A stretch of 64,000 bases of DNA from Candidatus Saccharimonadota bacterium (GTDB lineage: Bacteria; Patescibacteriota; Saccharimonadia; Saccharimonadales; UBA4665), in assembly GCA_003153395.1 (NCBI GenBank), contig PLYP01000006.1:62001-126000 (forward strand). The letters run 5' to 3'. Shown here in pieces: positions 1 through 64,000 of this stretch. The translations under genes were made by a program, and so were the position numbers. How positions within the stretch are numbered: position 1 is the first letter of the stretch; each line of letters starts with the position of its first letter. The notes beneath the pieces were generated by a model that ran no database searches, was not told the DNA's origin, and saw only the letters and a program-made list of their open reading frames with translations.

Positions 1-146
1 ATAACTGGGTACCATTTTCTCGATCCGCCCCATTTCACTAGAGCTAAATCGTTACTTTTACTTAGCTCCTGGGAAATATCATGCGCAAATAGCTCCATTC
101 CGCCAACACTAGGAGGAAATTTTCTAGTTATAAAAAGTATTTTCAT
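1..146 (-). CDS. Glycosyltransferase family 4, N-terminal fragment
   Basis: Only the first 48 codons lie in the window; the gene runs off the left edge. The ATG at 146 opens a Rossmann start (MKILFITRKFPPSVGGME) in which the PPxxGGxE pattern is the nucleotide-sugar-transferase signature of GT4 enzymes. Such enzymes move a sugar from a nucleotide donor to polysaccharide or lipid acceptors at the cytoplasmic face. It is divergent from the flavoprotein gene at 233. The acceptor cannot be inferred. The family call is good because this N-terminal motif is distinctive; completeness is unknown. Confidence 0.75.
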   Translation of the reverse strand, partial: MKILFITRKFPPSVGGMELFAHDISQELSKSNDLALVKWGGSRKWYPV

Positions 147-215
147 TAATAATTAGTTTCTTTCAATTTGTTATTGTAGCTTGAAGTTCATACTTAACAA
201 AAAGCTTAAGCTTGG

Positions 216-221
216 TATAAT
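216..221 (+). promoter_or_regulatory. -10 box of near-leaderless promoter
   Basis: A perfect TATAAT lies 11 bases before the ATG at 233 and there is no Shine-Dalgarno sequence. Transcription should start about 5 bases before the start codon. Confidence 0.55.
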
Positions 222-232
222 CATTGTAGAAG

Positions 233-1429
233 ATGTCAAAAACAGAAAACGTATTAATAGTAGGCGGCGGCTTTGCAGGTGTAAAAGCGGCATTAGAGCT
301 GGCTGACAATGAAGATTTCCACGTAACTCTTCTGACAGATGATAGAGATCTTAGATATTATCCAACGCTATATAGAACTGCAACAGGAGGGAGCCGAGCT
401 AATTCAAGTATTCCGCTCGATTCAATTCTATCCGCAAGTAATATAGATGTTGTTATAGGACAAGCCGAAACGCTAGATCGCCAGAAAAAGATAGTCACAA
501 CGGTTGATGGACAAGCCTGTGAATACGACGTACTTATTCTGGCGCTAGGAGTTGTTACAAACTATTTTGGTATTCCGGGCTTGCCCGAATATTCATATAG
601 TATTAAAACCCAGTCGGAAGTCGCCAGATTTAAGAATCATTTACATAAACAACTCATCGAAGATAATCGGCCAGACCTTAACTACATTATTATCGGTGCC
701 GGCCCTACTGGCATTGAACTTGCCGGAGCACTACCTGAGTATTTAAAGCACATTATGAAAAATCACGGAATCTCTAAGCGGAGTATCCATATTGATCTAA
801 TAGAAGCGATGCCAAGGCTGCTGCCTAATTTACCAAAGTCAGTTTCACGAAAAGTTAAATCGCGTCTAAAAAAATTAGGCATAAGTCTATATCTTAAAAG
901 TAAAGTTGAAGGCGAAACGGCGGATGAGCTAACCATTAACGGCAAACCGATTAGAAGCCACACGGTTATTTGGACAGCTGGCGTAACTAATCATCCGTTT
1001 TTTACGAGTAATAAGTTTGTACTTATGGGAAGAGGCAAGGTAGCCGTCGATACTTATCTTCAAACTGAACCAAATATATTCGTACTTGGCGATAATGCCA
1101 ACACGCCTTATAGCGGCTTGGCTCAAACAGCACTAAGAGATGGTAGTTTTGTTGCCCAAAATCTTATCAGAAGATCTAAAGGCAAAAAATTCAAAAGTTA
1201 TAACGCTAAAGAGCCTATATCGGTTATTCCGGCAGGTAACAGGTGGGCAGTTGTTTTATGGGGACGATTCCATTTTGCCGGCCTGTCAGGCTATTTACTG
1301 AGGGAAGCAGCTGATTTGAGAGGCTTTAGTAAGCTGGAGCCATGGTCAAATGCCGTGCAGCAATTTTTAAGCGAATTTTTGTATCAGGACGATTGCTCTA
1401 TATGCTCACTTGCAAACAGTAAGTCTTAA
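233..1429 (+). CDS. NDH-2-like NAD(P)/FAD-dependent oxidoreductase
   Basis: 398 aa, usual length for type II NADH dehydrogenases. The N-terminal dinucleotide fold has VGGGFAG near residues 10-16. A second GxGxxG (IIGAGPTGIELAG) near residue 152 binds NADH, and the ILALGVVTNYFGIPG and GDNA segments bind FAD. The C-terminal part (GRFHFAGLSGYLLREAADL) resembles the amphipathic membrane-binding end of NDH-2. The enzyme would pass electrons from NADH to quinone at the inner membrane without pumping protons. No quinone oxidase is seen here, so a respiratory role is inferred. The ATG is set by the promoter 12 bases upstream. Confidence 0.8.
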   Translation: MSKTENVLIVGGGFAGVKAALELADNEDFHVTLLTDDRDLRYYPTLYRTATGGSRANSSIPLDSILSASNIDVVIGQAETLDRQKKIVTTVDGQACEYDVLILALGVVTNYFGIPGLPEYSYSIKTQSEVARFKNHLHKQLIEDNRPDLNYIIIGAGPTGIELAGALPEYLKHIMKNHGISKRSIHIDLIEAMPRLLPNLPKSVSRKVKSRLKKLGISLYLKSKVEGETADELTINGKPIRSHTVIWTAGVTNHPFFTSNKFVLMGRGKVAVDTYLQTEPNIFVLGDNANTPYSGLAQTALRDGSFVAQNLIRRSKGKKFKSYNAKEPISVIPAGNRWAVVLWGRFHFAGLSGYLLREAADLRGFSKLEPWSNAVQQFLSEFLYQDDCSICSLANSKS

Positions 1430-1451
1430 AGAACATAATCTATAAAAACTG

Positions 1452-1457
1452 TACAAT
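1452..1457 (+). promoter_or_regulatory. -10 box of leaderless promoter
   Basis: TACAAT ends 8 bases before the ATG at 1466, with no ribosome binding site between, so the predicted transcription start falls at or next to the start codon. Confidence 0.45.
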
Positions 1458-1465
1458 ATAGTTAT

Positions 1466-4400
1466 ATGGAGAGAGACTTTACTCAGTCGTTTAATCAGTT
1501 AAATGTAGCCCAAAAACAAGCCGTCGAAAAAATAGATGGACCGGTCTTAGTTATTGCCGGACCAGGCACAGGTAAAACGCAACTTCTTAGCCTCAGAGTA
1601 GCGAACATTCTTAAAAAAACCGATACCGATCCATCAAGTATTTTATGTTTAACATTCACTAATTTTGCGGCTACGAATATGCGAGACAGGTTAGCTAAAT
1701 TAGTAGGGCCCGCAGCTCAAAATGTATCTGTCAGAACTTTTCATAGCTTTGCTAGTGAACTAATGCAGTTATTCCCAGATTATTTTTGGAACGGTGCAAG
1801 TTTAAAAACAGTTCCAGATGCCGTACAGCTGGAAATTATTCAAACTATTTTATCCGATCTACCACTAGATAATCCTTTGTCGGTTAAATTTGCCGATAAC
1901 TATACCGCCATAAGCGATGTAATGCAGGCACTCAAACTGGCTAAAGAAGCTGGACTTACACCTCAAAAATTAGCTGCAATGATTGCAGTAAACGATGCAT
2001 ATATAGATATCGTTGAAAATAAGTTAATAGACTTAACAAATACAAAACTAAGCGCCAAAACTTTAGATCAATTAAAAGTCACAGTTGGTAAGCTTCCAGA
2101 TCAGCCTATAGACGTGTCTGTGGCTCCGCTTACTTCACTAAGTTCAGTTATAAAAAATAGTCTTGATAACGCCATTAATTTAGATAGAGGCACAGGCAAG
2201 ACAACTAATACCGGTGCCTGGAAAAGACGGTGGATACAGTCTGTTAGTGGGCAAAAAGGAATGTACAGCGAGCGAAAACGGAACGCCTGGTGGAAATCTT
2301 TAACGCAAGTATATGGCTCCTACAGAAGCCTTCTTCACAGTCGCGGCTATTACGATTACTCAGACATGATAATAGAAGTTAATACGCAGCTCGAGCAGAA
2401 CCCTGACTTACTGGCAAGCGTTCAGGAAAAATACCTGTATGTTCTAATCGATGAATTTCAAGATGTTAATGCAGCTCAGCTAAGACTGGCGCATTTAGTA
2501 TCTAGCCATTACAGCAATGAGAAAAAGCCCAATTTAATGGCCGTTGGAGATGATGATCAATCCATTTTTGCTTTTAACGGCGCCGAACTTAATAACATGT
2601 TAAATTTTACCCGTTTTTATCCGAGCGTTGAAACTATTGTTTTAAAAGAAAATTATAGATCAACCCAGGAAATATTAGATAATGCGCAAAGTGTTATCTC
2701 GTACTCCGAAGACCGGCTTGTTAACAGAATGGATAATATAAATAAGGAGCTCCTTGCCGCCAGCAAAGTTAAAAAGGGTGAGATAACACATTTTGCTTTT
2801 CCAACCATGGAGCAACAACTGAGCGCCATAGCAACACATATTAAAGAATCTTGGACTGAGAATAGTTCTAACACTATTGCAGTGCTTGCTAGAAGTCACG
2901 ATAGCTTAAGGCGCATTAGTGCCTATTTAAATAAAGAAAACGTACCGTTGCGCTACGAGCAGCAAAATAACATTTTAAACTATGACCTAATTCAACTTAT
3001 TTTTTGTTTGTCAAAACTAGTAGTAAGTATAAAAAGCGGTGATGAGAAAAGTGTTAATTATAATCTGTCGCTTGTTTTGACTCATCCGGTGTGGAACATT
3101 AATACCAGACTGCTATGGAAGATGGCGACTGCAGATCATAAACAAAATAGTCATTGGATGGACAGTGTATTAAATAGCAATGATACAGAAATAAAAAATA
3201 TTGGCGAGTGGCTGCTGTGGCTGAGCGAAGAAGCGCAGTTTCAACCATTGCCGGTTATGACTGAATATATCCTGGGACTTAGAGCAGGTAAATACCTGAC
3301 AAGCCCGCTAAATGAGTATTTTATAAAATTAAAACTAGTAGATAATGACTACCTAAAGAACTTATCGGCATTAAATGTATTAAACTCGCTAATTTATGAA
3401 TTTGTAGCTACCAGACAATCGCTGCCAAAGCTGGAAGATTTTGTCCGATTTTATGAACTTAATAACAGCCTAAATAGAACTATAACCGACGAATCGTGGT
3501 TCGTTAGTGGCGAAAAAGCAGTACAGCTAATGACGATTCATAAGTCCAAAGGACTGGAGTTCGACTGTGTATATTTATTGAACGCCGTAGAAAGTGAATG
3601 GCAGCCCAAACATTTTGGCCGAAAACCACCCGCCAATCTTCCTCTGCAGCCTTATGGAGAGCATCTGGACGATTATGCACGCCTAGCTTACGTTGCCAGC
3701 ACGCGTAGTAAAAGCTCACTTATTATAAGCAGCTACGAGCTTGATGGTAAAAGTCAAAAAGTACTAGCCTCGCCATTTTTCAGCAGCATACCAATAAAAA
3801 GTAAGGGTGGCCAATCTCAAAATATAGATCAAAATATAAAGTTGTTACAGTCAGCATTAAGCTGGCCGCGGCTTGATAACGCTAACGAAAAAACCCTACT
3901 TACTCCTAGGATTAACGAATATACTTTGAGCGCAACCGGACTGCTACAGTTTTTAGACATAACTAATGGCGGACCAATGAATTTCCTGGAAAAACAGCTA
4001 TTAAAACTACCTAGTGTAAATTCACCACATATGGCTTACGGAAATGCCGTGCATAAAGCGATGGAAGCCGCTCAAAATCTTTTCAATAGGGATAAATTCG
4101 ACATGGAACACGTGTTAAGTTACTTTGATGAGGCTTTAGAAAAACAACTGCTGCCGATAAATGAATACCAGCGCTACCACGATCATGGAAGGCAAGTAAT
4201 AAAAAGTTTATTCCAGGAAAAGAAATACAATTTAACAAATAATGCCCTGGCCGAAGTATCATTTGATAACGTAGTTCTAAATAATGCCACGCTTAAGGGT
4301 GCTTTGGATAATGTTTACTTGGATAACAATAAGCTTATAATTTCAGACTATAAAACTGGTGCGTCGCTTAAAAGTTTTAGTTCGCGGTCACAGTCTAAAG

Positions 4401-4693
4401 CTATTAAAGCCTGGAGGCATAAGAACCAGCTTTTATTTTATGTGCTTCTGGCCAGGCAAAGTGGAAGATATAAAAACGTTAAGCGCTACGAAGCGCGTAT
4501 TATTTACGTTGAGGCTGAGGATCCAGGCGAACTGGTGCTCAGTCTTATTCCCGATGAAGATGAACTCAAATATTTAGAAAGATTGATTTCTTCCGTATGG
4601 AAAAAAATTAAGACTTTTGATTTACCGGACACTACTAAATATAGCGAAGATATTAGTGGCATATTAGAATTTCAAAGAGACTTACTTAAATAA
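1466..4693 (+). CDS. UvrD/Rep helicase fused to PD-(D/E)XK nuclease
   Basis: 1075 aa. A superfamily 1A helicase core is complete: Q motif LNVAQKQAV (12-20), Walker A GPGTGKT (32-38), DEFQD Walker B (about 328), GDDDQSIFAF (about 357), ENYRS, MTIHKSKGLEFD (about 688) and LAYVASTR (about 740). From about residue 850 a RecB/AddB-like nuclease follows, with GNAVHKAME and the catalytic IISDYKTG near residue 961. It should unwind and cut DNA during break repair or foreign-DNA processing, in a single chain like one half of AddAB or AdnAB. No partner subunit is adjacent. The iron-sulfur cysteines typical of AddB nucleases were not seen. Confidence 0.88.
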   Translation: MERDFTQSFNQLNVAQKQAVEKIDGPVLVIAGPGTGKTQLLSLRVANILKKTDTDPSSILCLTFTNFAATNMRDRLAKLVGPAAQNVSVRTFHSFASELMQLFPDYFWNGASLKTVPDAVQLEIIQTILSDLPLDNPLSVKFADNYTAISDVMQALKLAKEAGLTPQKLAAMIAVNDAYIDIVENKLIDLTNTKLSAKTLDQLKVTVGKLPDQPIDVSVAPLTSLSSVIKNSLDNAINLDRGTGKTTNTGAWKRRWIQSVSGQKGMYSERKRNAWWKSLTQVYGSYRSLLHSRGYYDYSDMIIEVNTQLEQNPDLLASVQEKYLYVLIDEFQDVNAAQLRLAHLVSSHYSNEKKPNLMAVGDDDQSIFAFNGAELNNMLNFTRFYPSVETIVLKENYRSTQEILDNAQSVISYSEDRLVNRMDNINKELLAASKVKKGEITHFAFPTMEQQLSAIATHIKESWTENSSNTIAVLARSHDSLRRISAYLNKENVPLRYEQQNNILNYDLIQLIFCLSKLVVSIKSGDEKSVNYNLSLVLTHPVWNINTRLLWKMATADHKQNSHWMDSVLNSNDTEIKNIGEWLLWLSEEAQFQPLPVMTEYILGLRAGKYLTSPLNEYFIKLKLVDNDYLKNLSALNVLNSLIYEFVATRQSLPKLEDFVRFYELNNSLNRTITDESWFVSGEKAVQLMTIHKSKGLEFDCVYLLNAVESEWQPKHFGRKPPANLPLQPYGEHLDDYARLAYVASTRSKSSLIISSYELDGKSQKVLASPFFSSIPIKSKGGQSQNIDQNIKLLQSALSWPRLDNANEKTLLTPRINEYTLSATGLLQFLDITNGGPMNFLEKQLLKLPSVNSPHMAYGNAVHKAMEAAQNLFNRDKFDMEHVLSYFDEALEKQLLPINEYQRYHDHGRQVIKSLFQEKKYNLTNNALAEVSFDNVVLNNATLKGALDNVYLDNNKLIISDYKTGASLKSFSSRSQSKAIKAWRHKNQLLFYVLLARQSGRYKNVKRYEARIIYVEAEDPGELVLSLIPDEDELKYLERLISSVWKKIKTFDLPDTTKYSEDISGILEFQRDLLK

Positions 4694-4727
4694 AAAACTG
4701 CCCTACGCGTTGCCGCAGAGCAGAATA

Positions 4728-4746
4728 TTTTACTTAGAAAGTAAAA
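4728..4746. terminator. Hairpin between convergent genes
   Basis: Perfect 8-bp arms TTTTACTT and AAGTAAAA with a 3-base loop fill the gap between the helicase and aquaporin stop codons. It is AT-only, so a weak bidirectional terminator. Confidence 0.4.
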
Positions 4747-5490
4747 CTATTTTTTTCGCGATGTTTTCTTTTTAGCTGTAGCGCGCTTGGCTACAGGTTT
4801 TTTAGCTGAAACTGAGCTTACAGAACTAGACGAGACAGCAACGCTGCTGGTAGCTAATGCTTCTGGCTCTGCGAATAGTAGAGCGTAAAGATTAGTACCG
4901 ATTATTGCTCCTAGAACAGGTCCTAGTACATATGTGCCCCAAACCCAAGATTTTGCACCAAGTGCAACGGCTGGGTTCAATAGACCTAGTGATGCTGAGC
5001 CGGCTGTGGCTACAAGAATACCTACTGCGTAGGCAAGTCCTGCATAGCTAGAGTTAGCGGCTTTACTGAAACCTTGATATACAGTCGATGCAAACCCAAA
5101 GCTAAGTACTGCTGTACCTAATGCTTCTGCGACTAATATTCGTCCTGTATAGTGTCCACCTACGTTTGGTAGGTGCTGGTTCAAAAGATATGTAAATATG
5201 CCAAATGCAGCATACGCACCCGCAAATTGCACAATTATATATGCAAGACCAGTAACAGTTGATATTTTCCTAGCTGTCCATAGCGCCAACGTAATTGCTG
5301 GATTGAAATAACCGCCAGAAGCTCCACCGTATACGTATCCCAGTAGCGCGAATGCCATTCCAGTAGCGATTGCTACAAAAAATGGTAGACCAATTTGAGA
5401 GCGTTGAACACTCAATATTGTTATTGTTAATATTCCTGTACCTAGAAACTCTCCCACAAGAGCAGCTGCTTTTCTTCTTCCAAAAACCAT
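4747..5490 (-). CDS. Aquaporin / MIP family channel
   Basis: 247 aa with six hydrophobic spans and both half-helix signatures, FNPAITL and LNPAVAL. It should conduct water or small neutral solutes across the cell membrane. I chose ATG at 5490 because GGAGG lies 5 bases before it; the GTG at 5502 would overlap that ribosome site. Two oddities: the arginine that follows the second NPA in most aquaporins, part of the selectivity filter, is valine; and the chain ends in a Lys/Ala-rich tail (AKKPVAKRATAKKKTSRKK) like a histone-H1 tail, probably cytoplasmic. Confidence 0.85.
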   Translation of the reverse strand: MVFGRRKAAALVGEFLGTGILTITILSVQRSQIGLPFFVAIATGMAFALLGYVYGGASGGYFNPAITLALWTARKISTVTGLAYIIVQFAGAYAAFGIFTYLLNQHLPNVGGHYTGRILVAEALGTAVLSFGFASTVYQGFSKAANSSYAGLAYAVGILVATAGSASLGLLNPAVALGAKSWVWGTYVLGPVLGAIIGTNLYALLFAEPEALATSSVAVSSSSVSSVSAKKPVAKRATAKKKTSRKK

Positions 5491-5540
5491 TGGAACCTCC
5501 ACTTTATTTTCTTAAGACTAAGATTACAGTTACTTTATAG

Positions 5541-5645
5541 TTTTGTAAAGGGCTTAATACCGCGCTTGTTTTTCTAGATGGCATCAGTGCGGTTGAGGAA
5601 CTACGCCGTATAGACGAGGAATTAAGCGCCAGTAGAGCTGCTTAA
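5541..5645 (+). pseudogene. Possible gene remnant, open frame without start codon
   Basis: One frame is open for 34 codons and ends LDGISAVEELRRIDEELSA plus four residues and TAA. It has charged heptad-like, protein-like composition but no ATG, GTG or TTG in frame, and a stop directly upstream. It may be the C-terminal scar of a lost gene between aquaporin and atpC. It could equally be chance. Confidence 0.2.
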
Positions 5646-5664
5646 ATAGCTACTTTTATTAAAA

Positions 5665-6093
5665 TTATCTACGATTATGTCGTCTGTGTAGACCTGCTAC
5701 ATGCAGTCTAACTTCTGATCTATCAATTAGCTGTTGAGCGTGTTCAAGGCTTACTGCGTCCTTAGCTTCTACTTTCATTTTCTGTGCCCGCTCAAGTGCT
5801 TTCTGAGCTTCGGCCTCGCTTATCTCGTCAGCTCTATCAGCTTCGTCCACTAAAACTCGTAGAGTGTTGTCGGACACCTCTATTGCTCCACCGTTGGTCG
5901 CAAAAAATTCTCTGGCACTATCCGGATCTTTAGGATTTCTCCTTACCATTATGGCTCCTGAAGTAGCCACGCTCACTAAGGGCATGTGATCTTGAAGAAC
6001 GCCAATTTGTCCATCCAATGTAGGAAGCACTACTTCGTATACGTCTTCATCAAATTTTTTACCGCTAATACTGACTAGTTGAAAATGAAACAT
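5665..6093 (-). CDS. atpC: ATP synthase epsilon subunit
   Basis: 142 aa, the usual length. The N-terminal beta-barrel has the family signature LPTLDGQIGVLQDHMPLV around residues 24-41, followed by a two-helix C-terminal domain rich in Asp, Glu and Lys. Epsilon sits in the central stalk, couples gamma to the c-ring and can inhibit ATP hydrolysis. It is the last gene of the operon, starting 5 bases after the atpD stop. The end RLHVAGLHRRHNRR is unusually basic. Confidence 0.93.
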   Translation of the reverse strand: MFHFQLVSISGKKFDEDVYEVVLPTLDGQIGVLQDHMPLVSVATSGAIMVRRNPKDPDSAREFFATNGGAIEVSDNTLRVLVDEADRADEISEAEAQKALERAQKMKVEAKDAVSLEHAQQLIDRSEVRLHVAGLHRRHNRR

Positions 6094-6098
6094 TAAAT

Positions 6099-7496
<1,398 letters not shown>

Positions 7497-7502
7497 TTAA
7501 TC

Positions 7503-8369
7503 TTATCCACTTAATGCTTCCACGCCACCGGATATTTCGGCTAATTCTTGCGTTATCGAAGCTTGACGTGCAGTATTCAGGGCCAAAGTATAATCATCTA
7601 TTATGTCGTTGGCATTATCCGTGGCATTCTTGGTAGCCATCATGCGCATAGCATGCTCACTAGCTAAACTCTCTAAAATTGCCTGCCATATCTGAGCCTC
7701 AATTAAACGAGTAGTAACCTCGTCTATTACAGTCTCAACATCCGGTTCAAAATTACTTATGGTAACGCTAGAGCTATCGACATCAATTAGCGGAGCAGGC
7801 AATAACTGTAGTACTTGCGCTTCTTGTAATATGCCGGATTTATATACTGTATATATTACTTGGACATCATCTACTTTTTCTTTCCTGTACTCATCCAGTA
7901 CCATGTTTAGTATCGGTCGCATTTCATTAACGCTAGGCTGATCACTAAAAGGCGGGTATACGGCCATTAGATAATTATCTCCAAGGCGCCTAACAAACTG
8001 CGCTCCCTTGCTGCCAATAGTTATCACATGACTTGCTACCTTTTCGTTTTGATCACGTTTAAGTCCCTGGGTTAGTAGTTTTAATACATTGGCGTTATAC
8101 GCCCCAGCAAGTCCCATATTCGAAGTTATAATTACATAAAGTCTATTTTTAACTTCGCGCTTTTTAAATAGTGGCTGCTGTTCAACTTCACTCATGGCGT
8201 TTAGTTTAGTTAGCAAGTCATATGCCAGATCACGGTAATCGCGGCTTCGCTGTGCATAGTCCTGCGCCCGCCTAAGTTTACTAGCAGAAACTAGCTCCAT
8301 GGCTTTGGTTATCTGTCTCATATTTCTGACAGAGGTTATACGCCGCTTAAGAGTAATCATGCTAGCCAC
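7503..8369 (-). CDS. atpG: ATP synthase gamma subunit
   Basis: 288 aa, normal length. The gamma subunit is the rotating shaft of F1. The N-terminal helix (LKRRITSVRNMRQITKAMEL) and the C-terminal helix (TLALNTARQASITQELAEI) are the paired coiled coil typical of the family. I keep the GTG start at 8369 because it gives the conserved MAS opening, and AAGGAG at the end of atpA serves as ribosome site. An ATG three codons later is possible. Confidence 0.95.
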   Translation of the reverse strand: MASMITLKRRITSVRNMRQITKAMELVSASKLRRAQDYAQRSRDYRDLAYDLLTKLNAMSEVEQQPLFKKREVKNRLYVIITSNMGLAGAYNANVLKLLTQGLKRDQNEKVASHVITIGSKGAQFVRRLGDNYLMAVYPPFSDQPSVNEMRPILNMVLDEYRKEKVDDVQVIYTVYKSGILQEAQVLQLLPAPLIDVDSSSVTISNFEPDVETVIDEVTTRLIEAQIWQAILESLASEHAMRMMATKNATDNANDIIDDYTLALNTARQASITQELAEISGGVEALSG

Positions 8370-8376
8370 GACTCAT

Positions 8377-9927
8377 CTACTCCTTAACCGCTTTTTCGTT
8401 AACTTTATAGGTATCTGCAACACTTTTAGCAACTTTTAAGACTTGCTCATTCTGAGCGTCGGTCGGCTTTTCTCCAGTATTAATTTCCGTTGTAAGCTTA
8501 GCGTGCTTAGCCTTAAGCTCTCGTAGTAAACTATCCTGTGCCAGTTTTATCTTTTCGACCGGCACTTTATCGAACGCGCCATTAGTAGTTGCATATAAGC
8601 TGGCATACATTTCCCATACCGCGTACGGATTGTACTGTGTTTGCTTGAGCAGTTCTGTAAGCCTTTGACCTCGCTCAATCGTTTTCCTGGTTTCTGGATC
8701 CAAATCCGTAGAAAACTGGCTAAAGGCAGCAAGTTCTCTAAACTGAGCTAGGCCAAGTTTAATACCGCCACCGACAGCTTTAATAGCTTTTGTTTGAGCG
8801 TCACCACCAACACGGGATACCGATAATCCAACTGATATAGCAGGACGAATACCCTGATAAAACAAATTGGTTTCTAAAAATATTTGCCCGTCGGTGATGG
8901 AAATAACATTAGTTGGAATATAAGCACTAATTTCACCGGCCTGAGTTTCAATGATCGGCAGGGCAGTGAGAGATCCTGCACCCAGTGCATCTGAAAGTTT
9001 TGCGGAACGCTCCAGTAATCTAGAGTGTAAGTAAAATACATCTCCCGGGTAAGCTTCACGTCCGGGTGGGCGTCTAAGCAGCAGCGACATTTGCCTGTAA
9101 GCAACAGCATGTTTAGAAAGATCGTCATAGATAATGAGGGCGTGGCCTTTGTTATCTCTAAAGTATTCACCAATGGCGCAACCGGCGTATGGAGCTAAGT
9201 ACAACATGGCTGCAGGGTCGGCTGGGCTAGTTGCGACTATAATTGTCTGGTCCATTACACCTTCTCGCTGAAGCCTCTCTTTAAGAGCTGAAATCTTTGA
9301 TAATTTCTGACCTATGGCAACGTATACGTTTATAACCCCAGTTTTCTGTCGCGACTGGTTTACCATTGTGTCTATAGCTATAGCGGTCTTACCAGTTTGT
9401 CTGTCGCCAATAATTAGCTCTCGCTGGCCTCGTCCTATAGGAATCATAGCGTCTATGGCCATTAGACCTGTCATTAATGGTTCGTGGACATGCTTTCGTT
9501 CTAATACTCCAGGTGCTGGTCTTTCAACTCTATACGATTGTTTTGTTTTTATCGGTCCGCCACCATCAAGAGGGTTTCCAAGTGGATCTACAATTCGACC
9601 AACTAGCTCCGGACCTACCGGAACCTCCAGTACTTTACCGGACAATCGTACATTACTGCCGGCTTTAACTTTAGTGTCATCGCCTAAAATTACAGCTCCA
9701 ATTTCGTCCTCCGCAAGATTCAATGCAAAAGCCGTAATCTGCTGACCATCATCTCCTTCAATTTCTAACATCTCACTATATCCGGCCTGACTTAGACCAT
9801 ATATCCAAGCAATCCCATCGCCGACTCGAGTAACAACTCCGACATTTTCTATATCTGGTCGGTTCTTTAGTTCAGCAATAGCCGCTCGAATGTCTGCCGA
9901 AAGTTCTGTAATTGATAATTCTGCCAC
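8377..9927 (-). CDS. atpA: ATP synthase alpha subunit
   Basis: 516 aa, usual length. Alpha carries the non-catalytic nucleotide sites and alternates with beta in F1. The P-loop [13 protein letters not shown] is near residue 170, and the arginine-finger region [14 protein letters not shown] follows near residue 365. The start is GTG and overlaps the atpH stop by one base, which points to coupled translation. The C-terminal end ([13 protein letters not shown]) is slightly longer than average. Confidence 0.97.
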
Positions 9928-10337
9928 TAGTTATATTCCTTTCCTGTCATGGTTAACTGCTTGAATTTGTTGATCTTAGCCTTAAAACTTAAATCCAGTT
10001 GTTGATTAGCGAAATTAAGCCTAACTCCACCTAAGATTTCCGGATCAAGAATTTTAGTGATTATTGTCTGCTTAGTCTTTGGATACAGTTGATTAACTTT
10101 AGTTTTAATCTGTTTTTCAATTGCGGGAGTAATAGTATGAGCGCTAGAAGCGATTACCTCTAGGTGTCCTGCGTCTGCCCAGTCGGCCGATACGTCCCTC
10201 ATAATGGAATCTAAATCTCCCACGCGTCTGTTCTGAAGTAAATAAGCAGCTATTTCTTGAACAAAATCTTTCTTAATGCCACTCTTCAATGATTTATCGG
10301 CAATAAATTTGGCTAATTTAAGGCGTGAAGTCTTCAT
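9927..10337 (-). CDS. atpH: ATP synthase delta subunit, shortened
   Basis: 136 aa, against about 175-180 in most bacteria. Delta links the peripheral stalk to the top of F1. The C-terminal beta domain is clear ([20 protein letters not shown]), but the N-terminal helical bundle that binds alpha is reduced. The gene overlaps atpF by 4 bases (ATGA) and atpA by one. Operon position makes the assignment firm despite divergence. Short delta subunits fit streamlined genomes, but that is inference. Confidence 0.88.
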
Positions 10338-10864
10338 GTACTAATCCCCTTAAGTGTCCGCTCTATAATCTGTATGTCTTTTTTATCATCAACTTTTTCG
10401 CCAATTACGGCTTCTGTGGCGTCAGCTATAAGTCCAACAACTTCTTTTTCAAGCTTTTGACGAGCTAGGGCAGTTTCTTGCTGAATTCGCTCTTCGGCGG
10501 ATTTTATAACTCCCTCGGCCTTAATCTTAGCTTTATCTTCGGCTGCTCGAACAATTTGTCTGGCGCTATCTTGGGAGGCGGAGATTATTTCATCAGCTTT
10601 AACCCTTGTTTCTTGCAGTGTTGTTTCAACTTGTGCGGCCAGTTCTGCCTTATCCTTTTGCATCTGCTCGCCAAGCTTTACGCCCTTATCGATAGTTTCT
10701 CTTCGCTCACGAAGTACTTTTAAAATAGGGCCAAAAGCGTAGCGCTTTAAAACAAAGTAAGCCAATATAAATGTAATGAGCTGTATGACAAATGCTTTAG
10801 GATCAAATCCCAGTGCCCCTATGCCAGATGAACTAGCGCCAAATGTTGAGATGTTCGGTAACAT
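10334..10864 (-). CDS. atpF: ATP synthase b subunit
   Basis: 176 aa. One N-terminal membrane span (KAFVIQLITFILAYFVL, residues about 24-40) is followed by a long charged coiled coil (RERRETIDKGVKLGEQMQK onward) that forms the peripheral stalk and reaches delta. This is the usual b architecture and length. It lies between atpE and atpH. An AGGAGT sequence lies about 20 bases before the ATG, too far for a normal ribosome site, so the start is slightly uncertain. Confidence 0.93.
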   Translation of the reverse strand: MLPNISTFGASSSGIGALGFDPKAFVIQLITFILAYFVLKRYAFGPILKVLRERRETIDKGVKLGEQMQKDKAELAAQVETTLQETRVKADEIISASQDSARQIVRAAEDKAKIKAEGVIKSAEERIQQETALARQKLEKEVVGLIADATEAVIGEKVDDKKDIQIIERTLKGIST

Positions 10865-10884
10865 GTAAACTTTAAATGTAACTC

Positions 10885-11115
10885 CTATTTAACAATGAAA
10901 ATTGATGCGAAAGCGAGCAATCCAAATAGCTCTACAATAGCTACGAAAATAAGCGCTTGTCCTAAAAACTTAGCCGCTTCAGGATTTCGACCAACAGCTT
11001 GTAAGTAGTTGCCGCCGATAAGTCCAATTCCGATACCCGGGCCAATAAACCCGCCACCGATCATTAGACCCTTACCTATGATTGCCGTATTAACAGTATC
11101 TGCAATTATTGACAT
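10885..11115 (-). CDS. atpE: ATP synthase c subunit, proton type
   Basis: 76 aa hairpin of two membrane helices joined by the polar loop RNPE (43-46). The first helix has the glycine motif GGGFIGPGIGIGLIGG. The ion-binding carboxylate is Glu62 in AIVELFGLL. Sodium-binding rotors have Gln in the glycine helix and Ser/Thr after the glutamate; here these are Ile30 and Leu63, so the c-ring should bind protons. No signal-like extension is present. It sits alone between atpB and atpF as expected. Confidence 0.95.
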   Translation of the reverse strand: MSIIADTVNTAIIGKGLMIGGGFIGPGIGIGLIGGNYLQAVGRNPEAAKFLGQALIFVAIVELFGLLAFASIFIVK

Positions 11116-11170
11116 AGATCTTTCCTAACTCCTTATTAAAATTAATATTTTTTCATAACCAAACTTAAAA

Positions 11171-12028
11171 TTACCCACGAAGACCCCCAGAAGTTTGTAT
11201 CCCCATTGTTTCAGGTACACCATCTTCGGTCAAGTCTTCACTATTCTCATGCTGCTGGGAATGATTTACAGCTATCGCCAAGTACATGACGCTAAGAATC
11301 GTGAAAATATATGCCTGAAGTGCAGCGACTAAAACTTCTAGTAAAGTAAAGGGTAGGGCTGTAACGGGAGCGGCAAACTGACCTAAAAAGGCAAAAACCG
11401 CTATAACAATCTCACCAATGGTTATATTTAGAAAAAGTCGAAGCGAAAGGCTTAAAACTCTGGTTAGATCAGTAAACATTTCAAGTAGGCCAATTACAAA
11501 ATACAGTGGGTTTTTAGGACTACCGACAAAGAAATGTCGCAAATATTTTATTAATCCGCCAGATTCTTTAATTGACGCTCCGTAAACCAATAGCATTGTA
11601 ATTACGCCAAGTGCCAGAGTCCCGTTCAAATCTCCCGTAAACGGCCTAAGCAAGGGGTGTCCGCCACTTTGAAATCCCTCGCCAACTATAGGCAGTAGTC
11701 CTAGCCAGTTATTAAACAAAATGAAGAAGAAAAGTATTACAAAAAATGGCGCATATCTTCTGGCTATCTTTTTATCGTCAAAGCTATTTTCAACAAGGTT
11801 TGAAATGAAATCGACGCCTACTTCAACTATCTGCGTAAAACCTCCGCGCGGTTTAACCCGAACTTTTTTAGCAGTCCAAATAAACAGCATGCAAAGAATA
11901 ATTGCGCATACCCAGCCGTACAAGATCGAATTGGTAATGCTCAGTCCGCCGATATGTATCACCTGTCCTGGAGAAATGAATACAGTAGGCCCGGAGTCTG
12001 CCAATTTATTAAAGAGAGTGCTGATCAT
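11171..12028 (-). CDS. atpB: ATP synthase a subunit
   Basis: 285 aa membrane protein that forms the proton half-channels against the c-ring. The essential arginine is Arg197 in LSLRLFLNITIGEI; the usual LFGN is LFLN here. The segments FNNWLGLLPIVGE and ALQAYIFTILSVMYLAIA are also typical. The C-terminal tail after the last helix (HSQQHENSEDLTEDGVPET) is longer and more acidic than usual. The start overlaps the atpZ stop by 4 bases. Confidence 0.95.
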   Translation of the reverse strand: MISTLFNKLADSGPTVFISPGQVIHIGGLSITNSILYGWVCAIILCMLFIWTAKKVRVKPRGGFTQIVEVGVDFISNLVENSFDDKKIARRYAPFFVILFFFILFNNWLGLLPIVGEGFQSGGHPLLRPFTGDLNGTLALGVITMLLVYGASIKESGGLIKYLRHFFVGSPKNPLYFVIGLLEMFTDLTRVLSLSLRLFLNITIGEIVIAVFAFLGQFAAPVTALPFTLLEVLVAALQAYIFTILSVMYLAIAVNHSQQHENSEDLTEDGVPETMGIQTSGGLRG

Positions 12029-12339
12029 TTATTTTTCTCCTCGTATTTAACGGGAATACTGTTGGCTATTTTAAGCATACGCCATAATACCAAAGCCATT
12101 CCAATCATAGCTATGACAAAACCAACAATAGTGATCAGGGGAGTAGTTTTTAACTTTTTATCTAGTTCAAACCCACCAATAATTGGTACCAGAACTACAA
12201 TTGCCAGTCTCCAGCTCATATCAAGTGCCAGGCTAATAAAAACCGCACTGGGGCTACCGGTTTGTCCCACCGCGGACTTTGCTAGAAAATCTCTTTTCTT
12301 AGGCGATGGCGTCGATATTGGCGTCTTCGTCTGAATCAT
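12025..12339 (-). CDS. AtpZ/AtpI-like ATP synthase gene-1 protein
   Basis: 104 aa small membrane protein that opens the ATP synthase operon. Two membrane spans (residues about 45-60 and 68-89) flank the conserved GGFELDKKLKTTP motif, which matches the G-x-LD-x-x-(x)-T-P pattern of AtpZ/AtpI. These proteins help c-ring assembly or ion uptake for the rotor. A Ser/Thr/Lys-rich N-terminal tail of about 35 residues precedes the first span. The call rests on both motif and position. Confidence 0.8.
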   Translation of the reverse strand: MIQTKTPISTPSPKKRDFLAKSAVGQTGSPSAVFISLALDMSWRLAIVVLVPIIGGFELDKKLKTTPLITIVGFVIAMIGMALVLWRMLKIANSIPVKYEEKNK

Positions 12340-12347
12340 CTTCTTAT

Positions 12348-12377
12348 ATTATATCAGTTGTGATCTATATCACGCAA
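12348..12377 (-). promoter_or_regulatory. Leaderless promoter of the ATP synthase operon
   Basis: On the minus strand TTGCGT (12377-12372) and a perfect TATAAT (12353-12348) are 18 bases apart, and the extended TG precedes the -10 box. The ATG of atpZ follows after 8 bases with no ribosome site, so the operon mRNA should begin at or within two bases of the start codon. Confidence 0.65.
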
Positions 12378-12439
12378 GAATAGGAATAAAAAAGAAAGGT
12401 GCTTTACTTTATATAGTATAGTGATAAAATTAAACTACA

Positions 12440-12691
12440 ATGAGCGATAAAAAAATAACAGTTTATGGAGCGCAGTGGTGTGCATTTTGTCACCAGGCTA
12501 TGCATTATTTTGATGGTTTAGATGTGAAGTATACATATATAGACGTAGATAAAGACCCAAAGTCCGGTCTGGAAGCTTTAGAAAAGTCCGGTCAAAGGGG
12601 AATACCAGTAATAGATTTAGATGGCGATATAATTGTGGGTTTTGACAGGCCTAAAATTGACAGTTCTCTAAAAGCTAGACAATTAGCTTAA
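12440..12691 (+). CDS. Glutaredoxin / NrdH-like redoxin
   Basis: 83 aa thioredoxin-fold protein. The active site is Cys14-Ala-Phe-Cys17 (WCAFC) after the first strand, and the cis-proline loop is RGIPVIDLDG, followed by VGFDRPKI. These match the glutaredoxin/mycoredoxin/NrdH group. It would reduce ribonucleotide reductase or protein disulfides using low-molecular thiols or thioredoxin reductase. No ribonucleotide reductase gene is adjacent. It is divergent from the ATP synthase operon. The start follows TAAAAT (12425-12430) by 9 bases. Confidence 0.85.
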   Translation: MSDKKITVYGAQWCAFCHQAMHYFDGLDVKYTYIDVDKDPKSGLEALEKSGQRGIPVIDLDGDIIVGFDRPKIDSSLKARQLA

Positions 12692-12752
12692 TACAAGCAT
12701 ATTCTTCACAGACTTATACCTTTAATTTGTAGTACTATTAAAACCTATAGTT

Positions 12753-13322
12753 ATGGCTTTTGAGGATTATAAAACTAAAGATTCTGTGGTAATTGTCTAT
12801 ACCGGCGAAGGCAAGGGTAAGACCACTGCCGCACTTGGACTCATGACCAGGGCTCTAGGCAGTCGGTATAAAGTAGCTTTTATCCAGTTTATTAAATTCT
12901 GGGGCGTCGGCGAGCATGTGTTTATTAGAGACATTATGCCCATGTATAAAGATCAGCTATTTTTTTATAAAGGCGGCAAAGGCTTCTATAAGGCCAAGGA
13001 TCTTTCCGAGCAACATATATCTAATGAAAAACATGAAGCTTTTGCCCAGGCAACCTATAAAGTAGCCCTGGAATGTGCGGTTTCAGGCAAATATGATCTA
13101 GTCATATGCGATGAGATTAATAACGCCGCCAAAGAACATTTAATATCAATATCGCAGCTTGAAGACCTCATTAAAAAGAGAGCCAAAAATACCAGTCTTT
13201 GTCTAACTGGCAGAGACTTTCCAAAATCTCTCATGAACTATGCTGATATAGCCACGGACATGAAAAAGATTAAGCATCATTTTGATAAAAAGTACTTGGC
13301 TAATAAAGGGATCGATTTTTAG
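12753..13322 (+). CDS. Corrinoid adenosyltransferase (CobA/CobO type)
   Basis: 189 aa P-loop protein. Walker A GEGKGKT is at 18-24; VAFIQFIKFWGVGE, YDLVICDEINNA and the end HHFDKKYLANKGIDF match the CobA/CobO family closely. The enzyme moves the adenosyl group of ATP to cob(I)alamin to make adenosylcobalamin. No other cobalamin gene is in the window, so it more likely serves salvage for a B12-dependent enzyme such as class II ribonucleotide reductase. An ATP-binding role alone cannot be excluded. Confidence 0.85.
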   Translation: MAFEDYKTKDSVVIVYTGEGKGKTTAALGLMTRALGSRYKVAFIQFIKFWGVGEHVFIRDIMPMYKDQLFFYKGGKGFYKAKDLSEQHISNEKHEAFAQATYKVALECAVSGKYDLVICDEINNAAKEHLISISQLEDLIKKRAKNTSLCLTGRDFPKSLMNYADIATDMKKIKHHFDKKYLANKGIDF

Positions 13323-13349
13323 CCCAAGAGGCTGATACACTTAAAGCTA

Positions 13350-13871
13350 ATGGAATCACCTAGGCTATTTATATTCATCGGTTATCCTGGAGCCGGCAAA
13401 ACCACAATATCTAAGATAATAGCCGAACAAACAGGCGCCAAGCATTTATGGGCTGACGTTGAAAGGCATAGACTTTTTCCCAACCCAACTCATTCGCCGC
13501 AGGAAAGCGCTGAGTTATATGAAAGACTTAATGAGGCTACTGATTACTTATTAAAGCAAGGTAAAAGCGTAGTATTTGATACTAATTTTAATTTTTTTGT
13601 TGACAGAGAAAAACTTAGAGAAATAGCTAAACAGAATAATGCCCAAACTGTGCTTATTTGGGTAAATACACCTGAGCGCATAGCAAAGGAAAGATCTGTT
13701 AAAACAAAACAAAGCCGTAATTTATACTCAATGAATATGTCTAGCGATCAGTTCGATTCAATCGTTTCAAAAATGGAAAAGCCAAAAGAAAAAGAATCGG
13801 CAGTTATCATAGATGGCTCTAATTTAGACAAACAAACGGTACTGGATCAACTTAACCTTAAGCCACATTAG
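13350..13871 (+). CDS. P-loop kinase of the zeta-toxin/PNK-like AAA_33 type
   Basis: 173 aa. Walker A GYPGAGKT lies at 11-18, with a Walker-B-like VVFDTNFNF near residue 75 and a lid arginine region (TPERIAKERSVKTKQSR) near 110. This is the plan of AAA_33 small-molecule or polynucleotide kinases and zeta-like proteins. The substrate is unknown, and no antitoxin-like gene is next to it. Start: TACACT (13336-13341) lies 8 bases before the ATG. The last 14 bases overlap the convergent glycosyltransferase gene. Confidence 0.7.
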   Translation: MESPRLFIFIGYPGAGKTTISKIIAEQTGAKHLWADVERHRLFPNPTHSPQESAELYERLNEATDYLLKQGKSVVFDTNFNFFVDREKLREIAKQNNAQTVLIWVNTPERIAKERSVKTKQSRNLYSMNMSSDQFDSIVSKMEKPKEKESAVIIDGSNLDKQTVLDQLNLKPH

Positions 13872-14703
13872 CCGTTGGATCGACTCGAGACAGCGTAGGT
13901 CGCGGAGACACTAAGTGAGCCCAGCTAAATTTATCTAATTCTTTATCATATCCACGGTAAAGTATCTTGCCCGGTAGATAACATAGTGCACATACCATAA
14001 CTACAGGATAGATATGCTTTTTAACTTTTATTTTATGCAGGGCATACGTTCTAGGACTCATATTAACGTAGCTCATAAAGTCTAAAAAATTCATATCTAT
14101 TCTTCTAGACGAAACAAAAGCTGTTAACTTCTCGTCCTGAATAATATTGCCCCCTATAGCCGTCAGATGAATAGCAATATCAAAGTCTTCATGTAAATTT
14201 CCGCTGTTGCAGAGACTATTTCTAACGGCTGTCCACGCCTTTCTTCTAATAGCCATATTAGCGCCCCATAAATACATATCTTTTTTTAGCTTTTTAGATA
14301 AGCTTCTCCTGAAAAACAGATCGACAGAGTCAACCAAATCGCTGGCAGCGACATTGTAATAATTGGCGACACCGGTTACTGCGTCGATGCTCTCATCTAT
14401 AAATATTCTCTTAATATTAGCTGTCCAGTCTTCTGGAATAACAGTATCACCATCAATTCGCGCTATGATATCTCCACTCGCTTTATCGAATCCTAGAGTT
14501 CTAGCATGCACTACTCCCTGCGTTTTCTGTTGAAGAACAGTAACGAACCCAAAACTTCTGGCTATAAACTCAGTATTATCTGATGAGTTGTTATCTACTA
14601 CTATCACTTGGTGTGGCTTTAGTTTCTGCCTAGAAATAGCAAGCAAACAAGCCTCTAGCTGTTCGGCTTCGTTGTATACTGGGATGACAATGCTTATTTT
14701 CAT
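13858..14703 (-). CDS. Glycosyltransferase family 2
   Basis: 281 aa GT-A fold enzyme. It opens with ISIVIPVYNEAEQLEACL, then VVDNNSSDNT (36-44) and the metal-binding DGD triad (84-86, RIDGDTVIP). A further conserved stretch is NLHEDFDIAIHLT near residue 165. It should transfer a sugar from an NDP donor to an envelope polysaccharide or lipid. One hydrophobic segment near residue 240 could anchor it. It is divergent from the membrane-anchored glycosidase at 14724, which suggests related envelope roles. Confidence 0.85.
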   Translation of the reverse strand: MKISIVIPVYNEAEQLEACLLAISRQKLKPHQVIVVDNNSSDNTEFIARSFGFVTVLQQKTQGVVHARTLGFDKASGDIIARIDGDTVIPEDWTANIKRIFIDESIDAVTGVANYYNVAASDLVDSVDLFFRRSLSKKLKKDMYLWGANMAIRRKAWTAVRNSLCNSGNLHEDFDIAIHLTAIGGNIIQDEKLTAFVSSRRIDMNFLDFMSYVNMSPRTYALHKIKVKKHIYPVVMVCALCYLPGKILYRGYDKELDKFSWAHLVSPRPTLSRVDPTANVA

Positions 14704-14723
14704 TTAACTTCTATTTAAATTAT

Positions 14724-15821
14724 ATGGCAAAACCTAACATATCGTATAAAAACCAACTGTTAAAACGCTTAAAGACTCGTCTTATTAGTTATTGGCAAAG
14801 AAGCCTGCTTACTAAACTTTTCGTGATTGTCATAATACTCGTCATTGTCTTAACGCTAGCTATGTTCGGCGTAGGTCAGTGGTATTTGTCAAGTGAAAAA
14901 AGTAAGCCGCTGCAACTCGGTGTTAGCTTTATTCCTGACTATGCTCAAAGTTTGGGGGAAAATCCACAGTCAGCAATGGACGCCTTACTCTCTATTGGAG
15001 TTAGGCAGTTTCGACTAGTAAGTTACTGGAGCGATATTGAAACTTCGCCTGGACATTACGATTTTTCTCAGCTTGACTGGGAATTTAAAAAAGCCGAGTC
15101 CAAACATGCAACTATTATCTTAACCCTCGGACTGCGCCAGCCTCGGTGGCCAGAATGTCATGCACCGTCCTGGATCAATATATCGGCCCCAGAAAAATCC
15201 TGGCAGCCAGCACTGGAATCAGTGATGCAAAAAGTAGTAGATAGATATAAGGGTTCTCCCAGCTTAGAAGAATATCAATTAGAAAATGAGTACTTCCTGC
15301 AGGGATTTGGTAACTGCACTAATTTTGATCGTAATAGATTAGTTAGTGAATATAACTTAGTTAAGACTTTAGACCCATCCCATTCGGTAATAATTGGTAG
15401 AAGTAATAATACTATTGGATTTCCATCAGGAAAGCCTAGAGCAGACATATATAGTATATCTGTATATACAAGGGTATGGGATGCAAATGTCTCACATCGC
15501 TATTTAGAATATCCGTATCCTTCTTGGTACTATGCATTCCTTGCCGGATTTGAAAAAATATTTTTGCACAGAGATATGATAATAGCTGAAATGCAGGCCG
15601 AAGCCTGGCCTCCAAACGGTAAATCAATTACTGATATTAGTTTAAGCGAACAAAATAAATCACTAAGTGCAAAAAGGTTACAGGGCAGGTTCGAATTTGG
15701 TAAAGCTACAGGAATGAGACAGATAGAAATGTGGGGATCGGAATATTGGTATTACAGATTAACCGTATTGCATGACCCAAGTCTTTGGAATGTAGCAAAA
15801 CACGAATTTTCGCAGAATTAA
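14724..15821 (+). CDS. Membrane-anchored glycoside hydrolase-like TIM barrel
   Basis: 365 aa. A cytoplasmic basic tail is followed by one membrane span (about 31-51) and an extracellular domain with clan GH-A features: GVRQFRLVSYWSDIETSPG on strand 2, YQLENEYF with candidate acid/base Glu187 or Glu189 on strand 4, and IIAEMQAE with candidate nucleophile Glu289 on strand 7. It probably cuts a glycan at the outer surface. The closest family is cellulase/beta-glycosidase-like, and the substrate is unknown. The start is leaderless, with TATTTA 6 bases before the ATG. Confidence 0.65.
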   Translation: MAKPNISYKNQLLKRLKTRLISYWQRSLLTKLFVIVIILVIVLTLAMFGVGQWYLSSEKSKPLQLGVSFIPDYAQSLGENPQSAMDALLSIGVRQFRLVSYWSDIETSPGHYDFSQLDWEFKKAESKHATIILTLGLRQPRWPECHAPSWINISAPEKSWQPALESVMQKVVDRYKGSPSLEEYQLENEYFLQGFGNCTNFDRNRLVSEYNLVKTLDPSHSVIIGRSNNTIGFPSGKPRADIYSISVYTRVWDANVSHRYLEYPYPSWYYAFLAGFEKIFLHRDMIIAEMQAEAWPPNGKSITDISLSEQNKSLSAKRLQGRFEFGKATGMRQIEMWGSEYWYYRLTVLHDPSLWNVAKHEFSQN

Positions 15822-15824
15822 ATA

Positions 15825-16853
15825 TTAATCAGTAATAGTTCCAGGTTTTTTACCCACGCCTAAACCTTGAAGCATAATTGCTGCATGTAAATTAATATCG
15901 TTTGCACCGGCATGATGCATGCCTTTTAAGCGCAATGCCTGAACGCGCTTGCCGTAGCTTGCTATTAATCTACCTGTTAGGAATTGCATCGGCACATCGG
16001 GTGCCAGCTCACTTTTACTACCCCACGCAATAGTCATTTCAGTTGGCTGAGAATCAAGCGCTTCTATGGTTGCTTCTTCAAAGTGTTCGTGAGCTAGATT
16101 GCTGGCTATAGCAATATTACTTAATCTCATAAGTCCAACTATATAGCTAGCCAAACTGCCAAGATTATCTTTGCCGCGTATTTGACTGTAGGGAGCACTC
16201 TCCGCTTGCTTGATATAGCCTTTTACTTTCCTGTTTGTCCACGCAAACCTGGCAGGCAGCCTGATCAAACCCAAAGAGACTACCGCTGCGGGTTCAGCGT
16301 AAACGCCTTTATCTACATATTGATCGTATTGCTGTGAGTGAACGGTAGCAGTTACGGCTTTATTGGCCCCATAAGAATAACCGAGATGTGCCGTGTCTGT
16401 AATATTGCTATCATATAGATGTTCTAATAATGGCTCAACAAATGCTTTTAAGTCATGATTCCAATAACTGCCAAAAGCTTCTTTGGCAGTTATTTTACCC
16501 ATATCGTGACCGGGGCTGCTTGGATTGCCGACTAACATCAACCTTTGGCTAGGGTCGCTTCCAAAGAGTCGCATTCCGTTCATAATCATATTTTCATCAA
16601 GCGAACAACCCATTGGAAGATGGTAAACACGCATAGCTGATTCATCAAAATCATCTCTGGGCACAAAAGTTAGTATCTCTATAGGGTTTTTACTGTGTTT
16701 TGGTTGAACGGTACGTAAATTTTCATCAACCCTATAAAGAGCAGCTAACTCTTCAAAAGTTTTTTGATCTTGCCATGCTGCTGTTTCACCAATTGCTTGA
16801 ACAATTACTGGATCAAAATCAGCATAACCGTGTAAATATTCCAAAGATTTCAT
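15825..16853 (-). CDS. Alpha/beta-hydrolase-like protein
   Basis: 342 aa. The nucleophile elbow GYSYG, with Ser160, lies in LGYSYGANKAVTATVHSQ. A late histidine (LRLKGMHHAGAND, near residue 318) and an aspartate/glutamate before it could complete a triad. The segment RLMLVGNPSSPGHDMG resembles the oxyanion strand. There is no signal peptide. Its substrate is unknown. It is convergent with the glycosidase gene, only 3 bases apart. Confidence 0.6.
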   Translation of the reverse strand: MKSLEYLHGYADFDPVIVQAIGETAAWQDQKTFEELAALYRVDENLRTVQPKHSKNPIEILTFVPRDDFDESAMRVYHLPMGCSLDENMIMNGMRLFGSDPSQRLMLVGNPSSPGHDMGKITAKEAFGSYWNHDLKAFVEPLLEHLYDSNITDTAHLGYSYGANKAVTATVHSQQYDQYVDKGVYAEPAAVVSLGLIRLPARFAWTNRKVKGYIKQAESAPYSQIRGKDNLGSLASYIVGLMRLSNIAIASNLAHEHFEEATIEALDSQPTEMTIAWGSKSELAPDVPMQFLTGRLIASYGKRVQALRLKGMHHAGANDINLHAAIMLQGLGVGKKPGTITD

Positions 16854-16884
16854 TAATTAACTATTTTAACATAATTATAGTTGT

Positions 16885-16913
16885 TTGTCATCTGATGTGA
16901 ACTTGCTTACAAT
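16885..16913 (+). promoter_or_regulatory. Leaderless promoter of smpB
   Basis: TTGTCA (16885-16890) and TACAAT (16908-16913) are 17 bases apart. The ATG follows after 6 bases, so the predicted transcription start coincides with the A of the start codon. Confidence 0.65.
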
Positions 16914-16919
16914 ATAAGA

Positions 16920-17384
16920 ATGACTAAAAAGAATCGCAGTCAAACCAAGAAAATAACTAACCGACGAGCCTACTACGATTATGAACTCGGCGATTCTTTA
17001 ATAGTGGGCATAGAACTGAGTGGACCTGAAACGAGAAGCCTAAGGATGGGTCATGGCCAACTGCGAGGAGCATACGTAACGGTGAAAAATAATGAGCTTT
17101 TCTTAATAAATGCCACCATTACAGGATCAAGCGGTGTGCCGATTGATGAAACAGATAAAACTAGAGCCAGAAAGCTGCTGGCTAAGCGTAAAGAAATTGC
17201 TGCGCTAATTGCTGTAAAACAGCAAGGGAAAACAATTGTACCCTTGGAATTACTTACGAATGGTAGATATATTAAACTGAGAATTGCATTAGGCAAAGGT
17301 AAAAAGCAATACGATAAAAGGCAAGCGTTAAAACTAAAAGATGATAAGAGACAAACAGACGCAACACTTAAGTCGATCCGTTAA
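16920..17384 (+). CDS. smpB: SsrA-binding protein SmpB
   Basis: 154 aa, normal length. The OB-fold signatures are clear: RRAYYDYELGDSLIVGIELSG at the N-terminus, ETRSLRMGHGQLRGAYV, then RKLLAKRKEIAAL and IVPLELLTNGRYIKLRIALGKGKKQYDKR. The basic C-terminal tail (LKLKDDKRQTDATLKSIR) enters the empty mRNA channel. SmpB delivers tmRNA to stalled ribosomes. No tmRNA gene was recognised in the window. It lies just upstream of tRNA-Asn. Confidence 0.93.
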   Translation: MTKKNRSQTKKITNRRAYYDYELGDSLIVGIELSGPETRSLRMGHGQLRGAYVTVKNNELFLINATITGSSGVPIDETDKTRARKLLAKRKEIAALIAVKQQGKTIVPLELLTNGRYIKLRIALGKGKKQYDKRQALKLKDDKRQTDATLKSIR

Positions 17385-17436
17385 GACAGACATTTACAAT
17401 CAGTTATTTAGCCGTTAGAATAAACAAGTTCAATAG

Positions 17437-17511
17437 TCCGGGGTAGCTCAGCGGTAGAGCGGGTGGCTGTTAACCACTAGGTCGCTGGTTCGAATCCAGT
17501 CCCCGGAGCCA
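17437..17511 (+). tRNA. tRNA-Asn (GTT)
   Basis: 75 bases including encoded CCA. The acceptor TCCGGGG pairs with CCCCGGA, the D arm is AGCTCAGCGGTAGAGC, and the anticodon arm GGTGG-CTGTTAA-CCACT gives GTT (Asn). The T arm is CTGGTTCGAATCCAG. The gene is intact, and its 3' end is the left boundary of the mobile island. The recombinase gene on the other strand reads back into it as far as the anticodon loop. Confidence 0.96.
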
Positions 17512-18996
17512 AGATTTAGTTTTTACCATCTCTGCGATAGCATCAAAGGGCTCTAACAGATTAAAAACCAGCCTTTCACCGTCCAATTTCGCGTTAGGAA
17601 GTAAAAAGTTAATTAGGAACCGTTTTTGTTCGAGTTGCGTACTTGCAGCTTCAAATAGTTCAGCACCACGGCTTGCAACGTCCAATATGTACGATGCACC
17701 AATAACAAAGGCTTTGTCGCCACTAGCGTGGTCTTGCAGCTCCTGAGCAATCATCTTCTGTTTATCTTCTCGCTCTTTAACCATATCCTCAAATAGCTGT
17801 GGGCGCGTCTTAAACTGCTTTCTATCGTTGAAAAGCTCCTTTATCTCCTCGTCAATGGCATTAAACTGCTTTTGGAGTCGTGCCCGATTACTCTTATAGT
17901 GGGCTTGCTCGCTATCGTGGTTACGCTCAATTTCGGCGATGATATTGGGCAATTCCTCTTTGGGCACCTTAATTGAAGCCAGTAGCTCTTTAACCTGGGC
18001 TACTAGCTTATCCTCGTTAATATACTTAGCGCCGTGCTTGCCAGCATACTCAGTGCACTTCATTATGTTGTACTTATCTTTTTTACGGTCAGTGCTAATA
18101 CTGTAGCCACACTCGTTGCACTTTAAGTTCTTAAACAGGAACTGCTTGCCAATGTAATTAGTCCGATTGGTAGCGCGCGCTTGCTTTACCTCTTGGCACC
18201 TATCCCACAGCCACGGCTGTATAAGAGCACCGTAATGGTGGTCATATTTTCCGCCGTTATAGCGCATGGTGCCTATGTAAAATGGGTTATTCAGGATCTC
18301 TTCCCATTGACCCTTGGTAATGGCCTTGCGTAGCTTAGTGTTGCTCACCAAGCCAGCTTTTTTCATAGCATTGGCGATTGCCGCATATGATAAACCCGTA
18401 GAGCGCAGCTCAAAGCCCTTAACGATATGCTGGCTACGTTCGGGGTCAGGTTTTATATGTTTAATGGGGTCGCCTTTGGCATCTTTACCTTTTTCATAGT
18501 TGATGTAACCTAGGGGGGCTTTGCCAGGCCACTCGCCATCGTTTAGTTTTTGGTCAAAGCGGCGCTTTACGTTATCCCGTATGGCACTAGAGTAGTACCC
18601 AGCTAGGGCTATGCCAATGTCCAATCGGAACAAGTCGGCAGCGGGTGAGTTTTTATGCACAAACAGGTTGTCGCCAGGAAAGTGTATCTCTATCTTACCT
18701 TGGCGGAATAGCCTCGTAAGTATTTGGCGTTCCTCTGATGAGCTGTCCCTAGTAAAGCGGTCAATTTTATCAAACACAACAATCGCAAAGTCATTGCTGG
18801 CAAGCAGTGGCGCGATTACATTTTCATGGAACTTTTTACGGTTCTCCTTAAAGGCCGTTTCGTCAAACTCTTTATAGGTATAGTCTTTGCCCTCTACCCA
18901 GTGTCTGTCGTTGGCGTAATTGAATAGTTTTTGTTTTTGAGCTGGCAATGCTTCAAGTTGTGCTGGGTCTGAAACCCGTGCGATTAAATAGTTCAT
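17470..18996 (-). CDS. Large serine recombinase (integrase)
   Basis: 508 aa. The N-terminal resolvase domain has the catalytic serine in ARVSDPAQ (Ser9) and the arginine pair in DKIDRFTRD. A Recombinase domain follows (GYINYEKG to NPFYIGTMRYNGGKYDHHYG), then a zinc ribbon CNECGYSISTD..MKCTEY near residue 300 and a long coiled coil. It should catalyse integration and excision of the island. The last 13 residues, WLRGLDSNQRPSG, are encoded entirely by the antisense strand of tRNA-Asn, so the C-terminus was created by insertion at the tRNA. Confidence 0.93.
   Translation of the reverse strand: MNYLIARVSDPAQLEALPAQKQKLFNYANDRHWVEGKDYTYKEFDETAFKENRKKFHENVIAPLLASNDFAIVVFDKIDRFTRDSSSEERQILTRLFRQGKIEIHFPGDNLFVHKNSPAADLFRLDIGIALAGYYSSAIRDNVKRRFDQKLNDGEWPGKAPLGYINYEKGKDAKGDPIKHIKPDPERSQHIVKGFELRSTGLSYAAIANAMKKAGLVSNTKLRKAITKGQWEEILNNPFYIGTMRYNGGKYDHHYGALIQPWLWDRCQEVKQARATNRTNYIGKQFLFKNLKCNECGYSISTDRKKDKYNIMKCTEYAGKHGAKYINEDKLVAQVKELLASIKVPKEELPNIIAEIERNHDSEQAHYKSNRARLQKQFNAIDEEIKELFNDRKQFKTRPQLFEDMVKEREDKQKMIAQELQDHASGDKAFVIGASYILDVASRGAELFEAASTQLEQKRFLINFLLPNAKLDGERLVFNLLEPFDAIAEMVKTKSWLRGLDSNQRPSG
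17505..17513 (+). mobile_element. Left attachment site candidate at tRNA-Asn 3' end
   Basis: GGAGCCAAG at the discriminator/CCA end of tRNA-Asn recurs at 30460-30468, beyond the last gene of the island, and again at 31753-31761. It is the best candidate for the left core. Nine bases is short, so a chance match is possible. Confidence 0.45.
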
Positions 18997-19059
18997 GTTA
19001 TCTCCTTAAATTGATAGTACAGGAGGTCACCTTGATGCGCAGCTCCTGTACATTAAATG

Positions 19060-19275
19060 TTAAATATCGTTATCCACAGAGGCTGCTTTTGCTTGTTCTT
19101 CCAGCCAATCCTTATGCTGTTGGTCAAGCACAATAAGCAGTTCAATATACCGAACAAGGTTAAACCTCATCTCGGCCTCTTGCTGGGCAGTTAGCTGCCT
19201 ACCATAGAGCTTCTCATAGCTGCTCTTAAGCTCACCGTCATCGGCGGGTGGCGCCTGTACTTGTGGCTTATTCAT
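19060..19275 (-). CDS. Small hypothetical protein downstream of RepA-like ATPase
   Basis: 71 aa, not recognised. The sequence is hydrophilic with a helical middle part (LTAQQEAEMRFNLVRYIELL) and no membrane span or cysteine. Its ATG overlaps the end of the RepA-like gene by 8 bases, so the two are probably co-translated. It precedes the recombinase gene by 63 bases. Position suggests an accessory role in replication or excision of the element, for instance a small directionality factor. That role is only a guess. Confidence 0.6.
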   Translation of the reverse strand: MNKPQVQAPPADDGELKSSYEKLYGRQLTAQQEAEMRFNLVRYIELLIVLDQQHKDWLEEQAKAASVDNDI

Positions 19276-20230
19276 CGTTAGCCTCCGCGCCTAGGCTGTA
19301 ATATTTGGTTTTACCCAAACCTGCCGTTTCCAAAACTATGCCATCAGAGACCACTTCCTTAAGCAGTTCGCGTAGCTTGTGCTCGTTGGTTTTTACACCA
19401 AGCTTATCCAGGCCAATCAATAACTCCTTTTGGAATAGCTTGTCATGCTCGCTAAGTAGTTTAAGGGCAGCATTTTTAATAACCTGGTTTCTATTTTCCT
19501 GCACCTTCATTGCGCCTTGGTAATCAAACTTAAAACTATCGTCATCGGTTACTACATGCACCTCAAACGGCTCAAGCTCCTCGGCATAGCGGTTTTTACC
19601 CTGGTGTAATGTCAAGCTTTTATCTCTACGCCTTAAGCCAATATGGCAGTCTACGGACGCTAATATGTCTGACGACCCGCGCATTTCGTTGCTAATTCCA
19701 TTACTGTTAGCGCCTGGCTTGCGGTTATGGTGTGTTACGAGTACCGCAATGCCCTTAGCGGCAAATCGTTTGAGCTGCTTAAACACCCCCGACATATCGC
19801 CCGCGCTGTTTTCATCAGATCCATGTACTCGCACTAACGAGTCAATTATTAGAAGTTTAATGTCGTTTGTTTTGCAACTTAGTATTGCTGCGTCCACATT
19901 GTCGTCGTTAAGGACAAAGCCTGGTTGACTACTAAAGTAAATTGGCAGGTCTGCGGTTGCTTTTAGTTTAAAAAGCCGTTCCTGCAGTAGCCTCTCGCCA
20001 TTTTCTTCGTCAATTATTAGTACATTCCCTTGGCTAGTTTCATAGTTCCCAAATAGTGGCTCGCCTTTTGCTACACACAATGCTGTGTGTAGTGTTACCC
20101 ATGTTTTATATGAGGCGGGTGCGCCCGACAGTATGGTTATGGCTCCTGCTGGAACCAGCTTATCTATTAGCCATACTTGCTCAGGGAAACTCCGCCACAT
20201 TAATTGTTCTAGTGTTACTAACGGTTCCAT
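19268..20230 (-). CDS. RepA-like AAA_25 ATPase
   Basis: 320 aa RecA-fold ATPase. Walker A is GAPASYKT (36-43), Walker B is IKLLIIDSLVRVHG, and the later motifs LVTHHNRK and GSSDILASVDCHIGLRR fit the AAA_25/RepA helicase-like family of plasmids and phages. The C-terminal region looks like a winged helix (LLIGLDKLGVKTNEHKLRELL). It would load or act as a replicative helicase on the excised element, or regulate its genes. The following small gene overlaps it by 8 bases. Confidence 0.8.
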   Translation of the reverse strand: MEPLVTLEQLMWRSFPEQVWLIDKLVPAGAITILSGAPASYKTWVTLHTALCVAKGEPLFGNYETSQGNVLIIDEENGERLLQERLFKLKATADLPIYFSSQPGFVLNDDNVDAAILSCKTNDIKLLIIDSLVRVHGSDENSAGDMSGVFKQLKRFAAKGIAVLVTHHNRKPGANSNGISNEMRGSSDILASVDCHIGLRRRDKSLTLHQGKNRYAEELEPFEVHVVTDDDSFKFDYQGAMKVQENRNQVIKNAALKLLSEHDKLFQKELLIGLDKLGVKTNEHKLRELLKEVVSDGIVLETAGLGKTKYYSLGAEANDE

Positions 20231-20250
20231 ACCAAAATATTTCCTAAACT

Positions 20251-20290
20251 AAAACCACCCGACGGATTGGTTGGTAGTCAGGTGGTTTTT
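20251..20290. terminator. Terminator hairpin
   Basis: AAAACCACC-C-GAC pairs with GTC-A-GGTGGTTTT around a 13-base loop and is followed by more T residues on the plus strand. On the minus strand it lies between the unknown gene at 20364-21002 and the RepA-like gene, so it would terminate the former. Confidence 0.65.
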
Positions 20291-20363
20291 TACACCAATC
20301 CACTAGCATAATAGGTACTAGCGGGCAGCTAAGCAGGTCCTATTTAAAGTACCTTTTTAAGTG

Positions 20364-21002
20364 CTACTTTTTATCTTTTGGATAATATCTATAGTAGTAA
20401 GACTTTAGGCTAAACTCATCGCTAAGCCAGTTCTTTGTATCTGTTTCGCCTTGGTAGTAAGCTAATTCTCCAGTCGAGTATAAGGCGTATATATCCTTAA
20501 ACTTTGTTTTTGGCTGACGATGCCGTGCTTTAAAAATTGCGTAAAGAAGTTTGGGGTCTTCTGGGGTTTTGCGCTTTGTGGGAGCAATGTTTAACAGGTC
20601 GGCCTTTAAGTCTTGTATGGTATACCATAATACCTCAAAGTCTTTTTGTGGTATATCGGGCTTAACTGTAACCTCGACTACCCGTTCCTCTCTGTTATAA
20701 CTTACTCTGGGGTTGCTATCTCTATTAAGCTTTCCTCCACGCTGATAGCGTAGTCTGTAAAACTTAATATCATCGGTTGATATACCGAATGCTTCCGCCA
20801 ATTGATCTAGCTTATTCTCAAAGATGGTTTCATCAAAAACCTTAGGCTTTGTTTTCACTTTTATAGTAGGCTTGCCGCCGTATTTGCTATCAATGTAAGG
20901 AACTAGTCCCACATACTCGCTTAAAAACTCTGGGTCATTATATACATAGTAGATGTGCCACTCATGCGGGCTTACATAGTTAGCTTTCGGGTATCTCTCC
21001 AT
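20364..21002 (-). CDS. Hypothetical protein, tyrosine/lysine rich
   Basis: 212 aa, not recognised. It has no membrane span. The composition is rich in Tyr, Lys and Asp, with a YYYRYYPKDKK end. The central VSYNREERVVEVTVKPDIPQ looks like a beta hairpin, and FKARHRQPKTKFKDIYALYS is helical and basic. It stands alone with its own terminator, divergent from the structured leader of the next gene. Its place beside replication genes makes a DNA-binding or regulatory role possible but unproven. Confidence 0.6.
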   Translation of the reverse strand: MERYPKANYVSPHEWHIYYVYNDPEFLSEYVGLVPYIDSKYGGKPTIKVKTKPKVFDETIFENKLDQLAEAFGISTDDIKFYRLRYQRGGKLNRDSNPRVSYNREERVVEVTVKPDIPQKDFEVLWYTIQDLKADLLNIAPTKRKTPEDPKLLYAIFKARHRQPKTKFKDIYALYSTGELAYYQGETDTKNWLSDEFSLKSYYYRYYPKDKK

Positions 21003-21042
21003 TCCAATCCTTATCTACTCAAATACTACCATGCAGAGGTGT

Positions 21043-21070
21043 TATAATTCCCATAACACTAAAAGTGTTA
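21043..21070 (+). promoter_or_regulatory. -10 box with overlapping perfect palindrome
   Basis: TATAAT (21043-21048) is followed 5 bases later by TAACACT-AAA-AGTGTTA (21054-21070), a perfect palindrome with 7-base arms placed on the predicted start site, as expected of a repressor operator. It lies between two divergent genes. Confidence 0.5.
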
Positions 21071-21130
21071 AATACAATTTGGCATGACCTAAACTGACTA
21101 GCCCCAAAGGCAAAAGGCATGGTTATAAAT

Positions 21131-21258
21131 CCACAGAGCGTACTAACCCCGTAGTTAGGTACTGCTCTGTGGTTGCGGCTGGAAACGGCCGTAGGTGGCG
21201 CAAGTCATCGCTTAGCTGCGGGTTTTGTGCGTCTGCGGCTAGGCTACCAACCGTAACC
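21131..21258 (+). ncRNA. Structured leader RNA candidate
   Basis: Three strong foldings occur in succession. CCACAGAGC pairs with GCTCTGTGG, with inner GTAC/TAAC pairs (21131-21172). A 7-pair stem closed by a GAAA tetraloop spans 21175-21192. GCTTAGCTGC pairs fully, with two G-U pairs, with GCGGCTAGGC (21210-21244). GGTT and AACC near 21171 and 21255 could close the set. The order promoter, palindrome, hairpins, GGGGGA ribosome site, ATG at 21271 suggests a structured 5' leader or a separate small RNA. It matches no riboswitch class that I recognise. Confidence 0.5.
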
Positions 21259-21270
21259 TAGGGGGACAGA

Positions 21271-21900
21271 ATGGCATTTGACGCATTTAAACGGGCTAAG
21301 CAAGAGCTAGAAGCCAAGAAGCTTGGCATACCTGCCGACCAAGCCGCTACGCAATTTATCAACCAAAACCTAATAACCGACCTGGGTAAACGTGGCGAAA
21401 AGCTACTTGCCCAAAACCTGGAAGCTGGCGAGCAGGTGCAGGCCAAACTAAAGGGCGACTTTGGCCAAGGCTTTGTGGTTACCAATAAGCGGGTGCTAGT
21501 CATAAAGTATGGCTTCCAAAGCGGTAGTACCTTTGGCGGCAAATGCATTAGCTACGTCTATAGCAACATTACGGGCTTACACATCAACAAGCAGGCACTA
21601 AAGGCCATGGTGCAGGTTCTAACACCCGCTACCCAGGCCAACGTAAAGCTTAGCTATTGGGGCAGCCGTGGCAGCCAGAATAACGCTGTTGAGAGCGATT
21701 ATGCCGTAACCTTTAGCAGCGCCAGCGTACCCTTGTTCCAAGAGGCTGTACGTCTGGCACGCGAGCACATGGATAGCGGTAGTAACAACAGCGCCACAAG
21801 CGACCTAGACCAATTGGAAAAGCTGGCCGACCTAAAGACTAAGGGCATTATTAGTGAACAAGAGTTTGCCGCTAAAAAGCAGCAATTACTAGGGCTATAG
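21271..21900 (+). CDS. PH-like domain protein with C-terminal SHOCT domain
   Basis: 209 aa. After a helical N-terminus, residues about 50-165 form a bacterial PH-like domain (EQVQAKLKGDF, FVVTNKRVLVIKYG, YSNITGLHI). The last 30 residues (LEKLADLKTKGIISEQEFAAKK) are a typical SHOCT short helical domain, often found on oligomerising or phage-exclusion proteins. GGGGGA precedes the ATG. It is soluble and pairs with the membrane protein 19 bases downstream. Function is unknown. Confidence 0.75.
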   Translation: MAFDAFKRAKQELEAKKLGIPADQAATQFINQNLITDLGKRGEKLLAQNLEAGEQVQAKLKGDFGQGFVVTNKRVLVIKYGFQSGSTFGGKCISYVYSNITGLHINKQALKAMVQVLTPATQANVKLSYWGSRGSQNNAVESDYAVTFSSASVPLFQEAVRLAREHMDSGSNNSATSDLDQLEKLADLKTKGIISEQEFAAKKQQLLGL

Positions 21901-21919
21901 GGTATATTAAAAGGTAATT

Positions 21920-22840
21920 ATGGCTGACACCACGCCGCAGGAAAGAGATAAAACATTCAACATCCGAACCAACGGCATGCTGGACGAAATAAAGCAGTAT
22001 CTTGTTGATGAAAGCACAGAGCAATACTCGCCAAAGTACACAGGCATATTAAAACAGCCCGCCAAAGCAACAATTGAAAAGTGGCAAAAGCAAGTTGACG
22101 CGCTGGATAAATACTTCCGTGACGACCAAGAGCTAGGCTACATCTTTTACAAGCTTTTGCTATGCCAAGCCCTGGTCTATTACCTGGACGGCGACAATGA
22201 CAAGGCGCTGCACTTTTTCAATGGCGCAATGACCTTTGAGAGATATGACGTGGTGCTCTACTACCTAGGTATTGTACGCAAGCTCGGCGGCAAGGTGCCA
22301 AAGGTGCATGACTCCAATAAGCGGCCACAAAGCTCACTAGCCTTTGATTTAGCAATGACAGATGAGAAGGGTAAGGTACCGCTTATCAAGCACCTAACTG
22401 TCGGCCTGCCATACGCCGTTACTAGCCACTACAGCCAGTGGACTAGCGAAGAGATAGACCGATATGTATTTCTGAGGGCTATAGAGTGGCTAGCGCTACC
22501 TGCCTTTGTGTTAATCGGCTTGGGGGCACTACTGCTTTTAGTCATACCTCCACTACCACTCATTATCGGTTTAATAGTGGTCAACTTTACTTGGTCGCTT
22601 TTTGCAACGCGAGCTGTAAGCCTAGGAGTTGCAGAGGTGAGCGTATATTTAAATAAGCTAAAGTTTATAACTATACCAATTGCCACAATAGTTCTGGCGC
22701 TTAGGCATGACTACAAGGTTGCAGTCCTGGCCTTACTATGGGCAGTCGTAGGCATACTAATAAGCCTTATACGGGTAAATGACAAAAAGGGCATTATTGC
22801 CCATAAGTTTAAGCAGCAAATATTTCTAAAAACCCGATAA
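21920..22840 (+). CDS. Hypothetical membrane protein with helical-repeat N-terminus
   Basis: 306 aa, not recognised. Residues 1-170 are soluble and include a TPR-like stretch (YIFYKLLLCQALVYYLDGDNDKALHFFNGA). Residues about 190-285 hold four hydrophobic segments. The end is basic (HKFKQQIFLKTR). AAAGG lies 5 bases before the ATG. It is likely transcribed with the PH/SHOCT gene, and the two may work together at the membrane. Confidence 0.65.
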   Translation: MADTTPQERDKTFNIRTNGMLDEIKQYLVDESTEQYSPKYTGILKQPAKATIEKWQKQVDALDKYFRDDQELGYIFYKLLLCQALVYYLDGDNDKALHFFNGAMTFERYDVVLYYLGIVRKLGGKVPKVHDSNKRPQSSLAFDLAMTDEKGKVPLIKHLTVGLPYAVTSHYSQWTSEEIDRYVFLRAIEWLALPAFVLIGLGALLLLVIPPLPLIIGLIVVNFTWSLFATRAVSLGVAEVSVYLNKLKFITIPIATIVLALRHDYKVAVLALLWAVVGILISLIRVNDKKGIIAHKFKQQIFLKTR

Positions 22841-22855
22841 AAGCCTTTTGCCCAC

Positions 22856-22965
22856 ACTACAAAAACTCCAAGCTAATTAATGCAGTAGAATACGCAAATC
22901 CCGTATCTGTAAATGCCTAATGTGATGTGCAAAAATTAAGCCACCTTTTTTAGAGTTTTTGTAGT
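22856..22965. repeat. Perfect 13-bp inverted repeat, 84-base spacing
   Basis: ACTACAAAAACTC (22856-22868) is the exact complement of GAGTTTTTGTAGT (22953-22965). The pair lies in the 224-base gap after the membrane protein gene. Several CCGTAT/ATACGG elements occur inside and just right of it (to about 23030). It may be a transcription end, an origin or a transfer site. I see no gene here. Confidence 0.5.
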
Positions 22966-23064
22966 AAAAACGAGGCTATTTATAGGTGCTACTTTACGAA
23001 GACCGTATTTTGGCATAACGGATACGGACAATACCCCCAAAGGCTCCGTTAACTATTCCGCAGG

Positions 23065-23259
23065 TTAGCGCATCATAGCTGCAAAGCTTACCTTGGGGGC
23101 ACGCAACTTATACTTCTTGGCTAGCTGGCTGGCGGCTGTGTTTATGTCGTCAATTATGGGCTGTGCTTCTGCCTTAGCCTGCTCGTAGCTAATCTCATGG
23201 GTTAGCATACGGCGACGTATGTCAGCTATCTTTAATTGATTGCTTATGGCAGTTTGCAT
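23065..23259 (-). CDS. Small basic hypothetical protein
   Basis: 64 aa, not recognised. The predicted product is helical and positively charged (IADIRRRMLTHEISYEQAKAEAQPIIDD) with no membrane span. It begins ATG at 23259 without a clear ribosome site. It lies between an inverted repeat and another minus-strand gene. It could be a small DNA-binding or toxin-neutralising protein, but nothing shows this directly, and the frame might not be coding. Confidence 0.4.
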   Translation of the reverse strand: MQTAISNQLKIADIRRRMLTHEISYEQAKAEAQPIIDDINTAASQLAKKYKLRAPKVSFAAMMR

Positions 23260-23318
23260 AGATGGGTTACCTGTTGAGTGAAGCCATCTTAGTACGGTCT
23301 TGGCTGCAGAGCAACTCC

Positions 23319-23744
23319 TTATTTTTGCTTAAGGTATAGTGCTTTGATTGCGGTTTCGTTTGTGAGAATTTTTTCTAAATCGGGTGCTTGGTCGGGTTTC
23401 ATTTGGACGACATTGGACAAGAAAATTAAAGACTTTGTCGCGGCTGCAACGATATCGACCTTGGGTACAAAGTGTAATTTTGCCCAGAAATTGTAATAAG
23501 GAATTAGCAACACGCGGGTCTGTAGCTCCCCAGATAGCGACCTAAAAGTTTCGTGTGCTTCATTAATCTTTTCTTTGGGCATTGCCCCCAAGCTTGTGTA
23601 CTCGCGGCCGTAATAACTTATCGCACTTGCTATGTTGCCAATAACCTCTTTGAACTTTTGTATGGGGTCAATAATAAACTTAGAGAGTAGCTGGCTTAAT
23701 ACATACACCAGCGTGCCAGTAATAACGGTAATAAAGACTTCCAA
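23319..23744 (-). CDS. Hypothetical membrane-anchored protein
   Basis: 141 aa. One N-terminal span (VFITVITGTLVYVLSQLLS) is followed by a soluble helical domain (FKEVIGNIASAISYYGREYTS and onward). The layout matches small bacterial proteins with an N-terminal anchor and a cytoplasmic domain of unknown function. It lies divergently from the HEPN-like gene at 23829. A GGAGCAAC sequence precedes the ATG. It may belong to the accessory cargo of the island. Confidence 0.6.
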   Translation of the reverse strand: MEVFITVITGTLVYVLSQLLSKFIIDPIQKFKEVIGNIASAISYYGREYTSLGAMPKEKINEAHETFRSLSGELQTRVLLIPYYNFWAKLHFVPKVDIVAAATKSLIFLSNVVQMKPDQAPDLEKILTNETAIKALYLKQK

Positions 23745-23828
23745 TGTTGCTCCTTTGCTTTTGCTACTATTTATTTTACCGCTATAAGCTTATAAAGAGT
23801 AAACTTATAGGGTAAACGGGAAAATAAC

Positions 23829-24665
23829 ATGGATAGAGAACTACTTCGCCACCTTTTATTTGGGTATTTGAAGACTGTTGAAAATGCGCCCAACACGCAG
23901 CTAAGCACCATTTATGGTAGCGTAGCCACGCTAGCCGTTGACGGTGGGCACTTTCCCAGGCCAAACAACTATGTGCCTGGCTCTGGCTTCCTAAGCGTGG
24001 AGATACTACCAGAAAGCGATAGGCTTATTTTACAAGAGCTAACTTGGGAGATGATTATCCAAGGCGTCTTGGCGCCAGGTGCAGACTGGTCAAACCCAAA
24101 CCTACCCTTTGTCCGAATAACCGAGTACGGCAGGCGCTGTTTGGCCGAGAGCACCATACTGCCGCACGACTACGGCACTTACCTGGAAGCCATTAAGCAG
24201 GTAACGCCAAGCACTGACCCTACGTTCTTGTTGTACCTAACGGAAAGCGTGGAAGCCTTTAATAAGGCGCTCTACATAAGCTGCACGGTTAATTTAGGCA
24301 TTGCCTCGGAACAACTGACTATTTTGCTAGTTGACGCATATAAAGGTGCCATTAAAAGCACGGCCAATAAAACAAAGTTTGAGCAGGCAATCAATAAGCA
24401 GCGCCACATAGCCTACCAATTTGAGGAGTTATTTAAGCGCTTGGTAGCTAATAAAGCGGCGTTCCCAGCCGACATTGCCGACAACCTGGATATGATTAAG
24501 TTCTTAGAAGAGATTATTCGCAAAGAACGTAATGACGCGGGACACCCCACGGGCAGAACCTTTACACGCGAGGAAGCCCTGGTTTTGTTAATTGCATTCC
24601 CAGCCCACTATAAAACGGTTATAAAGCTATTGGACTGGCTTAAAGCAAATTCAGCTACTATTTAG
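23829..24665 (+). CDS. Hypothetical protein with HEPN/DUF4145-like C-terminus
   Basis: 278 aa. The first 110 residues could form winged-helix-like folds (LTWEMIIQGVLAPGADW, FVRITEYGRRCL). The C-terminal half is helical and ends RKERNDAGHPTGRTFTREEAL, the R-N-x-x-G-H pattern of DUF4145/HEPN-like domains, which often act as RNases in defence systems. A direct nuclease role is inference. The next gene starts 36 bases later with its own leaderless promoter. Confidence 0.5.
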   Translation: MDRELLRHLLFGYLKTVENAPNTQLSTIYGSVATLAVDGGHFPRPNNYVPGSGFLSVEILPESDRLILQELTWEMIIQGVLAPGADWSNPNLPFVRITEYGRRCLAESTILPHDYGTYLEAIKQVTPSTDPTFLLYLTESVEAFNKALYISCTVNLGIASEQLTILLVDAYKGAIKSTANKTKFEQAINKQRHIAYQFEELFKRLVANKAAFPADIADNLDMIKFLEEIIRKERNDAGHPTGRTFTREEALVLLIAFPAHYKTVIKLLDWLKANSATI

Positions 24666-24689
24666 CCAGTAAATACACCAGCGTAATGT

Positions 24690-24695
24690 TATTAT
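24690..24695 (+). promoter_or_regulatory. -10 box of leaderless cargo-operon promoter
   Basis: TATTAT ends 6 bases before the ATG at 24702. There is no ribosome site. Confidence 0.5.
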
Positions 24696-24701
24696 AAGAC
24701 C

Positions 24702-25634
24702 ATGAAAACAGTATTAGTAACAGATAGCCTTTTTATTTTCCCCGAACATGAACAACAACTAAAAGATGCTGGGTACGAGTTTGTGCGGCTGGACAAGCCG
24801 CAAGCTAGCGAAGATGAGCTGTGCGAGGCCGTTAAAGGCAAAGCGGGTTATATCCTCGGCGGTATTGAAAAAGTAACCACAAAAGTTATTGAAGCTGCCG
24901 ATGTTTTAGAGGCAATTGTGTTTACAGGCATTGGCTACAAAAGTTTTATACCAGGCTGGGAAGCTGCCACGCAAAAAGGTATTGCCATCTCGAACGTGCC
25001 TGATGGCCCTACACAACCCGTGGCCGAATGGTCTATGACCGCAGCACTGGTTATGAATAGAGGCATATTTGAACTTGGCAGCCCTGATGGTAAGACTTTT
25101 CTTACGACTACTGGCTTAGAGGGACTAACAGTCGGCATTATTGGTTTAGGTCGTATTGGTGGCCGTATAGCCGAAATGTTAAAACCGTTTCGCCCTGCCA
25201 AAACACTTTATTACAGCACGCACCACCACCAAGACAAAGAGAGCAGCCTAAGCTTGGAGTATATGCCTATAGACGAGCTGCTACAAAAAAGTGACGTGGT
25301 GTTTTTGTGTGTGCCAGATGAAGTTGGACATGGCTTTTTTACGGCAGACCACTTTGCCCATATGAAAGAGAATGCCTTGCTAGTTAGCTTCATGCACGGC
25401 GACATTATTGATATTGATGCCCTTTATGGTGCACTGGACACTGGCAAAATCCGTGCCATCTCCGACTACCCAATGGACGATAGGTTTAACAAATTCCCGC
25501 TCTCAAAGTGGTACAGCTTTAAGGCTTCCAATGCCTTTAACACAAAGCAGTCATTAAAGTTCACCAGCGACAGAGCTACACAAGCATTGCTAAACTTGCT
25601 GACCACAGGTAAAGACGAAAACAGGGTCAACTAA
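24702..25634 (+). CDS. 2-hydroxyacid dehydrogenase-like protein, altered active site
   Basis: 310 aa with the two-domain plan of D-2-hydroxyacid dehydrogenases. The NAD fold VGIIGLGRIGGRIAEML lies near residue 145, preceded by a typical GIGYKSF segment. The catalytic Arg in the usual N-x-x-RG motif is His232 (SFMHGDIIDIDAL). The catalytic His of the TPH motif is also missing (FKASNAFNTKQSL). It should bind NAD(H), but may not reduce 2-oxo acids in the normal way. First gene of a four-gene cargo operon; it overlaps the next by one base. Confidence 0.75.
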   Translation: MKTVLVTDSLFIFPEHEQQLKDAGYEFVRLDKPQASEDELCEAVKGKAGYILGGIEKVTTKVIEAADVLEAIVFTGIGYKSFIPGWEAATQKGIAISNVPDGPTQPVAEWSMTAALVMNRGIFELGSPDGKTFLTTTGLEGLTVGIIGLGRIGGRIAEMLKPFRPAKTLYYSTHHHQDKESSLSLEYMPIDELLQKSDVVFLCVPDEVGHGFFTADHFAHMKENALLVSFMHGDIIDIDALYGALDTGKIRAISDYPMDDRFNKFPLSKWYSFKASNAFNTKQSLKFTSDRATQALLNLLTTGKDENRVN

Positions 25635-26191
25635 TGAAGACGGCATGGCTACTGCACGGTACTGGCGGTAGCGATAAAGACTATTTTTGGTTCAATGACA
25701 CCAGCCAATATTTAGCTACCCAAGGCTACCAAGTATGGTGGCCGTTGTTACCGCATACCGAAAAGCCAGAGCTTGAGGAAACCCGCAACTTTATTGAAGA
25801 CAACATGCCCCTATTTGACAAAGATACCGTCATTATTGGGCACTCGTCGGCCTGCCCAGTGCTGCTTAGTTTTATGCAGCATATGAAAGTGCCAGTCAAG
25901 CAAGTCATTTTAGTGTCTGGCTTTTATACGTCATTAAATGATGATGGTTACTCCGACCGTATGCTCCAACCTGATGATTATGACTGGGAAGCCATTAAAA
26001 AAGCTGCAAGCGAAATTATACTTATCAACTCGGATAATGACCCATGGGGTTGTAATGACACGCAAGCACGGCCAATAGCCATTAAACTTAATGCCTCGCT
26101 TATAGTTGCCACTGGCCAAGGCCATATGGGTTCGGGTACATACAACCAACCGTATAAAGAGTTCCCGTTACTTAAGCGATTAATACCATGA
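25634..26191 (+). CDS. RBBP9/YdeN-like serine hydrolase
   Basis: 185 aa small alpha/beta hydrolase. It begins with WLLHGTGGSDKDYFW; the nucleophile is Ser71 in IIGHSSACP, the aspartate is in NSDNDPW, and the histidine is in GQGHMG, which is a full triad. These small hydrolases act on esters or thioesters of unknown identity in many bacteria. It overlaps the dehydrogenase-like gene by one base and the PPC gene by four, so the operon is tightly coupled. Confidence 0.8.
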   Translation: MKTAWLLHGTGGSDKDYFWFNDTSQYLATQGYQVWWPLLPHTEKPELEETRNFIEDNMPLFDKDTVIIGHSSACPVLLSFMQHMKVPVKQVILVSGFYTSLNDDGYSDRMLQPDDYDWEAIKKAASEIILINSDNDPWGCNDTQARPIAIKLNASLIVATGQGHMGSGTYNQPYKEFPLLKRLIP

Positions 26192-26595
26192 AGCTGCGTA
26201 CTTTTCGTTTAAAGCCAGGCCAAGACATAAAGAGTGAGATTGAGCAGTTTACGCAAACAAATAAGATAAAGGCTGGTTTTATCGTTACTTGCGTGGGTGG
26301 TTTGCAGCAAGCAACGCTGCGTATGGCAGGTGCTACACCTGACAGGCAAGATATAAGAACATTTGAAGGGCATTTTGAAATTACGTCGCTAGTGGGCACG
26401 CTGTCAGCAAATGGCTGCCATCTGCATATGACGATTAGTGATACGGACGGCAACGCGTTTGGTGGCCACCTGAAAGAGGGTTCAATAGTTCACCCTACAG
26501 CTGAAATCGTGATCGGTGAAGACCTGACCATGGCTTATACTCGCGAGCTAGATGGTGATACTGGTTTTACCGAGTTAGTAGTGCGTCCGAGGTAG
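26188..26595 (+). CDS. PPC/DUF296-domain protein
   Basis: 135 aa, the size of stand-alone bacterial PPC (DUF296) proteins. The typical opening LKPGQDIKSEIEQF is followed by IVTCVGGLQQATLR and GCHLHMTISDTDGNAFGGHL; the histidines and GGHL are the conserved part. The fold makes trimers. In plants it occurs in AT-hook proteins, while in bacteria its role is unknown. It overlaps the upstream hydrolase by 4 bases, and the nucleotidyltransferase gene starts 2 bases after its stop. Confidence 0.8.
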   Translation: MKLRTFRLKPGQDIKSEIEQFTQTNKIKAGFIVTCVGGLQQATLRMAGATPDRQDIRTFEGHFEITSLVGTLSANGCHLHMTISDTDGNAFGGHLKEGSIVHPTAEIVIGEDLTMAYTRELDGDTGFTELVVRPR

Positions 26596-26597
26596 TT

Positions 26598-27353
26598 ATG
26601 GGGCAAGTAAGTTACCGCTTTCAAAAGGGTTTTGAGGCTCTTAAATCTCTTGAGCAACACCCCCGTTACCAGGCAGCTTTTATATTTGGCTCAGTTGCCG
26701 AGGGAACAGCCAACGATAAAAGCGACATGGACGTAAAAGTTATTGTTGATGAAGACAATCCTTGCAGCAACATAAACCACCCCGTTATTGATGACTACAA
26801 GCTAGACCTTACCTTCCCATCGTTTAAGCAACTTGAGGCTTTTGTAGAGGAAGAGATACGGAAAGGTGACCGTGAGCCAAACTTAGCACGGGCAATAATT
26901 GTCTTTGACAAGACTGGCCAACTAACCAAACTACAAAAGCGGGTTACTAAAACTAAACCGTTTAAATACAAGCAAAGTGATTACCAGTTTGTGCAGTTTA
27001 TGCTCTACCACGCCGACAACAAGGTAGGGCGTTTTATTAATGATGATCCGTTAGCCTCGCTATATTCCATGCACGCGAACATTGGCGAAGTGCTCAAGAA
27101 TTACTACAAGCTAAAAGGTCGTTGGTGGGTTAGCAGTAAAAAGGTGCTAGCTGACTTAGAGCAGTGGGATAAAACATTGGCCAATTTGGTAAAAGATTTT
27201 GTGAGCACTGCAGACCTGCAGCAAAAGCATGCGCATTGGTCGGCAATTATTGACCATGTTACAGAGCCTATGGGCGGTCGCCAGCCAATTAGTGAAAATA
27301 ACTGCGGCTGCAGTGTTTGTACTATAGACCTACAAACTTTGTTAGCGAGTTAG
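26598..27353 (+). CDS. Nucleotidyltransferase-domain protein
   Basis: 251 aa. The NTase motif GS-x3-G followed by D-x-D is complete (Gly31-Ser32, Asp43, Asp45), and a third acidic residue lies in YKLDLTF. The C-terminal half is helical (VQFMLYHADNKVGRF, VLKNYYKLKGRWW), like aminoglycoside and other small-molecule adenylyltransferases. The final NNCGCSVC cluster could bind metal. It may add a nucleotide to a small molecule, protein or tRNA. Last gene of the cargo operon. Confidence 0.7.
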   Translation: MGQVSYRFQKGFEALKSLEQHPRYQAAFIFGSVAEGTANDKSDMDVKVIVDEDNPCSNINHPVIDDYKLDLTFPSFKQLEAFVEEEIRKGDREPNLARAIIVFDKTGQLTKLQKRVTKTKPFKYKQSDYQFVQFMLYHADNKVGRFINDDPLASLYSMHANIGEVLKNYYKLKGRWWVSSKKVLADLEQWDKTLANLVKDFVSTADLQQKHAHWSAIIDHVTEPMGGRQPISENNCGCSVCTIDLQTLLAS

Positions 27354-27461
27354 CCCCTGCCTGGCATAAGTAGTCCTCATATAGACCAACAACTATCCGA
27401 AACCGCATAAACGAGGCTTACTATATATATTTAGTTTACTCGGTTTTGTAAATGCCCTTGA

Positions 27462-28298
27462 TTAGTTCTTTTTCTTGGTTTTTATTTTGCTAATCTCCTT
27501 AATGCTGGCCTCAATGTTTTCTTGTTGGCCTTTTTTAAACTCGGCAATGTAGCCTGGTAGCTCTGCCTTAAGCTTCTTCTCGTCATAGTGCGTAGTGCTG
27601 AACCACGGTACTGCAACCGATAGCCACCACGCGCGGTGCTTCTTTACATAGCCAATCTTACCCATAAGCTCATCAAGGGTCTTATCGGCAGCTTCAATGA
27701 ATCCCTTAATCTCACCAAGCTGGTTAATGAGTGTCGTGGAGTTAGCAGTGTAAACCGCTTGAAATACTGCGTTCTCTTGTAGGGTTTGTTGGCCTTGTCT
27801 TTTTAGCACGTCATCCATTAGCTTTTCGGCGAACTTTTGCAAGGCATTTAAGTCATAGTTTATTTTTTCTATGTCGGCAAAATAGTTAAAAACGTCATTT
27901 ATAAAATTAACATTTTTTAAATCTTGCAGTCTAATAGGGCCGATCGGTATCTCTTTAAACTCAAGGAAGTGTACGGGCTGCTTCTTTTTTAGGGCATCAA
28001 TCATTTTGTCGGCTACGTCCAAGTTAGTACCTATCATGTTCAAATGCTTATTAAGTAAATACTCAAGGCTTACTATGGTGTCCACGTTTAACTTTTCGCG
28101 CTGCGATAGCCTAGTAAACAGCTCTCCATATTTAACAAATAAGTAGGCAAAAGCCGCACCGCCAAATGCTGTAATGAAGCTGTCCCTGGCCACCACGTTT
28201 TTAATGCTTTTGTCTACAATTCCAAAGACTATGGCTACCATGGCGGCGGCAATAGCAACCAGCCCTAATTTACTAACAAAGTATGCAAGACGCTTCAT
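27462..28298 (-). CDS. Hypothetical two-span membrane protein
   Basis: 278 aa, not recognised. Two hydrophobic segments (about 8-27 and 40-56) precede a long helical cytoplasmic part and a basic end (ISKIKTKKKN). A short hydrophobic WWLSVAVPWF lies near residue 225. Its ATG overlaps the stop of the 648-aa helix-turn-helix gene by 4 bases, so the pair are co-translated. Together they may form a sensor/effector unit in which this protein is the membrane part; this is inference from context. Confidence 0.65.
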   Translation of the reverse strand: MKRLAYFVSKLGLVAIAAAMVAIVFGIVDKSIKNVVARDSFITAFGGAAFAYLFVKYGELFTRLSQREKLNVDTIVSLEYLLNKHLNMIGTNLDVADKMIDALKKKQPVHFLEFKEIPIGPIRLQDLKNVNFINDVFNYFADIEKINYDLNALQKFAEKLMDDVLKRQGQQTLQENAVFQAVYTANSTTLINQLGEIKGFIEAADKTLDELMGKIGYVKKHRAWWLSVAVPWFSTTHYDEKKLKAELPGYIAEFKKGQQENIEASIKEISKIKTKKKN

Positions 28299-30241
28299 GG
28301 CTTCGCTCCGCCGTTGCCGCGGTTAATTTCCTTGTATTCAATCATAGCGAGTATCAGTAAAAGGTGTAGTAGCAAGTTAGCCTGCTGCCTATTGGCGCTA
28401 CTGTATTCTAGTAGGCCATGTGCGGCACTGTCTCGCAGGTCAAGCCCGCGCTTGTCCCACAGGATTAGGCAAAAATACTGGTACATGTCTGGCGACATAA
28501 CATCTTTGAAATTAGCCAGGGCTTCGGTCAGGTAAATAACTCGCTGCTCACCATTGTCGCGCGAACGCATTGCCGCCTTGCCAATTTTGCGGCTGGCGAT
28601 GCGTAGTAGTTGTTCAATTTGTGGCACTATAGTGGTAATGAACGAGTAGTGCTTGTCTTCAAAATATAGGCTTAGGGCTTCGCTAACGGCTGGGAACGCC
28701 TCATTGTCAAAGAAGTCATGGCGCGATAGGTAGGCCGCCAAGGTTTGGGCGTCCATACCCCTGCGCTTTAGCTCATCGAACAAGAAGCCAAGCGACATGC
28801 CCTGGAACGATATATCTTCACTCAGTCTGTTAAGTACATGGTCTTCGGTAAGCTCAAGGCCACCTGGCGATATTCTAACTACGCGCCCGTCTTGTAGGGT
28901 GGTTTTACCAAAGATATGCTGCATCGGATACTTCTCGGCCATCTCCTCGGTCATTTCCCTCGCGCGTTCAAGGCTAGGTATCATGCCGCGCATCAGTGCG
29001 ATACGGGCAAACGATTTGTCCATGTCTTCAACCAACACCGAGTCAATATATCGCTTAATGTCTTCATTCTTAATCGTAAAGTCAAAGGACACTGACTTCA
29101 TTTCATCTTGGCCTTGCAGGTTAGCCTGTTCTATAAGGTGGCGTAATTGCTCGGACTCATCGGCGTTTATTACACCAGAACCGACCTTTAATGCTTCGGC
29201 CAGGAAATGTGCAGCAACAAGGCCGCTATTAGCCTTGGTATCGGCTTCGCGCAGGTAAGAGTCGAACATCTCACGCTTAACCTTTTTCTGCTCGTTAGTG
29301 CTGCTCTTGACTGCGGGCAACTGCAACTTGAGCTCCATAAAGCTTCGGGCGAGATACTCATTCTTAGCCTGGTTAATATAGTAGTCGGTTGCGTCATTTA
29401 TAAAGCCAGGCAGCTTGGCTAGTACAGCCGCTGGCAGCTTATTGGTGTGGCTTAATAATTCTTCGGCCAGTTCGTGTACTATGCGCGGTCTGTCGGCGGC
29501 GACAAACTCTTGCATCTTAGTAGATGCGTAGTTTATGGCAGTAGTAATAGTTGATGAGTCATTTAGCGTAAAGCCAATTTCAAGGGCACGCAGAATGTAG
29601 CCTTGGGCAGTAAGTATGCGGTCATCGTCATTTAGGGCAAGCTCGGCGCCCGTAGCAAGCAGGTATTCCTTGGCGGCCTGTTTACCAAAGTTCGCCTTGT
29701 CGGCGCCCTTACTAAACTCAAACACCATGTCGCAGTAGACCGCTTTGGAAACGGAGTTATTAACTTCGCTAACTCGCTTCTTGGCATAGGCAACAAGGTC
29801 GGCATTAATCCATGCGGGGTCGGGGCGAGCAACTTCGCCACCGTCCTCGGTCTTAAAGGTCATGCGCGGCGCAAAGCGACCCCACTTGACCTCACTACTT
29901 GCTCGGCGAGCCTTTGGCTTTAGAGTATAGCTAAAAATTAAAGCATCTTTGGCAATCTCATCTGCGCGGTCAACGTCGCCGCGCTCTCGTAAAATCTTTT
30001 CCGCAGCGAATAAAACATCGGCACGCTGGAACATCCAGCGGTAATCCTCGTTAGTTTCAAGGGCGCGCGTAATAAGCTCGTCTGGGTTGCTTGGCGTGGT
30101 AAGCAGGGCCTGCAGGTCTTCTTCGGCTATACGGTACTCTTTGCCAACACGCTGCGCTTTTAATTTGCCCTGCTTAATGTAGCGGCGTAGCGTAACGATG
30201 CTGATACCCAATTTTTCGGACGCCTGTTTAAGCGTATACAT
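28295..30241 (-). CDS. Large protein with N-terminal MerR/excisionase-type HTH
   Basis: 648 aa. Residues 1-50 are an excisionase-type helix-turn-helix (LKQASEKLGISIVTLRRYIKQGKLKAQRVG). The rest is mostly helical, perhaps repeat-like, with no recognised catalytic motif. An acidic charged middle includes EMTEEMAEKYPMQHIFG. It is transcribed from about 30242 and overlaps its membrane partner by 4 bases. A DNA-binding domain on such a long chain is unusual. It could regulate the island or sense invading elements. Confidence 0.65.
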   Translation of the reverse strand: MYTLKQASEKLGISIVTLRRYIKQGKLKAQRVGKEYRIAEEDLQALLTTPSNPDELITRALETNEDYRWMFQRADVLFAAEKILRERGDVDRADEIAKDALIFSYTLKPKARRASSEVKWGRFAPRMTFKTEDGGEVARPDPAWINADLVAYAKKRVSEVNNSVSKAVYCDMVFEFSKGADKANFGKQAAKEYLLATGAELALNDDDRILTAQGYILRALEIGFTLNDSSTITTAINYASTKMQEFVAADRPRIVHELAEELLSHTNKLPAAVLAKLPGFINDATDYYINQAKNEYLARSFMELKLQLPAVKSSTNEQKKVKREMFDSYLREADTKANSGLVAAHFLAEALKVGSGVINADESEQLRHLIEQANLQGQDEMKSVSFDFTIKNEDIKRYIDSVLVEDMDKSFARIALMRGMIPSLERAREMTEEMAEKYPMQHIFGKTTLQDGRVVRISPGGLELTEDHVLNRLSEDISFQGMSLGFLFDELKRRGMDAQTLAAYLSRHDFFDNEAFPAVSEALSLYFEDKHYSFITTIVPQIEQLLRIASRKIGKAAMRSRDNGEQRVIYLTEALANFKDVMSPDMYQYFCLILWDKRGLDLRDSAAHGLLEYSSANRQQANLLLHLLLILAMIEYKEINRGNGGAKP

Positions 30242-30450
30242 TTTTTACCCTCACTTATCAATAGTTATCACTTAACTATCAATAGCATACTCTTTGTTTA
30301 TTCTAGGCGCAAGCAATAATCGCCTAACAGGTGCGATGCCAATTTAAGCTGTGGGATATTGAACCAGGCCGCTACCCAGGTACTCTTTTGCTAGTTCAAC
30401 CTGGTTGGCGATATTCATAACTGCCTGGTAATACCTGGTGTGGAGTATGC

Positions 30451-30475
30451 CCGCTAGCTGGAGCCAAGCATAAGC
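30451..30475 (+). repeat. Boundary repeat copy A
   Basis: CCGCTAGCTGGAGCCAAG followed by CATAAGC. First of five imperfect copies between gene units; it contains the 9-base match to the tRNA-Asn end (30460-30468). Confidence 0.5.
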
Positions 30476-30493
30476 ACTTTTGAAGAAGTGCTT
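30472..30493. promoter_or_regulatory. Hairpin overlapping -35 region
   Basis: AAGCACTT and AAGTGCTT form a perfect 8-bp stem around TTGAAG, which is also the -35 box of the next gene. It may be an operator or the terminator of the upstream unit. Confidence 0.4.
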
Positions 30494-30509
30494 GTTTATT
30501 TGATATAGT
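30480..30509 (+). promoter_or_regulatory. Leaderless promoter of YdeI-like gene
   Basis: TTGAAG (30480-30485), 18 bases, TATAGT (30504-30509), then 6 bases to the ATG at 30516. Confidence 0.55.
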
Positions 30510-30515
30510 TGAATT

Positions 30516-30767
30516 ATGACCAAAAAAGATATTGCCACTGGTGTGGTGCATGAAGTGCCGGCGGATTTACGTAAAGCCCTGATATCTGACGAATCTGCTT
30601 TAGAAAGGTGGGAGGATCTCACGCCACTGGCACGCAATGAGTGGATTTGCTGGGTAACCTCCACCAAAAAACCAGAGACGAGAAGAAATCATATCGAGCG
30701 GACAATTACTGAATTGCTGCAAGGAGTGCGCCGCCCTTGTTGTTGGCTCGGCTGCATTCATCGTTGA
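30516..30767 (+). CDS. YdeI/OmpD-associated family small protein
   Basis: 83 aa. The sequence VPADLRKALISDESALERWEDLTPLARNEW..WV, with KKPETRRNHIERTITELLQG and the ending RRPCCWLGC, is that of the short bacterial YdeI/OmdA family linked to bacteriocin protection. It is helical and soluble. The true biochemical role is unknown. Start set by the leaderless promoter. Right after the stop, 34 bases (30784-30817) match the end of a response-regulator gene 2.8 kb away. Confidence 0.75.
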   Translation: MTKKDIATGVVHEVPADLRKALISDESALERWEDLTPLARNEWICWVTSTKKPETRRNHIERTITELLQGVRRPCCWLGCIHR

Positions 30768-30816
30768 AGAAACCCCCGACAGGATCATAAAAGTTGTTGC
30801 GAAGTACGTCCACTAG
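30768..30816 (+). pseudogene. Receiver-domain 3' end remnant
   Basis: In frame with nothing upstream, the codons read DRIIKVVAKYVH and TAG. The response regulator at 33247 ends DLIKIVAKYVN and TAG. At DNA level 30784-30817 agrees with 33580-33613 at 30 of 34 positions. The rest of the receiver gene is missing here, so this is a duplicated or left-over 3' end. Confidence 0.55.
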
Positions 30817-30827
30817 GTGAGCCAAAC
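30810..30827 (+). repeat. Boundary repeat copy B
   Basis: CCACTAGGTGAGCCAAAC. Its first nine bases equal the anticodon-stem/variable-loop segment of tRNA-Asn (17474-17482), and GAGCCAA equals its 3' end. Confidence 0.45.
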
Positions 30828-30829
30828 TA

Positions 30830-30858
30830 TTTACAAATACAGTACTTTATGGTACTCT
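30830..30858 (+). promoter_or_regulatory. Leaderless promoter
   Basis: TTTACA (30830-30835), 17 bases, TACTCT (30853-30858), 6 bases, then ATG at 30865. This decides the start of the next gene. Confidence 0.55.
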
Positions 30859-30864
30859 ATTTTT

Positions 30865-31698
30865 ATGTTATCCCCCGCGTCTAGGGAATCTTATCCGGTT
30901 GCAGATGTTGGTTTTGACAAAGAAGAAACTCTGGCTGATCTGCATATTGCCGACCTGATTGTGTTATCCTTTCGGTACTCGCAAGGCAGCATCCATCTTG
31001 GCAACCGGCTACTCGCTTACGTCGTCCAGGCTCACAAAGAGCAATTTCCTAGTGGTAGAATTCCGGAAAGGGCTATCGAGCTGGCGGTACCAATTGTCCA
31101 GAGCATTCGTCATCATGGCCATCCCGAATACACCGCAAAGCTCCAAGCAGATTCCTCCCTGCTGAGGCAGCCCTTGCCGCCCAAAACCGTCAGAAGGGCT
31201 ATCGACAGGCAAGTAGAGAACATGGGGCATTACCCTGAAACTCAGCCGGAGATTGAGCTCCCTACTATTGCGGGACTGATACTTCAACGAGACGCTCACT
31301 TTTTGCTCGATGCCGAACCCCGCTCGGGCCGAGAACAGCCAGGCAGGCTTAGTGCCGGCAAAGCCCAGGCTATAAATGCCACCTTCTTAAGCCACTACTG
31401 CTTTTATGGACTGGCTGGTCGCCCTGCAGGTCCTATAGAATATAACGAAATTTTTGCCGATATCTCCAGCCCAGCATCAATTCGTAGTTTACCAGCTACA
31501 AAAATACCGTTTTTTGAGGCCGTCGATAATGAAAATATAGTTGAAACTGAAATCGATTTTGACATGGACCGCTTCGAACGCGTGATGCTGGTTCACTTCA
31601 AACATAACCCTGGCGACTTAGATAAGATAACGGAAGCAAAAAAGGCGGCATTGGGCGAGGTGGTCAATGAGGTTACCGCCGCGGCATTAGGTCTATAA
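30865..31698 (+). CDS. Hypothetical soluble protein
   Basis: 277 aa from the ATG at 30865, chosen because a good promoter (17-base spacing) lies 6 bases upstream; a GTG 16 codons earlier would lie within that promoter. I do not recognise it. The product is soluble, with helices at ADLIVLSFRYSQGSIHLGNRL and a beta-rich end (ENIVETEIDFDMDRFERVMLVHF). Proline-rich middle segments suggest two domains. It stands alone between boundary repeats B and C. By eye its base composition is richer in G+C than the genes to its right. Confidence 0.65.
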   Translation: MLSPASRESYPVADVGFDKEETLADLHIADLIVLSFRYSQGSIHLGNRLLAYVVQAHKEQFPSGRIPERAIELAVPIVQSIRHHGHPEYTAKLQADSSLLRQPLPPKTVRRAIDRQVENMGHYPETQPEIELPTIAGLILQRDAHFLLDAEPRSGREQPGRLSAGKAQAINATFLSHYCFYGLAGRPAGPIEYNEIFADISSPASIRSLPATKIPFFEAVDNENIVETEIDFDMDRFERVMLVHFKHNPGDLDKITEAKKAALGEVVNEVTAAALGL

Positions 31699-31743
31699 CT
31701 AACCAAAACGGCACTCAATTTGCTTTATAGCTACCGAAGTACT

Positions 31744-31768
31744 CCGCTAGGGGGAGCCAAGAATAAGC
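31744..31768 (+). repeat. Boundary repeat copy C
   Basis: CCGCTAGGGGGAGCCAAG followed by AATAAGC. GGAGCCAAGA matches the tRNA-Asn end over ten bases. The preceding GAAGTACT resembles the receiver-gene end seen at copies B and D. Confidence 0.5.
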
Positions 31769-31903
31769 AGCAGGAAAGAGTTGTTTATATAACCATTTTC
31801 TCTGTAAGCCTAGGTAACGATTACGCACATCTTTTTCGTATAGTGTCTGATTATTCAAAAAACACGGCTGAACCTACCACTTAAGATATACTACAGGGGG
31901 CTT

Positions 31904-33250
31904 ATGTTAGACATTTCTAATAAGCGGTACCAGTACAAGTCAATTTTATACGCACTAAGCTTGCTGTTGATTCTTTCATTTTGCCTGGTCACAATTGAAC
32001 TGTACGCTTCAAATAACCTCAATAAAATTTTGGAGCTCAGACGTGGTGATCAGCTCCGACATGATCTTGCTGACGATACATTATCCGATCTTGAAAGCGC
32101 GGAGACTGGACAGCGTGGATATCTCCTGACAGGCGATATAAATTACCTGAAATCTTATGTAGTGGCCCAGTCTCATATTCGTACGGATCTGCAGACACTG
32201 AAAAACCTTCGCAATTCTTTTTATAATCCATCTGCCATCGATAAATTAATATATCTCATTGGTAATAAACAAGATGAATTAAAGCATACTATCGATCTAT
32301 ATGATCAGTCCGGCATTGAGCCAGCGCTGAACGTGGTACGCACCAACGTCGGCAAAAGTACGATGGACCAGATACAAAACATTATTAACGGCATTCAGAC
32401 GAGACAAGATAATATCTTAACGAAATACGAACATCAGCGTACCGAGTTCCAAAGAACTACATCGATCATTGCTCCTTTAATCTTGGCTAGCAATACATTC
32501 CTGGCACTTGTTACTTTGTATATGATCAATAAAACAATCAAAAAAGAGAGGCAGATAGAAAGCTTACAAGAAGATTTCGTAACAATTGCATCACATCAGC
32601 TTAGGACGCCCGCCACTGCAATCAAACAATACCTATCCCTAATGCTTGAGGGTATCTACGGCAAATTACCAAAAAAACAAAAAGAGGTGCTTACAATAGT
32701 AAATGATGCCAATAACAAGGAAATCGATATTGTAAATAGCCTGTTGAATATTTCCAAGTTAGAAACGAGCAAATTGCATATGCAAAAGCAGCCGGTAGAT
32801 ATTGTTGCCTTACTTAAAATAGTCGCGGCGCACTATGGTGCCACTCTTAAAAGCAATAAACAGAAGCTCGTTACAGAATTCCCAAACGGACCTGTTACGC
32901 TCACGTTAGATAGGGCGTATATGATGCTAGCATTCGAGAATTTGCTAGATAATGCATGCAAATATACACCCCCCGGTAAAAATATAAGGTTATCGGTAAC
33001 TGAGACTAGAGATAGCTATAAGATCGCATTTCATGATGAGGGCATTGGCATAAGACATAGAGATATACCAAAACTGTACAAGAAATTCTCGAGGTTGGAT
33101 AACGCGGCAGTAACAGACGTAAGCGGCAGCGGTGTCGGTCTATATATGGTAAAGCATATCGTCCAGCTACACGGTGGCACGATTCGTGTACGATCAAAAC
33201 TGCATAGCGGTACCACATTTATGATAACACTCAAAAAAGAGCGATCGTGA
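31904..33250 (+). CDS. CHASE3-domain sensor histidine kinase
   Basis: 448 aa. Membrane span 1 (about 13-33), an extracytoplasmic CHASE3 domain (SAETGQRGYLLTGDINYL), span 2 (about 188-212), HisKA with His231 in SHQLRTPATAI, then HATPase with N box FENLLDNACKY, DEGIGI and GSGVGLYMV. All kinase motifs are present. A GGGGG ribosome site precedes the ATG. It should phosphorylate the receiver protein whose gene overlaps its stop by 4 bases. The signal is unknown. Confidence 0.92.
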   Translation: MLDISNKRYQYKSILYALSLLLILSFCLVTIELYASNNLNKILELRRGDQLRHDLADDTLSDLESAETGQRGYLLTGDINYLKSYVVAQSHIRTDLQTLKNLRNSFYNPSAIDKLIYLIGNKQDELKHTIDLYDQSGIEPALNVVRTNVGKSTMDQIQNIINGIQTRQDNILTKYEHQRTEFQRTTSIIAPLILASNTFLALVTLYMINKTIKKERQIESLQEDFVTIASHQLRTPATAIKQYLSLMLEGIYGKLPKKQKEVLTIVNDANNKEIDIVNSLLNISKLETSKLHMQKQPVDIVALLKIVAAHYGATLKSNKQKLVTEFPNGPVTLTLDRAYMMLAFENLLDNACKYTPPGKNIRLSVTETRDSYKIAFHDEGIGIRHRDIPKLYKKFSRLDNAAVTDVSGSGVGLYMVKHIVQLHGGTIRVRSKLHSGTTFMITLKKERS

Positions 33251-33612
33251 CCCAGGTACTAATCATAGAAGACGACGAAACGCTTCGTACTGTGTATGAA
33301 TTCGTCATTAAAAAGTCTGGCTATACAGTAGCTACAGCCCGTAATGGACAAGGGGGTCTAGAGCTTTTGGAGCGCTTCAGTCCAAAAGTGGTACTGCTCG
33401 ACATGCTCATGCCAGTCAAAAACGGTATGGACTTTTTGAAAGAAGCCAAAGTAAGAAGCCGCTTCCCTGATACCGCGGTAATTCTACTGAGTAACTTATC
33501 AGAATCAGCCCTGCTCGAGCAAGCTATAAAGCTAGGCGCAAGAGAAACCCTGTTAAAAGCAAATATTATCCCCGCTGATCTCATAAAAATTGTTGCGAAG
33601 TACGTTAACTAG
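33247..33612 (+). CDS. Single-domain response regulator (REC only)
   Basis: 121 aa receiver with acidic pocket EDDE (8-11), phospho-acceptor Asp52 in LLDMLMP, the switch serine/threonine in ILLSN and the lysine in LLKANI. There is no output domain, so it must act through protein contacts or a phosphorelay. The GTG start overlaps the kinase stop (GTGA), which shows they are a pair. Its last codons overlap boundary repeat D and recur as a remnant at 30784-30817. Confidence 0.92.
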   Translation: MTQVLIIEDDETLRTVYEFVIKKSGYTVATARNGQGGLELLERFSPKVVLLDMLMPVKNGMDFLKEAKVRSRFPDTAVILLSNLSESALLEQAIKLGARETLLKANIIPADLIKIVAKYVN

Positions 33613-33625
33613 GGAGTGCCAAGCA
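33605..33625 (+). repeat. Boundary repeat copy D
   Basis: TTAACTAGGGAGTGCCAAGC plus A. This copy begins inside the last codons of the receiver gene and includes GTGC-CAA-GCAC. Confidence 0.4.
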
Positions 33626-33650
33626 CAACCTCAGCATGCTTCAACTCAGC

Positions 33651-33669
33651 TGCAATTTTCATAATTGCA
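33651..33669. terminator. Hairpin between convergent genes
   Basis: TGCAATT and AATTGCA form a perfect 7-bp stem with a 5-base loop between the response regulator and the unknown minus-strand gene. Confidence 0.4.
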
Positions 33670-33707
33670 CCATAATACTTAGTTCGAAACATGTCCGGTA
33701 GGGGAAA

Positions 33708-34697
33708 CTAACCTAGGGCTAATCCCCCAAATCGCCGGAGTAATTCAGAATCGCTTGCGTCTTTAATGCCTTTAGTATCGGCTTTTGCGAGCACATCCAA
33801 TGCAGCTTCAGCATCTTCAGCGCTTTTTATATCTACTAGACCACCGCAAATGTATGCAAAGGGAGCATCTCCTTCATACTCAACTAACATACGCAAAACA
33901 CGTATTTTAGGATGGCTCATTAATTTAATAGTGCCATCTTTTAGTGGTGCTAGACTAAGATCACCCGATTCTGTGACAGTAACTTTCGTAGTGCCTGTAG
34001 GAGCCAAGCCAAGTAACACGCCACCTATATCCAATTGTTCATTGAGAATACTCATCATGCCTTTATTTCGGTTACTAATCCCAGCCCTTATATCTTCAGC
34101 ATTAGGTAGTTTACTGATTTCTTCTTCGGTCGAATCTGTTTGAGGAATACTTTTATATATATCACTACATATAACTTGAAGTGTCGAAATAGCTGGAATT
34201 TTTTTGGGAGTCCCATTAAAAACAAATATATGGCCGATCCTAGTTATCATTTCACTGACTACGATAGCCGCCGATCTAGGCTGATAACCTCGATCATGTA
34301 AAAGGTCGCTCATCTTTTTTAAAGCAAAGGCAATATCCGTTAAATTGTCATGTCTGGTAATTACGGCGATATTACCTCCAGCATTTAAATATTCACCCGC
34401 CTCAACTATTTTTTCTTCTGTGCCTTGACGCTCGGCTAACGCATCCCTAGCGGATATATAATGCTTTTGTGCTACCACCGCAACCTTGTCTGTTATATTT
34501 CTCGGTTGAGGATAAAATCCCTGAACGTGAGGATTCATAGGATCTTGCCCAGGATATGTGCCTGGGTCATAGTCCAAAGACACCATAAGTCCCGCAGATG
34601 CAGCAATATGCGGAGCGGCAATACGCTCGACAATTCCGGAAATGTCAGCAACGAATTGAAGTTGCTCCTTATTTAAAGTATCCATGCTTTCAAGCAT
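33708..34697 (-). CDS. Hypothetical protein
   Basis: 329 aa, not recognised. It is soluble with alternating strands and helices. Suggestive segments are NAGGNIAVITRHDNLTDIAFAL, AAIVVSEMITRIGHIFVFNG and PFAYICGGLVDIKSAEDAEAAL, none of which is diagnostic. An ATG four codons further in (34685) is an alternative start. It overlaps the small upstream gene by 25 bases, so the two may be coupled. It is convergent with the receiver gene. Confidence 0.6.
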   Translation of the reverse strand: MLESMDTLNKEQLQFVADISGIVERIAAPHIAASAGLMVSLDYDPGTYPGQDPMNPHVQGFYPQPRNITDKVAVVAQKHYISARDALAERQGTEEKIVEAGEYLNAGGNIAVITRHDNLTDIAFALKKMSDLLHDRGYQPRSAAIVVSEMITRIGHIFVFNGTPKKIPAISTLQVICSDIYKSIPQTDSTEEEISKLPNAEDIRAGISNRNKGMMSILNEQLDIGGVLLGLAPTGTTKVTVTESGDLSLAPLKDGTIKLMSHPKIRVLRMLVEYEGDAPFAYICGGLVDIKSAEDAEAALDVLAKADTKGIKDASDSELLRRFGGLALG

Positions 34698-34861
34698 AAT
34701 ACCCCAACAATCTCATTTATTACAAGGCGGGGTATTTTATCCTGAGCGCTGTCCTTAGCTGGTTGAGCAATCGCATACGCGTCGCTCGAAAACTTATGTA
34801 CCGATATAATTTGATCCAGACTATAATGCTGAGCCTCGACTTTGAACTCTGTTATTTTCAT
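34673..34861 (-). CDS. Small hypothetical protein
   Basis: 62 aa, not recognised. It has beta-like N-terminal sequence (MKITEFKVEAQHYSLDQIISV) and a hydrophobic end (VINEIVGVLCLKAWIL). It overlaps the following gene by 25 bases in another frame, and GGGGT lies just before the ATG. It could be a real first gene of a two-gene operon or a chance frame. Confidence 0.45.
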   Translation of the reverse strand: MKITEFKVEAQHYSLDQIISVHKFSSDAYAIAQPAKDSAQDKIPRLVINEIVGVLCLKAWIL

Positions 34862-34882
34862 TTACCCCAATGCGAACTTAGA

Positions 34883-34896
34883 AACAGGCCCCTGTT
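34883..34896. promoter_or_regulatory. Palindrome between divergent genes
   Basis: AACAGG-CC-CCTGTT, a perfect 6-base-arm palindrome in the short gap between the unknown gene (34861) and the ABC exporter (34916). Candidate operator. Confidence 0.35.
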
Positions 34897-34915
34897 GAAG
34901 TTTTTTTGATATTAT

Positions 34916-35647
34916 ATGTTAGTGAAACCTGCAGTAAAAATCAACAACCTATCTGTAACCCTAGGCGGGCAAGTTAAGGCATTAAAACATATTAATTTAG
35001 ACCTACCCAATGGCAAAATAACCGGGTTCATAGGTCCCTCGGGTGCAGGTAAGACAACTTTGATAAGAAGCATTGTCGGCAGACTTCAAACATCAGTGGG
35101 CTCAATAGAAATATTTGAACTTCCTGCGGGTACGGCCAAACTTCGTAGCACTGTAACTTATATGACACAGGAGTTGTCGGTCTATTCTGACTTAACAGTA
35201 AGAGAAAATCTTATTTATTTCGCCAGGATGTCAGGACAGTCCAGAGCAGATGCTCAAAAATCTGTTAAAGAGCTGCTCGCAACTATTGATATGCCCGATA
35301 AAGCCAATGCTCTTACAGGTAACCTTTCTGGTGGTCAAAAACAAAGGGTTTCATTGGCCATAGCCTTGATAGGCACTCCAAAGCTAATGGTGTTAGACGA
35401 ACCGACTATTGGTTTGGACCCTGTACTTAGGGATAGGCTCTGGCGTCTTTTCAATGAGATAGCTGCTCGAGGTACAACCTTAATAATATCCAGCCACTCT
35501 ATGGACGAAGCCAGAAGATGCGAGAACCTGGTGCTAATAAGAGAAGGTGAAATCATCGCGCATAGTTCCCCTAAAGAACTTTTGCAAAAAACAGGCACTA
35601 GTTCAGTAGAGCAAGCTTTCTTGAAGCTCGTTGGAGATAAAGTATGA
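34916..35647 (+). CDS. ABC-2 exporter ATP-binding protein
   Basis: 243 aa (241 if the GTG at 34922 is used). Walker A GPSGAGKTT is near residue 41, then the signature LSGGQKQRVSLA, Walker B LMVLDEPTIGLDP and the switch His in ISSHSMDEA. This is the NatA/DrrA-type subunit of drug or polymer exporters. TATTAT ends directly before the ATG but 6 bases before the GTG two codons later, so by the local leaderless rule GTG 34922 may be the real start. It overlaps the permease gene by 4 bases. Confidence 0.9.
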   Translation: MLVKPAVKINNLSVTLGGQVKALKHINLDLPNGKITGFIGPSGAGKTTLIRSIVGRLQTSVGSIEIFELPAGTAKLRSTVTYMTQELSVYSDLTVRENLIYFARMSGQSRADAQKSVKELLATIDMPDKANALTGNLSGGQKQRVSLAIALIGTPKLMVLDEPTIGLDPVLRDRLWRLFNEIAARGTTLIISSHSMDEARRCENLVLIREGEIIAHSSPKELLQKTGTSSVEQAFLKLVGDKV

Positions 35648-36384
35648 GCTCGGTCAAAATACTTGCTACAGCAAATCGCGTGCTTAAACAACTCAGGCAT
35701 GACCCCAGGACCTTAGCGCTGTTATTTATCATTCCCTCTCTTTTAATTGTCCTGTTGAAGTATGTTTTTAGAGGCCAACCTCGGACTTTTAATACGTTAG
35801 CTCCCATGCTACTTGGTATTTTCCCTATGGTGATGATGTTCCTGATAACATCCATTGCCACGTTAAGGGAACGTAGGAGCGGGACTTTGGACAGGTTGAT
35901 GACTATGCCTGTCTCTAAACTTGATTTTATCCTGGGGTACGCCTTAGCATTTTCCCTAGTTGCCCTGTTACAAGCTGTGATAACAGCTTCCGTCTTATTG
36001 GGAATACTTCAGGTCTCCGTTCTTGGCGGGACTATAGCTACAATTATTGGGGCTGTATTTGCTGCTTTACTAGGAACTGCACTAGGGTTATTTTCTAGTG
36101 CTTTTGCGACAAGTGAATTTCAAGCTGTGCAATTTATGCCAGCCTTTATTTTTCCTCAGCTACTGGTATGTGGACTTTTTGTGGCGAGAGAACAAATGGC
36201 TAGACCGCTCCAATGGTTTGCAGACATTATGCCTTTGACTTACAGCGTTGATGCGATGAAGCAGGTTACGGTTCATTCAAATTGGACTTATACTCACTCA
36301 AAAGACCTTGTAGTAGTTATAGGGTTTACCGTTGTCGCATTGATACTAGGTTCAATCACTATTCGCCGTCAAGAGAAACCATAG
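35644..36384 (+). CDS. ABC-2 type permease
   Basis: 246 aa with six hydrophobic segments, the first after a cytoplasmic start (RVLKQLRHDPRTLALLF). The conserved RERRSGTLDRLMTMPVSKLDFILGY loop and the FPQLLVCGLFVAREQM-to-PLTYSVDAMK region are those of DrrB/NatB-like ABC-2 permeases. With the ATPase encoded just upstream it forms an exporter. The substrate may be a drug, lipid or polysaccharide. The start overlaps the ATPase stop by 4 bases. Confidence 0.9.
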   Translation: MSSVKILATANRVLKQLRHDPRTLALLFIIPSLLIVLLKYVFRGQPRTFNTLAPMLLGIFPMVMMFLITSIATLRERRSGTLDRLMTMPVSKLDFILGYALAFSLVALLQAVITASVLLGILQVSVLGGTIATIIGAVFAALLGTALGLFSSAFATSEFQAVQFMPAFIFPQLLVCGLFVAREQMARPLQWFADIMPLTYSVDAMKQVTVHSNWTYTHSKDLVVVIGFTVVALILGSITIRRQEKP

Positions 36385-36397
36385 CAAACTTTGCTAT
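36381..36397. terminator. Hairpin after ABC exporter
   Basis: ATAGCAAA and TTTGCTAT around a single C, at the end of the permease gene. Weak terminator candidate, no T tract. Confidence 0.3.
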
Positions 36398-36427
36398 TGC
36401 TAATTAGCACCTGAGTTCTAACTTCCA

Positions 36428-36450
36428 CCACTATGGGGAGCCAATAATAA
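36428..36450 (+). repeat. Boundary repeat copy E
   Basis: CCACTATGGGGAGCCAATAA plus TAA. AGCCA pairs with TGGCT just downstream. Last copy on the right; GGGAGCC appears again at 36472-36478. Confidence 0.4.
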
Positions 36451-36515
36451 TGGCTGGCGTTGGGAGCCTAGTTAGTAGGCTTGTCGCAAAATAAGCTTTA
36501 TACGTATTGACAGGT

Positions 36516-38891
36516 CTAGAGCTCCCACTTCCAGTTTTGTATTTCAGGCATATCAACACCGTGCTTATTAACATAATTAGTATGTTCAATGAGTTTTTCT
36601 TCCATCATTTCTTTGAGTTGAGCAGCCTCATCTCCCTCGACCGGTGCCCGCTCAATGACATCAATTACTAGATGGTAGCGGTCCATGTCGTTACGCACTG
36701 TCATGTCAAATGCGGTAGTTATAGTGCCTTCTTCCTTGTAACCACGTACATGTAAATTACGATTTGATCGCCTATAGGTCAAACGATGAATGAGCCAAGG
36801 GTAACCATGGAAGGCAAAAATGATTTCTTTGTCACGGGTAAATAGTTCATCGTACTCAGGATCGCTTAATCCGTGTGGGTGTTCGGTGTTTGGCTCAAGT
36901 CTCATCAGATCAACAACATTAATGACACGAATTTTTAGTTGTGGCAGATGTTTTCGAAGAATGGATACAGCGGCCAGTGTTTCCAGGGTCGGTACATCAC
37001 CAGCACAAGCCATAACAACATCTGGTTCACCAGGTTGATCTGTACTAGCCCAATCCCAGATACTGACTCCGCGAGAACAATGCGTTACAGCCTCTTCCAT
37101 AGTAAGCCATTGCGGGCTGTCGTGTTTGCCAGCGATGGTCAGATTAATATAGTTACGGCTTCGTAAACAATGATCCATTACCGATAGCAGGCAGTTGGCA
37201 TCGGGAGGTAGGTAGATCCGGGCAATCTCCGATTTCTTATTCATTATGTGGTCAATAAACCCGGGATCTTGATGGGTAAAGCCATTGTGATCTTGTCGCC
37301 AGACATGCGAGGTCAGCAGGTAGTTAAGGGAGGCTAAATCGTTGCGCCATGGTAGCTCCGATGACATCTTGATCCATTTGGCATGTTGATTGACCATCGA
37401 GTCAACTATGCGGATAAATGCTTCGTAGCTATGAAACACACCGTGTCTACCGGTAAGCAAATAGCCCTCAATCCAACCCTGTGCTTGATGCTCACTGAGC
37501 ATTGAGTCTAAGACAGCACCGCTGGTTGCCAAAGACTCATCAGAAGGTTTTATACGGGCCAACCACTGGCGGTCTGTTGCTTCAAACACTGCTTCCAAGC
37601 GATTTGACACCAGCTCATCCGGCCCAAATATTCTAAAGTTATGATGTTCTTGATTAAGCTTAATCACATCACGAAGATAGGGACCGAGAGCGTGTACATT
37701 ACCTTCATTGCTGATGCTTTTATATTCTACTTCAACTGCATAGTCTCGAAATTCTGGCAAGCGGAGTTCGCGCAATAAACCGCCGCCGTTTGCATGAATG
37801 TTTGCACCCATACACCGCTCATCTGTCGGCGCCAGTTCAGCAAGTTCCGCTATCAATCGGCCTTTATCGTCAAATAGCTCCTCAGGCTTGTAGCTTTTCA
37901 GCCATTGCTCCAAGATTTCCAAATTATCGGCATGGGATTCGTCAACTAGAACGGGTACTTGATGCGAACGGAAATTATTCTCGACTTGGTGACCATCGAT
38001 AGTTTTTGGGCCAGTCCAGCCTTTCGGTGAACTCAAGATTATCATAGGCCATCGCGGTCGGGTAGTATCATTATTGTCCCGAGCATTTGTTTGAATACGT
38101 TTGATTTCATCCATCGCCTCATCGAGCTGGGCTGCCATAAGTTGATGCATCCGAGTCGGATCATCACCTTCAACAAAGTAAGGTAACCAGCCATAGCCAC
38201 GAAAGAGCTGCTCAAGCTCCTCGCGTTCTATACGTGCTAGGATTGTCGGATTACTTATCTTATAGCCGTTCAGGTGCAAGATTGGTAAAACAGCACCATC
38301 AGTTTTGGGATTAAGGAACTTATTTGAATGCCAGGCTGTTGCTAGTGGCCCAGTCTCGGCCTCTCCATCACCAACGACACAGGCAGTGATGAGATCTGGA
38401 TTGTCAAAGACCGCACCAAAAGCATGGCTTAGTGAGTAGCCAAGCTCTCCACCCTCGTGCATTGAGCCAGGCACTTGCGGTGACACGTGGCTGGATAAAC
38501 CGCCCGGAAAGGAAAACATCTGAAATAGTTTCTTAAGGCCGGCTTCATCCTGACTCACTTCCGGATAGTACTTACTGAAGGTGCCTTCCAAGTAGACATT
38601 CCCGACTACTGCCGGTCCACCATGACCAGGTCCAGATATATAAATCATGTTCAGATCATATTTTTTAATGATTCGGTTCAGATGCACATAGATAAAGTTC
38701 TGTCCTGGTGTAGTGCCCCAATGGCCCAACAACAACTTCTTAACATGCTCAAGTTTAAGTGGTTCACGAAGTAGCGGATTATCACATAAATATATTTGTC
38801 CTACAGAAAGATAATTCGCTGCTCGCCAGTAGGCATCGATATTATGTAACGATTCTTTAGTTAAAGGTGAGTCAATCGAGTCCATTGCCAT
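36516..38891 (-). CDS. xfp: Xylulose-5-phosphate/fructose-6-phosphate phosphoketolase
   Basis: 791 aa, full family length. It begins [18 protein letters not shown], followed by the substrate/TPP regions [13 protein letters not shown] and GPGHGGPA, the thiamine motif [22 protein letters not shown] and a late [14 protein letters not shown]. The enzyme splits xylulose-5-P (or fructose-6-P) with phosphate into acetyl phosphate and glyceraldehyde-3-P (or erythrose-4-P), using thiamine diphosphate. Its start lies within the last codons of ackA (20-base overlap), so acetyl phosphate is handed to acetate kinase made from the same mRNA. Confidence 0.96.
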
Positions 38892-40101
38892 CTTCCACCC
38901 GGATAGTATCCTGATTGATTACATTTATGGCTTGTTTGGCAATAACCAGCGCTTCGTCTGTAGGTATGATATGTACGCCGACCCCGCTATGAGAAGCAGA
39001 TATAAGTGATGCTTGCTGTTCATTATTTGTCGCGTCAAGTTCAATTCCTAAAAAGTTGAGCCCCTTGCAAATGCGCTCACGAATCACTGGTGACTGCTCA
39101 CCGATACCACCTGAAAAGACTAATGAATCTAAACCACCAAGAACGGCAACAAGTGCGCCGATTGATTTTTTAGCCTGATAACAGAATAAACTTATTGCCT
39201 CAGCTGCACGCTCATTAGTAGCTTCATTTTTGAGCAGGGTATGCATATCTGAAGATAGCCCCGAAACTCCGAGTAGGCCAGACTCAAAATTCACCATATG
39301 GTTGTAGTTTTCCAAGCTCATATCCACTTGTCGGTGCAAGTACCAGGCAATGCCCGGATCAAGATCGCCGGAACGGGAACTCATCACTAGGCCAGATGCA
39401 GGCGTGAGGCTCATGGTAGTGTCTACTGGTTTGCCATTATGTATGGCTGCCAAGCTGGCACCACTCCCGAGATGAGCAAAAATAATACGGCCATTGGCAG
39501 CAGTTTCTCCAGCTGCTTCCTGGAAAGCTGACAGCAGATAGGTATAGGATAAACCGTGAAAACCATAACGTCGCAAGCCTTGCGCTTCGTATTTATTAGG
39601 CAAAGGTACAATTTGTGCTACACGTGGCAAGTCGTGAAAAAATGCAGTATCGAAACAAGCTATTTGTGGTATATCGGGAAAACGTTGGCGTAATGTGTCG
39701 ATGAGTTGGAGGCTAACGGATGCATGTTCAGGGTCTAAACTAGCCAGTGATTGCAGCTCTTTCTCAAGGTTCTCAGAGATAATTTCCGGCTGGCTGTACT
39801 TTGGTCCGCCATGAACAATACGATGGCTAATTGCTGATATGTCTCGGCCGGACAGTTTATCGATTAACCAGTCTAGGAGTATCTTCATAGCAGTGGGTTG
39901 ATCCGCCACTACGAGCTGCTGGGTTTGCTCAGATTCCGGTGGTTCATGGGTGCAAAGGGCAGCAGTTGATTGTCCAATATCCGTAATTGATGCTTCTAAT
40001 ACTCGTTCCAATGATGTATCGGAAGAGTCTGTCGAGAACAAGGCTAACTTGATGCTGGAAGATCCGGCGTTGATAGTCAAAATGTTTACGCTTGTTCTCA
40101 C
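38872..40101 (-). CDS. ackA: Acetate kinase
   Basis: 409 aa. Conserved [49 protein letters not shown] and [11 protein letters not shown] are all present, with [15 protein letters not shown] at the end. It converts acetyl phosphate and ADP to acetate and ATP. I keep the GTG at 40101, which gives the usual spacing to NAGSSS. Together with xfp it forms a short ATP-yielding branch from pentose phosphates, as in bifidobacteria. Confidence 0.95.
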
Positions 40102-40196
40102 CTAACAATGATACCAGGATTAAACATTATGTGCTTAACGACGAGTGCCGCTGCATTGAATAGTTTTGACGGCTACCTAGACATAAAAAACAAAGC

Positions 40197-40631
40197 CTAT
40201 TGGGATTTGTGCCTGGCGAACTCAATATGGCCATCGGCGGAATAGCCAGTTCTGGAAAATCCTTTATCGTCTAAGGTCTTCTGTGCAGCTATGTTTGTTC
40301 GATCAACTGTAGCATGTAGATGAGTGAGAATTTCTACAGAAGGCTGATGCAAAACATACTCTACGAGCTGAGAACCGATACCTTGTCTCCGGGCCGAAGG
40401 TTTAACCATACATTCCAAATAACCGACATGTTCTTCATTTAGCTTCACTGTGGCAATGGCCAGAACTTCATTATCTTGCGTGGCAGCCCACCCTTGCATA
40501 TCTGAGGACGGCGACAAAGGCGTAACAGGCTGTTTGAGCAATGTTTTGGTAGCGTTTTGACTAGTAGCCCAGCTTTCAACTTGCGCAAGATGCTTGGGCT
40601 GAAGGTCTACGATCGTAACATCGTGTTGCAT
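40197..40631 (-). CDS. GNAT-family N-acetyltransferase
   Basis: 144 aa. The acetyl-CoA binding motif A is LECMVKPSARRQGIGSQLVEYVL (R/Q-x-x-G-x-G/A), followed by a typical ATVDRTNIAAQKTLDDKGFSRTGY motif B. It would acetylate an amine on a small molecule or protein. The substrate is unknown. Start ATG at 40631, with TATACT (40646-40641) 9 bases upstream and no ribosome site. It is divergent from the sensor-like membrane protein. Confidence 0.8.
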   Translation of the reverse strand: MQHDVTIVDLQPKHLAQVESWATSQNATKTLLKQPVTPLSPSSDMQGWAATQDNEVLAIATVKLNEEHVGYLECMVKPSARRQGIGSQLVEYVLHQPSVEILTHLHATVDRTNIAAQKTLDDKGFSRTGYSADGHIEFARHKSQ

Positions 40632-40769
40632 ATTATTTTAAGTATAGCAGCATCAACAGCGGCTTTAGGATTGTGTGTCATATTCTATGTTCTCTGTCCG
40701 ATTATAATGAGGTCCTTTTAATGTAAATTAGGTTTGAGATTTTACGCTAAAGCAAAGTATGCTGTAAGC

Positions 40770-41324
40770 ATGAAGCTAGACAAACGATTAAGCCGGCAAT
40801 CCCTACGGCTTTGGCTTCTGGCAGTAACGATAGGGTCTGGGCTTACTCTTTTTGCTTATACAGCTACCCAGCAGTCTTTACGTTTAGGTCTCAATGACCC
40901 TCAGTGGCAGATAGCAGAAGATACCGCAAGCAAGCTTACTCAAGGAGCTAGTCCTGTATCAGTTATACCTAACAACACAGTAGATGAATCGAGCAGCTTA
41001 TCCCAATTTGTCACCATCGTAGACAAAAATATCCACGTATTGGCTTCGTCAGGCAGAATAGGCAACGTAGTCCCTCTGCCTCCACCTAGCGCATTTCCTG
41101 ATGCTCAAAAGCGCGGGAATAACTGGTTTACTTGGCAGCACGACAATAACACCATTAGAGATGCGACTGTAATTATTCCTTACCATGGTCACAATCAAGG
41201 CTATGTCTTAGTAGCACGATCAATGAGTCAGGTTGAAAACACTATTGGGCATATCACCGTTCTTGCTGGTTTAACTCTAATAGGTGTGCTGCTTGCTCCA
41301 GCACTTATTATATTGCTAGTCTAG
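40770..41324 (+). CDS. Membrane-bound sensor-like domain protein without kinase
   Basis: 184 aa from the ATG at 40770. The start is chosen because TTGAGA (40734), 18 bases, TATGCT (40758-40763) and 6 bases lead to it; an upstream TTG in frame is the -35 box itself. Membrane spans at about 15-33 and 161-181 flank an extracytoplasmic region with a single-PAS/CHASE-like pattern (VTIVDKNIHVLASSGRIGN). The chain ends right after span 2, where a kinase would begin. It is either a trimmed sensor or a stand-alone ligand-binding protein. Confidence 0.6.
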   Translation: MKLDKRLSRQSLRLWLLAVTIGSGLTLFAYTATQQSLRLGLNDPQWQIAEDTASKLTQGASPVSVIPNNTVDESSSLSQFVTIVDKNIHVLASSGRIGNVVPLPPPSAFPDAQKRGNNWFTWQHDNNTIRDATVIIPYHGHNQGYVLVARSMSQVENTIGHITVLAGLTLIGVLLAPALIILLV

Positions 41325-41339
41325 CCCTAATAGCCCTTG

Positions 41340-41585
41340 CTATATTTCTCGTTCTACGACTATGGTGCATTCTGTGACAAGAGCGGCAATAGCACCGACA
41401 GCTGCCAATGGTGGGACTAACACGGCACCGACCACACCTATTGTTAGCGGGATTTCCACCATTGTTTTACCATCCTTATTTTTTATGGTTATACGTCGGA
41501 TGTTTCCTTCATTTATGAGCTGCTTAACTTTTTTAAGTAATTCTTCACCGTCCACCTTAAATTCTTCTTTACGCTGCTTAGTCAT
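41340..41585 (-). CDS. DUF4342-like small membrane protein
   Basis: 81 aa. The soluble start VDGEELLKKVKQLINEGNIRRITIKNKDGKTMVEIPL leads into one hydrophobic segment (GVVGAVLVPPLAAVGAIAAL). This arrangement is that of DUF4342 proteins, whose function is unknown. It has a GAGGAG ribosome site and follows the next small membrane gene by 21 bases, so they form a two-gene operon divergent from the Crp/Fnr gene. Confidence 0.7.
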   Translation of the reverse strand: MTKQRKEEFKVDGEELLKKVKQLINEGNIRRITIKNKDGKTMVEIPLTIGVVGAVLVPPLAAVGAIAALVTECTIVVEREI

Positions 41586-41606
41586 AACTTAACTCCTCAA
41601 TTCTTT

Positions 41607-41813
41607 TTATGCCTTCAAGAGAAATAGTGCGTGGTAAACAACAAACGCTGGCCAAACAGCCGCTTTTAAAAGGGCCAATACGACGCCCCAAAACCCCACT
41701 GATGTATGTACAAAATATACAGCTGCACCAATGTACGTCACTAAATATATACCACCAAACGATCCATGCTGGTTGATAATTTTTACACTATTCTTATTAT
41801 TATCCTTTCCCAT
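41607..41813 (-). CDS. Small two-span membrane protein
   Basis: 68 aa. Two hydrophobic segments (GGIYLVTYIGAAVYFV and FWGVVLALLKAAVWPAFVVY) follow a basic, Asn/Lys-rich start. I do not recognise the family. AAGGAGG stands before the ATG. As first gene of the pair with the DUF4342 protein and next to a Crp/Fnr regulator with a palindrome between them, it may be a stress-induced envelope protein. Confidence 0.6.
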   Translation of the reverse strand: MGKDNNKNSVKIINQHGSFGGIYLVTYIGAAVYFVHTSVGFWGVVLALLKAAVWPAFVVYHALFLLKA

Positions 41814-41865
41814 ACTTTCCTCCTTATATCTGACTTTAAGAGTACAATGTGTGCAAATGTCTAGC

Positions 41866-41881
41866 AGTGATACTAGTCACT
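41866..41881. promoter_or_regulatory. Palindromic operator candidate
   Basis: AGTGATACTAGTCACT has AGTGA and TCACT arms around a six-base core. It lies between the small-membrane-protein operon and the Crp/Fnr gene. The half-site length and dyad fit a Crp/Fnr-type dimer. Confidence 0.4.
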
Positions 41882-41972
41882 ATAGGTACACGACCTAGCG
41901 GGTCAAATAACAAACTTGATTAAAATCACTAGTAAGTATTGGCTATAGTCATAGTTAGTGCTGAGGATACGC

Positions 41973-42003
41973 AACAAAAGGCTCCTCGCGGCAGCCTCTT
42001 GTT
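41973..42003 (+). promoter_or_regulatory. Hairpin in leader of Crp/Fnr gene
   Basis: AACAAAAGGCT pairs with AGCCTCTTGTT (one mismatch) and is followed by TTT. It lies upstream of the GTG chosen as start and may act as attenuator or terminator. Confidence 0.4.
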
Positions 42004-42031
42004 TTCTGCTATAGTTCTATCAGGAGTAGCA

Positions 42032-42682
42032 GTGTCGGAATCTATATCAGAAAAAATTCACGCAGAGTTCTCAAAATATCCCAAACGTTCCTATCCAAAG
42101 GGGCAGATATTAATTTTTGCTGACGAAACGCCGGAACATATTTTCTATATAACTAAAGGTCGTGTGCGTAAGTACGACGTATCGTATAGAGGTGATGAAG
42201 TCATTGTTAATATATTTAAGACGCCAGCGTTTTTTCCAATGTCGGAAGCCATAAACCATACGCCAAATCATTATTTTTATAAAACTGAAGTAGCTACCGA
42301 GCTATACCTCGTGCCCTCTGACTCAGCTCTAATGTTCATTAAAGACAATCCTGATGTCATGCTTGATCTCCTTAGCCGCATCTATAGAGGTATAGATGGC
42401 TTGCTAGGCCGTTTGGTTCATTTAATGTCTGGCTCTGCAAAAAGCCGGCTGCTGTATGAGCTATTAATAGAAGCTCGCAGATTTGGTAAAAAGAATGATG
42501 ATGGTAGCTATACATTAGACGTTTCTGAGGTTGATCTTGCTGCTCGTGCCGGAATGTCGCGCGAGACCATCAGCCGCGAAATGAAACAGATAAAATCCAG
42601 TGGTTTAGTAGAGTTAGGCAGCAAAGGTATAACAATCAAAGACTTGGCTACTTTAGAAAGTAAAGCCGGTTCTGAATATTAA
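42032..42682 (+). CDS. Crp/Fnr-family transcription regulator
   Basis: 216 aa from GTG at 42032, chosen because AGGAG lies 5 bases upstream and the usual SEKIHAEF opening follows; an earlier TTG (41939) would read through a hairpin. The cyclic-nucleotide-type beta barrel (YPKGQILIFADETPEHIFYITKGRVR) lacks the cysteines of iron-sulfur Fnr. The HTH is AARAGMSRETISREMKQIKSSGLV. It should control nearby stress genes; palindromes lie at 41866 and 44865. The convergent PNPOx gene overlaps by 4 bases. Confidence 0.88.
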   Translation: MSESISEKIHAEFSKYPKRSYPKGQILIFADETPEHIFYITKGRVRKYDVSYRGDEVIVNIFKTPAFFPMSEAINHTPNHYFYKTEVATELYLVPSDSALMFIKDNPDVMLDLLSRIYRGIDGLLGRLVHLMSGSAKSRLLYELLIEARRFGKKNDDGSYTLDVSEVDLAARAGMSRETISREMKQIKSSGLVELGSKGITIKDLATLESKAGSEY

Positions 42683-43197
42683 GCTTTAGGCTTTAGATCA
42701 AACGATTCTATAGATTCAAATAAGTGATTATAATCATTGGAATCTGGATGCGCATAACGCGCCATACGTATCTGAAAGGGGATTATTTTAAATGCGGTAT
42801 ATGTGCCAGCCTCTAGTTTAGCAATAGGCATTACTTTTCCTTGGTTTGCTTCAACACTGGCTTTATTAATTATAGCTGCAACTTCGTTAATATCGTCGGC
42901 ATTAGTTAGCTCGTGAGCTTCGCCGATTATTTGAGCGACTGATTGGCTGACGGGTTCAAAAACCACTAAAACAACATGCTTATTTCTAATTAGGTTGTCG
43001 TATTTTTTAGTGCCTGTTTTAGTTAAGAATGAAACAGTGAAATCTTCTTTATTTATAGCGTGATAAATTACAGTGGCGTGTGGTTCATTATTCGGATCGA
43101 CACTTGCAAGAACACCTACATGGTTATCGTTAATGAAATCAAATATCCGCTGCTCGCGAATAGTCATTGCCGTTTCGTTAGTTTTAGAGTGAGACAT
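42679..43197 (-). CDS. Pyridoxamine 5'-phosphate oxidase-like flavoprotein
   Basis: 172 aa split-barrel protein. GVLASVDPNNEPHATVIYHAIN and FLTKTGTKKYDNLIRNKHVVLVVFE match the PNPOx-like/general-stress FMN- or F420-binding family. The active-site pattern of true PdxH is not evident, so a reductase or FMN-binding role is more likely. AGGAGG precedes the ATG. It is the last gene of a minus-strand cluster with an SDR, a small membrane protein and a PH-like protein. Confidence 0.75.
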   Translation of the reverse strand: MSHSKTNETAMTIREQRIFDFINDNHVGVLASVDPNNEPHATVIYHAINKEDFTVSFLTKTGTKKYDNLIRNKHVVLVVFEPVSQSVAQIIGEAHELTNADDINEVAAIINKASVEANQGKVMPIAKLEAGTYTAFKIIPFQIRMARYAHPDSNDYNHLFESIESFDLKPKA

Positions 43198-43213
43198 ATA
43201 ATCCTCCTTTCAA

Positions 43214-44017
43214 TTAAGCAAGTAAAACGCCGCCATCGACAACTACTTGGCTGCCCGTCATATAAGAAGACATATCTGAAGCAAGAAAGAGCACGACTTT
43301 ACCGATGTCATCAGGCTCTCCCATGCGGTGCATTGGAATCCTATTTAAGAAACTTTCTAGCATCTTTTGCATATCTACTCCTTCTGGCATTTGACCGCTA
43401 TCCTGTGCTGCCTGTGTTCCTGGCGTGGCTACTCCACCTGGAGCGACTGCATTAACAGTTATATTATGAGGAGCTAACTCCAATGCGACGTTTTTAGTAA
43501 AGCCCCAGACACCATGCTTGGAAGCATCATAATGAGCAAGTCCAGCCGACGAAGGATGCAAAGCGTCAATTGATGTGACGTTAATGATTTTCCCACCAGT
43601 GCCTTGATCAATCATTTTATTTGCAACAGCTTGTGTGGTCATGAAGACGCTTTTAAGGTTTACTGAAAGTACGTGGTCAAAGTCCTCAAGGGTCATGTTC
43701 ATTACTAAGATACTTGGGTAAATGCCGGCATTGTTAACGAGAATATCTACCCCATCAAAAGCTTCGGATGCTACCTTTACAATGTGCTGGACGTCTGCTT
43801 CTTTAGAAACATCTGCCAACACATATTCAACATACCAATTCTTGTCTGATAATTTACTTCTAGCCTCGTCTAAATTCTGCTGGCTGATGTCGGCAATAAT
43901 AACCTGAGCACCAGCTTCAGCCAGGCGATAGCTGATTCCGTAACCAATTCCAACCGCACCGCCTGTCACGATCACGCGTTTGCCTGAAAGGTCTAACAAC
44001 TCACTAAGTTCTTTCAT
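43214..44017 (-). CDS. Short-chain dehydrogenase/reductase
   Basis: 267 aa. Cofactor motif TGGAVGIGYGIS (TGxxxGxG), the NNAG segment in DILVNNAGIYPS, catalytic Ser in INVTSIDALH and the YxxxK dyad (YDASK) are all present, and the end VDGGVLLA is typical. The Asp after strand 2 (IIADIS) favours NAD(H). The substrate is unknown; the nearest familiar type is glucose-1-dehydrogenase-like. AAGGAGG precedes the ATG, and the upstream small gene overlaps it by 14 bases. Confidence 0.9.
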   Translation of the reverse strand: MKELSELLDLSGKRVIVTGGAVGIGYGISYRLAEAGAQVIIADISQQNLDEARSKLSDKNWYVEYVLADVSKEADVQHIVKVASEAFDGVDILVNNAGIYPSILVMNMTLEDFDHVLSVNLKSVFMTTQAVANKMIDQGTGGKIINVTSIDALHPSSAGLAHYDASKHGVWGFTKNVALELAPHNITVNAVAPGGVATPGTQAAQDSGQMPEGVDMQKMLESFLNRIPMHRMGEPDDIGKVVLFLASDMSSYMTGSQVVVDGGVLLA

Positions 44018-44210
44018 ATGTACCTCCTTTATGAGTCATAAGATATGCGATAGGCAATATGCCGACACTATTGATAATTAGTATTGCCGCAAACCAGCGA
44101 GGCTGGTTATTGTGAGCGGCCCTCCAGAGAGCGATAGCTTTCCAGATAATCTCCCAGACAGCAAGTAAACTAAGCACCACAATCCAGAAAGTTGCTATGT
44201 GGGCACTCAT
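44004..44210 (-). CDS. Small membrane protein, DUF5652-like
   Basis: 68 aa with two hydrophobic spans around a basic loop. The start (FWIVVLSLLAVWEIIWKAIALWRAA) and the segment RWFAAILIINSVGILPIAYL recall the PLDc_N/DUF5652 group common in CPR genomes. GGAGG lies 10 bases before the ATG. Its end overlaps the SDR start by 14 bases, which suggests coupled translation. Function unknown. Confidence 0.65.
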   Translation of the reverse strand: MSAHIATFWIVVLSLLAVWEIIWKAIALWRAAHNNQPRWFAAILIINSVGILPIAYLMTHKGGTYERT

Positions 44211-44295
44211 AATTCAATCCTCCTTTTGGCTTCTTAGTCCGCGAGCACTATCATGCCGTCGCCGTTTAGTTTCGGTGTGTTTATATAGTCCGCTC

Positions 44296-44796
44296 CTATG
44301 TAACGTGATCATATTTCCCTTCAATAGGTTCCACATTATGCAGACACTTAGCTTCTATAAAGTCCACGAAATTTGCAGCGTTTTTAAGATTAAAGGTGCG
44401 TAATTTATAATCCCCAAGTCGAGAATGAACTGTGACGTAGCCCATAATTACCGTTCTGGTAAATGTTACGCCACCAATAATCATGAAGGTCAGCTCATCA
44501 ACATTCATAAATAGCGGCTTTTTATCTAGAAACAGCACCCTTTGATTTGTAGCTATTAAAGCCCCGCGTCCATTGCTATACCTGCCATATACAGAGCCCA
44601 TGATATGCTCATCTTTATGTAATAAGTGAGGCAAATAGTGCGTTTCTGGCAGCCACATGTTATATGCAACTGCACCACGCTGCCGTAGTTCACCTTTTAC
44701 ATGCTTCAACAGCTCCTTAGGCACCGGCTTATTACTTTTGAAATGATGTGTCTGAGGTGCGCTGAGATCTTCGAATTCATTTACTACGTGTGTCAT
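44296..44796 (-). CDS. PH-like domain protein
   Basis: 166 aa soluble protein. Residues about 60-150 have the bacterial PH-like pattern: HKDEHIMGSVYGRYSNGRGALIATNQRVLFLDKK, then FTRTVIMGYVTVHSRLGDYKLRTFNLKNAANFV. Such domains bind membranes or partners. AGGAGG precedes the ATG. It is first in the minus-strand cluster with the small membrane protein, SDR and PNPOx genes and faces a perfect palindrome upstream. Confidence 0.65.
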   Translation of the reverse strand: MTHVVNEFEDLSAPQTHHFKSNKPVPKELLKHVKGELRQRGAVAYNMWLPETHYLPHLLHKDEHIMGSVYGRYSNGRGALIATNQRVLFLDKKPLFMNVDELTFMIIGGVTFTRTVIMGYVTVHSRLGDYKLRTFNLKNAANFVDFIEAKCLHNVEPIEGKYDHVT

Positions 44797-44864
44797 TGTG
44801 ACCTCCTATCTACCATTCAAGCATTGCTGGGATTACAAATCATTGACACAAATCACTACTCCGA

Positions 44865-44880
44865 CATGACAACTGTCATG
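44865..44880. promoter_or_regulatory. Perfect palindrome, operator candidate
   Basis: CATGACA-AC-TGTCATG, perfect 7-base arms, in the 140-base gap between the divergent PH-like gene and the small ORF/PNPOx pair. TGACA/TGTCA half-sites would suit a Crp/Fnr-type or similar dimer. Confidence 0.5.
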
Positions 44881-44936
44881 GTAGTCGTTATCAGACATCA
44901 CGATAATTAAGCGTATCATTAAAGTAGGAGTACTTT

Positions 44937-45041
44937 ATGCAAGATATAATCATCAGCACCATTAACTATCTGCCTCATCCAGAGGAGCCGCGAACCCGGC
45001 ATCCTTTTCTAGCAAGATTTTACGGATTGACGGAAGCCTGA
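44937..45041 (+). CDS. Small ORF upstream of PNPOx-like gene
   Basis: 34 aa beginning MQDIIISTINYL and ending FLARFYGLTEA. GTAGGAG lies 6 bases before the ATG, and its TGA is one base before the ATG of the next gene, so translation is likely coupled. It may be a small protein or a leader peptide. I know no family. It is supported by its ribosome site and spacing only. Confidence 0.45.
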   Translation: MQDIIISTINYLPHPEEPRTRHPFLARFYGLTEA

Positions 45042-45042
45042 T

Positions 45043-45501
45043 ATGGGGACCAGGTTGACGCATGATGCGAAAAAATTCGTTATAGAACATGAAGTGGCTG
45101 TACTCTCGACGCTATCGCACGATCGCAAAGTGCACGGTGCAACTGTTTACTATCGCTATATGGACGGTGACTTCTACATTATAACTAAATCCGGCAGCAA
45201 TAAAGCTCACAATATGCTAGCCCATCATCAAGTAGCTCTAACGATATTTGATTCTGATGAGATTAAAACCATTCAATTGCAAGGTAAAGCACATATCGAA
45301 AGTGATATGAAGACCAAGCGTCTTATCTTTGAAGAGATAGTACATCCTCGACCCTACAAAGGCGAACACCTTATGCCACCAGTATCACAGCTCTCGGCAG
45401 GTGGTTTTATTACTTTTCGAATAACTCCTACAAATATCTTTTATATGGATTATAAGGACGAAAGTAAAATCATACGAAGTCATACGTCACATTTTCATTA
45501 A
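45043..45501 (+). CDS. PNPOx-like stress flavoprotein
   Basis: 152 aa split-barrel protein. VAVLSTLSHDRKVHGATVYYRYMDGDFYIITKSGSNKAHNM is the cofactor-binding part of pyridoxamine-oxidase-like proteins, followed by VALTIFDSDEIKTIQLQG. The family reduces or binds FMN/F420-linked substrates. It is a distant paralogue of the gene at 42679. It follows the 34-aa ORF by one base and has no ribosome site of its own, so it depends on coupling. Confidence 0.72.
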   Translation: MGTRLTHDAKKFVIEHEVAVLSTLSHDRKVHGATVYYRYMDGDFYIITKSGSNKAHNMLAHHQVALTIFDSDEIKTIQLQGKAHIESDMKTKRLIFEEIVHPRPYKGEHLMPPVSQLSAGGFITFRITPTNIFYMDYKDESKIIRSHTSHFH

Positions 45502-45553
45502 AACAGTACCAGTCTATTATTACGCAGCACAACAGCATGTAGGAAGTAGTGAT

Positions 45554-45628
45554 ATGACTGAAATCAAGCATTCTGCGCTCAAAAAAAGGCTCGGGCATTA
45601 TAAGCATGAATTTAAAAAAATAATATAG
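45554..45628 (+). CDS. Very short basic ORF
   Basis: 24 aa, MTEIKHSALKKRLG and onward, with AGGAAG 7 bases before the ATG. It is strongly basic. There is no independent support that it is translated. Confidence 0.2.
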   Translation: MTEIKHSALKKRLGHYKHEFKKII

Positions 45629-45691
45629 ATCAAAATAGTAATAACTAAGTAGTGTAGAGTTAATTATGTTGATTTTGTTAATATATAGTTA

Positions 45692-46102
45692 GTGAAAACC
45701 TTCATAGCTTACCGCTCTACTGGGGAAGATCCAGTGCTGCTTGAACCCATGTTGACTGCTGTTCGTGATGGATTCAGAAGTAAAGGAATTGATGCGTACT
45801 GTACTTTCTTTGATGAGCAATTGTTTAAAGATAAAGTCTATTCTCCACGACAGATCTTGGAGCATGCTTTTAAGATTGTTGATGCCTGTGATTTCTTATT
45901 CGTGCTACAGACTTCTGACAATAAAAGTGAGGGCATGCTTATGGAAATTGGCTACACATTAGCCAAAGGTATACCTGTAATAGCGGCCGTTAAAGACACC
46001 GTTAAGAAGTCACTGGTGTCAGAGGTTGCAAGGGTCGCGCTGCCTTGGGCGGACATTCCCAACTTAGTAGAAACAATACAGAATTTTGAGTTTGAAGCAT
46101 AG
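45692..46102 (+). CDS. Nucleoside 2-deoxyribosyltransferase-like protein
   Basis: 136 aa Rossmann-like protein from a GTG at 45692. The first strand KTFIAYRST follows the start at once, so the start is well placed. DFLFVLQTSDNKSEGMLMEIGYTLAKGIPVIAAV matches the catalytic-Glu region (E-x-G-Y-A) of the deoxyribosyltransferase/TIR-like fold. It may move or cut N-glycosidic bonds in nucleosides or NAD. True activity is uncertain because the family includes many unassigned members. Confidence 0.6.
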   Translation: MKTFIAYRSTGEDPVLLEPMLTAVRDGFRSKGIDAYCTFFDEQLFKDKVYSPRQILEHAFKIVDACDFLFVLQTSDNKSEGMLMEIGYTLAKGIPVIAAVKDTVKKSLVSEVARVALPWADIPNLVETIQNFEFEA

Positions 46103-46169
46103 CTGCGGTATCTTTATTTCCAGTTTAAAAACCTGAATATACATAAGCATATCTTAGATTATAATTTGA

Positions 46170-46175
46170 TACTAT
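46170..46175 (+). promoter_or_regulatory. -10 box of leaderless tag promoter
   Basis: TACTAT ends 6 bases before the ATG at 46182, with no ribosome site. Confidence 0.45.
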
Positions 46176-46181
46176 ATCCGC

Positions 46182-46739
46182 ATGACGGATGTGAAAAAAG
46201 TTAGATGTGAATGGGCAGAAACAAATGAATTGTTCATCCAATACCACGATAATGAATGGGGTGCTCCTGTACATGATGATCGTTTGCTCTTTGAAATGCT
46301 TAATTTAGAAGGTGCGCAAGCGGGTTTAAGTTGGCTAACTATCCTTAAGAAACGTGGCAATTACAAAGTCGCCTTTGATAACTTTAATGCCCAGAAGATT
46401 GCAAATTACGATGAGCCAAAGAAGCTGGCTTTGCTTAACAATGTCGGCATAGTACGCAATCGTCTAAAAATTAATGCCGTAATTGAAAACGCCAGGGCGT
46501 TCTTGAAAGTCCAACAAGAGTTTGGCAGTTTTGATGCTTATGTCTGGCACTTCGTAAACAACAACGCACTTACCCATAATAAAGAGGGGCAGGCAACTGC
46601 TATAAGCGAAAAGATGAGTAAGGATATGAAAAAACGTGGATTTCGATTTGTGGGCGCAACTATCTGTTATGCCTTTATGCAGGCTGTCGGGTTAATTAAT
46701 GACCACACTGAGAACTGTTTTAGATTTAAACCTATATAA
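46182..46739 (+). CDS. tag: DNA-3-methyladenine glycosylase I
   Basis: 185 aa, usual length. The zinc-snap ligands are present: Cys in VRCEWAE, His in YHDNEWG, and His and Cys in HTENCFRF. The HhH-type body has LLFEMLNLEGAQAGLSWLTIL and FVGATICYAFMQAVGLINDH. It removes 3-methyladenine from alkylated DNA as the first step of base excision repair. It stands alone with a leaderless start. Confidence 0.93.
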   Translation: MTDVKKVRCEWAETNELFIQYHDNEWGAPVHDDRLLFEMLNLEGAQAGLSWLTILKKRGNYKVAFDNFNAQKIANYDEPKKLALLNNVGIVRNRLKINAVIENARAFLKVQQEFGSFDAYVWHFVNNNALTHNKEGQATAISEKMSKDMKKRGFRFVGATICYAFMQAVGLINDHTENCFRFKPI

Positions 46740-46800
46740 CCTCAGGTAGATCGCAGGATTATGATTTTACATTTTACTCATATTATTGTATTTTATATAA

Positions 46801-47460
46801 ATGTCACAAGATTTGCTTCATGAGGACTTAAACACTAAGAAATCTTTACCAATTACTCCCGTTATTGCCAGCGGTTTAATCGCTTTTGCTAATTGGCAAG
46901 GTAACAGTAAAGTAGTTAGCACCTTAACTGATGTAAGGCCTGATTCCTCATGGGTAGAATGGTTGTACCGTTGGCCTGGCTCATTTTTCAAAGCATCGCC
47001 ATACATGGGAAAAGTAGGAGATACAGCTTTGTCAGTAGGTCTCATTGCAGCAACTATGGCTCATACTGAAAGAGACGAAGGGATAAAGCGAACCTTAAAA
47101 ATAGCGGCCTTCGGACATGCCTTGGGTTGCGCGGCCACTAGAACTGCTGCAGTAGTTGGCTTGGTACCTAGTGAGCAAATGCATGCCCTCGATGTAGGAT
47201 CATCCTCTGCTACGGCCGCGTTAGTAGGCAATTGGGTGACTAGATTCTTCCGTGGACGTGATGAACGATTCTCCACAAGGCAAGCACGAGCTATAGCTAT
47301 GGGCATTGGTGCTATCGGTATAGCTGCGCTTGGAGTACTTGATCCTAGTGTTACTGATACTGTGGGGCATGTAGTTCCTTATGCATACGGTATGTGGGAA
47401 GGCGGCAGGAAGCCATTACCCACTCAACAACCTTTGGTTACAGCTGAAGCTTTTACTTAA
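46801..47460 (+). CDS. Hypothetical multi-span membrane protein
   Basis: 219 aa with about five hydrophobic segments from residue 19 on. HALDVGSSSATAALVGNW and DTVGHVVPYAYGMWEGG faintly recall rhomboid-like proteins (a Ser/Gly-rich segment, then a late His), but the GxSx catalytic motif is not clear. I would not call it a protease. It lies between tag and the SGNH hydrolase with its own AT-rich start region. Confidence 0.55.
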   Translation: MSQDLLHEDLNTKKSLPITPVIASGLIAFANWQGNSKVVSTLTDVRPDSSWVEWLYRWPGSFFKASPYMGKVGDTALSVGLIAATMAHTERDEGIKRTLKIAAFGHALGCAATRTAAVVGLVPSEQMHALDVGSSSATAALVGNWVTRFFRGRDERFSTRQARAIAMGIGAIGIAALGVLDPSVTDTVGHVVPYAYGMWEGGRKPLPTQQPLVTAEAFT

Positions 47461-47516
47461 TATTTAGATATTAAAGTTTAATTTACATTTTATTAGAGAC
47501 GCTCTATAAAACCGTT

Positions 47517-47522
47517 TATACT
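47517..47522 (+). promoter_or_regulatory. -10 box of leaderless promoter
   Basis: TATACT ends 8 bases before the ATG at 47531. Confidence 0.4.
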
Positions 47523-47530
47523 TAAGTTAT

Positions 47531-48385
47531 ATGAAGAAGATTTATGCTGGGGTTTTGTTTTTTATTATAGCTATTGCATTAATAGCTATAACTTCTGCTA
47601 CTCATAAGAATACGAATAAAGTTACCGCGAGTCCTACTAAAAACTATGTTGCATTAGGAGACTCCGTTTCGGCCGGAGATGGATTGGAGACATATAGTGA
47701 TTCAAGTGCCTGCAATAGGACTAATCAATCTTATCCAAATATCGTAGCTAGTAAATTATATTTAAAGCTATCTAGTCTATCATGCAGCGGCGCAACGATT
47801 GAACAGGGAATAAGTGGATCACAGACAGTTAATCAACTTGCATTATCCTCACAGTTATCTCAGGCTTACAGAATATTATCAAAACCGGACATGATAAGTA
47901 TTACTATTGGTGCAAACGACGTACAATGGACAGATTTTATTACTAAATGCTACAGCGGACAATGTGGAACAAGTAGCGACAGCAGCGACGCGGCAGTTCT
48001 ATTGCAAACATTAAATATAAATCTTAATAACGTATTAACATCTATTAAGGATCACTACGGTGGAGTCTCGCCAAAAGTAATAGTTACAGGCTACTACCAA
48101 ATTTTTCCTTCATCCGGATCAACATGTACGGATATTAAAGGCATAACGCCAAGTGAAATTATCTGGTTACTCCAGCAGCAAGATAATTTAAACACTACCA
48201 TAAAATCAGTTGTGGCTAATTATAGTTTCGCAAAATACGCTGCAATAGACTTTTCGGGTCATGAGCTGTGTACTAGCGATCCATGGATTCAAGGCTTGAA
48301 CGATAAAGCTCCTTATCATCCTACTGACTCCGGGCAAACTCAGTACGCTAGTGCGGTAATAGCCGCGGAAAAAGCTTTTAAATAA
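47531..48385 (+). CDS. Secreted SGNH/GDSL hydrolase
   Basis: 284 aa. An N-terminal signal peptide or anchor (IYAGVLFFIIAIALIAI) is followed by the SGNH blocks: GDS in YVALGDSVSAG, Gly in LSCSGAT, Asn in ITIGANDV, and the Asp/His pair in the YHPTDSGQ end. Six cysteines in the mature part suggest disulfides outside the cell. It probably removes acyl groups from lipids or cell-wall sugars. It lies 15 bases before a MacB-like ABC pair. Confidence 0.85.
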   Translation: MKKIYAGVLFFIIAIALIAITSATHKNTNKVTASPTKNYVALGDSVSAGDGLETYSDSSACNRTNQSYPNIVASKLYLKLSSLSCSGATIEQGISGSQTVNQLALSSQLSQAYRILSKPDMISITIGANDVQWTDFITKCYSGQCGTSSDSSDAAVLLQTLNINLNNVLTSIKDHYGGVSPKVIVTGYYQIFPSSGSTCTDIKGITPSEIIWLLQQQDNLNTTIKSVVANYSFAKYAAIDFSGHELCTSDPWIQGLNDKAPYHPTDSGQTQYASAVIAAEKAFK

Positions 48386-48400
48386 CTTGGGTATTAAAAT

Positions 48401-49096
48401 ATGATTACCGTCAATAAACTTACAAAAACTTATGGAAAAAATGATAACGAGTTTGTAGCGCTTAAAGATGTTAGTTTTTCTATACCGGATAAGAGTACTG
48501 TCGCAATTACAGGGAAAAGCGGATCGGGAAAATCAACTCTGATGCATATTATGAGTGGTCTAGATAGACCAACCAGCGGCAGCGTAGTTATAGGAAAGAC
48601 AGATCTTTATAAAATGAAAGCCAATGACATAGATAACTTTAGAGCGAACCAAATGAGTTTTATATTCCAATCCTTTTTCGTAGAAGCTAACCAAACATGC
48701 TATAGAAATGTCATGTTGCCGCTGGAAATTGCTAAGATCAATATAACTAAAAGAAAGTCGCTAGTATTAGAAGCCTTAAAAGCTGTCGGGCTGGAAAGTA
48801 AAGTTTACAATTTAGCCGGGACTTTATCCGGAGGACAAAAACAGCGACTGGCTATTGCTAGAGCTATCGTAAACCGGCCAAGCATAGTATTTGCCGATGA
48901 GCCAACAGGGAATCTTGATACCATAACCGGTGATAAAATTATGAATTTACTTTTTGGTTTAAATGAAAAGCTCGGATCCACTATAGTTCTAGTCACTCAC
49001 GATTTAGATTTAGCTAAACGCTGCCAAATGCAGATTCATTTAAAAGACGGCTATATAGAATCTAAAGGTAAACTAACCAGTAAGCAGTTAATCTAA
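48401..49096 (+). CDS. MacB/LolD-type ABC ATP-binding protein
   Basis: 231 aa. Walker A GKSGSGKST is near residue 39, the MacB/LolD-type QMSFIFQSFFVEAN replaces the Q-loop, and LSGGQKQRLAIARAI with VFADEPTGNLD follow. It drives the permease encoded directly after it (one-base overlap). Such pairs export peptides or lipoproteins or act in mechanotransmission; with no outer-membrane partner here, a Gram-positive-type export or peptide-resistance role is likely. Confidence 0.92.
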   Translation: MITVNKLTKTYGKNDNEFVALKDVSFSIPDKSTVAITGKSGSGKSTLMHIMSGLDRPTSGSVVIGKTDLYKMKANDIDNFRANQMSFIFQSFFVEANQTCYRNVMLPLEIAKINITKRKSLVLEALKAVGLESKVYNLAGTLSGGQKQRLAIARAIVNRPSIVFADEPTGNLDTITGDKIMNLLFGLNEKLGSTIVLVTHDLDLAKRCQMQIHLKDGYIESKGKLTSKQLI

Positions 49097-50466
49097 TGTA
49101 TAAAATCGATATACTTCGTAGATCCTTTAGAAGTTTGCTAAGTGCAAAAGCCAGAACTTTATTAACCGCATTTGCTATAGCGGTAGGTACTTTCGCGCTT
49201 ACTCTGACTCTTGGCGCCAGTAATGGCGCTCGAAATTACGGCGACACTTTAATTAAAAATAATTTTGATCCTACAGAGCTTATTGTTTCGAAAGATAAAA
49301 ATTTCTTCAGTAATACTAGCAGTAGCCAACCACAGGAGTACAATCCAAGTTTCGGAAATATAACCTCAGACACTGGCAACGTAAGACAAGTGCAAATGCT
49401 TAATGATAATGATCTAAGTAGACTAGGCCAAATTAATGGGGTTTCTACTGTCAGACCAGCCGTTTCTTTAGCGCTGCAATATATTACACGTGACGGACAA
49501 AGAAAATACGTTGCAACACTTCAGGCTTACAGCGCCTATAAAGCTCCGGATCTTCTGGCCGGTAATATACCTAATAAATTTCCTAGCCGAAGCATAGTTC
49601 TTCCCGAGGCTTATCTATCCTCGCTGGGCTTTAACAACGCACATGACGCTATCGGACAGACGGTCCGTTTAGCAGTCAAGAAACAGTTTGATCAGTCAGC
49701 CGCATTATCTTCAATATTAAGCGGCAATGCCTCATCTATAGCTAGTTCATTAAATTCCAGCTCTAATTCCGCAGAATTACCATTTAAGATTATTGCTGTT
49801 ACTCAAAAGCCATCGGCCTTAATTCAACCTGGTTCTGCCTTATACATTTATACAAGTAATACTGACTTAATAACGCTTAATGATTTTACAACTACCGGAA
49901 GCGCAAATTTTCACAAATACCTGTCAGCTTACATTCAAGTCAAAAATGGTACGAACATAGCCGACTTAAATGCTGTCCAATCAAAAATTAAGGATGCAGG
50001 GTATAGTGCGCAAAGTGTTATAGACACTGAAAAAACTCTGACCCAGGTTATAAATGTTCTTCAGGGAATTGTAACTGTATTCGGACTAATTGCTGTTGTA
50101 GCGTCTGTTTTCGGTGTGATTAATACCATGTACATTAGTGTCTTGCAACGAACTAGGGAAATTGGCCTTATGAAAGCTCTAGGAATGCACAAAAAAGATA
50201 TTAATAGGCTTTTCAGAATTGAAGCGGCGTTATTAGGCTTTCTAGGAGGACTGCTGGGGTCTATTGTCGCTGCCGTAATGGGCACATTATTAAACCCTTG
50301 GATATCAAATAAGTTGGGACTGGGAAGCGCTAGATTATTGCAATTCAAATTAAGCCAGGTAGTAATACTTATAGCTGTACTTATATTTGTAGCGATTCTG
50401 GCTGGTCTTTTACCAGCCCGCAAAGCTTCCAGACTCGACCCGATTGAAGCGCTACGAACTGAATAG
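49096..50466 (+). CDS. MacB/FtsX-type ABC permease
   Basis: 456 aa. Span 1 (LLTAFAIAVGTFALTLTLG) is followed by a large extracytoplasmic domain of about 270 residues and then three spans with the FtsX block GVINTMYISVLQRTREIGLMKALGMHKKDI; the end is LLPARKASRLDPIEALRTE. This is the MacB plan. The extracellular part is Ser/Asn-rich. It works with the ATPase at 48401 and may handle products related to the secreted hydrolase. Confidence 0.9.
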   Translation: MYKIDILRRSFRSLLSAKARTLLTAFAIAVGTFALTLTLGASNGARNYGDTLIKNNFDPTELIVSKDKNFFSNTSSSQPQEYNPSFGNITSDTGNVRQVQMLNDNDLSRLGQINGVSTVRPAVSLALQYITRDGQRKYVATLQAYSAYKAPDLLAGNIPNKFPSRSIVLPEAYLSSLGFNNAHDAIGQTVRLAVKKQFDQSAALSSILSGNASSIASSLNSSSNSAELPFKIIAVTQKPSALIQPGSALYIYTSNTDLITLNDFTTTGSANFHKYLSAYIQVKNGTNIADLNAVQSKIKDAGYSAQSVIDTEKTLTQVINVLQGIVTVFGLIAVVASVFGVINTMYISVLQRTREIGLMKALGMHKKDINRLFRIEAALLGFLGGLLGSIVAAVMGTLLNPWISNKLGLGSARLLQFKLSQVVILIAVLIFVAILAGLLPARKASRLDPIEALRTE

Positions 50467-50468
50467 CT

Positions 50469-50897
50469 ATGTTACTACTTGATAAATATGAATCATTTAA
50501 ACCGTTTAATGAGAACGAGGCTTGGGGCTTATTTAGAATCGCCGCCTTAACGGAGGCGCTAGGCTGGAGCCTTCTTATAATCGGAATCGCTCTAAAAAGA
50601 TACTTTCTCCATGGAAATGATATTCCAGTTCAAATTGCCGGTCGTCTGCACGGAACTTTTTTCTTGATCTACTTCGCATCTGCAGTTATATTCTATCCGA
50701 GTCAATCCTGGTCTAGAAAGCGAACCTTCGTAGCCTTGTTAGCTAGCGTACCTCCTTTTGGAAGTTTAGTGTTTGAACAATGGGCAGCAAAAAAAAGACA
50801 AGTCAAACATATTCGTAGAAAAACATTAAATTATATATATTTTGGGCTGACTAATAGTGCTGAGAGAAAAGACACTGCCTTAACTAATCTATCCTAA
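50469..50897 (+). CDS. DUF3817 membrane protein
   Basis: 142 aa. WGLFRIAALTEALGWSLLIIGIALKRY and GRLHGTFFLIYFASAVIFYP are the conserved parts of DUF3817, a three-span membrane family without assigned function. A basic cytoplasmic tail follows. The gene begins 2 bases after the permease stop, so it belongs to the same operon. There is no clear own ribosome site. Confidence 0.82.
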   Translation: MLLLDKYESFKPFNENEAWGLFRIAALTEALGWSLLIIGIALKRYFLHGNDIPVQIAGRLHGTFFLIYFASAVIFYPSQSWSRKRTFVALLASVPPFGSLVFEQWAAKKRQVKHIRRKTLNYIYFGLTNSAERKDTALTNLS

Positions 50898-51085
50898 CCT
50901 AGAGATATTCAAATTATTATTATATGTTGTATAAACATCAATTTTAGTACCCCTGTTTTATGCACAGATCTATGCTATAATTAAATTGATACTAATAATG
51001 TTTTTAATAAATTTGTTTAGAATTAAATGAAATTAAATCTGAACAAAAATTAGATAATATTCCAATTAATGAAAGAGACCAAACA

Positions 51086-51145
51086 ATGTCAAAAGACAGG
51101 GGTAGAAAAGAAGTGAAAAAGCCCAAAAAAGCGAAAACAGATTAG
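51086..51145 (+). CDS. Tiny basic protein
   Basis: 19 aa, MSKDRGRKEVKKPKKAKTD. The KKPKK pattern is like that of small basic proteins found in many bacteria, so this may be real despite its size. GAGA lies before the ATG. The next gene begins 4 bases after its stop, suggesting a two-gene unit. Confidence 0.4.
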   Translation: MSKDRGRKEVKKPKKAKTD

Positions 51146-51149
51146 CTAG

Positions 51150-51389
51150 ATGACAATATTAGAAACTCAACAGAAATTTTTACTTTCAGAAGAAGGCGTC
51201 AAAGCTAAAAGCGATCTTATGATGATGAAAAACAGTACTGAATTTAATACTACGCCGCATTATATTTCTTCATCAGGTAAAGAATTAACTTTTACGGAAT
51301 TGCATATGAAGTATTTATGCGAGCATCCCAGCGTCAGACCGCAGCACTACTTATCGAATTTAAAACTTATGACTCGTCGCAAGAAATAA
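51150..51389 (+). CDS. Small hypothetical protein
   Basis: 79 aa, not recognised. It is hydrophilic and ends with a basic tail (LMTRRKK). HYISSSGKELTFTELHMKYLCEHPSVRPQHYL looks folded, with conserved-type aromatic and His residues. It follows the 19-aa ORF by 4 bases, which supports it as a translated unit. It contains no membrane span. Confidence 0.55.
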   Translation: MTILETQQKFLLSEEGVKAKSDLMMMKNSTEFNTTPHYISSSGKELTFTELHMKYLCEHPSVRPQHYLSNLKLMTRRKK

Positions 51390-51489
51390 TAGAAATCCTT
51401 CCTCAAAAGTCATTTTTATATACCTAAAGTATACTTTACATCGATTAAGGAACTTAGGTGTTTTTAAAAAGCTAACTAAGCTTAAAATA

Positions 51490-52215
51490 TCAAAACTTAC
51501 TGCTGCAGAGAATATTTATGTCAATTTTATCTGTGTATTGAGCAAATATAGTCTTACCAAAGTTAAAAGATTTACTACTACACGCGCGAATCGCAATTCT
51601 CTTTTGTAGTGATCCTGTAGCAATCCAGGCAGGTGCATTATTATGCCAATTGCCGGTTATAAGATTCCACTGTCCAGGATAGGAGTAATATCCGATCTTT
51701 ATAAAAACGCCGTATTTAACAAGAGCATCTTTAGCACCGTTTAAAGATGCTCTATTAACATTTATGTCGCTAGACCAGCTATTATCGCTTTCAACATCCA
51801 GCCACCAGTTGAGAGAATGAGCATTATTTAAATCGGCATATTTTAATGCATATTTTGCCGCGTTATAACCATAGTTATAAGCCAGGCATATACTGTCAGT
51901 TGAAACACAAGCTAGAGGAGAAGATATATACCTTATTCCCAAAGTATTGCCAGGATAGCCGGTATTCATATATAAGTCGTATCCGCTAAACCATGTTAGT
52001 TCTTTGGACAGACATGGATTCTGGTGAAAATTCAGCCCTCCGGTAACTCCTATAATTCCCTGGTTATATATAACATTATTTTTACTCGAGCAATTTGGCC
52101 ATGATACATCTACAATATTGCTGCTATAAGTCAGCTGATTCTTTCCAAAATGAATAACTGGTATAAAAACAATAAGTAGAAGGGGAATGACAAAGAATAA
52201 TAGTTTGCTTTTCAT
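51490..52215 (-). CDS. Secreted DUF1906-like (GH25-like fold) protein
   Basis: 241 aa from ATG at 52215. This start is chosen because MKSKLLFFVIPLLLIVFIPV is a good signal peptide and an AT-rich -10-like element lies just upstream; an ATG six codons earlier is unlikely. VDVSWPNCSS, GIIGVTGGLNFHQNPCL, LYMNTGYPG, WWLDVES and IGYYSYPGQW follow the pattern of glycoside-hydrolase-like DUF1906 proteins. The acidic pair in WLDVES could be catalytic. It probably acts on the cell wall of its own cell or a host. Confidence 0.65.
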   Translation of the reverse strand: MKSKLLFFVIPLLLIVFIPVIHFGKNQLTYSSNIVDVSWPNCSSKNNVIYNQGIIGVTGGLNFHQNPCLSKELTWFSGYDLYMNTGYPGNTLGIRYISSPLACVSTDSICLAYNYGYNAAKYALKYADLNNAHSLNWWLDVESDNSWSSDINVNRASLNGAKDALVKYGVFIKIGYYSYPGQWNLITGNWHNNAPAWIATGSLQKRIAIRACSSKSFNFGKTIFAQYTDKIDINILCSSKF

Positions 52216-52312
52216 GTTTATATAATTACACAATATTAATTTATTAATAATAGTAATAATAAAAAAACAGCCCTATTCTTAGCTTAAGGCTGTTCCTTAT
52301 TTTTTATATTGT

Positions 52313-52852
52313 TTATGTTCTGGAGCGTTCAGCCAATGAAGATATTTGTAATGTACCGACTACAATTGCATATAGTCCAAGTATCCATACAAACGTAACT
52401 CCTCCTTTTGGCTTAGCGAATAGGATGACAATACCAGCAGCTAATGCTGCAAGGCCGCTTACATAACTGAGGGCACGTACTTTAGCAGCTGCAATCTCAT
52501 TAAAATATGAGCTGACTAATTCGACGATACCTCTAGCTATTAATACGAAACCTATTAGCACGATAAATGTGCTAAATTTTACTGCTGTGTGCCGCAATAA
52601 ATATATTCCAACTCCGAGCTCGAAAGCTCCTAGTACTACTGACAGGAACCAAGTATCCGCAACGCCAACCGCGCTAAGACCGGCTGAAACGTTAACAACT
52701 CCACTAATCAGTACGTAAGCACTGAATAAATAGAGTAATACTAATAGTGTTAACCCTGGCCAAAAGACCACTGCCACACCGAATATTAATGTTGCCACAC
52801 CCCCTGAGACTAAGGCCATCCAGTTATCTCTGGTGACACTTGTTGCGCTCAT
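52313..52852 (-). CDS. HdeD-like (DUF308) membrane protein
   Basis: 179 aa from ATG at 52852, preceded by AGGAGG; an earlier ATG at 52936 would add 28 residues with no ribosome site. It has six hydrophobic segments in three pairs with repeated G-x(3)-(L/I)-x-F-G patterns (GGVATLIFGVAVVFWPG, GAFELGVGIYLL, GLAALAAGIVILF), as in HdeD, which helps acid resistance in E. coli. Here a general membrane-stress role is more careful. Confidence 0.82.
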   Translation of the reverse strand: MSATSVTRDNWMALVSGGVATLIFGVAVVFWPGLTLLVLLYLFSAYVLISGVVNVSAGLSAVGVADTWFLSVVLGAFELGVGIYLLRHTAVKFSTFIVLIGFVLIARGIVELVSSYFNEIAAAKVRALSYVSGLAALAAGIVILFAKPKGGVTFVWILGLYAIVVGTLQISSLAERSRT

Positions 52853-52961
52853 GATATTTAACCCTCCTTTAGTAACAATCACATCATCTACCCTAATAGC
52901 CTTATTGTCAAACTGCTTATGTGGATAACTTGACAATTACCGTAAATTACCGCTTAAGCCT

Positions 52962-52969
52962 GCTATCAT
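52962..52969 (+). promoter_or_regulatory. Extended -10 of leaderless nnrD promoter
   Basis: GC-TATCAT preceded by T (TGC TATCAT) ends 6 bases before ATG 52976. Confidence 0.45.
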
Positions 52970-52975
52970 GAAGCT

Positions 52976-53827
52976 ATGTTAGATGAGGCATTTAAACAGC
53001 TTTTTAGCCGACCAATATCCAGCCATAAGTACGATTATGGGCACATACTAGTTATTGGCGGATCTGCGGGTATGGTAGGTGCTCCGTACTTATCTGCTTT
53101 AGCAGCCCTAAGAGCAGGCGCCGGGCTAGCTACGGTTGCTTCTAGCGCTAATGTTATAGATAAACTTGAAAAACGGACATTAGAAATAATGACGTTAAGA
53201 TTATCTAATGAATATAAAGATTCGATTAAAGAAATTCAAAAGTATATTAAATCCAGGAAAGTTAATACGATAGTTTTTGGTCCTGGTTTGCTAAAAGCCA
53301 ACATTAATATCCTTAAACATCTAATCACAGATTATGATATTCCTCTTGTGATTGACGGCGGCGCACTTACGCTCATTAATGATGTGGAGGAATATATTAA
53401 ATCTAGGAAATCTCCCGAAAGTATAATTCTTACTCCGCACTTAGGTGAGTTTCAGAGATTATTTAGCATAGCACTACCGAAAGAGACTAACGAATTACTA
53501 GCCATTGCAAAATCTTTTACTAGTCAACTTGGCGCAACACTAGTTTTAAAAGGCAACCCTACTTACGTATTAGTTGATGAGCAAATATATAAAAATACGA
53601 CAGGTGGACCAGCCCTGTCTACTGCAGGAAGCGGTGATGTATTAAGTGGAATTATTGGTGGATTAACAGCGCAGCATTTATTGCCATTTAAAGCCGCCTC
53701 CGCAGCAGTTTATCTTCATGGATTATCAGGAGATATAGCAGCTAGCGAGAATACCGAACCCGCAGTTATAGCGAGAGATATTATTGAAAATTTACCTAAA
53801 GCTATGAAAAAAGTATCCTCTAACTAG
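52976..53827 (+). CDS. nnrD: ADP-dependent NAD(P)H-hydrate dehydratase
   Basis: 283 aa, ribokinase-like fold. HILVIGGSAGMVGAPYLSALAALRAGAGL, VFGPGL, LVIDGGAL, ILTPHLGEFQRLF and TAGSGDVLSGIIGGL with the catalytic Asp are the family blocks. It repairs hydrated NADH or NADPH using ADP (ATP in some). The epimerase domain usually fused or nearby (NnrE) is absent here. It has a leaderless start, and the purH gene follows after 76 bases. Confidence 0.88.
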   Translation: MLDEAFKQLFSRPISSHKYDYGHILVIGGSAGMVGAPYLSALAALRAGAGLATVASSANVIDKLEKRTLEIMTLRLSNEYKDSIKEIQKYIKSRKVNTIVFGPGLLKANINILKHLITDYDIPLVIDGGALTLINDVEEYIKSRKSPESIILTPHLGEFQRLFSIALPKETNELLAIAKSFTSQLGATLVLKGNPTYVLVDEQIYKNTTGGPALSTAGSGDVLSGIIGGLTAQHLLPFKAASAAVYLHGLSGDIAASENTEPAVIARDIIENLPKAMKKVSSN

Positions 53828-53903
53828 TAACATCCTTACCCTCAATATAATTTATAAGTTATACTGATTCTATCTATAGGACTCAGAAATTGTAAGGAGA
53901 AAT

Positions 53904-55571
53904 GTGAGCAGCAATAAAAATGCACTATTGTCGGTTTACGATAAAGCAGGAATAGTTGAGTTTGCAAAAGGTTTAGATGAACTAGGTTGGACGATATATG
54001 CATCCGGTGGAACAGCCAAAGTAATCGCTGGTAGTGGCATAAATGTAATTGACATCTCAGAATTGGTAGGCGGAAAGGCAATCCTGGGTCACAAAGTTGT
54101 CACATTATCCAGAGAAATTGCAGCAGCCCTACTAGCAGATAAGGACAATCCGGAGGATATAAAAGAGTTATCCGATCTTAATATACCTATCATAGACTTA
54201 GTCTGTGTGGATATGTATCCGCTTGAAGAGGCAATAAATAAAGAAGGTGCAACAAAAAAAGGCGTAATCGAAAAAACAGATATTGGTGGTCCTACTATGC
54301 TTAGAGCTGCAGCCAAAGGCCGAAGGATCGTTCTTTCCAGCGCAGATCAAAGAATCACAGTGCTAACACGTATCAAGAAAGGTGAGGAAAATGATGAAGC
54401 CTTTAGAGATGAACTTGCCGCAAAAGCAGAGTATGAAGTAACGCGCTACGTTCTTAGCTCAGCAAAATATTTAAATGGCCAAAATATAAGTGGACAAATT
54501 AATTCAAAATTAACTAACACTAAATATGGCGAAAACCCATGGCAAGCTGAAGCTGCCCTATATGCAGACAATAGAATAAATACAGACAGTTTATCAATGG
54601 ATAAATTTGAGCATATACAGGGCATGGACAGAAGTTTCATCAATATAACCGATATAGATAGGCTGCTACAGACAGTTACCCATATTGCCGCAGTTTTCGA
54701 TCAGAATTTTTCTTCAGTTCCCTATATAGCGGTAGGGGTAAAGCACGGTAATGCCTGTGGCGCTGGTGTAAGCGACAATTTAAATGAGGCTGTACAAAAG
54801 ATGCTTACCGGAGATACAAGGGCTATTTTCGGTGGAGTAGTCATGATTAACGGGCCAATAGACAAAGAAATCGCTGAGACGCTAATGCATTTTGCGATGG
54901 ACGGAGACAAAGCACGACTATTAGATGGGGTTATAGGTTCAAGCGTGAGCGACGAAGCGCTTCAACTCTTAAGTCGGAACAAACTGCGAGTAGTTGTTAA
55001 TCCGGCACTCAATAATTTATCAAAACTATCCCTAGATAGTTCCAGAAGGATTAGACCAGTAAGAGGCGGACAACTTGAACAGGCGAACTATAACTTTATC
55101 ATCGATCTGGGCGCCGAGTATATGCAGGCTTACGGCGAGTTGACTGATGAACAGAAAAAAGACTTAGTGCTCGGTTGGGCAATAGGTAGCACCAGCAATA
55201 GTAACACCATTTCAATTGTAAAAAACGGTATGTTAATCGGAAATGGTGTTGGGCAGCAAGATAGAGTAGGGGCAGGTCAACTGGCTTTAACAAGATCTAC
55301 TAATGAGTTTCCAGAAATGTATAGCGAGGACGGTAAGCTATTTTTAAAGGTAGTTTTAGACAAAGATAAGCTAAATGGAGCAAGCGCATATAGTGATAGC
55401 TTCTTCCCATTTCCGGATGGACCGGAATTATTAGCTAAAGCCGGAATATCAGCCATACTTTCTTCTAGTGGATCAGTAGCCGACGAACAAGTTATTTCTA
55501 CGCTTACAAATTCTGGTGTCAGTGTATTACTAGTTCCGGATAAAATAGGCCGCGGCTTTTATTTACATTAA
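53904..55571 (+). CDS. purH: Bifunctional AICAR formyltransferase / IMP cyclohydrolase
   Basis: 555 aa. The N-terminal IMP cyclohydrolase domain has ALLSVYDKAGIVEFAKGL and ASGGTAKVI, then LVCVDMYPLEEAI and IGGPTMLRAAAK. The C-terminal formyltransferase domain has KYGENPWQ, VGVKHGNACG and the end SSSGSVADEQVISTL..VP. These are the last two steps of IMP synthesis. GTG start with AAGGAG upstream. It is convergent with purB, one base between stops. Confidence 0.95.
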   Translation: MSSNKNALLSVYDKAGIVEFAKGLDELGWTIYASGGTAKVIAGSGINVIDISELVGGKAILGHKVVTLSREIAAALLADKDNPEDIKELSDLNIPIIDLVCVDMYPLEEAINKEGATKKGVIEKTDIGGPTMLRAAAKGRRIVLSSADQRITVLTRIKKGEENDEAFRDELAAKAEYEVTRYVLSSAKYLNGQNISGQINSKLTNTKYGENPWQAEAALYADNRINTDSLSMDKFEHIQGMDRSFINITDIDRLLQTVTHIAAVFDQNFSSVPYIAVGVKHGNACGAGVSDNLNEAVQKMLTGDTRAIFGGVVMINGPIDKEIAETLMHFAMDGDKARLLDGVIGSSVSDEALQLLSRNKLRVVVNPALNNLSKLSLDSSRRIRPVRGGQLEQANYNFIIDLGAEYMQAYGELTDEQKKDLVLGWAIGSTSNSNTISIVKNGMLIGNGVGQQDRVGAGQLALTRSTNEFPEMYSEDGKLFLKVVLDKDKLNGASAYSDSFFPFPDGPELLAKAGISAILSSSGSVADEQVISTLTNSGVSVLLVPDKIGRGFYLH

Positions 55572-55572
55572 T

Positions 55573-56970
55573 CTAGAATCTTGAATTCCAGTAGTTATAC
55601 GTATCTTGAGCTTTCTTGCTAGCGAGTCCTATATAATATTTTTCGGGTTCTTGAAGAATTTGCTTTTCATGATCAGAAAATTTTCCAAAGTATTCCTGAA
55701 TCTGGTCCGCATTCTGCACTACTTCGAATAGACTTTGACCTTTTTCAATAGCGTTATGTGACAGCTGCTTAGAGACTTCGTGCGCTGAAGTATGGCCGTA
55801 CTTTTCAAGCAAAAGATAAAGAGGTTCGGCCGCTATAACGCCGCCGCTGGCATATAAGTTTCTCTGCATATTCTCTTTGTCAATTTCGAGCTTACTCATG
55901 ACTTTATTTAATCGACTCGACATCGATGCCACGCCAGCCAGCATTACGCCGTAGAATCGCGCTGATGCTGAGTCTGTGAGATCTCGCTGATGCTCGCTGC
56001 TAAGATTTAAATTAGCGTTTACTATTTGAGACGTGACTTGTTTTGATAGGCTTATAACATTTTCAAAATTCCATGGATTTCTTTTATGTGCCATAGTTGA
56101 CGATCCAGTTTGACCGACTTCAAAACTTTCTCTTACTTCTGCAATTTCGCTGCGCTGCAAGTGACGCATATCGTGTGACAAGTTTGCCATTATTCCGGCG
56201 CTTATGACCAGTTCATCTAACAGCCTGACGTAGGTATCAGCCGGTATTATTTGTGAAGAATATGCTGCTGGTTCTAAATCTAATTTTTCAAGTACCGCTT
56301 TTTCAAATCGTAGAGGTTCTTCAACAAATATACTTAAAGCGTTGTAGGCACCGACAGCACCTGAGAATTTTCCTTTAAGTGATTTACTAAGCTCCCTTAG
56401 TGCTTCTATATTTTCTCCAAGACGACTAATATATTCGGCTATAGCAAAGCCAAAGGTTATTGGAACGGCGTGCTGTCCATGTGTACGGCCGATTTGTACT
56501 GAATCAGCGTACTCATGAGTTACATTTAATAATGTTTTTTCAAGGTCTATAAGTCGAGGTAGTATTAAGTTATCTGTGGCGTTTCTCAGCTGCAAAGATA
56601 ATGCAGTTGCAACAATGTCATATGACGTTGCGCCAAAATGTACGTACGGTTTGGCATTATCACTTAATTCATTTTTAATACAGTTAACTAGCGCCTTAAC
56701 ATCATGCTTCGTAGTTTTTTCTTCTTCAGCTACTGCTTCAGCCGTTATTTTATTAGCAGCTTCCTCAATTTCATTAGCAATTTCTGTAGTGCATATGCCA
56801 AATTCAGCTAATGTTTTCGCAAGTGCTACTTCAACATAGGCCTGATAGGTTATACGACTACGCTCCGACAAAAACTTAGAGATCACTTCGTCAAAATATC
56901 TACCGTCTAAAGGATCTATGGAATCATAATTTGCATCACTATTTGGCGAAGGTAGGTTAATAGGTTTCAC
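55573..56970 (-). CDS. purB: Adenylosuccinate lyase
   Basis: 465 aa. It opens SIDPLDGRYFDEVIS. The fumarase-superfamily signature is GSSTMAHKRNPWNFEN, with the catalytic His regions TTKHDVKAL and GRTHGQHAVP. It cleaves SAICAR to AICAR and adenylosuccinate to AMP, each releasing fumarate. Its ATG overlaps the purC stop by 4 bases. Length is usual. Confidence 0.95.
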   Translation of the reverse strand: MKPINLPSPNSDANYDSIDPLDGRYFDEVISKFLSERSRITYQAYVEVALAKTLAEFGICTTEIANEIEEAANKITAEAVAEEEKTTKHDVKALVNCIKNELSDNAKPYVHFGATSYDIVATALSLQLRNATDNLILPRLIDLEKTLLNVTHEYADSVQIGRTHGQHAVPITFGFAIAEYISRLGENIEALRELSKSLKGKFSGAVGAYNALSIFVEEPLRFEKAVLEKLDLEPAAYSSQIIPADTYVRLLDELVISAGIMANLSHDMRHLQRSEIAEVRESFEVGQTGSSTMAHKRNPWNFENVISLSKQVTSQIVNANLNLSSEHQRDLTDSASARFYGVMLAGVASMSSRLNKVMSKLEIDKENMQRNLYASGGVIAAEPLYLLLEKYGHTSAHEVSKQLSHNAIEKGQSLFEVVQNADQIQEYFGKFSDHEKQILQEPEKYYIGLASKKAQDTYNYWNSRF

Positions 56971-57926
56971 GTTTGACTCTCAATATATTGGGTGACATTT
57001 TGCTCAATTCTATTCAGTATATTTTCCGATGATGCTTTAACGAAAGATTCTCCGGCCATTACCTCATATAGTTCTATATATCGCTCCGATACTTGGTCAA
57101 CAAACTCGTCTGTAATTTCTGGGACAACCTGGTCTTTTTGTCCACTAAATCCATTAGCCATAAGCCACTCCCTAACAAATTCTTTTGATAACTGTCTGGG
57201 TTTTTCATCTTTTTTACCACCTACATAAGCATCATAAGTATCGGCATAGAAGTATCTGGATGAATCCGGTGTATGTACTTCATCAATTAAAATGATTTTT
57301 CCATCCACCTCACCAAATTCGTACTTAGTGTCGGCTAAAACAAGTCCTTGAGCTCTAGCCATTTCTTGGCCTCTAGTAAATAGCTTTCTGGTATAGTCAC
57401 TTAACTCTTGCCATTCTTCTTTTGTTGCAAGCCCATTTTTTAGAATATATTCTTCATCTATATCTTCATCGTGACCAATATCTGCCTTAGTAGTAGGAGT
57501 AATTATGGGCTCTGGGAAAGAGTCATACTCCTGCATACCTTCAGGCATTGATGTGCCGCATATCTGACGTTTACCATCCTGGTATTCACGCCAAGCATGC
57601 CCAACTAAGCATCCGCGAATCACCATTTCAATTTTTACAGGATTTGCTTTTAACCCAATGCTGACATTAGGATCCGGTACTGCTTGCAACCAATTAGGAA
57701 CAATATCAGCTGTCTTACTCAAGAAATGTTCGGCCAGCTGGTTTAGGACCTGTCCTTTAAACGGAATGGGTTTAGGCAAAATTACGTCAAATGCTGAAAT
57801 TCTGTCTGTCGCTACCGACACTAATAGCTTATCGCCAATTGTATATACATCTCGAACTTTTCCGTGATAAATAGAGGTTTGGCCGGGGAACTTAAAGTCA
57901 GTTTTAGAAATCCCTTGCATATCCAT
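56967..57926 (-). CDS. purC: SAICAR synthetase, long type
   Basis: 319 aa. Blocks IYHGKVRDVYTIGDKLLVSVATDRISAFDV, KIEMVIRGCLVGHAWREY, LADTKYEFGE and IDEVHTPDSSRYF are those of PurC. It joins aspartate to CAIR using ATP. At over 300 residues it is of the long type known from yeast and some bacteria, not the 240-aa E. coli form. TATAAT lies 8 bases before the ATG and AGAGG is also there, so the start is well set. Confidence 0.95.
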   Translation of the reverse strand: MDMQGISKTDFKFPGQTSIYHGKVRDVYTIGDKLLVSVATDRISAFDVILPKPIPFKGQVLNQLAEHFLSKTADIVPNWLQAVPDPNVSIGLKANPVKIEMVIRGCLVGHAWREYQDGKRQICGTSMPEGMQEYDSFPEPIITPTTKADIGHDEDIDEEYILKNGLATKEEWQELSDYTRKLFTRGQEMARAQGLVLADTKYEFGEVDGKIILIDEVHTPDSSRYFYADTYDAYVGGKKDEKPRQLSKEFVREWLMANGFSGQKDQVVPEITDEFVDQVSERYIELYEVMAGESFVKASSENILNRIEQNVTQYIESQT

Positions 57927-58014
57927 TACCTCTTATTATACGTTATTATTAACATATGTTCCAAGTAATGCGCGAGTTGAAACGAAGTATAGAAAGATAA
58001 TCTTAAGTATATGT

Positions 58015-58035
58015 TTACTATGACTGATATAGTAA
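58015..58035. promoter_or_regulatory. Palindrome between purC and purE
   Basis: TTACTAT and ATAGTAA, perfect 7-base arms with a 7-base spacer, lie 25 bases before purE in the divergent intergenic gap. Operator or hairpin candidate for purine control. Confidence 0.4.
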
Positions 58036-58059
58036 GTAGCATAAAAGGAGTATTAAATA

Positions 58060-58572
58060 ATGAGTAATCCTACTGTCGGTATCATCATGGGCTCTGATTC
58101 GGACCTTGATATCATGAGCAAAGCCGCTGCAGTTCTGGACGATTTTGGTGTAAGCAATGAAGTCAGAGTTTTATCCGCTCATCGTACGCCAGAAGAGACT
58201 AGCGAATATGTTAAAAGCGCCGCCGGCAACGGTATGAAAATAATAATTGCCGGAGCTGGTGGATCGGCTCATTTGGCAGGAGTAACAGCCGCCCAAACTG
58301 GTCTTCCTGTTATCGCTATACCTATTAAAAGAGAAGGCCATGACCATGAAGCACTTTGGTCTAATGTTGCAATGCCTCCAGGAATTCCGATAGCCACCAT
58401 GCCTGAAAACGGATATAAAAATGCTGCATTACTAGCGATTAGAATACTTGCACTTAGCGATAATGAGCTAGCAAGCAAATACGAATCTTTTGTCCAAAAA
58501 CAACACGATGAAGTTTTAAATAAAGACGCTAAACTTCAGTCCTTAGGCTGGCAAGAATACTTAAAAAGTTAA
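58060..58572 (+). CDS. purE: N5-CAIR mutase / AIR carboxylase PurE, variant
   Basis: 170 aa. IMGSDSDLDIMSKAAAVLDDFGV, VLSAHRTPEETSEYV and IIIAGAGGSAHLAGVTAAQTGLPVI are clear PurE. The loop that reads GVDSLYSIVQMPRGIPV in E. coli is HDHEALWSNVAMPPGIPI here. AAAAGGAG lies 9 bases before the ATG. It converts N5-CAIR (class I) or AIR plus CO2 (class II) to CAIR. No purK is present in the window, so which reaction it performs is open. Confidence 0.9.
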   Translation: MSNPTVGIIMGSDSDLDIMSKAAAVLDDFGVSNEVRVLSAHRTPEETSEYVKSAAGNGMKIIIAGAGGSAHLAGVTAAQTGLPVIAIPIKREGHDHEALWSNVAMPPGIPIATMPENGYKNAALLAIRILALSDNELASKYESFVQKQHDEVLNKDAKLQSLGWQEYLKS

Positions 58573-58593
58573 CTTAGCCGTCAATTATGCTAA

Positions 58594-59862
58594 TTATTGC
58601 GGTCTCTTGCCAATATCGGTTCTGTACTGCATACCGTCGAATTTAATTAAATCTACGGCTTTATAAACTTTTGCCAAAGCTTCGTCCATAGTTTCACCGG
58701 TAGAAGTTACATTTAAGACTCGACCACCGGCGGTCAGTAACTGGCCATCTTTGATTTCAGTTCCAGCGTGAAATATGACAATATCCTCAAGCTTCTCAGC
58801 ATCACTAACTCCGGATATAGGCAGACCCTTATCATATTTTCCTGGATATCCTGGTGAAGCTAACACAACTGTTACGGCATAGCCGGACTTCCAGTTGATC
58901 ATCGAGGAATCGAGATTACCTTTTGCGCAGGCCAGAAGTATCTCATATAAATCGCCATCCAGTAACCTCATGTAAACTTCGGTTTCCGGATCGCCAAAAC
59001 GTCCGTTAAACTCAACAACTTTGATTTCGTCCTGTTTAACCATTAGACCAGGATATAAGCACCCTATAAATTCTCTGTCCCTATCCTTAAGTCCCTTTAA
59101 GGCCGGTTCAACGATATGCTCTTTTACATAATTTAACTGATCTTCATCCATCCAGTTAACGGGTGCGTAGGCTCCCATTCCGCCGGTGTTAGGGCCCTGA
59201 TCATTATCGAATATCTGCTTATGGTCCTGAGAGGGGGGGAACAGTACCGTATTAGTTCCATCACTTAAGGCATGCATTGATGCTTCTTTACCGCGCAGAA
59301 AGTCTTCAATCACTACTTTATCTCCTGAGAGACCAAATATTTTCTTAATCATAATTTGATCGAGCGCTTTGTCTATTTCTTCTTCATTATTTGCAATAAT
59401 CACTCCTTTACCACCAGCTAAGCCATCAGCTTTTATGACAATAGGGAAGCCTCGACTTAATGCGTACTTCTTCGCTTCCTGCGAATCTGTAAAATTTCTA
59501 TATTCAGCCGTCGGTATATTTTCGCTCTTCATTAAATCTTTGGAAAACGCTTTGGACGACTCAATCTTTATTGCTGCTTTATCCGGACCGAAAATAGTCA
59601 GACCCTCTTCATTAAAAGCATCGACAACGCCTGCTTCTGAAGCAGACTCCTGACCAATGACAGTTAGGTCAATATTGTTTTCCTTAGCAAATTTAACCAG
59701 GTTTATAACGTCCTCAAACCCAATATCTACATTTTCAATTTTGCCTTTGCTGCCACCATTACCAGGAGCTACATATACTTTCTCAACGCTCGGAGATAAT
59801 GATAGCTTCCAGGCTAAAGCCTGTTCACGACCGCCGTTACCAATAACTAGAGTAGTAGCCAT
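58594..59862 (-). CDS. purD: Phosphoribosylamine-glycine ligase
   Basis: 422 aa, ATP-grasp enzyme. LVIGNGGREQALAWKL opens the N domain; FPIVIKADGLAGGKGVIIAN binds ATP; FNGRFGDPETEVYMRLLDGDLYEIL has the metal ligands. It makes GAR from phosphoribosylamine and glycine. The usual GNGGREHALAW has Gln in place of His. Operon order is purF-purN-purD on the minus strand, with a 12-base gap to purN. GGAGG lies before the ATG. Confidence 0.95.
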   Translation of the reverse strand: MATTLVIGNGGREQALAWKLSLSPSVEKVYVAPGNGGSKGKIENVDIGFEDVINLVKFAKENNIDLTVIGQESASEAGVVDAFNEEGLTIFGPDKAAIKIESSKAFSKDLMKSENIPTAEYRNFTDSQEAKKYALSRGFPIVIKADGLAGGKGVIIANNEEEIDKALDQIMIKKIFGLSGDKVVIEDFLRGKEASMHALSDGTNTVLFPPSQDHKQIFDNDQGPNTGGMGAYAPVNWMDEDQLNYVKEHIVEPALKGLKDRDREFIGCLYPGLMVKQDEIKVVEFNGRFGDPETEVYMRLLDGDLYEILLACAKGNLDSSMINWKSGYAVTVVLASPGYPGKYDKGLPISGVSDAEKLEDIVIFHAGTEIKDGQLLTAGGRVLNVTSTGETMDEALAKVYKAVDLIKFDGMQYRTDIGKRPQ

Positions 59863-59874
59863 ATATCCTCCGGT

Positions 59875-60555
59875 TCAAGCACTATTAAATGATATCCTAG
59901 CCTTAACAAATGCATCAATATCTATAGGAACGTATTTCTTTTCAACTTTTTGTACTCTTTCGAATAGAGTCTCAGGGGTATCGCCCGGTTCGACAGGTAC
60001 GCGGTGCTCGGCCAGAATCGGACCGTCATCGTATTCTTCAGATACCAAATGTAGGGTTTGGCCACCATATGGAAGATGGTGTTCAAGTACATAACTTTGT
60101 ATTTGCGAACCGTACATAGCTTTAGTGTCAGGCAAAATACCGGGATGAGTATTAAGCATACTAGCCTGGTATATACTTGTGTATCCTTCTTGCCAACCAA
60201 ATTCTTTAATTAAATTTGGACCAATTCGTTTCATATAACCCATTAGAGCTACCAGGTCAAAATTCCCGTTTTTAATTGTATCTAGAATTGCCATCTCTTC
60301 AGCCTTAGTTTGAAAACCTTTTGCCACTGCTTCGCCCGGTTGGGCCAGATGAGTGCTTTGGCTAATTAGAAGGCTTTCAATCGACAGTTTTAGTTCCTTA
60401 TTTAAAGAAGCCAATCGATCAAATATTCCGGCTGTGGGCCGACTTACTATTATCAATCCTACTTCCGAATCGATTGTTCCGGTAGCACTGGCGCGAATAA
60501 AGGCTTCTGCGGTAGTTCCATCCCCAGAAGCTAGGATGACTATCTTAGGTCTCAT
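59875..60555 (-). CDS. purN: GAR formyltransferase
   Basis: 226 aa, slightly longer than E. coli PurN (212). It begins KIVILASGDGTTAEAFI, then LIIVSRPTAGIFDRL and DLVALMGYMKRIGPNLI, and NTHPGILPDTKAMYG has the catalytic Asn-x-His. The late segment VSEEYDDGPILAEHRVPV has the catalytic Asp in DDGPI. It adds the formyl group from 10-formyl-THF to GAR. It overlaps purF by 4 bases. Confidence 0.9.
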   Translation of the reverse strand: MRPKIVILASGDGTTAEAFIRASATGTIDSEVGLIIVSRPTAGIFDRLASLNKELKLSIESLLISQSTHLAQPGEAVAKGFQTKAEEMAILDTIKNGNFDLVALMGYMKRIGPNLIKEFGWQEGYTSIYQASMLNTHPGILPDTKAMYGSQIQSYVLEHHLPYGGQTLHLVSEEYDDGPILAEHRVPVEPGDTPETLFERVQKVEKKYVPIDIDAFVKARISFNSA

Positions 60556-62045
60556 GAACGTGCTTTAGCTGATGCTAACTCCACCTTTTTATATTTGGAC
60601 CTGGGGAGCTTTTCGCCTGGTTTTAGAATTACTATTTCCTGAGCCTGTTTACCAATAGAAATTGGATAATCACCGTTAAAACAAGAGTTATTGAAAGTGC
60701 TTTCTGGTAGACCGGTGGCATTAATCATGCCTTCAAATGATAAGTAGTGAAGTGAAGTTGCCCTAAACTGCTGCCGCATTTCTTCTACTGTCATATAAGC
60801 TGCCATCAGTTCCGTTTGTTTAGGAGTATTAATGCCATAGAAATCGGGGTGCCGGACAGGAGGGCAAGTAATCAAAAGATGAACTTCTTTAGCACCAGCT
60901 TCAAATAACATGGCAACTAAATGCCTCATTGTCGTACCGCGCACTATAGAATCGTCTACAACAATAACTCGTTTATCCTTTAATAAATCTATAACAGGAT
61001 TTAGCTTCATTTTTAGATCGCGCTCACGAAGCTGTTCGGTAGGTCTAATAAAAGTTCTATGAATGTATCTGTTTTTTATTAAAGCCATTTCAAATGGAAT
61101 ACCGCTGACCTGAGAATATCCCAGGGCTGCAGGAATACCGGAATCTGGTACAGGAACAATAACATCTGCGTCTATGGGAAATTCCTTAGCCATCTGCCTT
61201 CCGAAGTCTTGTCTCACTATATCCACTCTCTTGTTTAAAAGAAGGCTGTCTGGACGAGCAAAGTAAACCATTTCGAATATGTCCAGCTTCAAATTAGGTT
61301 TTGCTACTTGAAACGAAGTAAGTTCATTTTCAGTAATTACAACTAATTCACCTGGCTCTACGTCACGGACAAATTCTGCGCCAATCGTATCAAAGGCACA
61401 CGTTTCACTGGCAACTACATAACCGCCATCAAAAGTTCCAATAGATAGCGGCCTAATACCGCATTCGTCGCGGAAGGCAACTATGGAATCTTTGTTCATT
61501 CCAACAATAGAAAAGGCCCCTGTGAATAGGGGCCAAGCTTTTTGGATTGCGGTTGGAAAGTCCATGCCGTCATCCATGTAACATGAAATTGCTGCGGCCA
61601 TCATGGATGAGTCATTTAGCTCCTTAAGCCTAATACCTCTGCCTTCTAAAAATTCTTCTAGCATAGATGTATCGGGTAAATTGCCGTTATGGCCTAAAGC
61701 TATATTATGTTTATTATCTACAAACGGCTGATTATATAAATCATCATTACCGCCTGAGGTCGAATACCTGTTATGACCGATTGCAATATGCCCGGGGAGT
61801 TGCTCTAAATCTTCTTCCCTGTAAACCGTAGCAACCAACCCCTGCGCAGCATGACGATGCAAATTATTGCCATCGCTACTAACAATGCCGGAGCTTTCTT
61901 GGCCTCTATGCTGCAGTGCCCATAGCCCATAAAAAGTTAAACGGGCCGCTTCCAGGCCCGTATTGTCTCCGAAGTTTTGTCCGATAATCCCAAAGACTCC
62001 GCACTTTTCTTTGAGTTGATCTGTACTGCTGACTGCGAGTGGCAT
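60552..62045 (-). CDS. purF: Amidophosphoribosyltransferase
   Basis: 497 aa. A short propeptide ends at Cys15 of KEKCGVFGI, the N-terminal nucleophile after processing. LQHRGQESSGI and GHNRYSTSGG lie in the glutaminase domain; the PRPP loop is VIVVDDSIVRGTT. It makes phosphoribosylamine from PRPP and glutamine, the committed step. GGAGA lies 5 bases before the ATG. It leads the purF-N-D operon and is divergent from purM-purL. Confidence 0.95.
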   Translation of the reverse strand: MPLAVSSTDQLKEKCGVFGIIGQNFGDNTGLEAARLTFYGLWALQHRGQESSGIVSSDGNNLHRHAAQGLVATVYREEDLEQLPGHIAIGHNRYSTSGGNDDLYNQPFVDNKHNIALGHNGNLPDTSMLEEFLEGRGIRLKELNDSSMMAAAISCYMDDGMDFPTAIQKAWPLFTGAFSIVGMNKDSIVAFRDECGIRPLSIGTFDGGYVVASETCAFDTIGAEFVRDVEPGELVVITENELTSFQVAKPNLKLDIFEMVYFARPDSLLLNKRVDIVRQDFGRQMAKEFPIDADVIVPVPDSGIPAALGYSQVSGIPFEMALIKNRYIHRTFIRPTEQLRERDLKMKLNPVIDLLKDKRVIVVDDSIVRGTTMRHLVAMLFEAGAKEVHLLITCPPVRHPDFYGINTPKQTELMAAYMTVEEMRQQFRATSLHYLSFEGMINATGLPESTFNNSCFNGDYPISIGKQAQEIVILKPGEKLPRSKYKKVELASAKARS

Positions 62046-62245
62046 CTTGTCTCCTGATTAAAAGGTTAAGAAAATGAAATTAACACTGCTATCTTACTTA
62101 GGATCAACCTAGGAAAATTAAATAAGACTTTCATATGCAGTAAAGTCAACTTACTTATCCTTATACTTTATGATAGAACATTTTATATAACTCTGGCAAG
62201 AGCTATATAACCTTTGTTACAATGTGTCAGTAAGGGGAGCAAACA

Positions 62246-63352
62246 GTGTCAGATAGAAGTCAGACCTATGCCGATAGTGGCGTAGATTACAGTTCCATAG
62301 ATCCTATAAAAGTTCTGGCACAAAAACGCGCCCAAGAAACAGCCAGTAATTTAAACTATTTTAATGCAAGTGAAATGTCAGCCAGCCGCGGTGAGTCGGC
62401 ATATGTATGGGAAGAAAATGATGCCTATAGATCACTAGTAATTGAGGGTCTGGGCACCAAGAATCTAGTAGCCGATGAAGTTCGCAAATACAGCGGCAAA
62501 ACTCACTACGATACAATAGCTCAAGATGCCATAGCTATGATCGTTAATGATCTTATTGTGGTTGGAGCAATCCCACAGGTTGTAAATGCTTATTGGGCAA
62601 TTGGAGAATCTTCATGGATGAGCGACGTTAAACGCTCTCGTGACCTCATTGAAGGCTGGGGCAAGGCATGTAACGAAATTGGGGCAACTTGGGGAGGCGG
62701 CGAAACTCCGACTCTCAAAGATATTATTAACCCAAGTACCATAGATATAGGCGGATCGGCCATCGGCATTATTAAGCCGAAAACACACCTTGTTCTTGGT
62801 GATAAGCTAAACGCGAACGATGCAATTGTCTTAATAGAAAGCAGCGGCATTCACGCTAATGGAATAACTTTTGTAAGAAAATTAGCCGAAAATAATCCTG
62901 AAATATATAAAGAACTACTTCCTAACGGGAATACTTTTGGTGAAGCTTTATTAACTCCGACTCATTTATACGTAAATCTTGTAAAAGAGCTCCTTAAAAG
63001 CGACCTCGACATTCATTACATGGTTAATATAACTGGACATGGCTGGCGTAAATTAATGCGTTCTACTAAAAGTTTCAAGTATGAAATAGATTTTGTGCCA
63101 GATGTGCCAGACGAGTTTAATTTTATGCAACAAAAATCTAATGCTACTGACCAGGAAATGTACGGTAATTTTAATATGGGTGCCGGGTTCGCAATTTATG
63201 TCCCTGAAAATGCAGTCAATCAGGTTATTGAAACGGCTAGTCAAATGAATCTAAAGGCTTGGCGTGCGGGAACAGTAAAAGAAGGTTCCAAGCAAGTAAC
63301 AATAAAATCTAAAAATATTACCTATAGTGAAGAAAGTTTGGAGGTTCGCTGA
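62246..63352 (+). CDS. purM: Phosphoribosylformylglycinamidine cyclo-ligase, divergent
   Basis: 368 aa. YADSGVDYSSIDPIK matches the PurM opening, and IAMIVNDLIVVGAIPQVVNAYWA, GATWGGGETPTL and ESSGIHANGITFVRKL follow the AIRS fold. The usual DGVGTK is EGLGTK, the usual VGGETAEMPG is WGGGETPTLKD, and the TGGGF loop is TGHGW, so this is a distinct branch. It closes FGAM to AIR with ATP. GTG start with AGGGGAG upstream. One-base overlap with purL. Confidence 0.85.
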   Translation: MSDRSQTYADSGVDYSSIDPIKVLAQKRAQETASNLNYFNASEMSASRGESAYVWEENDAYRSLVIEGLGTKNLVADEVRKYSGKTHYDTIAQDAIAMIVNDLIVVGAIPQVVNAYWAIGESSWMSDVKRSRDLIEGWGKACNEIGATWGGGETPTLKDIINPSTIDIGGSAIGIIKPKTHLVLGDKLNANDAIVLIESSGIHANGITFVRKLAENNPEIYKELLPNGNTFGEALLTPTHLYVNLVKELLKSDLDIHYMVNITGHGWRKLMRSTKSFKYEIDFVPDVPDEFNFMQQKSNATDQEMYGNFNMGAGFAIYVPENAVNQVIETASQMNLKAWRAGTVKEGSKQVTIKSKNITYSEESLEVR

Positions 63353-64000
63353 TGCAGTTATACGGCGATATAAATGCATTATCTGACTTTAGAATAAAAA
63401 AATTACTTAAGCAGCTTAAAAAAGTTAATGATTCCATAACTACCGTCAATGCTGAATACGTTCATATTGTTGAGAGTGAGCCGCTAGGAACTGAACACGA
63501 AGAGGTTCTAAAGAAGCTCCTAACATACGGCGATCCTTTTAAGGGAAGTAAGAAGGGTTCGCTATATTTCGTTATTCCACGACCAGGGACAATATCGCCT
63601 TGGTCTTCTAAGGCTACGGACATAGTTCATAATTCAGGCCTAAATAAGGCTAAGCGAGTGGAGCGCGGAATCGCATATTATATAAATGGCGTGGAGGCTT
63701 TGGACGCTGAAATAAGTCCATTACTCCATGACAGGATGACTGAGATTGTGATAGCAGATTTCGATTTGGCGGAACAGTTATTTATAGAACATGAGCCAAA
63801 AACTTATGAGGAAATCGATATAAATAAAGGCGGCATGGAAGCCTTAATTGTTACCAATAAAAAAATGGGGCTAGCCTTAAACGATAATGAACTTGAATAC
63901 CTATTAAGTTCTTTTAAAAAATTAGGTCGCAATCCCACAGACGTCGAACTAATGATGTATGCTCAAGTTAACAGTGAGCATACGCGGCATAAAGTGTTTA
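63352..64000 (+). CDS. purL: FGAM synthase, large single-chain type, N-terminal part
   Basis: 216 codons up to the right edge. ALSDFRIKKLLKQLKKVN, PRPGTISPWSSKATDIVHN, LLHDRMTE and LGRNPTDVELMMYAQVNSEH match the E. coli-type large PurL (about 1300 aa), not the small PurL of the PurLQS complex. The usual NSEHCRHK reads NSEHTRHK. It converts FGAR to FGAM with glutamine and ATP. GGAGG 8 bases before the ATG; it overlaps the purM stop by one base. Confidence 0.93.
   Translation, partial: MQLYGDINALSDFRIKKLLKQLKKVNDSITTVNAEYVHIVESEPLGTEHEEVLKKLLTYGDPFKGSKKGSLYFVIPRPGTISPWSSKATDIVHNSGLNKAKRVERGIAYYINGVEALDAEISPLLHDRMTEIVIADFDLAEQLFIEHEPKTYEEIDINKGGMEALIVTNKKMGLALNDNELEYLLSSFKKLGRNPTDVELMMYAQVNSEHTRHKVF

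Follow-up and report, generated by a model that had tools for sequence, protein, structure and literature searches.

The large serine recombinase (LSR) gene in the 64,000-nucleotide stretch of Candidatus Saccharimonadota DNA analysed here (the window) reads at its 3′ end into the antisense strand of a tRNA gene, which raises the question of whether the C-terminus encoded there belongs to the enzyme or is a product of integration. The tRNA gene, a tRNA-Asn (GTT) with an encoded CCA, was located by ARAGORN at 17437–17511 on the plus strand (Rfam tRNA match of 70.5 bits, locus L001) and is the integration target, with the attL core at its 3′ end. The LSR gene occupies 17470–18996 on the minus strand and encodes, in this integrated form, a 508-residue protein composed of Resolvase, Recombinase, and zinc-ribbon-like regions. 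Its reading frame ends in ...KSWLRGLDSNQRPSG with a TAA stop at 17470–17472, and the last 13 codons plus the stop (minus strand) fill 17470–17511 exactly, running antisense to the tRNA, with the first of these codons at its CCA end and the stop in its anticodon loop. Trp496 (TGG) is the antisense of the tRNA-encoded CCA, GAT-TCG-AAC (Asp-Ser-Asn) that of the T-loop, and the stop codon is complementary to the TT of the anticodon together with A37. The coordinates and the translation confirm the initial annotation, which had placed the end of the recombinase in the antisense of the 3′ half of tRNA-Asn. Residues 498–508 of this tail have AlphaFold pLDDT values below 50.

The protein matches the N-terminal resolvase domain (PF00239, 39.8 bits against a cut-off of 23.3) and the Recombinase domain (PF07508, 43.7 bits against 21.1); the zinc-ribbon match (PF13408) reaches 21.7 bits, below its cut-off of 25.3, and Cys293, Cys296, and Cys314 are invariant. 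The catalytic Ser9 and Arg53, Arg80, and Arg83 are invariant across 45 relatives, and the profile of the protein matches A118 integrase 4kis with E = 1.6e-12. A short crossover core and an attP half-site longer than the attB half-site, both described below, are likewise those of a large serine recombinase. The catalytic and DNA-binding domains all remain on the 508-residue integrated part.

A single overlap between an ORF and the antisense strand of a tRNA means little, because all three antisense frames are usually open (medians of 13, 20, and 28 codons in 46 relatives). The comparison of C-termini across relatives that the initial annotation had proposed was carried out on LSR relatives from Saccharibacteria. 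The overlap is present in 50 of 69 distinct relatives, and 49 of these 50 enter the antisense tRNA in the same frame. The targets of the 50 comprise nine isoacceptor types (Asn, two Gly, two Gln, Trp, Arg, Asp, and Ser), and on an LSR tree from which the tRNA-encoded residues were left out the target tRNA changed at least nine times; the five-member clade that contains the window LSR itself has targets that include Asn, Gly, and Arg. Across 45 LSRs, Trp496 is conserved to at least 90%, and the linker that precedes it is 11 or 18 residues long, with one exception. The conservation of frame and Trp through changes of target exceeds chance. Relatives inserted at Gly, Gln, Arg, Asp, Trp, and Ser tRNAs each end in the antisense of their own tRNA, and the target therefore sets the integrated tail. 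Remote relatives (21–27% identity) end 74–90 nt short of the tRNA.

Several observations lie at the margins of this comparison. An LSR on a Legionella adelaidensis plasmid (L171, 13459–13534) ends PKWLPGQDLNL in antisense tRNA-Asn, and a non-Saccharibacteria LSR on a faecal contig (L174, 2302–2389) ends in antisense tRNA-Leu, both in the same frame as the window enzyme; a further LSR from outside Saccharibacteria (L173, tRNA-Glu) enters the antisense tRNA in a different frame. In two other Saccharibacteria, the tRNA-Asn anticodon loop contains a group I intron (L042, 1280–1513, minus strand, RF00028 at 98.9 bits; L044, 1960–2189, plus strand, 92.5 bits), and split tRNA-Asn matches occur in G037 and G066 as well.

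To the left of the window tRNA, a gene order that includes smpB is kept in relatives. To its right, GC content rises from ∼0.39 to 0.45 and similarity to relatives returns only near 43–53 kb; the tRNA is therefore the edge of a variable region. We propose that an integrated element of 12.96 kb extends from 17512 to 30459 (GC 0.44–0.48 vs ∼0.39 left of the tRNA). Its attL core, CTTGGCTCC at 17505–17513 on the minus strand, combines the antisense of the CCA end with 2 further nt, and the attR core is the same CTTGGCTCC in the same orientation, 12,955 bp away at 30460–30468 (minus strand). According to the initial annotation, integration would restore the tRNA. The core shared by attL and attR amounts to just 6–9 nt at the CCA end and the 3′ half is not rebuilt, so nearly all of the tRNA, and all or most of the peptide RGLDSNQRPSG, is host-encoded. 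Searches with 23-mers and 13-mers returned no long attR repeat in the window or the genome, because the real core is just 9 nt. Beyond the CCA of attR lies a hairpin, AAGCACTT...AAGTGCTT (30472–30493, plus strand), that resembles a tRNA terminator and would represent displaced host flank.

Reading inward from attR on the minus strand, the core opens an uninterrupted frame of 40 codons (30347–30466) that begins with TGGCTCC, like attL, and encodes WLQLAGILHTRYYQAVMNIANQVELAKEYLGSGLVQYPTA, a Trp followed by a 39-residue tail. We interpret this sequence as the detached native C-terminal tail of the LSR; joined to the long part of the gene it would give a circle gene of 535 codons (535 residues), compared with 508 in the integrated form. 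An ORF of 107 codons that starts with TTG (30344–30667) encloses the tail. Within the element, an AAA_25 ATPase of the RepA/primase-helicase-like type (19268–20230, minus strand) and a 212-residue protein (20364–21002, minus strand) also occur in a sister element, G274, at 49% and 29% identity, respectively. A 648-residue protein with an N-terminal excisionase/MerR-type HTH (28295–30241, minus strand) adjoins attR and is a possible directionality or regulatory factor.

Short sites of the form TTGGCTCC-NN-CTAG occur in the window at 30450–30468 and 31743–31760, and in a genome-wide search this pattern was confined to the region. The second of these, TTGGCTCCCCCTAGCGGA on the minus strand, is a further attR-like site of an older or different element, and a second, decayed copy of the window tail family (FRTKYYGAIMKIAAELKHAEVVLG; 33621–33701, minus strand) appears to be the remnant of an earlier one. 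An att-like site at ∼30790–30824 overlaps a response-regulator gene fragment and looks like the remnant of an earlier insertion at tRNA-Asn; a CheY-like response regulator has a fragmentary second copy of its end, the two stretches being 30720–30817 and 33247–33612, with a 33-nt repeat of 91% identity.

The same arrangement recurs in relatives. Thirty elements, the window's included, carry an LSR at attL and an in-frame tail at attR, 4.3–13.0 kb apart. The core shared by attL and attR in the 30 pairs is TGG plus 3–6 nt, at least 6 nt in every pair (5 nt were required by the search for pairs), with 0–3 nt more on the other side; it equals the CCA end of the target tRNA, which therefore places the crossover there. 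The attR sites begin with the bases of their own target, TGGCTCC for Asn and TGGCTGGGG for Gln, followed by CTAGTGGACGTACTTCGCAAC or a similar sequence. With search patterns that were built after the first sites had been seen and refined on the data, a DNA scan found 24 sites, all of them on the expected strand, and a scan at the protein level gave 50 matches in the predicted orientation vs two on the reverse strand; many genomes have two same-strand matches, one at the LSR end and one at a tail kilobases away. A half-site motif ending in AAC lies at 21–22 in the tRNA half and mostly at 26–28 in attR, a shift of ∼5 nt away from the core that matches the relation between attP and attB expected for LSRs. 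The pattern returned no attR tail for L131, L138, L140, L160, L163, L165, and others; tblastn matches suggest variant attR sites in L131, L138, and L140.

Tails read in the LSR frame from Trp at the sites nearest the tRNA span 11–63 codons, with a mode of 35–37, and those of Gln-type elements and one Trp-type element are often short (11–28 codons). One locus, L156 in G279, has nine attR-like sites (e.g., TGGCAGCCCCTAGTGGACGAGCTTCGAACTT) beside a recombinase, 4.3–10.6 kb from tRNA-Trp, spaced ∼0.5–1.2 kb apart and all in one orientation; this layout is suggestive of an integron-like array with inserts between the sites.

Within LSR clades, the attR tails are related to one another as proteins. 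The window tail is homologous to the attR tail of the sister element G274, WCTLVEVFRTKYYQAIVSIAKEVKLSQQYLSATIV, and the homology starts at the Trp of the core. The tails of L068, L069, and L133 form a second homologous set (...YExYEFDxLFDAVExYEPSLA...), and those of elements at Gly tRNAs a third (WCKIVDAFQTSAIxAxxDYKLKHLxExFQLSGxLL), which includes one Trp-tRNA member that starts with WQ. The homology of the window tail to that of G274 and the homology between L068 and L133 are among those recovered by tblastn independently of any pattern. Within one tail family, the first residues covary with the target: WL at Asn, WC at Gly, WR at Asp, and WQ at Trp.

The synonymous sites of these tails are near saturation, so that the following pN/pS ratios are rough and their sign counts more than their value: 0.30 for the window and G274 tails beyond codon 10, that is, outside the recombination motif (pN 0.30, pS 0.99, p = 2.6e-7), 0.41–0.51 for the L068/L069/L133 pairs of the Asn/Asp clade, 0.36 for 12 tails of the Gly clade (control frames, 0.96 and 1.53), and ∼1 for the L153/G220 clade. 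By this measure of substitution, the attR tails are under purifying selection in three clades.

The tails are also found joined to recombinases. In G020, a single ORF runs from an LSR C-terminal domain through IWC into HICDVFQTTSADRIDAYKLRELVGMFNLSGNLLEG, a natural in-frame join (ORF ...NSNIWCHICDVFQTTSADRIDAYKLRELVGMFNLSGNLLEG), and in L153 the C-terminus of a displaced LSR belongs to the G220 tail family, a second such join; insertion of another element next to an existing one would be expected to give joins of this kind. Scans of viral contigs for the circular free form revealed no joined relative, L190 being a fragment, and the window genome is the sole member of its genus among the genomes compared.

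These observations are best explained if integration splits the LSR gene at the element's own attP and swaps the native tail for an antisense-tRNA tail, a reading to which we assign a probability of roughly 0.8. The LSR coding sequence would run through attP: in the circle, whose formation we infer, the gene would be continuous, with ∼495 codons followed by the TGG-NNN core and then the native tail, 40 codons in the window. Recombination of attP with the CCA end of tRNA-Asn, acting as attB, would cut the gene in two, leaving the long part beside the tRNA at attL, where it would read on into the antisense strand as WLRGLDSNQRPSG, and stranding the native tail at attR, 13 kb off and without a start. 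The need to keep the core in frame with the native tail would account for both the frame shared by 49 of 50 relatives and the constant Trp. The sequences themselves demonstrate the antisense tail, the pairing of the cores, an attR tail in frame in the window and 29 other elements, purifying selection on that tail in three clades, and the natural joins. The initial annotation had it that integration completes the integrase gene; the opposite is indicated, as the conserved native tail is removed to attR and the circle would hold the full gene. Its suggestion that excision changes the end of the recombinase stands, since the C-terminus depends on the state of insertion, and the swap of tails is a possible switch between the integrated element and the circle.

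The element might instead, like many that target tRNAs, simply have its attP where the integrase gene ends, translation stopping wherever the antisense tRNA supplies a stop and neither tail being of consequence. Integrase genes commonly overlap attachment sites, and the wide range of the integrated tails (3–77 codons) and the low-confidence residues at the end of the window protein are what such a passive overlap would give. It fails to predict conserved, in-frame attR tails under purifying selection, however, and leaves the fixed frame unexplained; we consider it unlikely. A still more improbable alternative makes the attR tail a small gene in its own right, or a piece of another such as a regulator, as its distance from the LSR in the integrated state and the TTG-initiated ORF around it could suggest: conservation begins exactly at the Trp of the core, where there is no start codon, the homology to the sister element likewise starts at that Trp, the prefix follows the target tRNA, and the tails occur in natural joins to LSRs.

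Splitting of the gene at attP is thus the preferred reading, and what remains is how far its consequences reach. With selection on the circle tail and integrated tails that vary and, in the window, are modelled with low confidence, what evolution maintains appears to be the circle-encoded protein. The full-length protein would then be the form that integrates, the integrated form would have altered activity or none, and integration would be self-limiting; excision would require a partner or an incoming full-length copy. A stronger version holds that the integrated LSR, deprived of its tail, is inactive and the element locked until a full-length LSR is supplied in trans. Selection is visible on the circle tail and not on the integrated one, stacked elements at one tRNA are frequent, and SSV-type elements of archaea offer a precedent (PMC8371274), but the catalytic and DNA-binding parts are intact and the influence of the tail may be limited to direction or efficiency, so that we rate this version a little short of even odds. 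A switch of direction used throughout a widespread clade of bacterial serine recombinases, in which the native-tail form integrates, the antisense-tRNA peptide disables or redirects the enzyme, and one-way integration is encoded in the junction, is a tentative proposal that we lean against adopting as it stands.

Three other ideas were rejected. Copies of 15–28 nt of the tRNA 3′ end had been taken for attR at L068, L131, L145, L147, L150, L157, L158, and L160, which would have put the crossover in the T-stem and given random, non-conserved circle tails; they were ruled out by a conserved in-frame tail site 120–190 bp inside at several loci, and the arms neighbouring the copies are not conserved. 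A switch through a degradation tag was discarded because no ssrA-like ends occur among the tails inspected, and the idea that the displaced tRNA terminator regulates the recombinase gave a mixed result across elements. The copies themselves (L068 2209; L147 11346 and 6442; L150 4; L157 1767; L158 9981, 9808, and 9130; L083 2880) bound, at most of these loci, a 120–190-bp unit with strong hairpins just outside attR, the copy of the target tRNA 3′ end being 18–28 nt long. Two such units in L147 share 122 bp of identical sequence, and in L083 a 26-nt copy instead bounds a 1.4-kb insert.

The principle of an attachment site inside a coding gene is already known. In the suicidal integrases of archaea, the att site lies within the gene and is translated, and these enzymes switch among tRNAs (PMC8371274); a 2021 review describes self-splitting recombinases as exclusively archaeal tyrosine recombinases (PMC8371274). 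As in elements of the SSV1, pTN3, and pT26-2 type, integration at a tRNA splits the window integrase gene, here into the LSR body at attL and the tail at attR, and switching the target tRNA alters the protein sequence. Unlike the SSV-type tyrosine recombinases, the window enzyme is a bacterial serine recombinase, and whereas their catalytic domain is separated, the LSR loses only a short tail and gains one from the antisense tRNA. Phage BPs has attP inside its repressor gene, and integration shortens the repressor, the viral form of which carries an ssrA-like tag (PMC4557955); the LSR shares with it an attP in a coding gene and a product whose C-terminus is altered by integration, but the gene is that of the recombinase and not of a repressor, and the tails inspected show no such tag. 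Listeria A118 integrase, with minimal sites of 50 bp for attP vs 42 bp for attB (PMC3556126), has the same domain order, an attP longer than attB, and a short common core; in the LSR, unlike in A118, the core is the CCA end of a tRNA and the enzyme's own attP interrupts its gene.

As with mycobacteriophages Tweety (PMC2884959) and Ms6 (PMC1762012), integration is into the 3′ part of a tRNA gene, and the tRNA is intact afterwards. The common core of Tweety, 45/47 bp, lies upstream of the integrase gene (PMC2884959), in contrast to the 6–9-nt core inside the LSR gene. The integron differs in that its integrase, IntI, which acts on attC, is a tyrosine recombinase. A search of open-access papers turned up neither an account of an LSR gene that its own attP splits nor another bacterial serine-recombinase case.

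A bacterial serine-recombinase version would show that the design arose in an unrelated enzyme class. If the direction switch is true, site arrays such as the nine at tRNA-Trp in G279 would be the serine-recombinase counterpart of accretion in integrons. Within this LSR family, recombinase ends of the GLDSNQRP type, encoded by antisense tRNA, would be products of integration and not native, and the true tail would be missing from gene models and clones built on them. Nature may thus have provided paired versions of an enzyme, distinguished solely by the C-terminal tail and made according to the state of the DNA, and this makes the control of direction in serine integrases, a long-standing question, testable.
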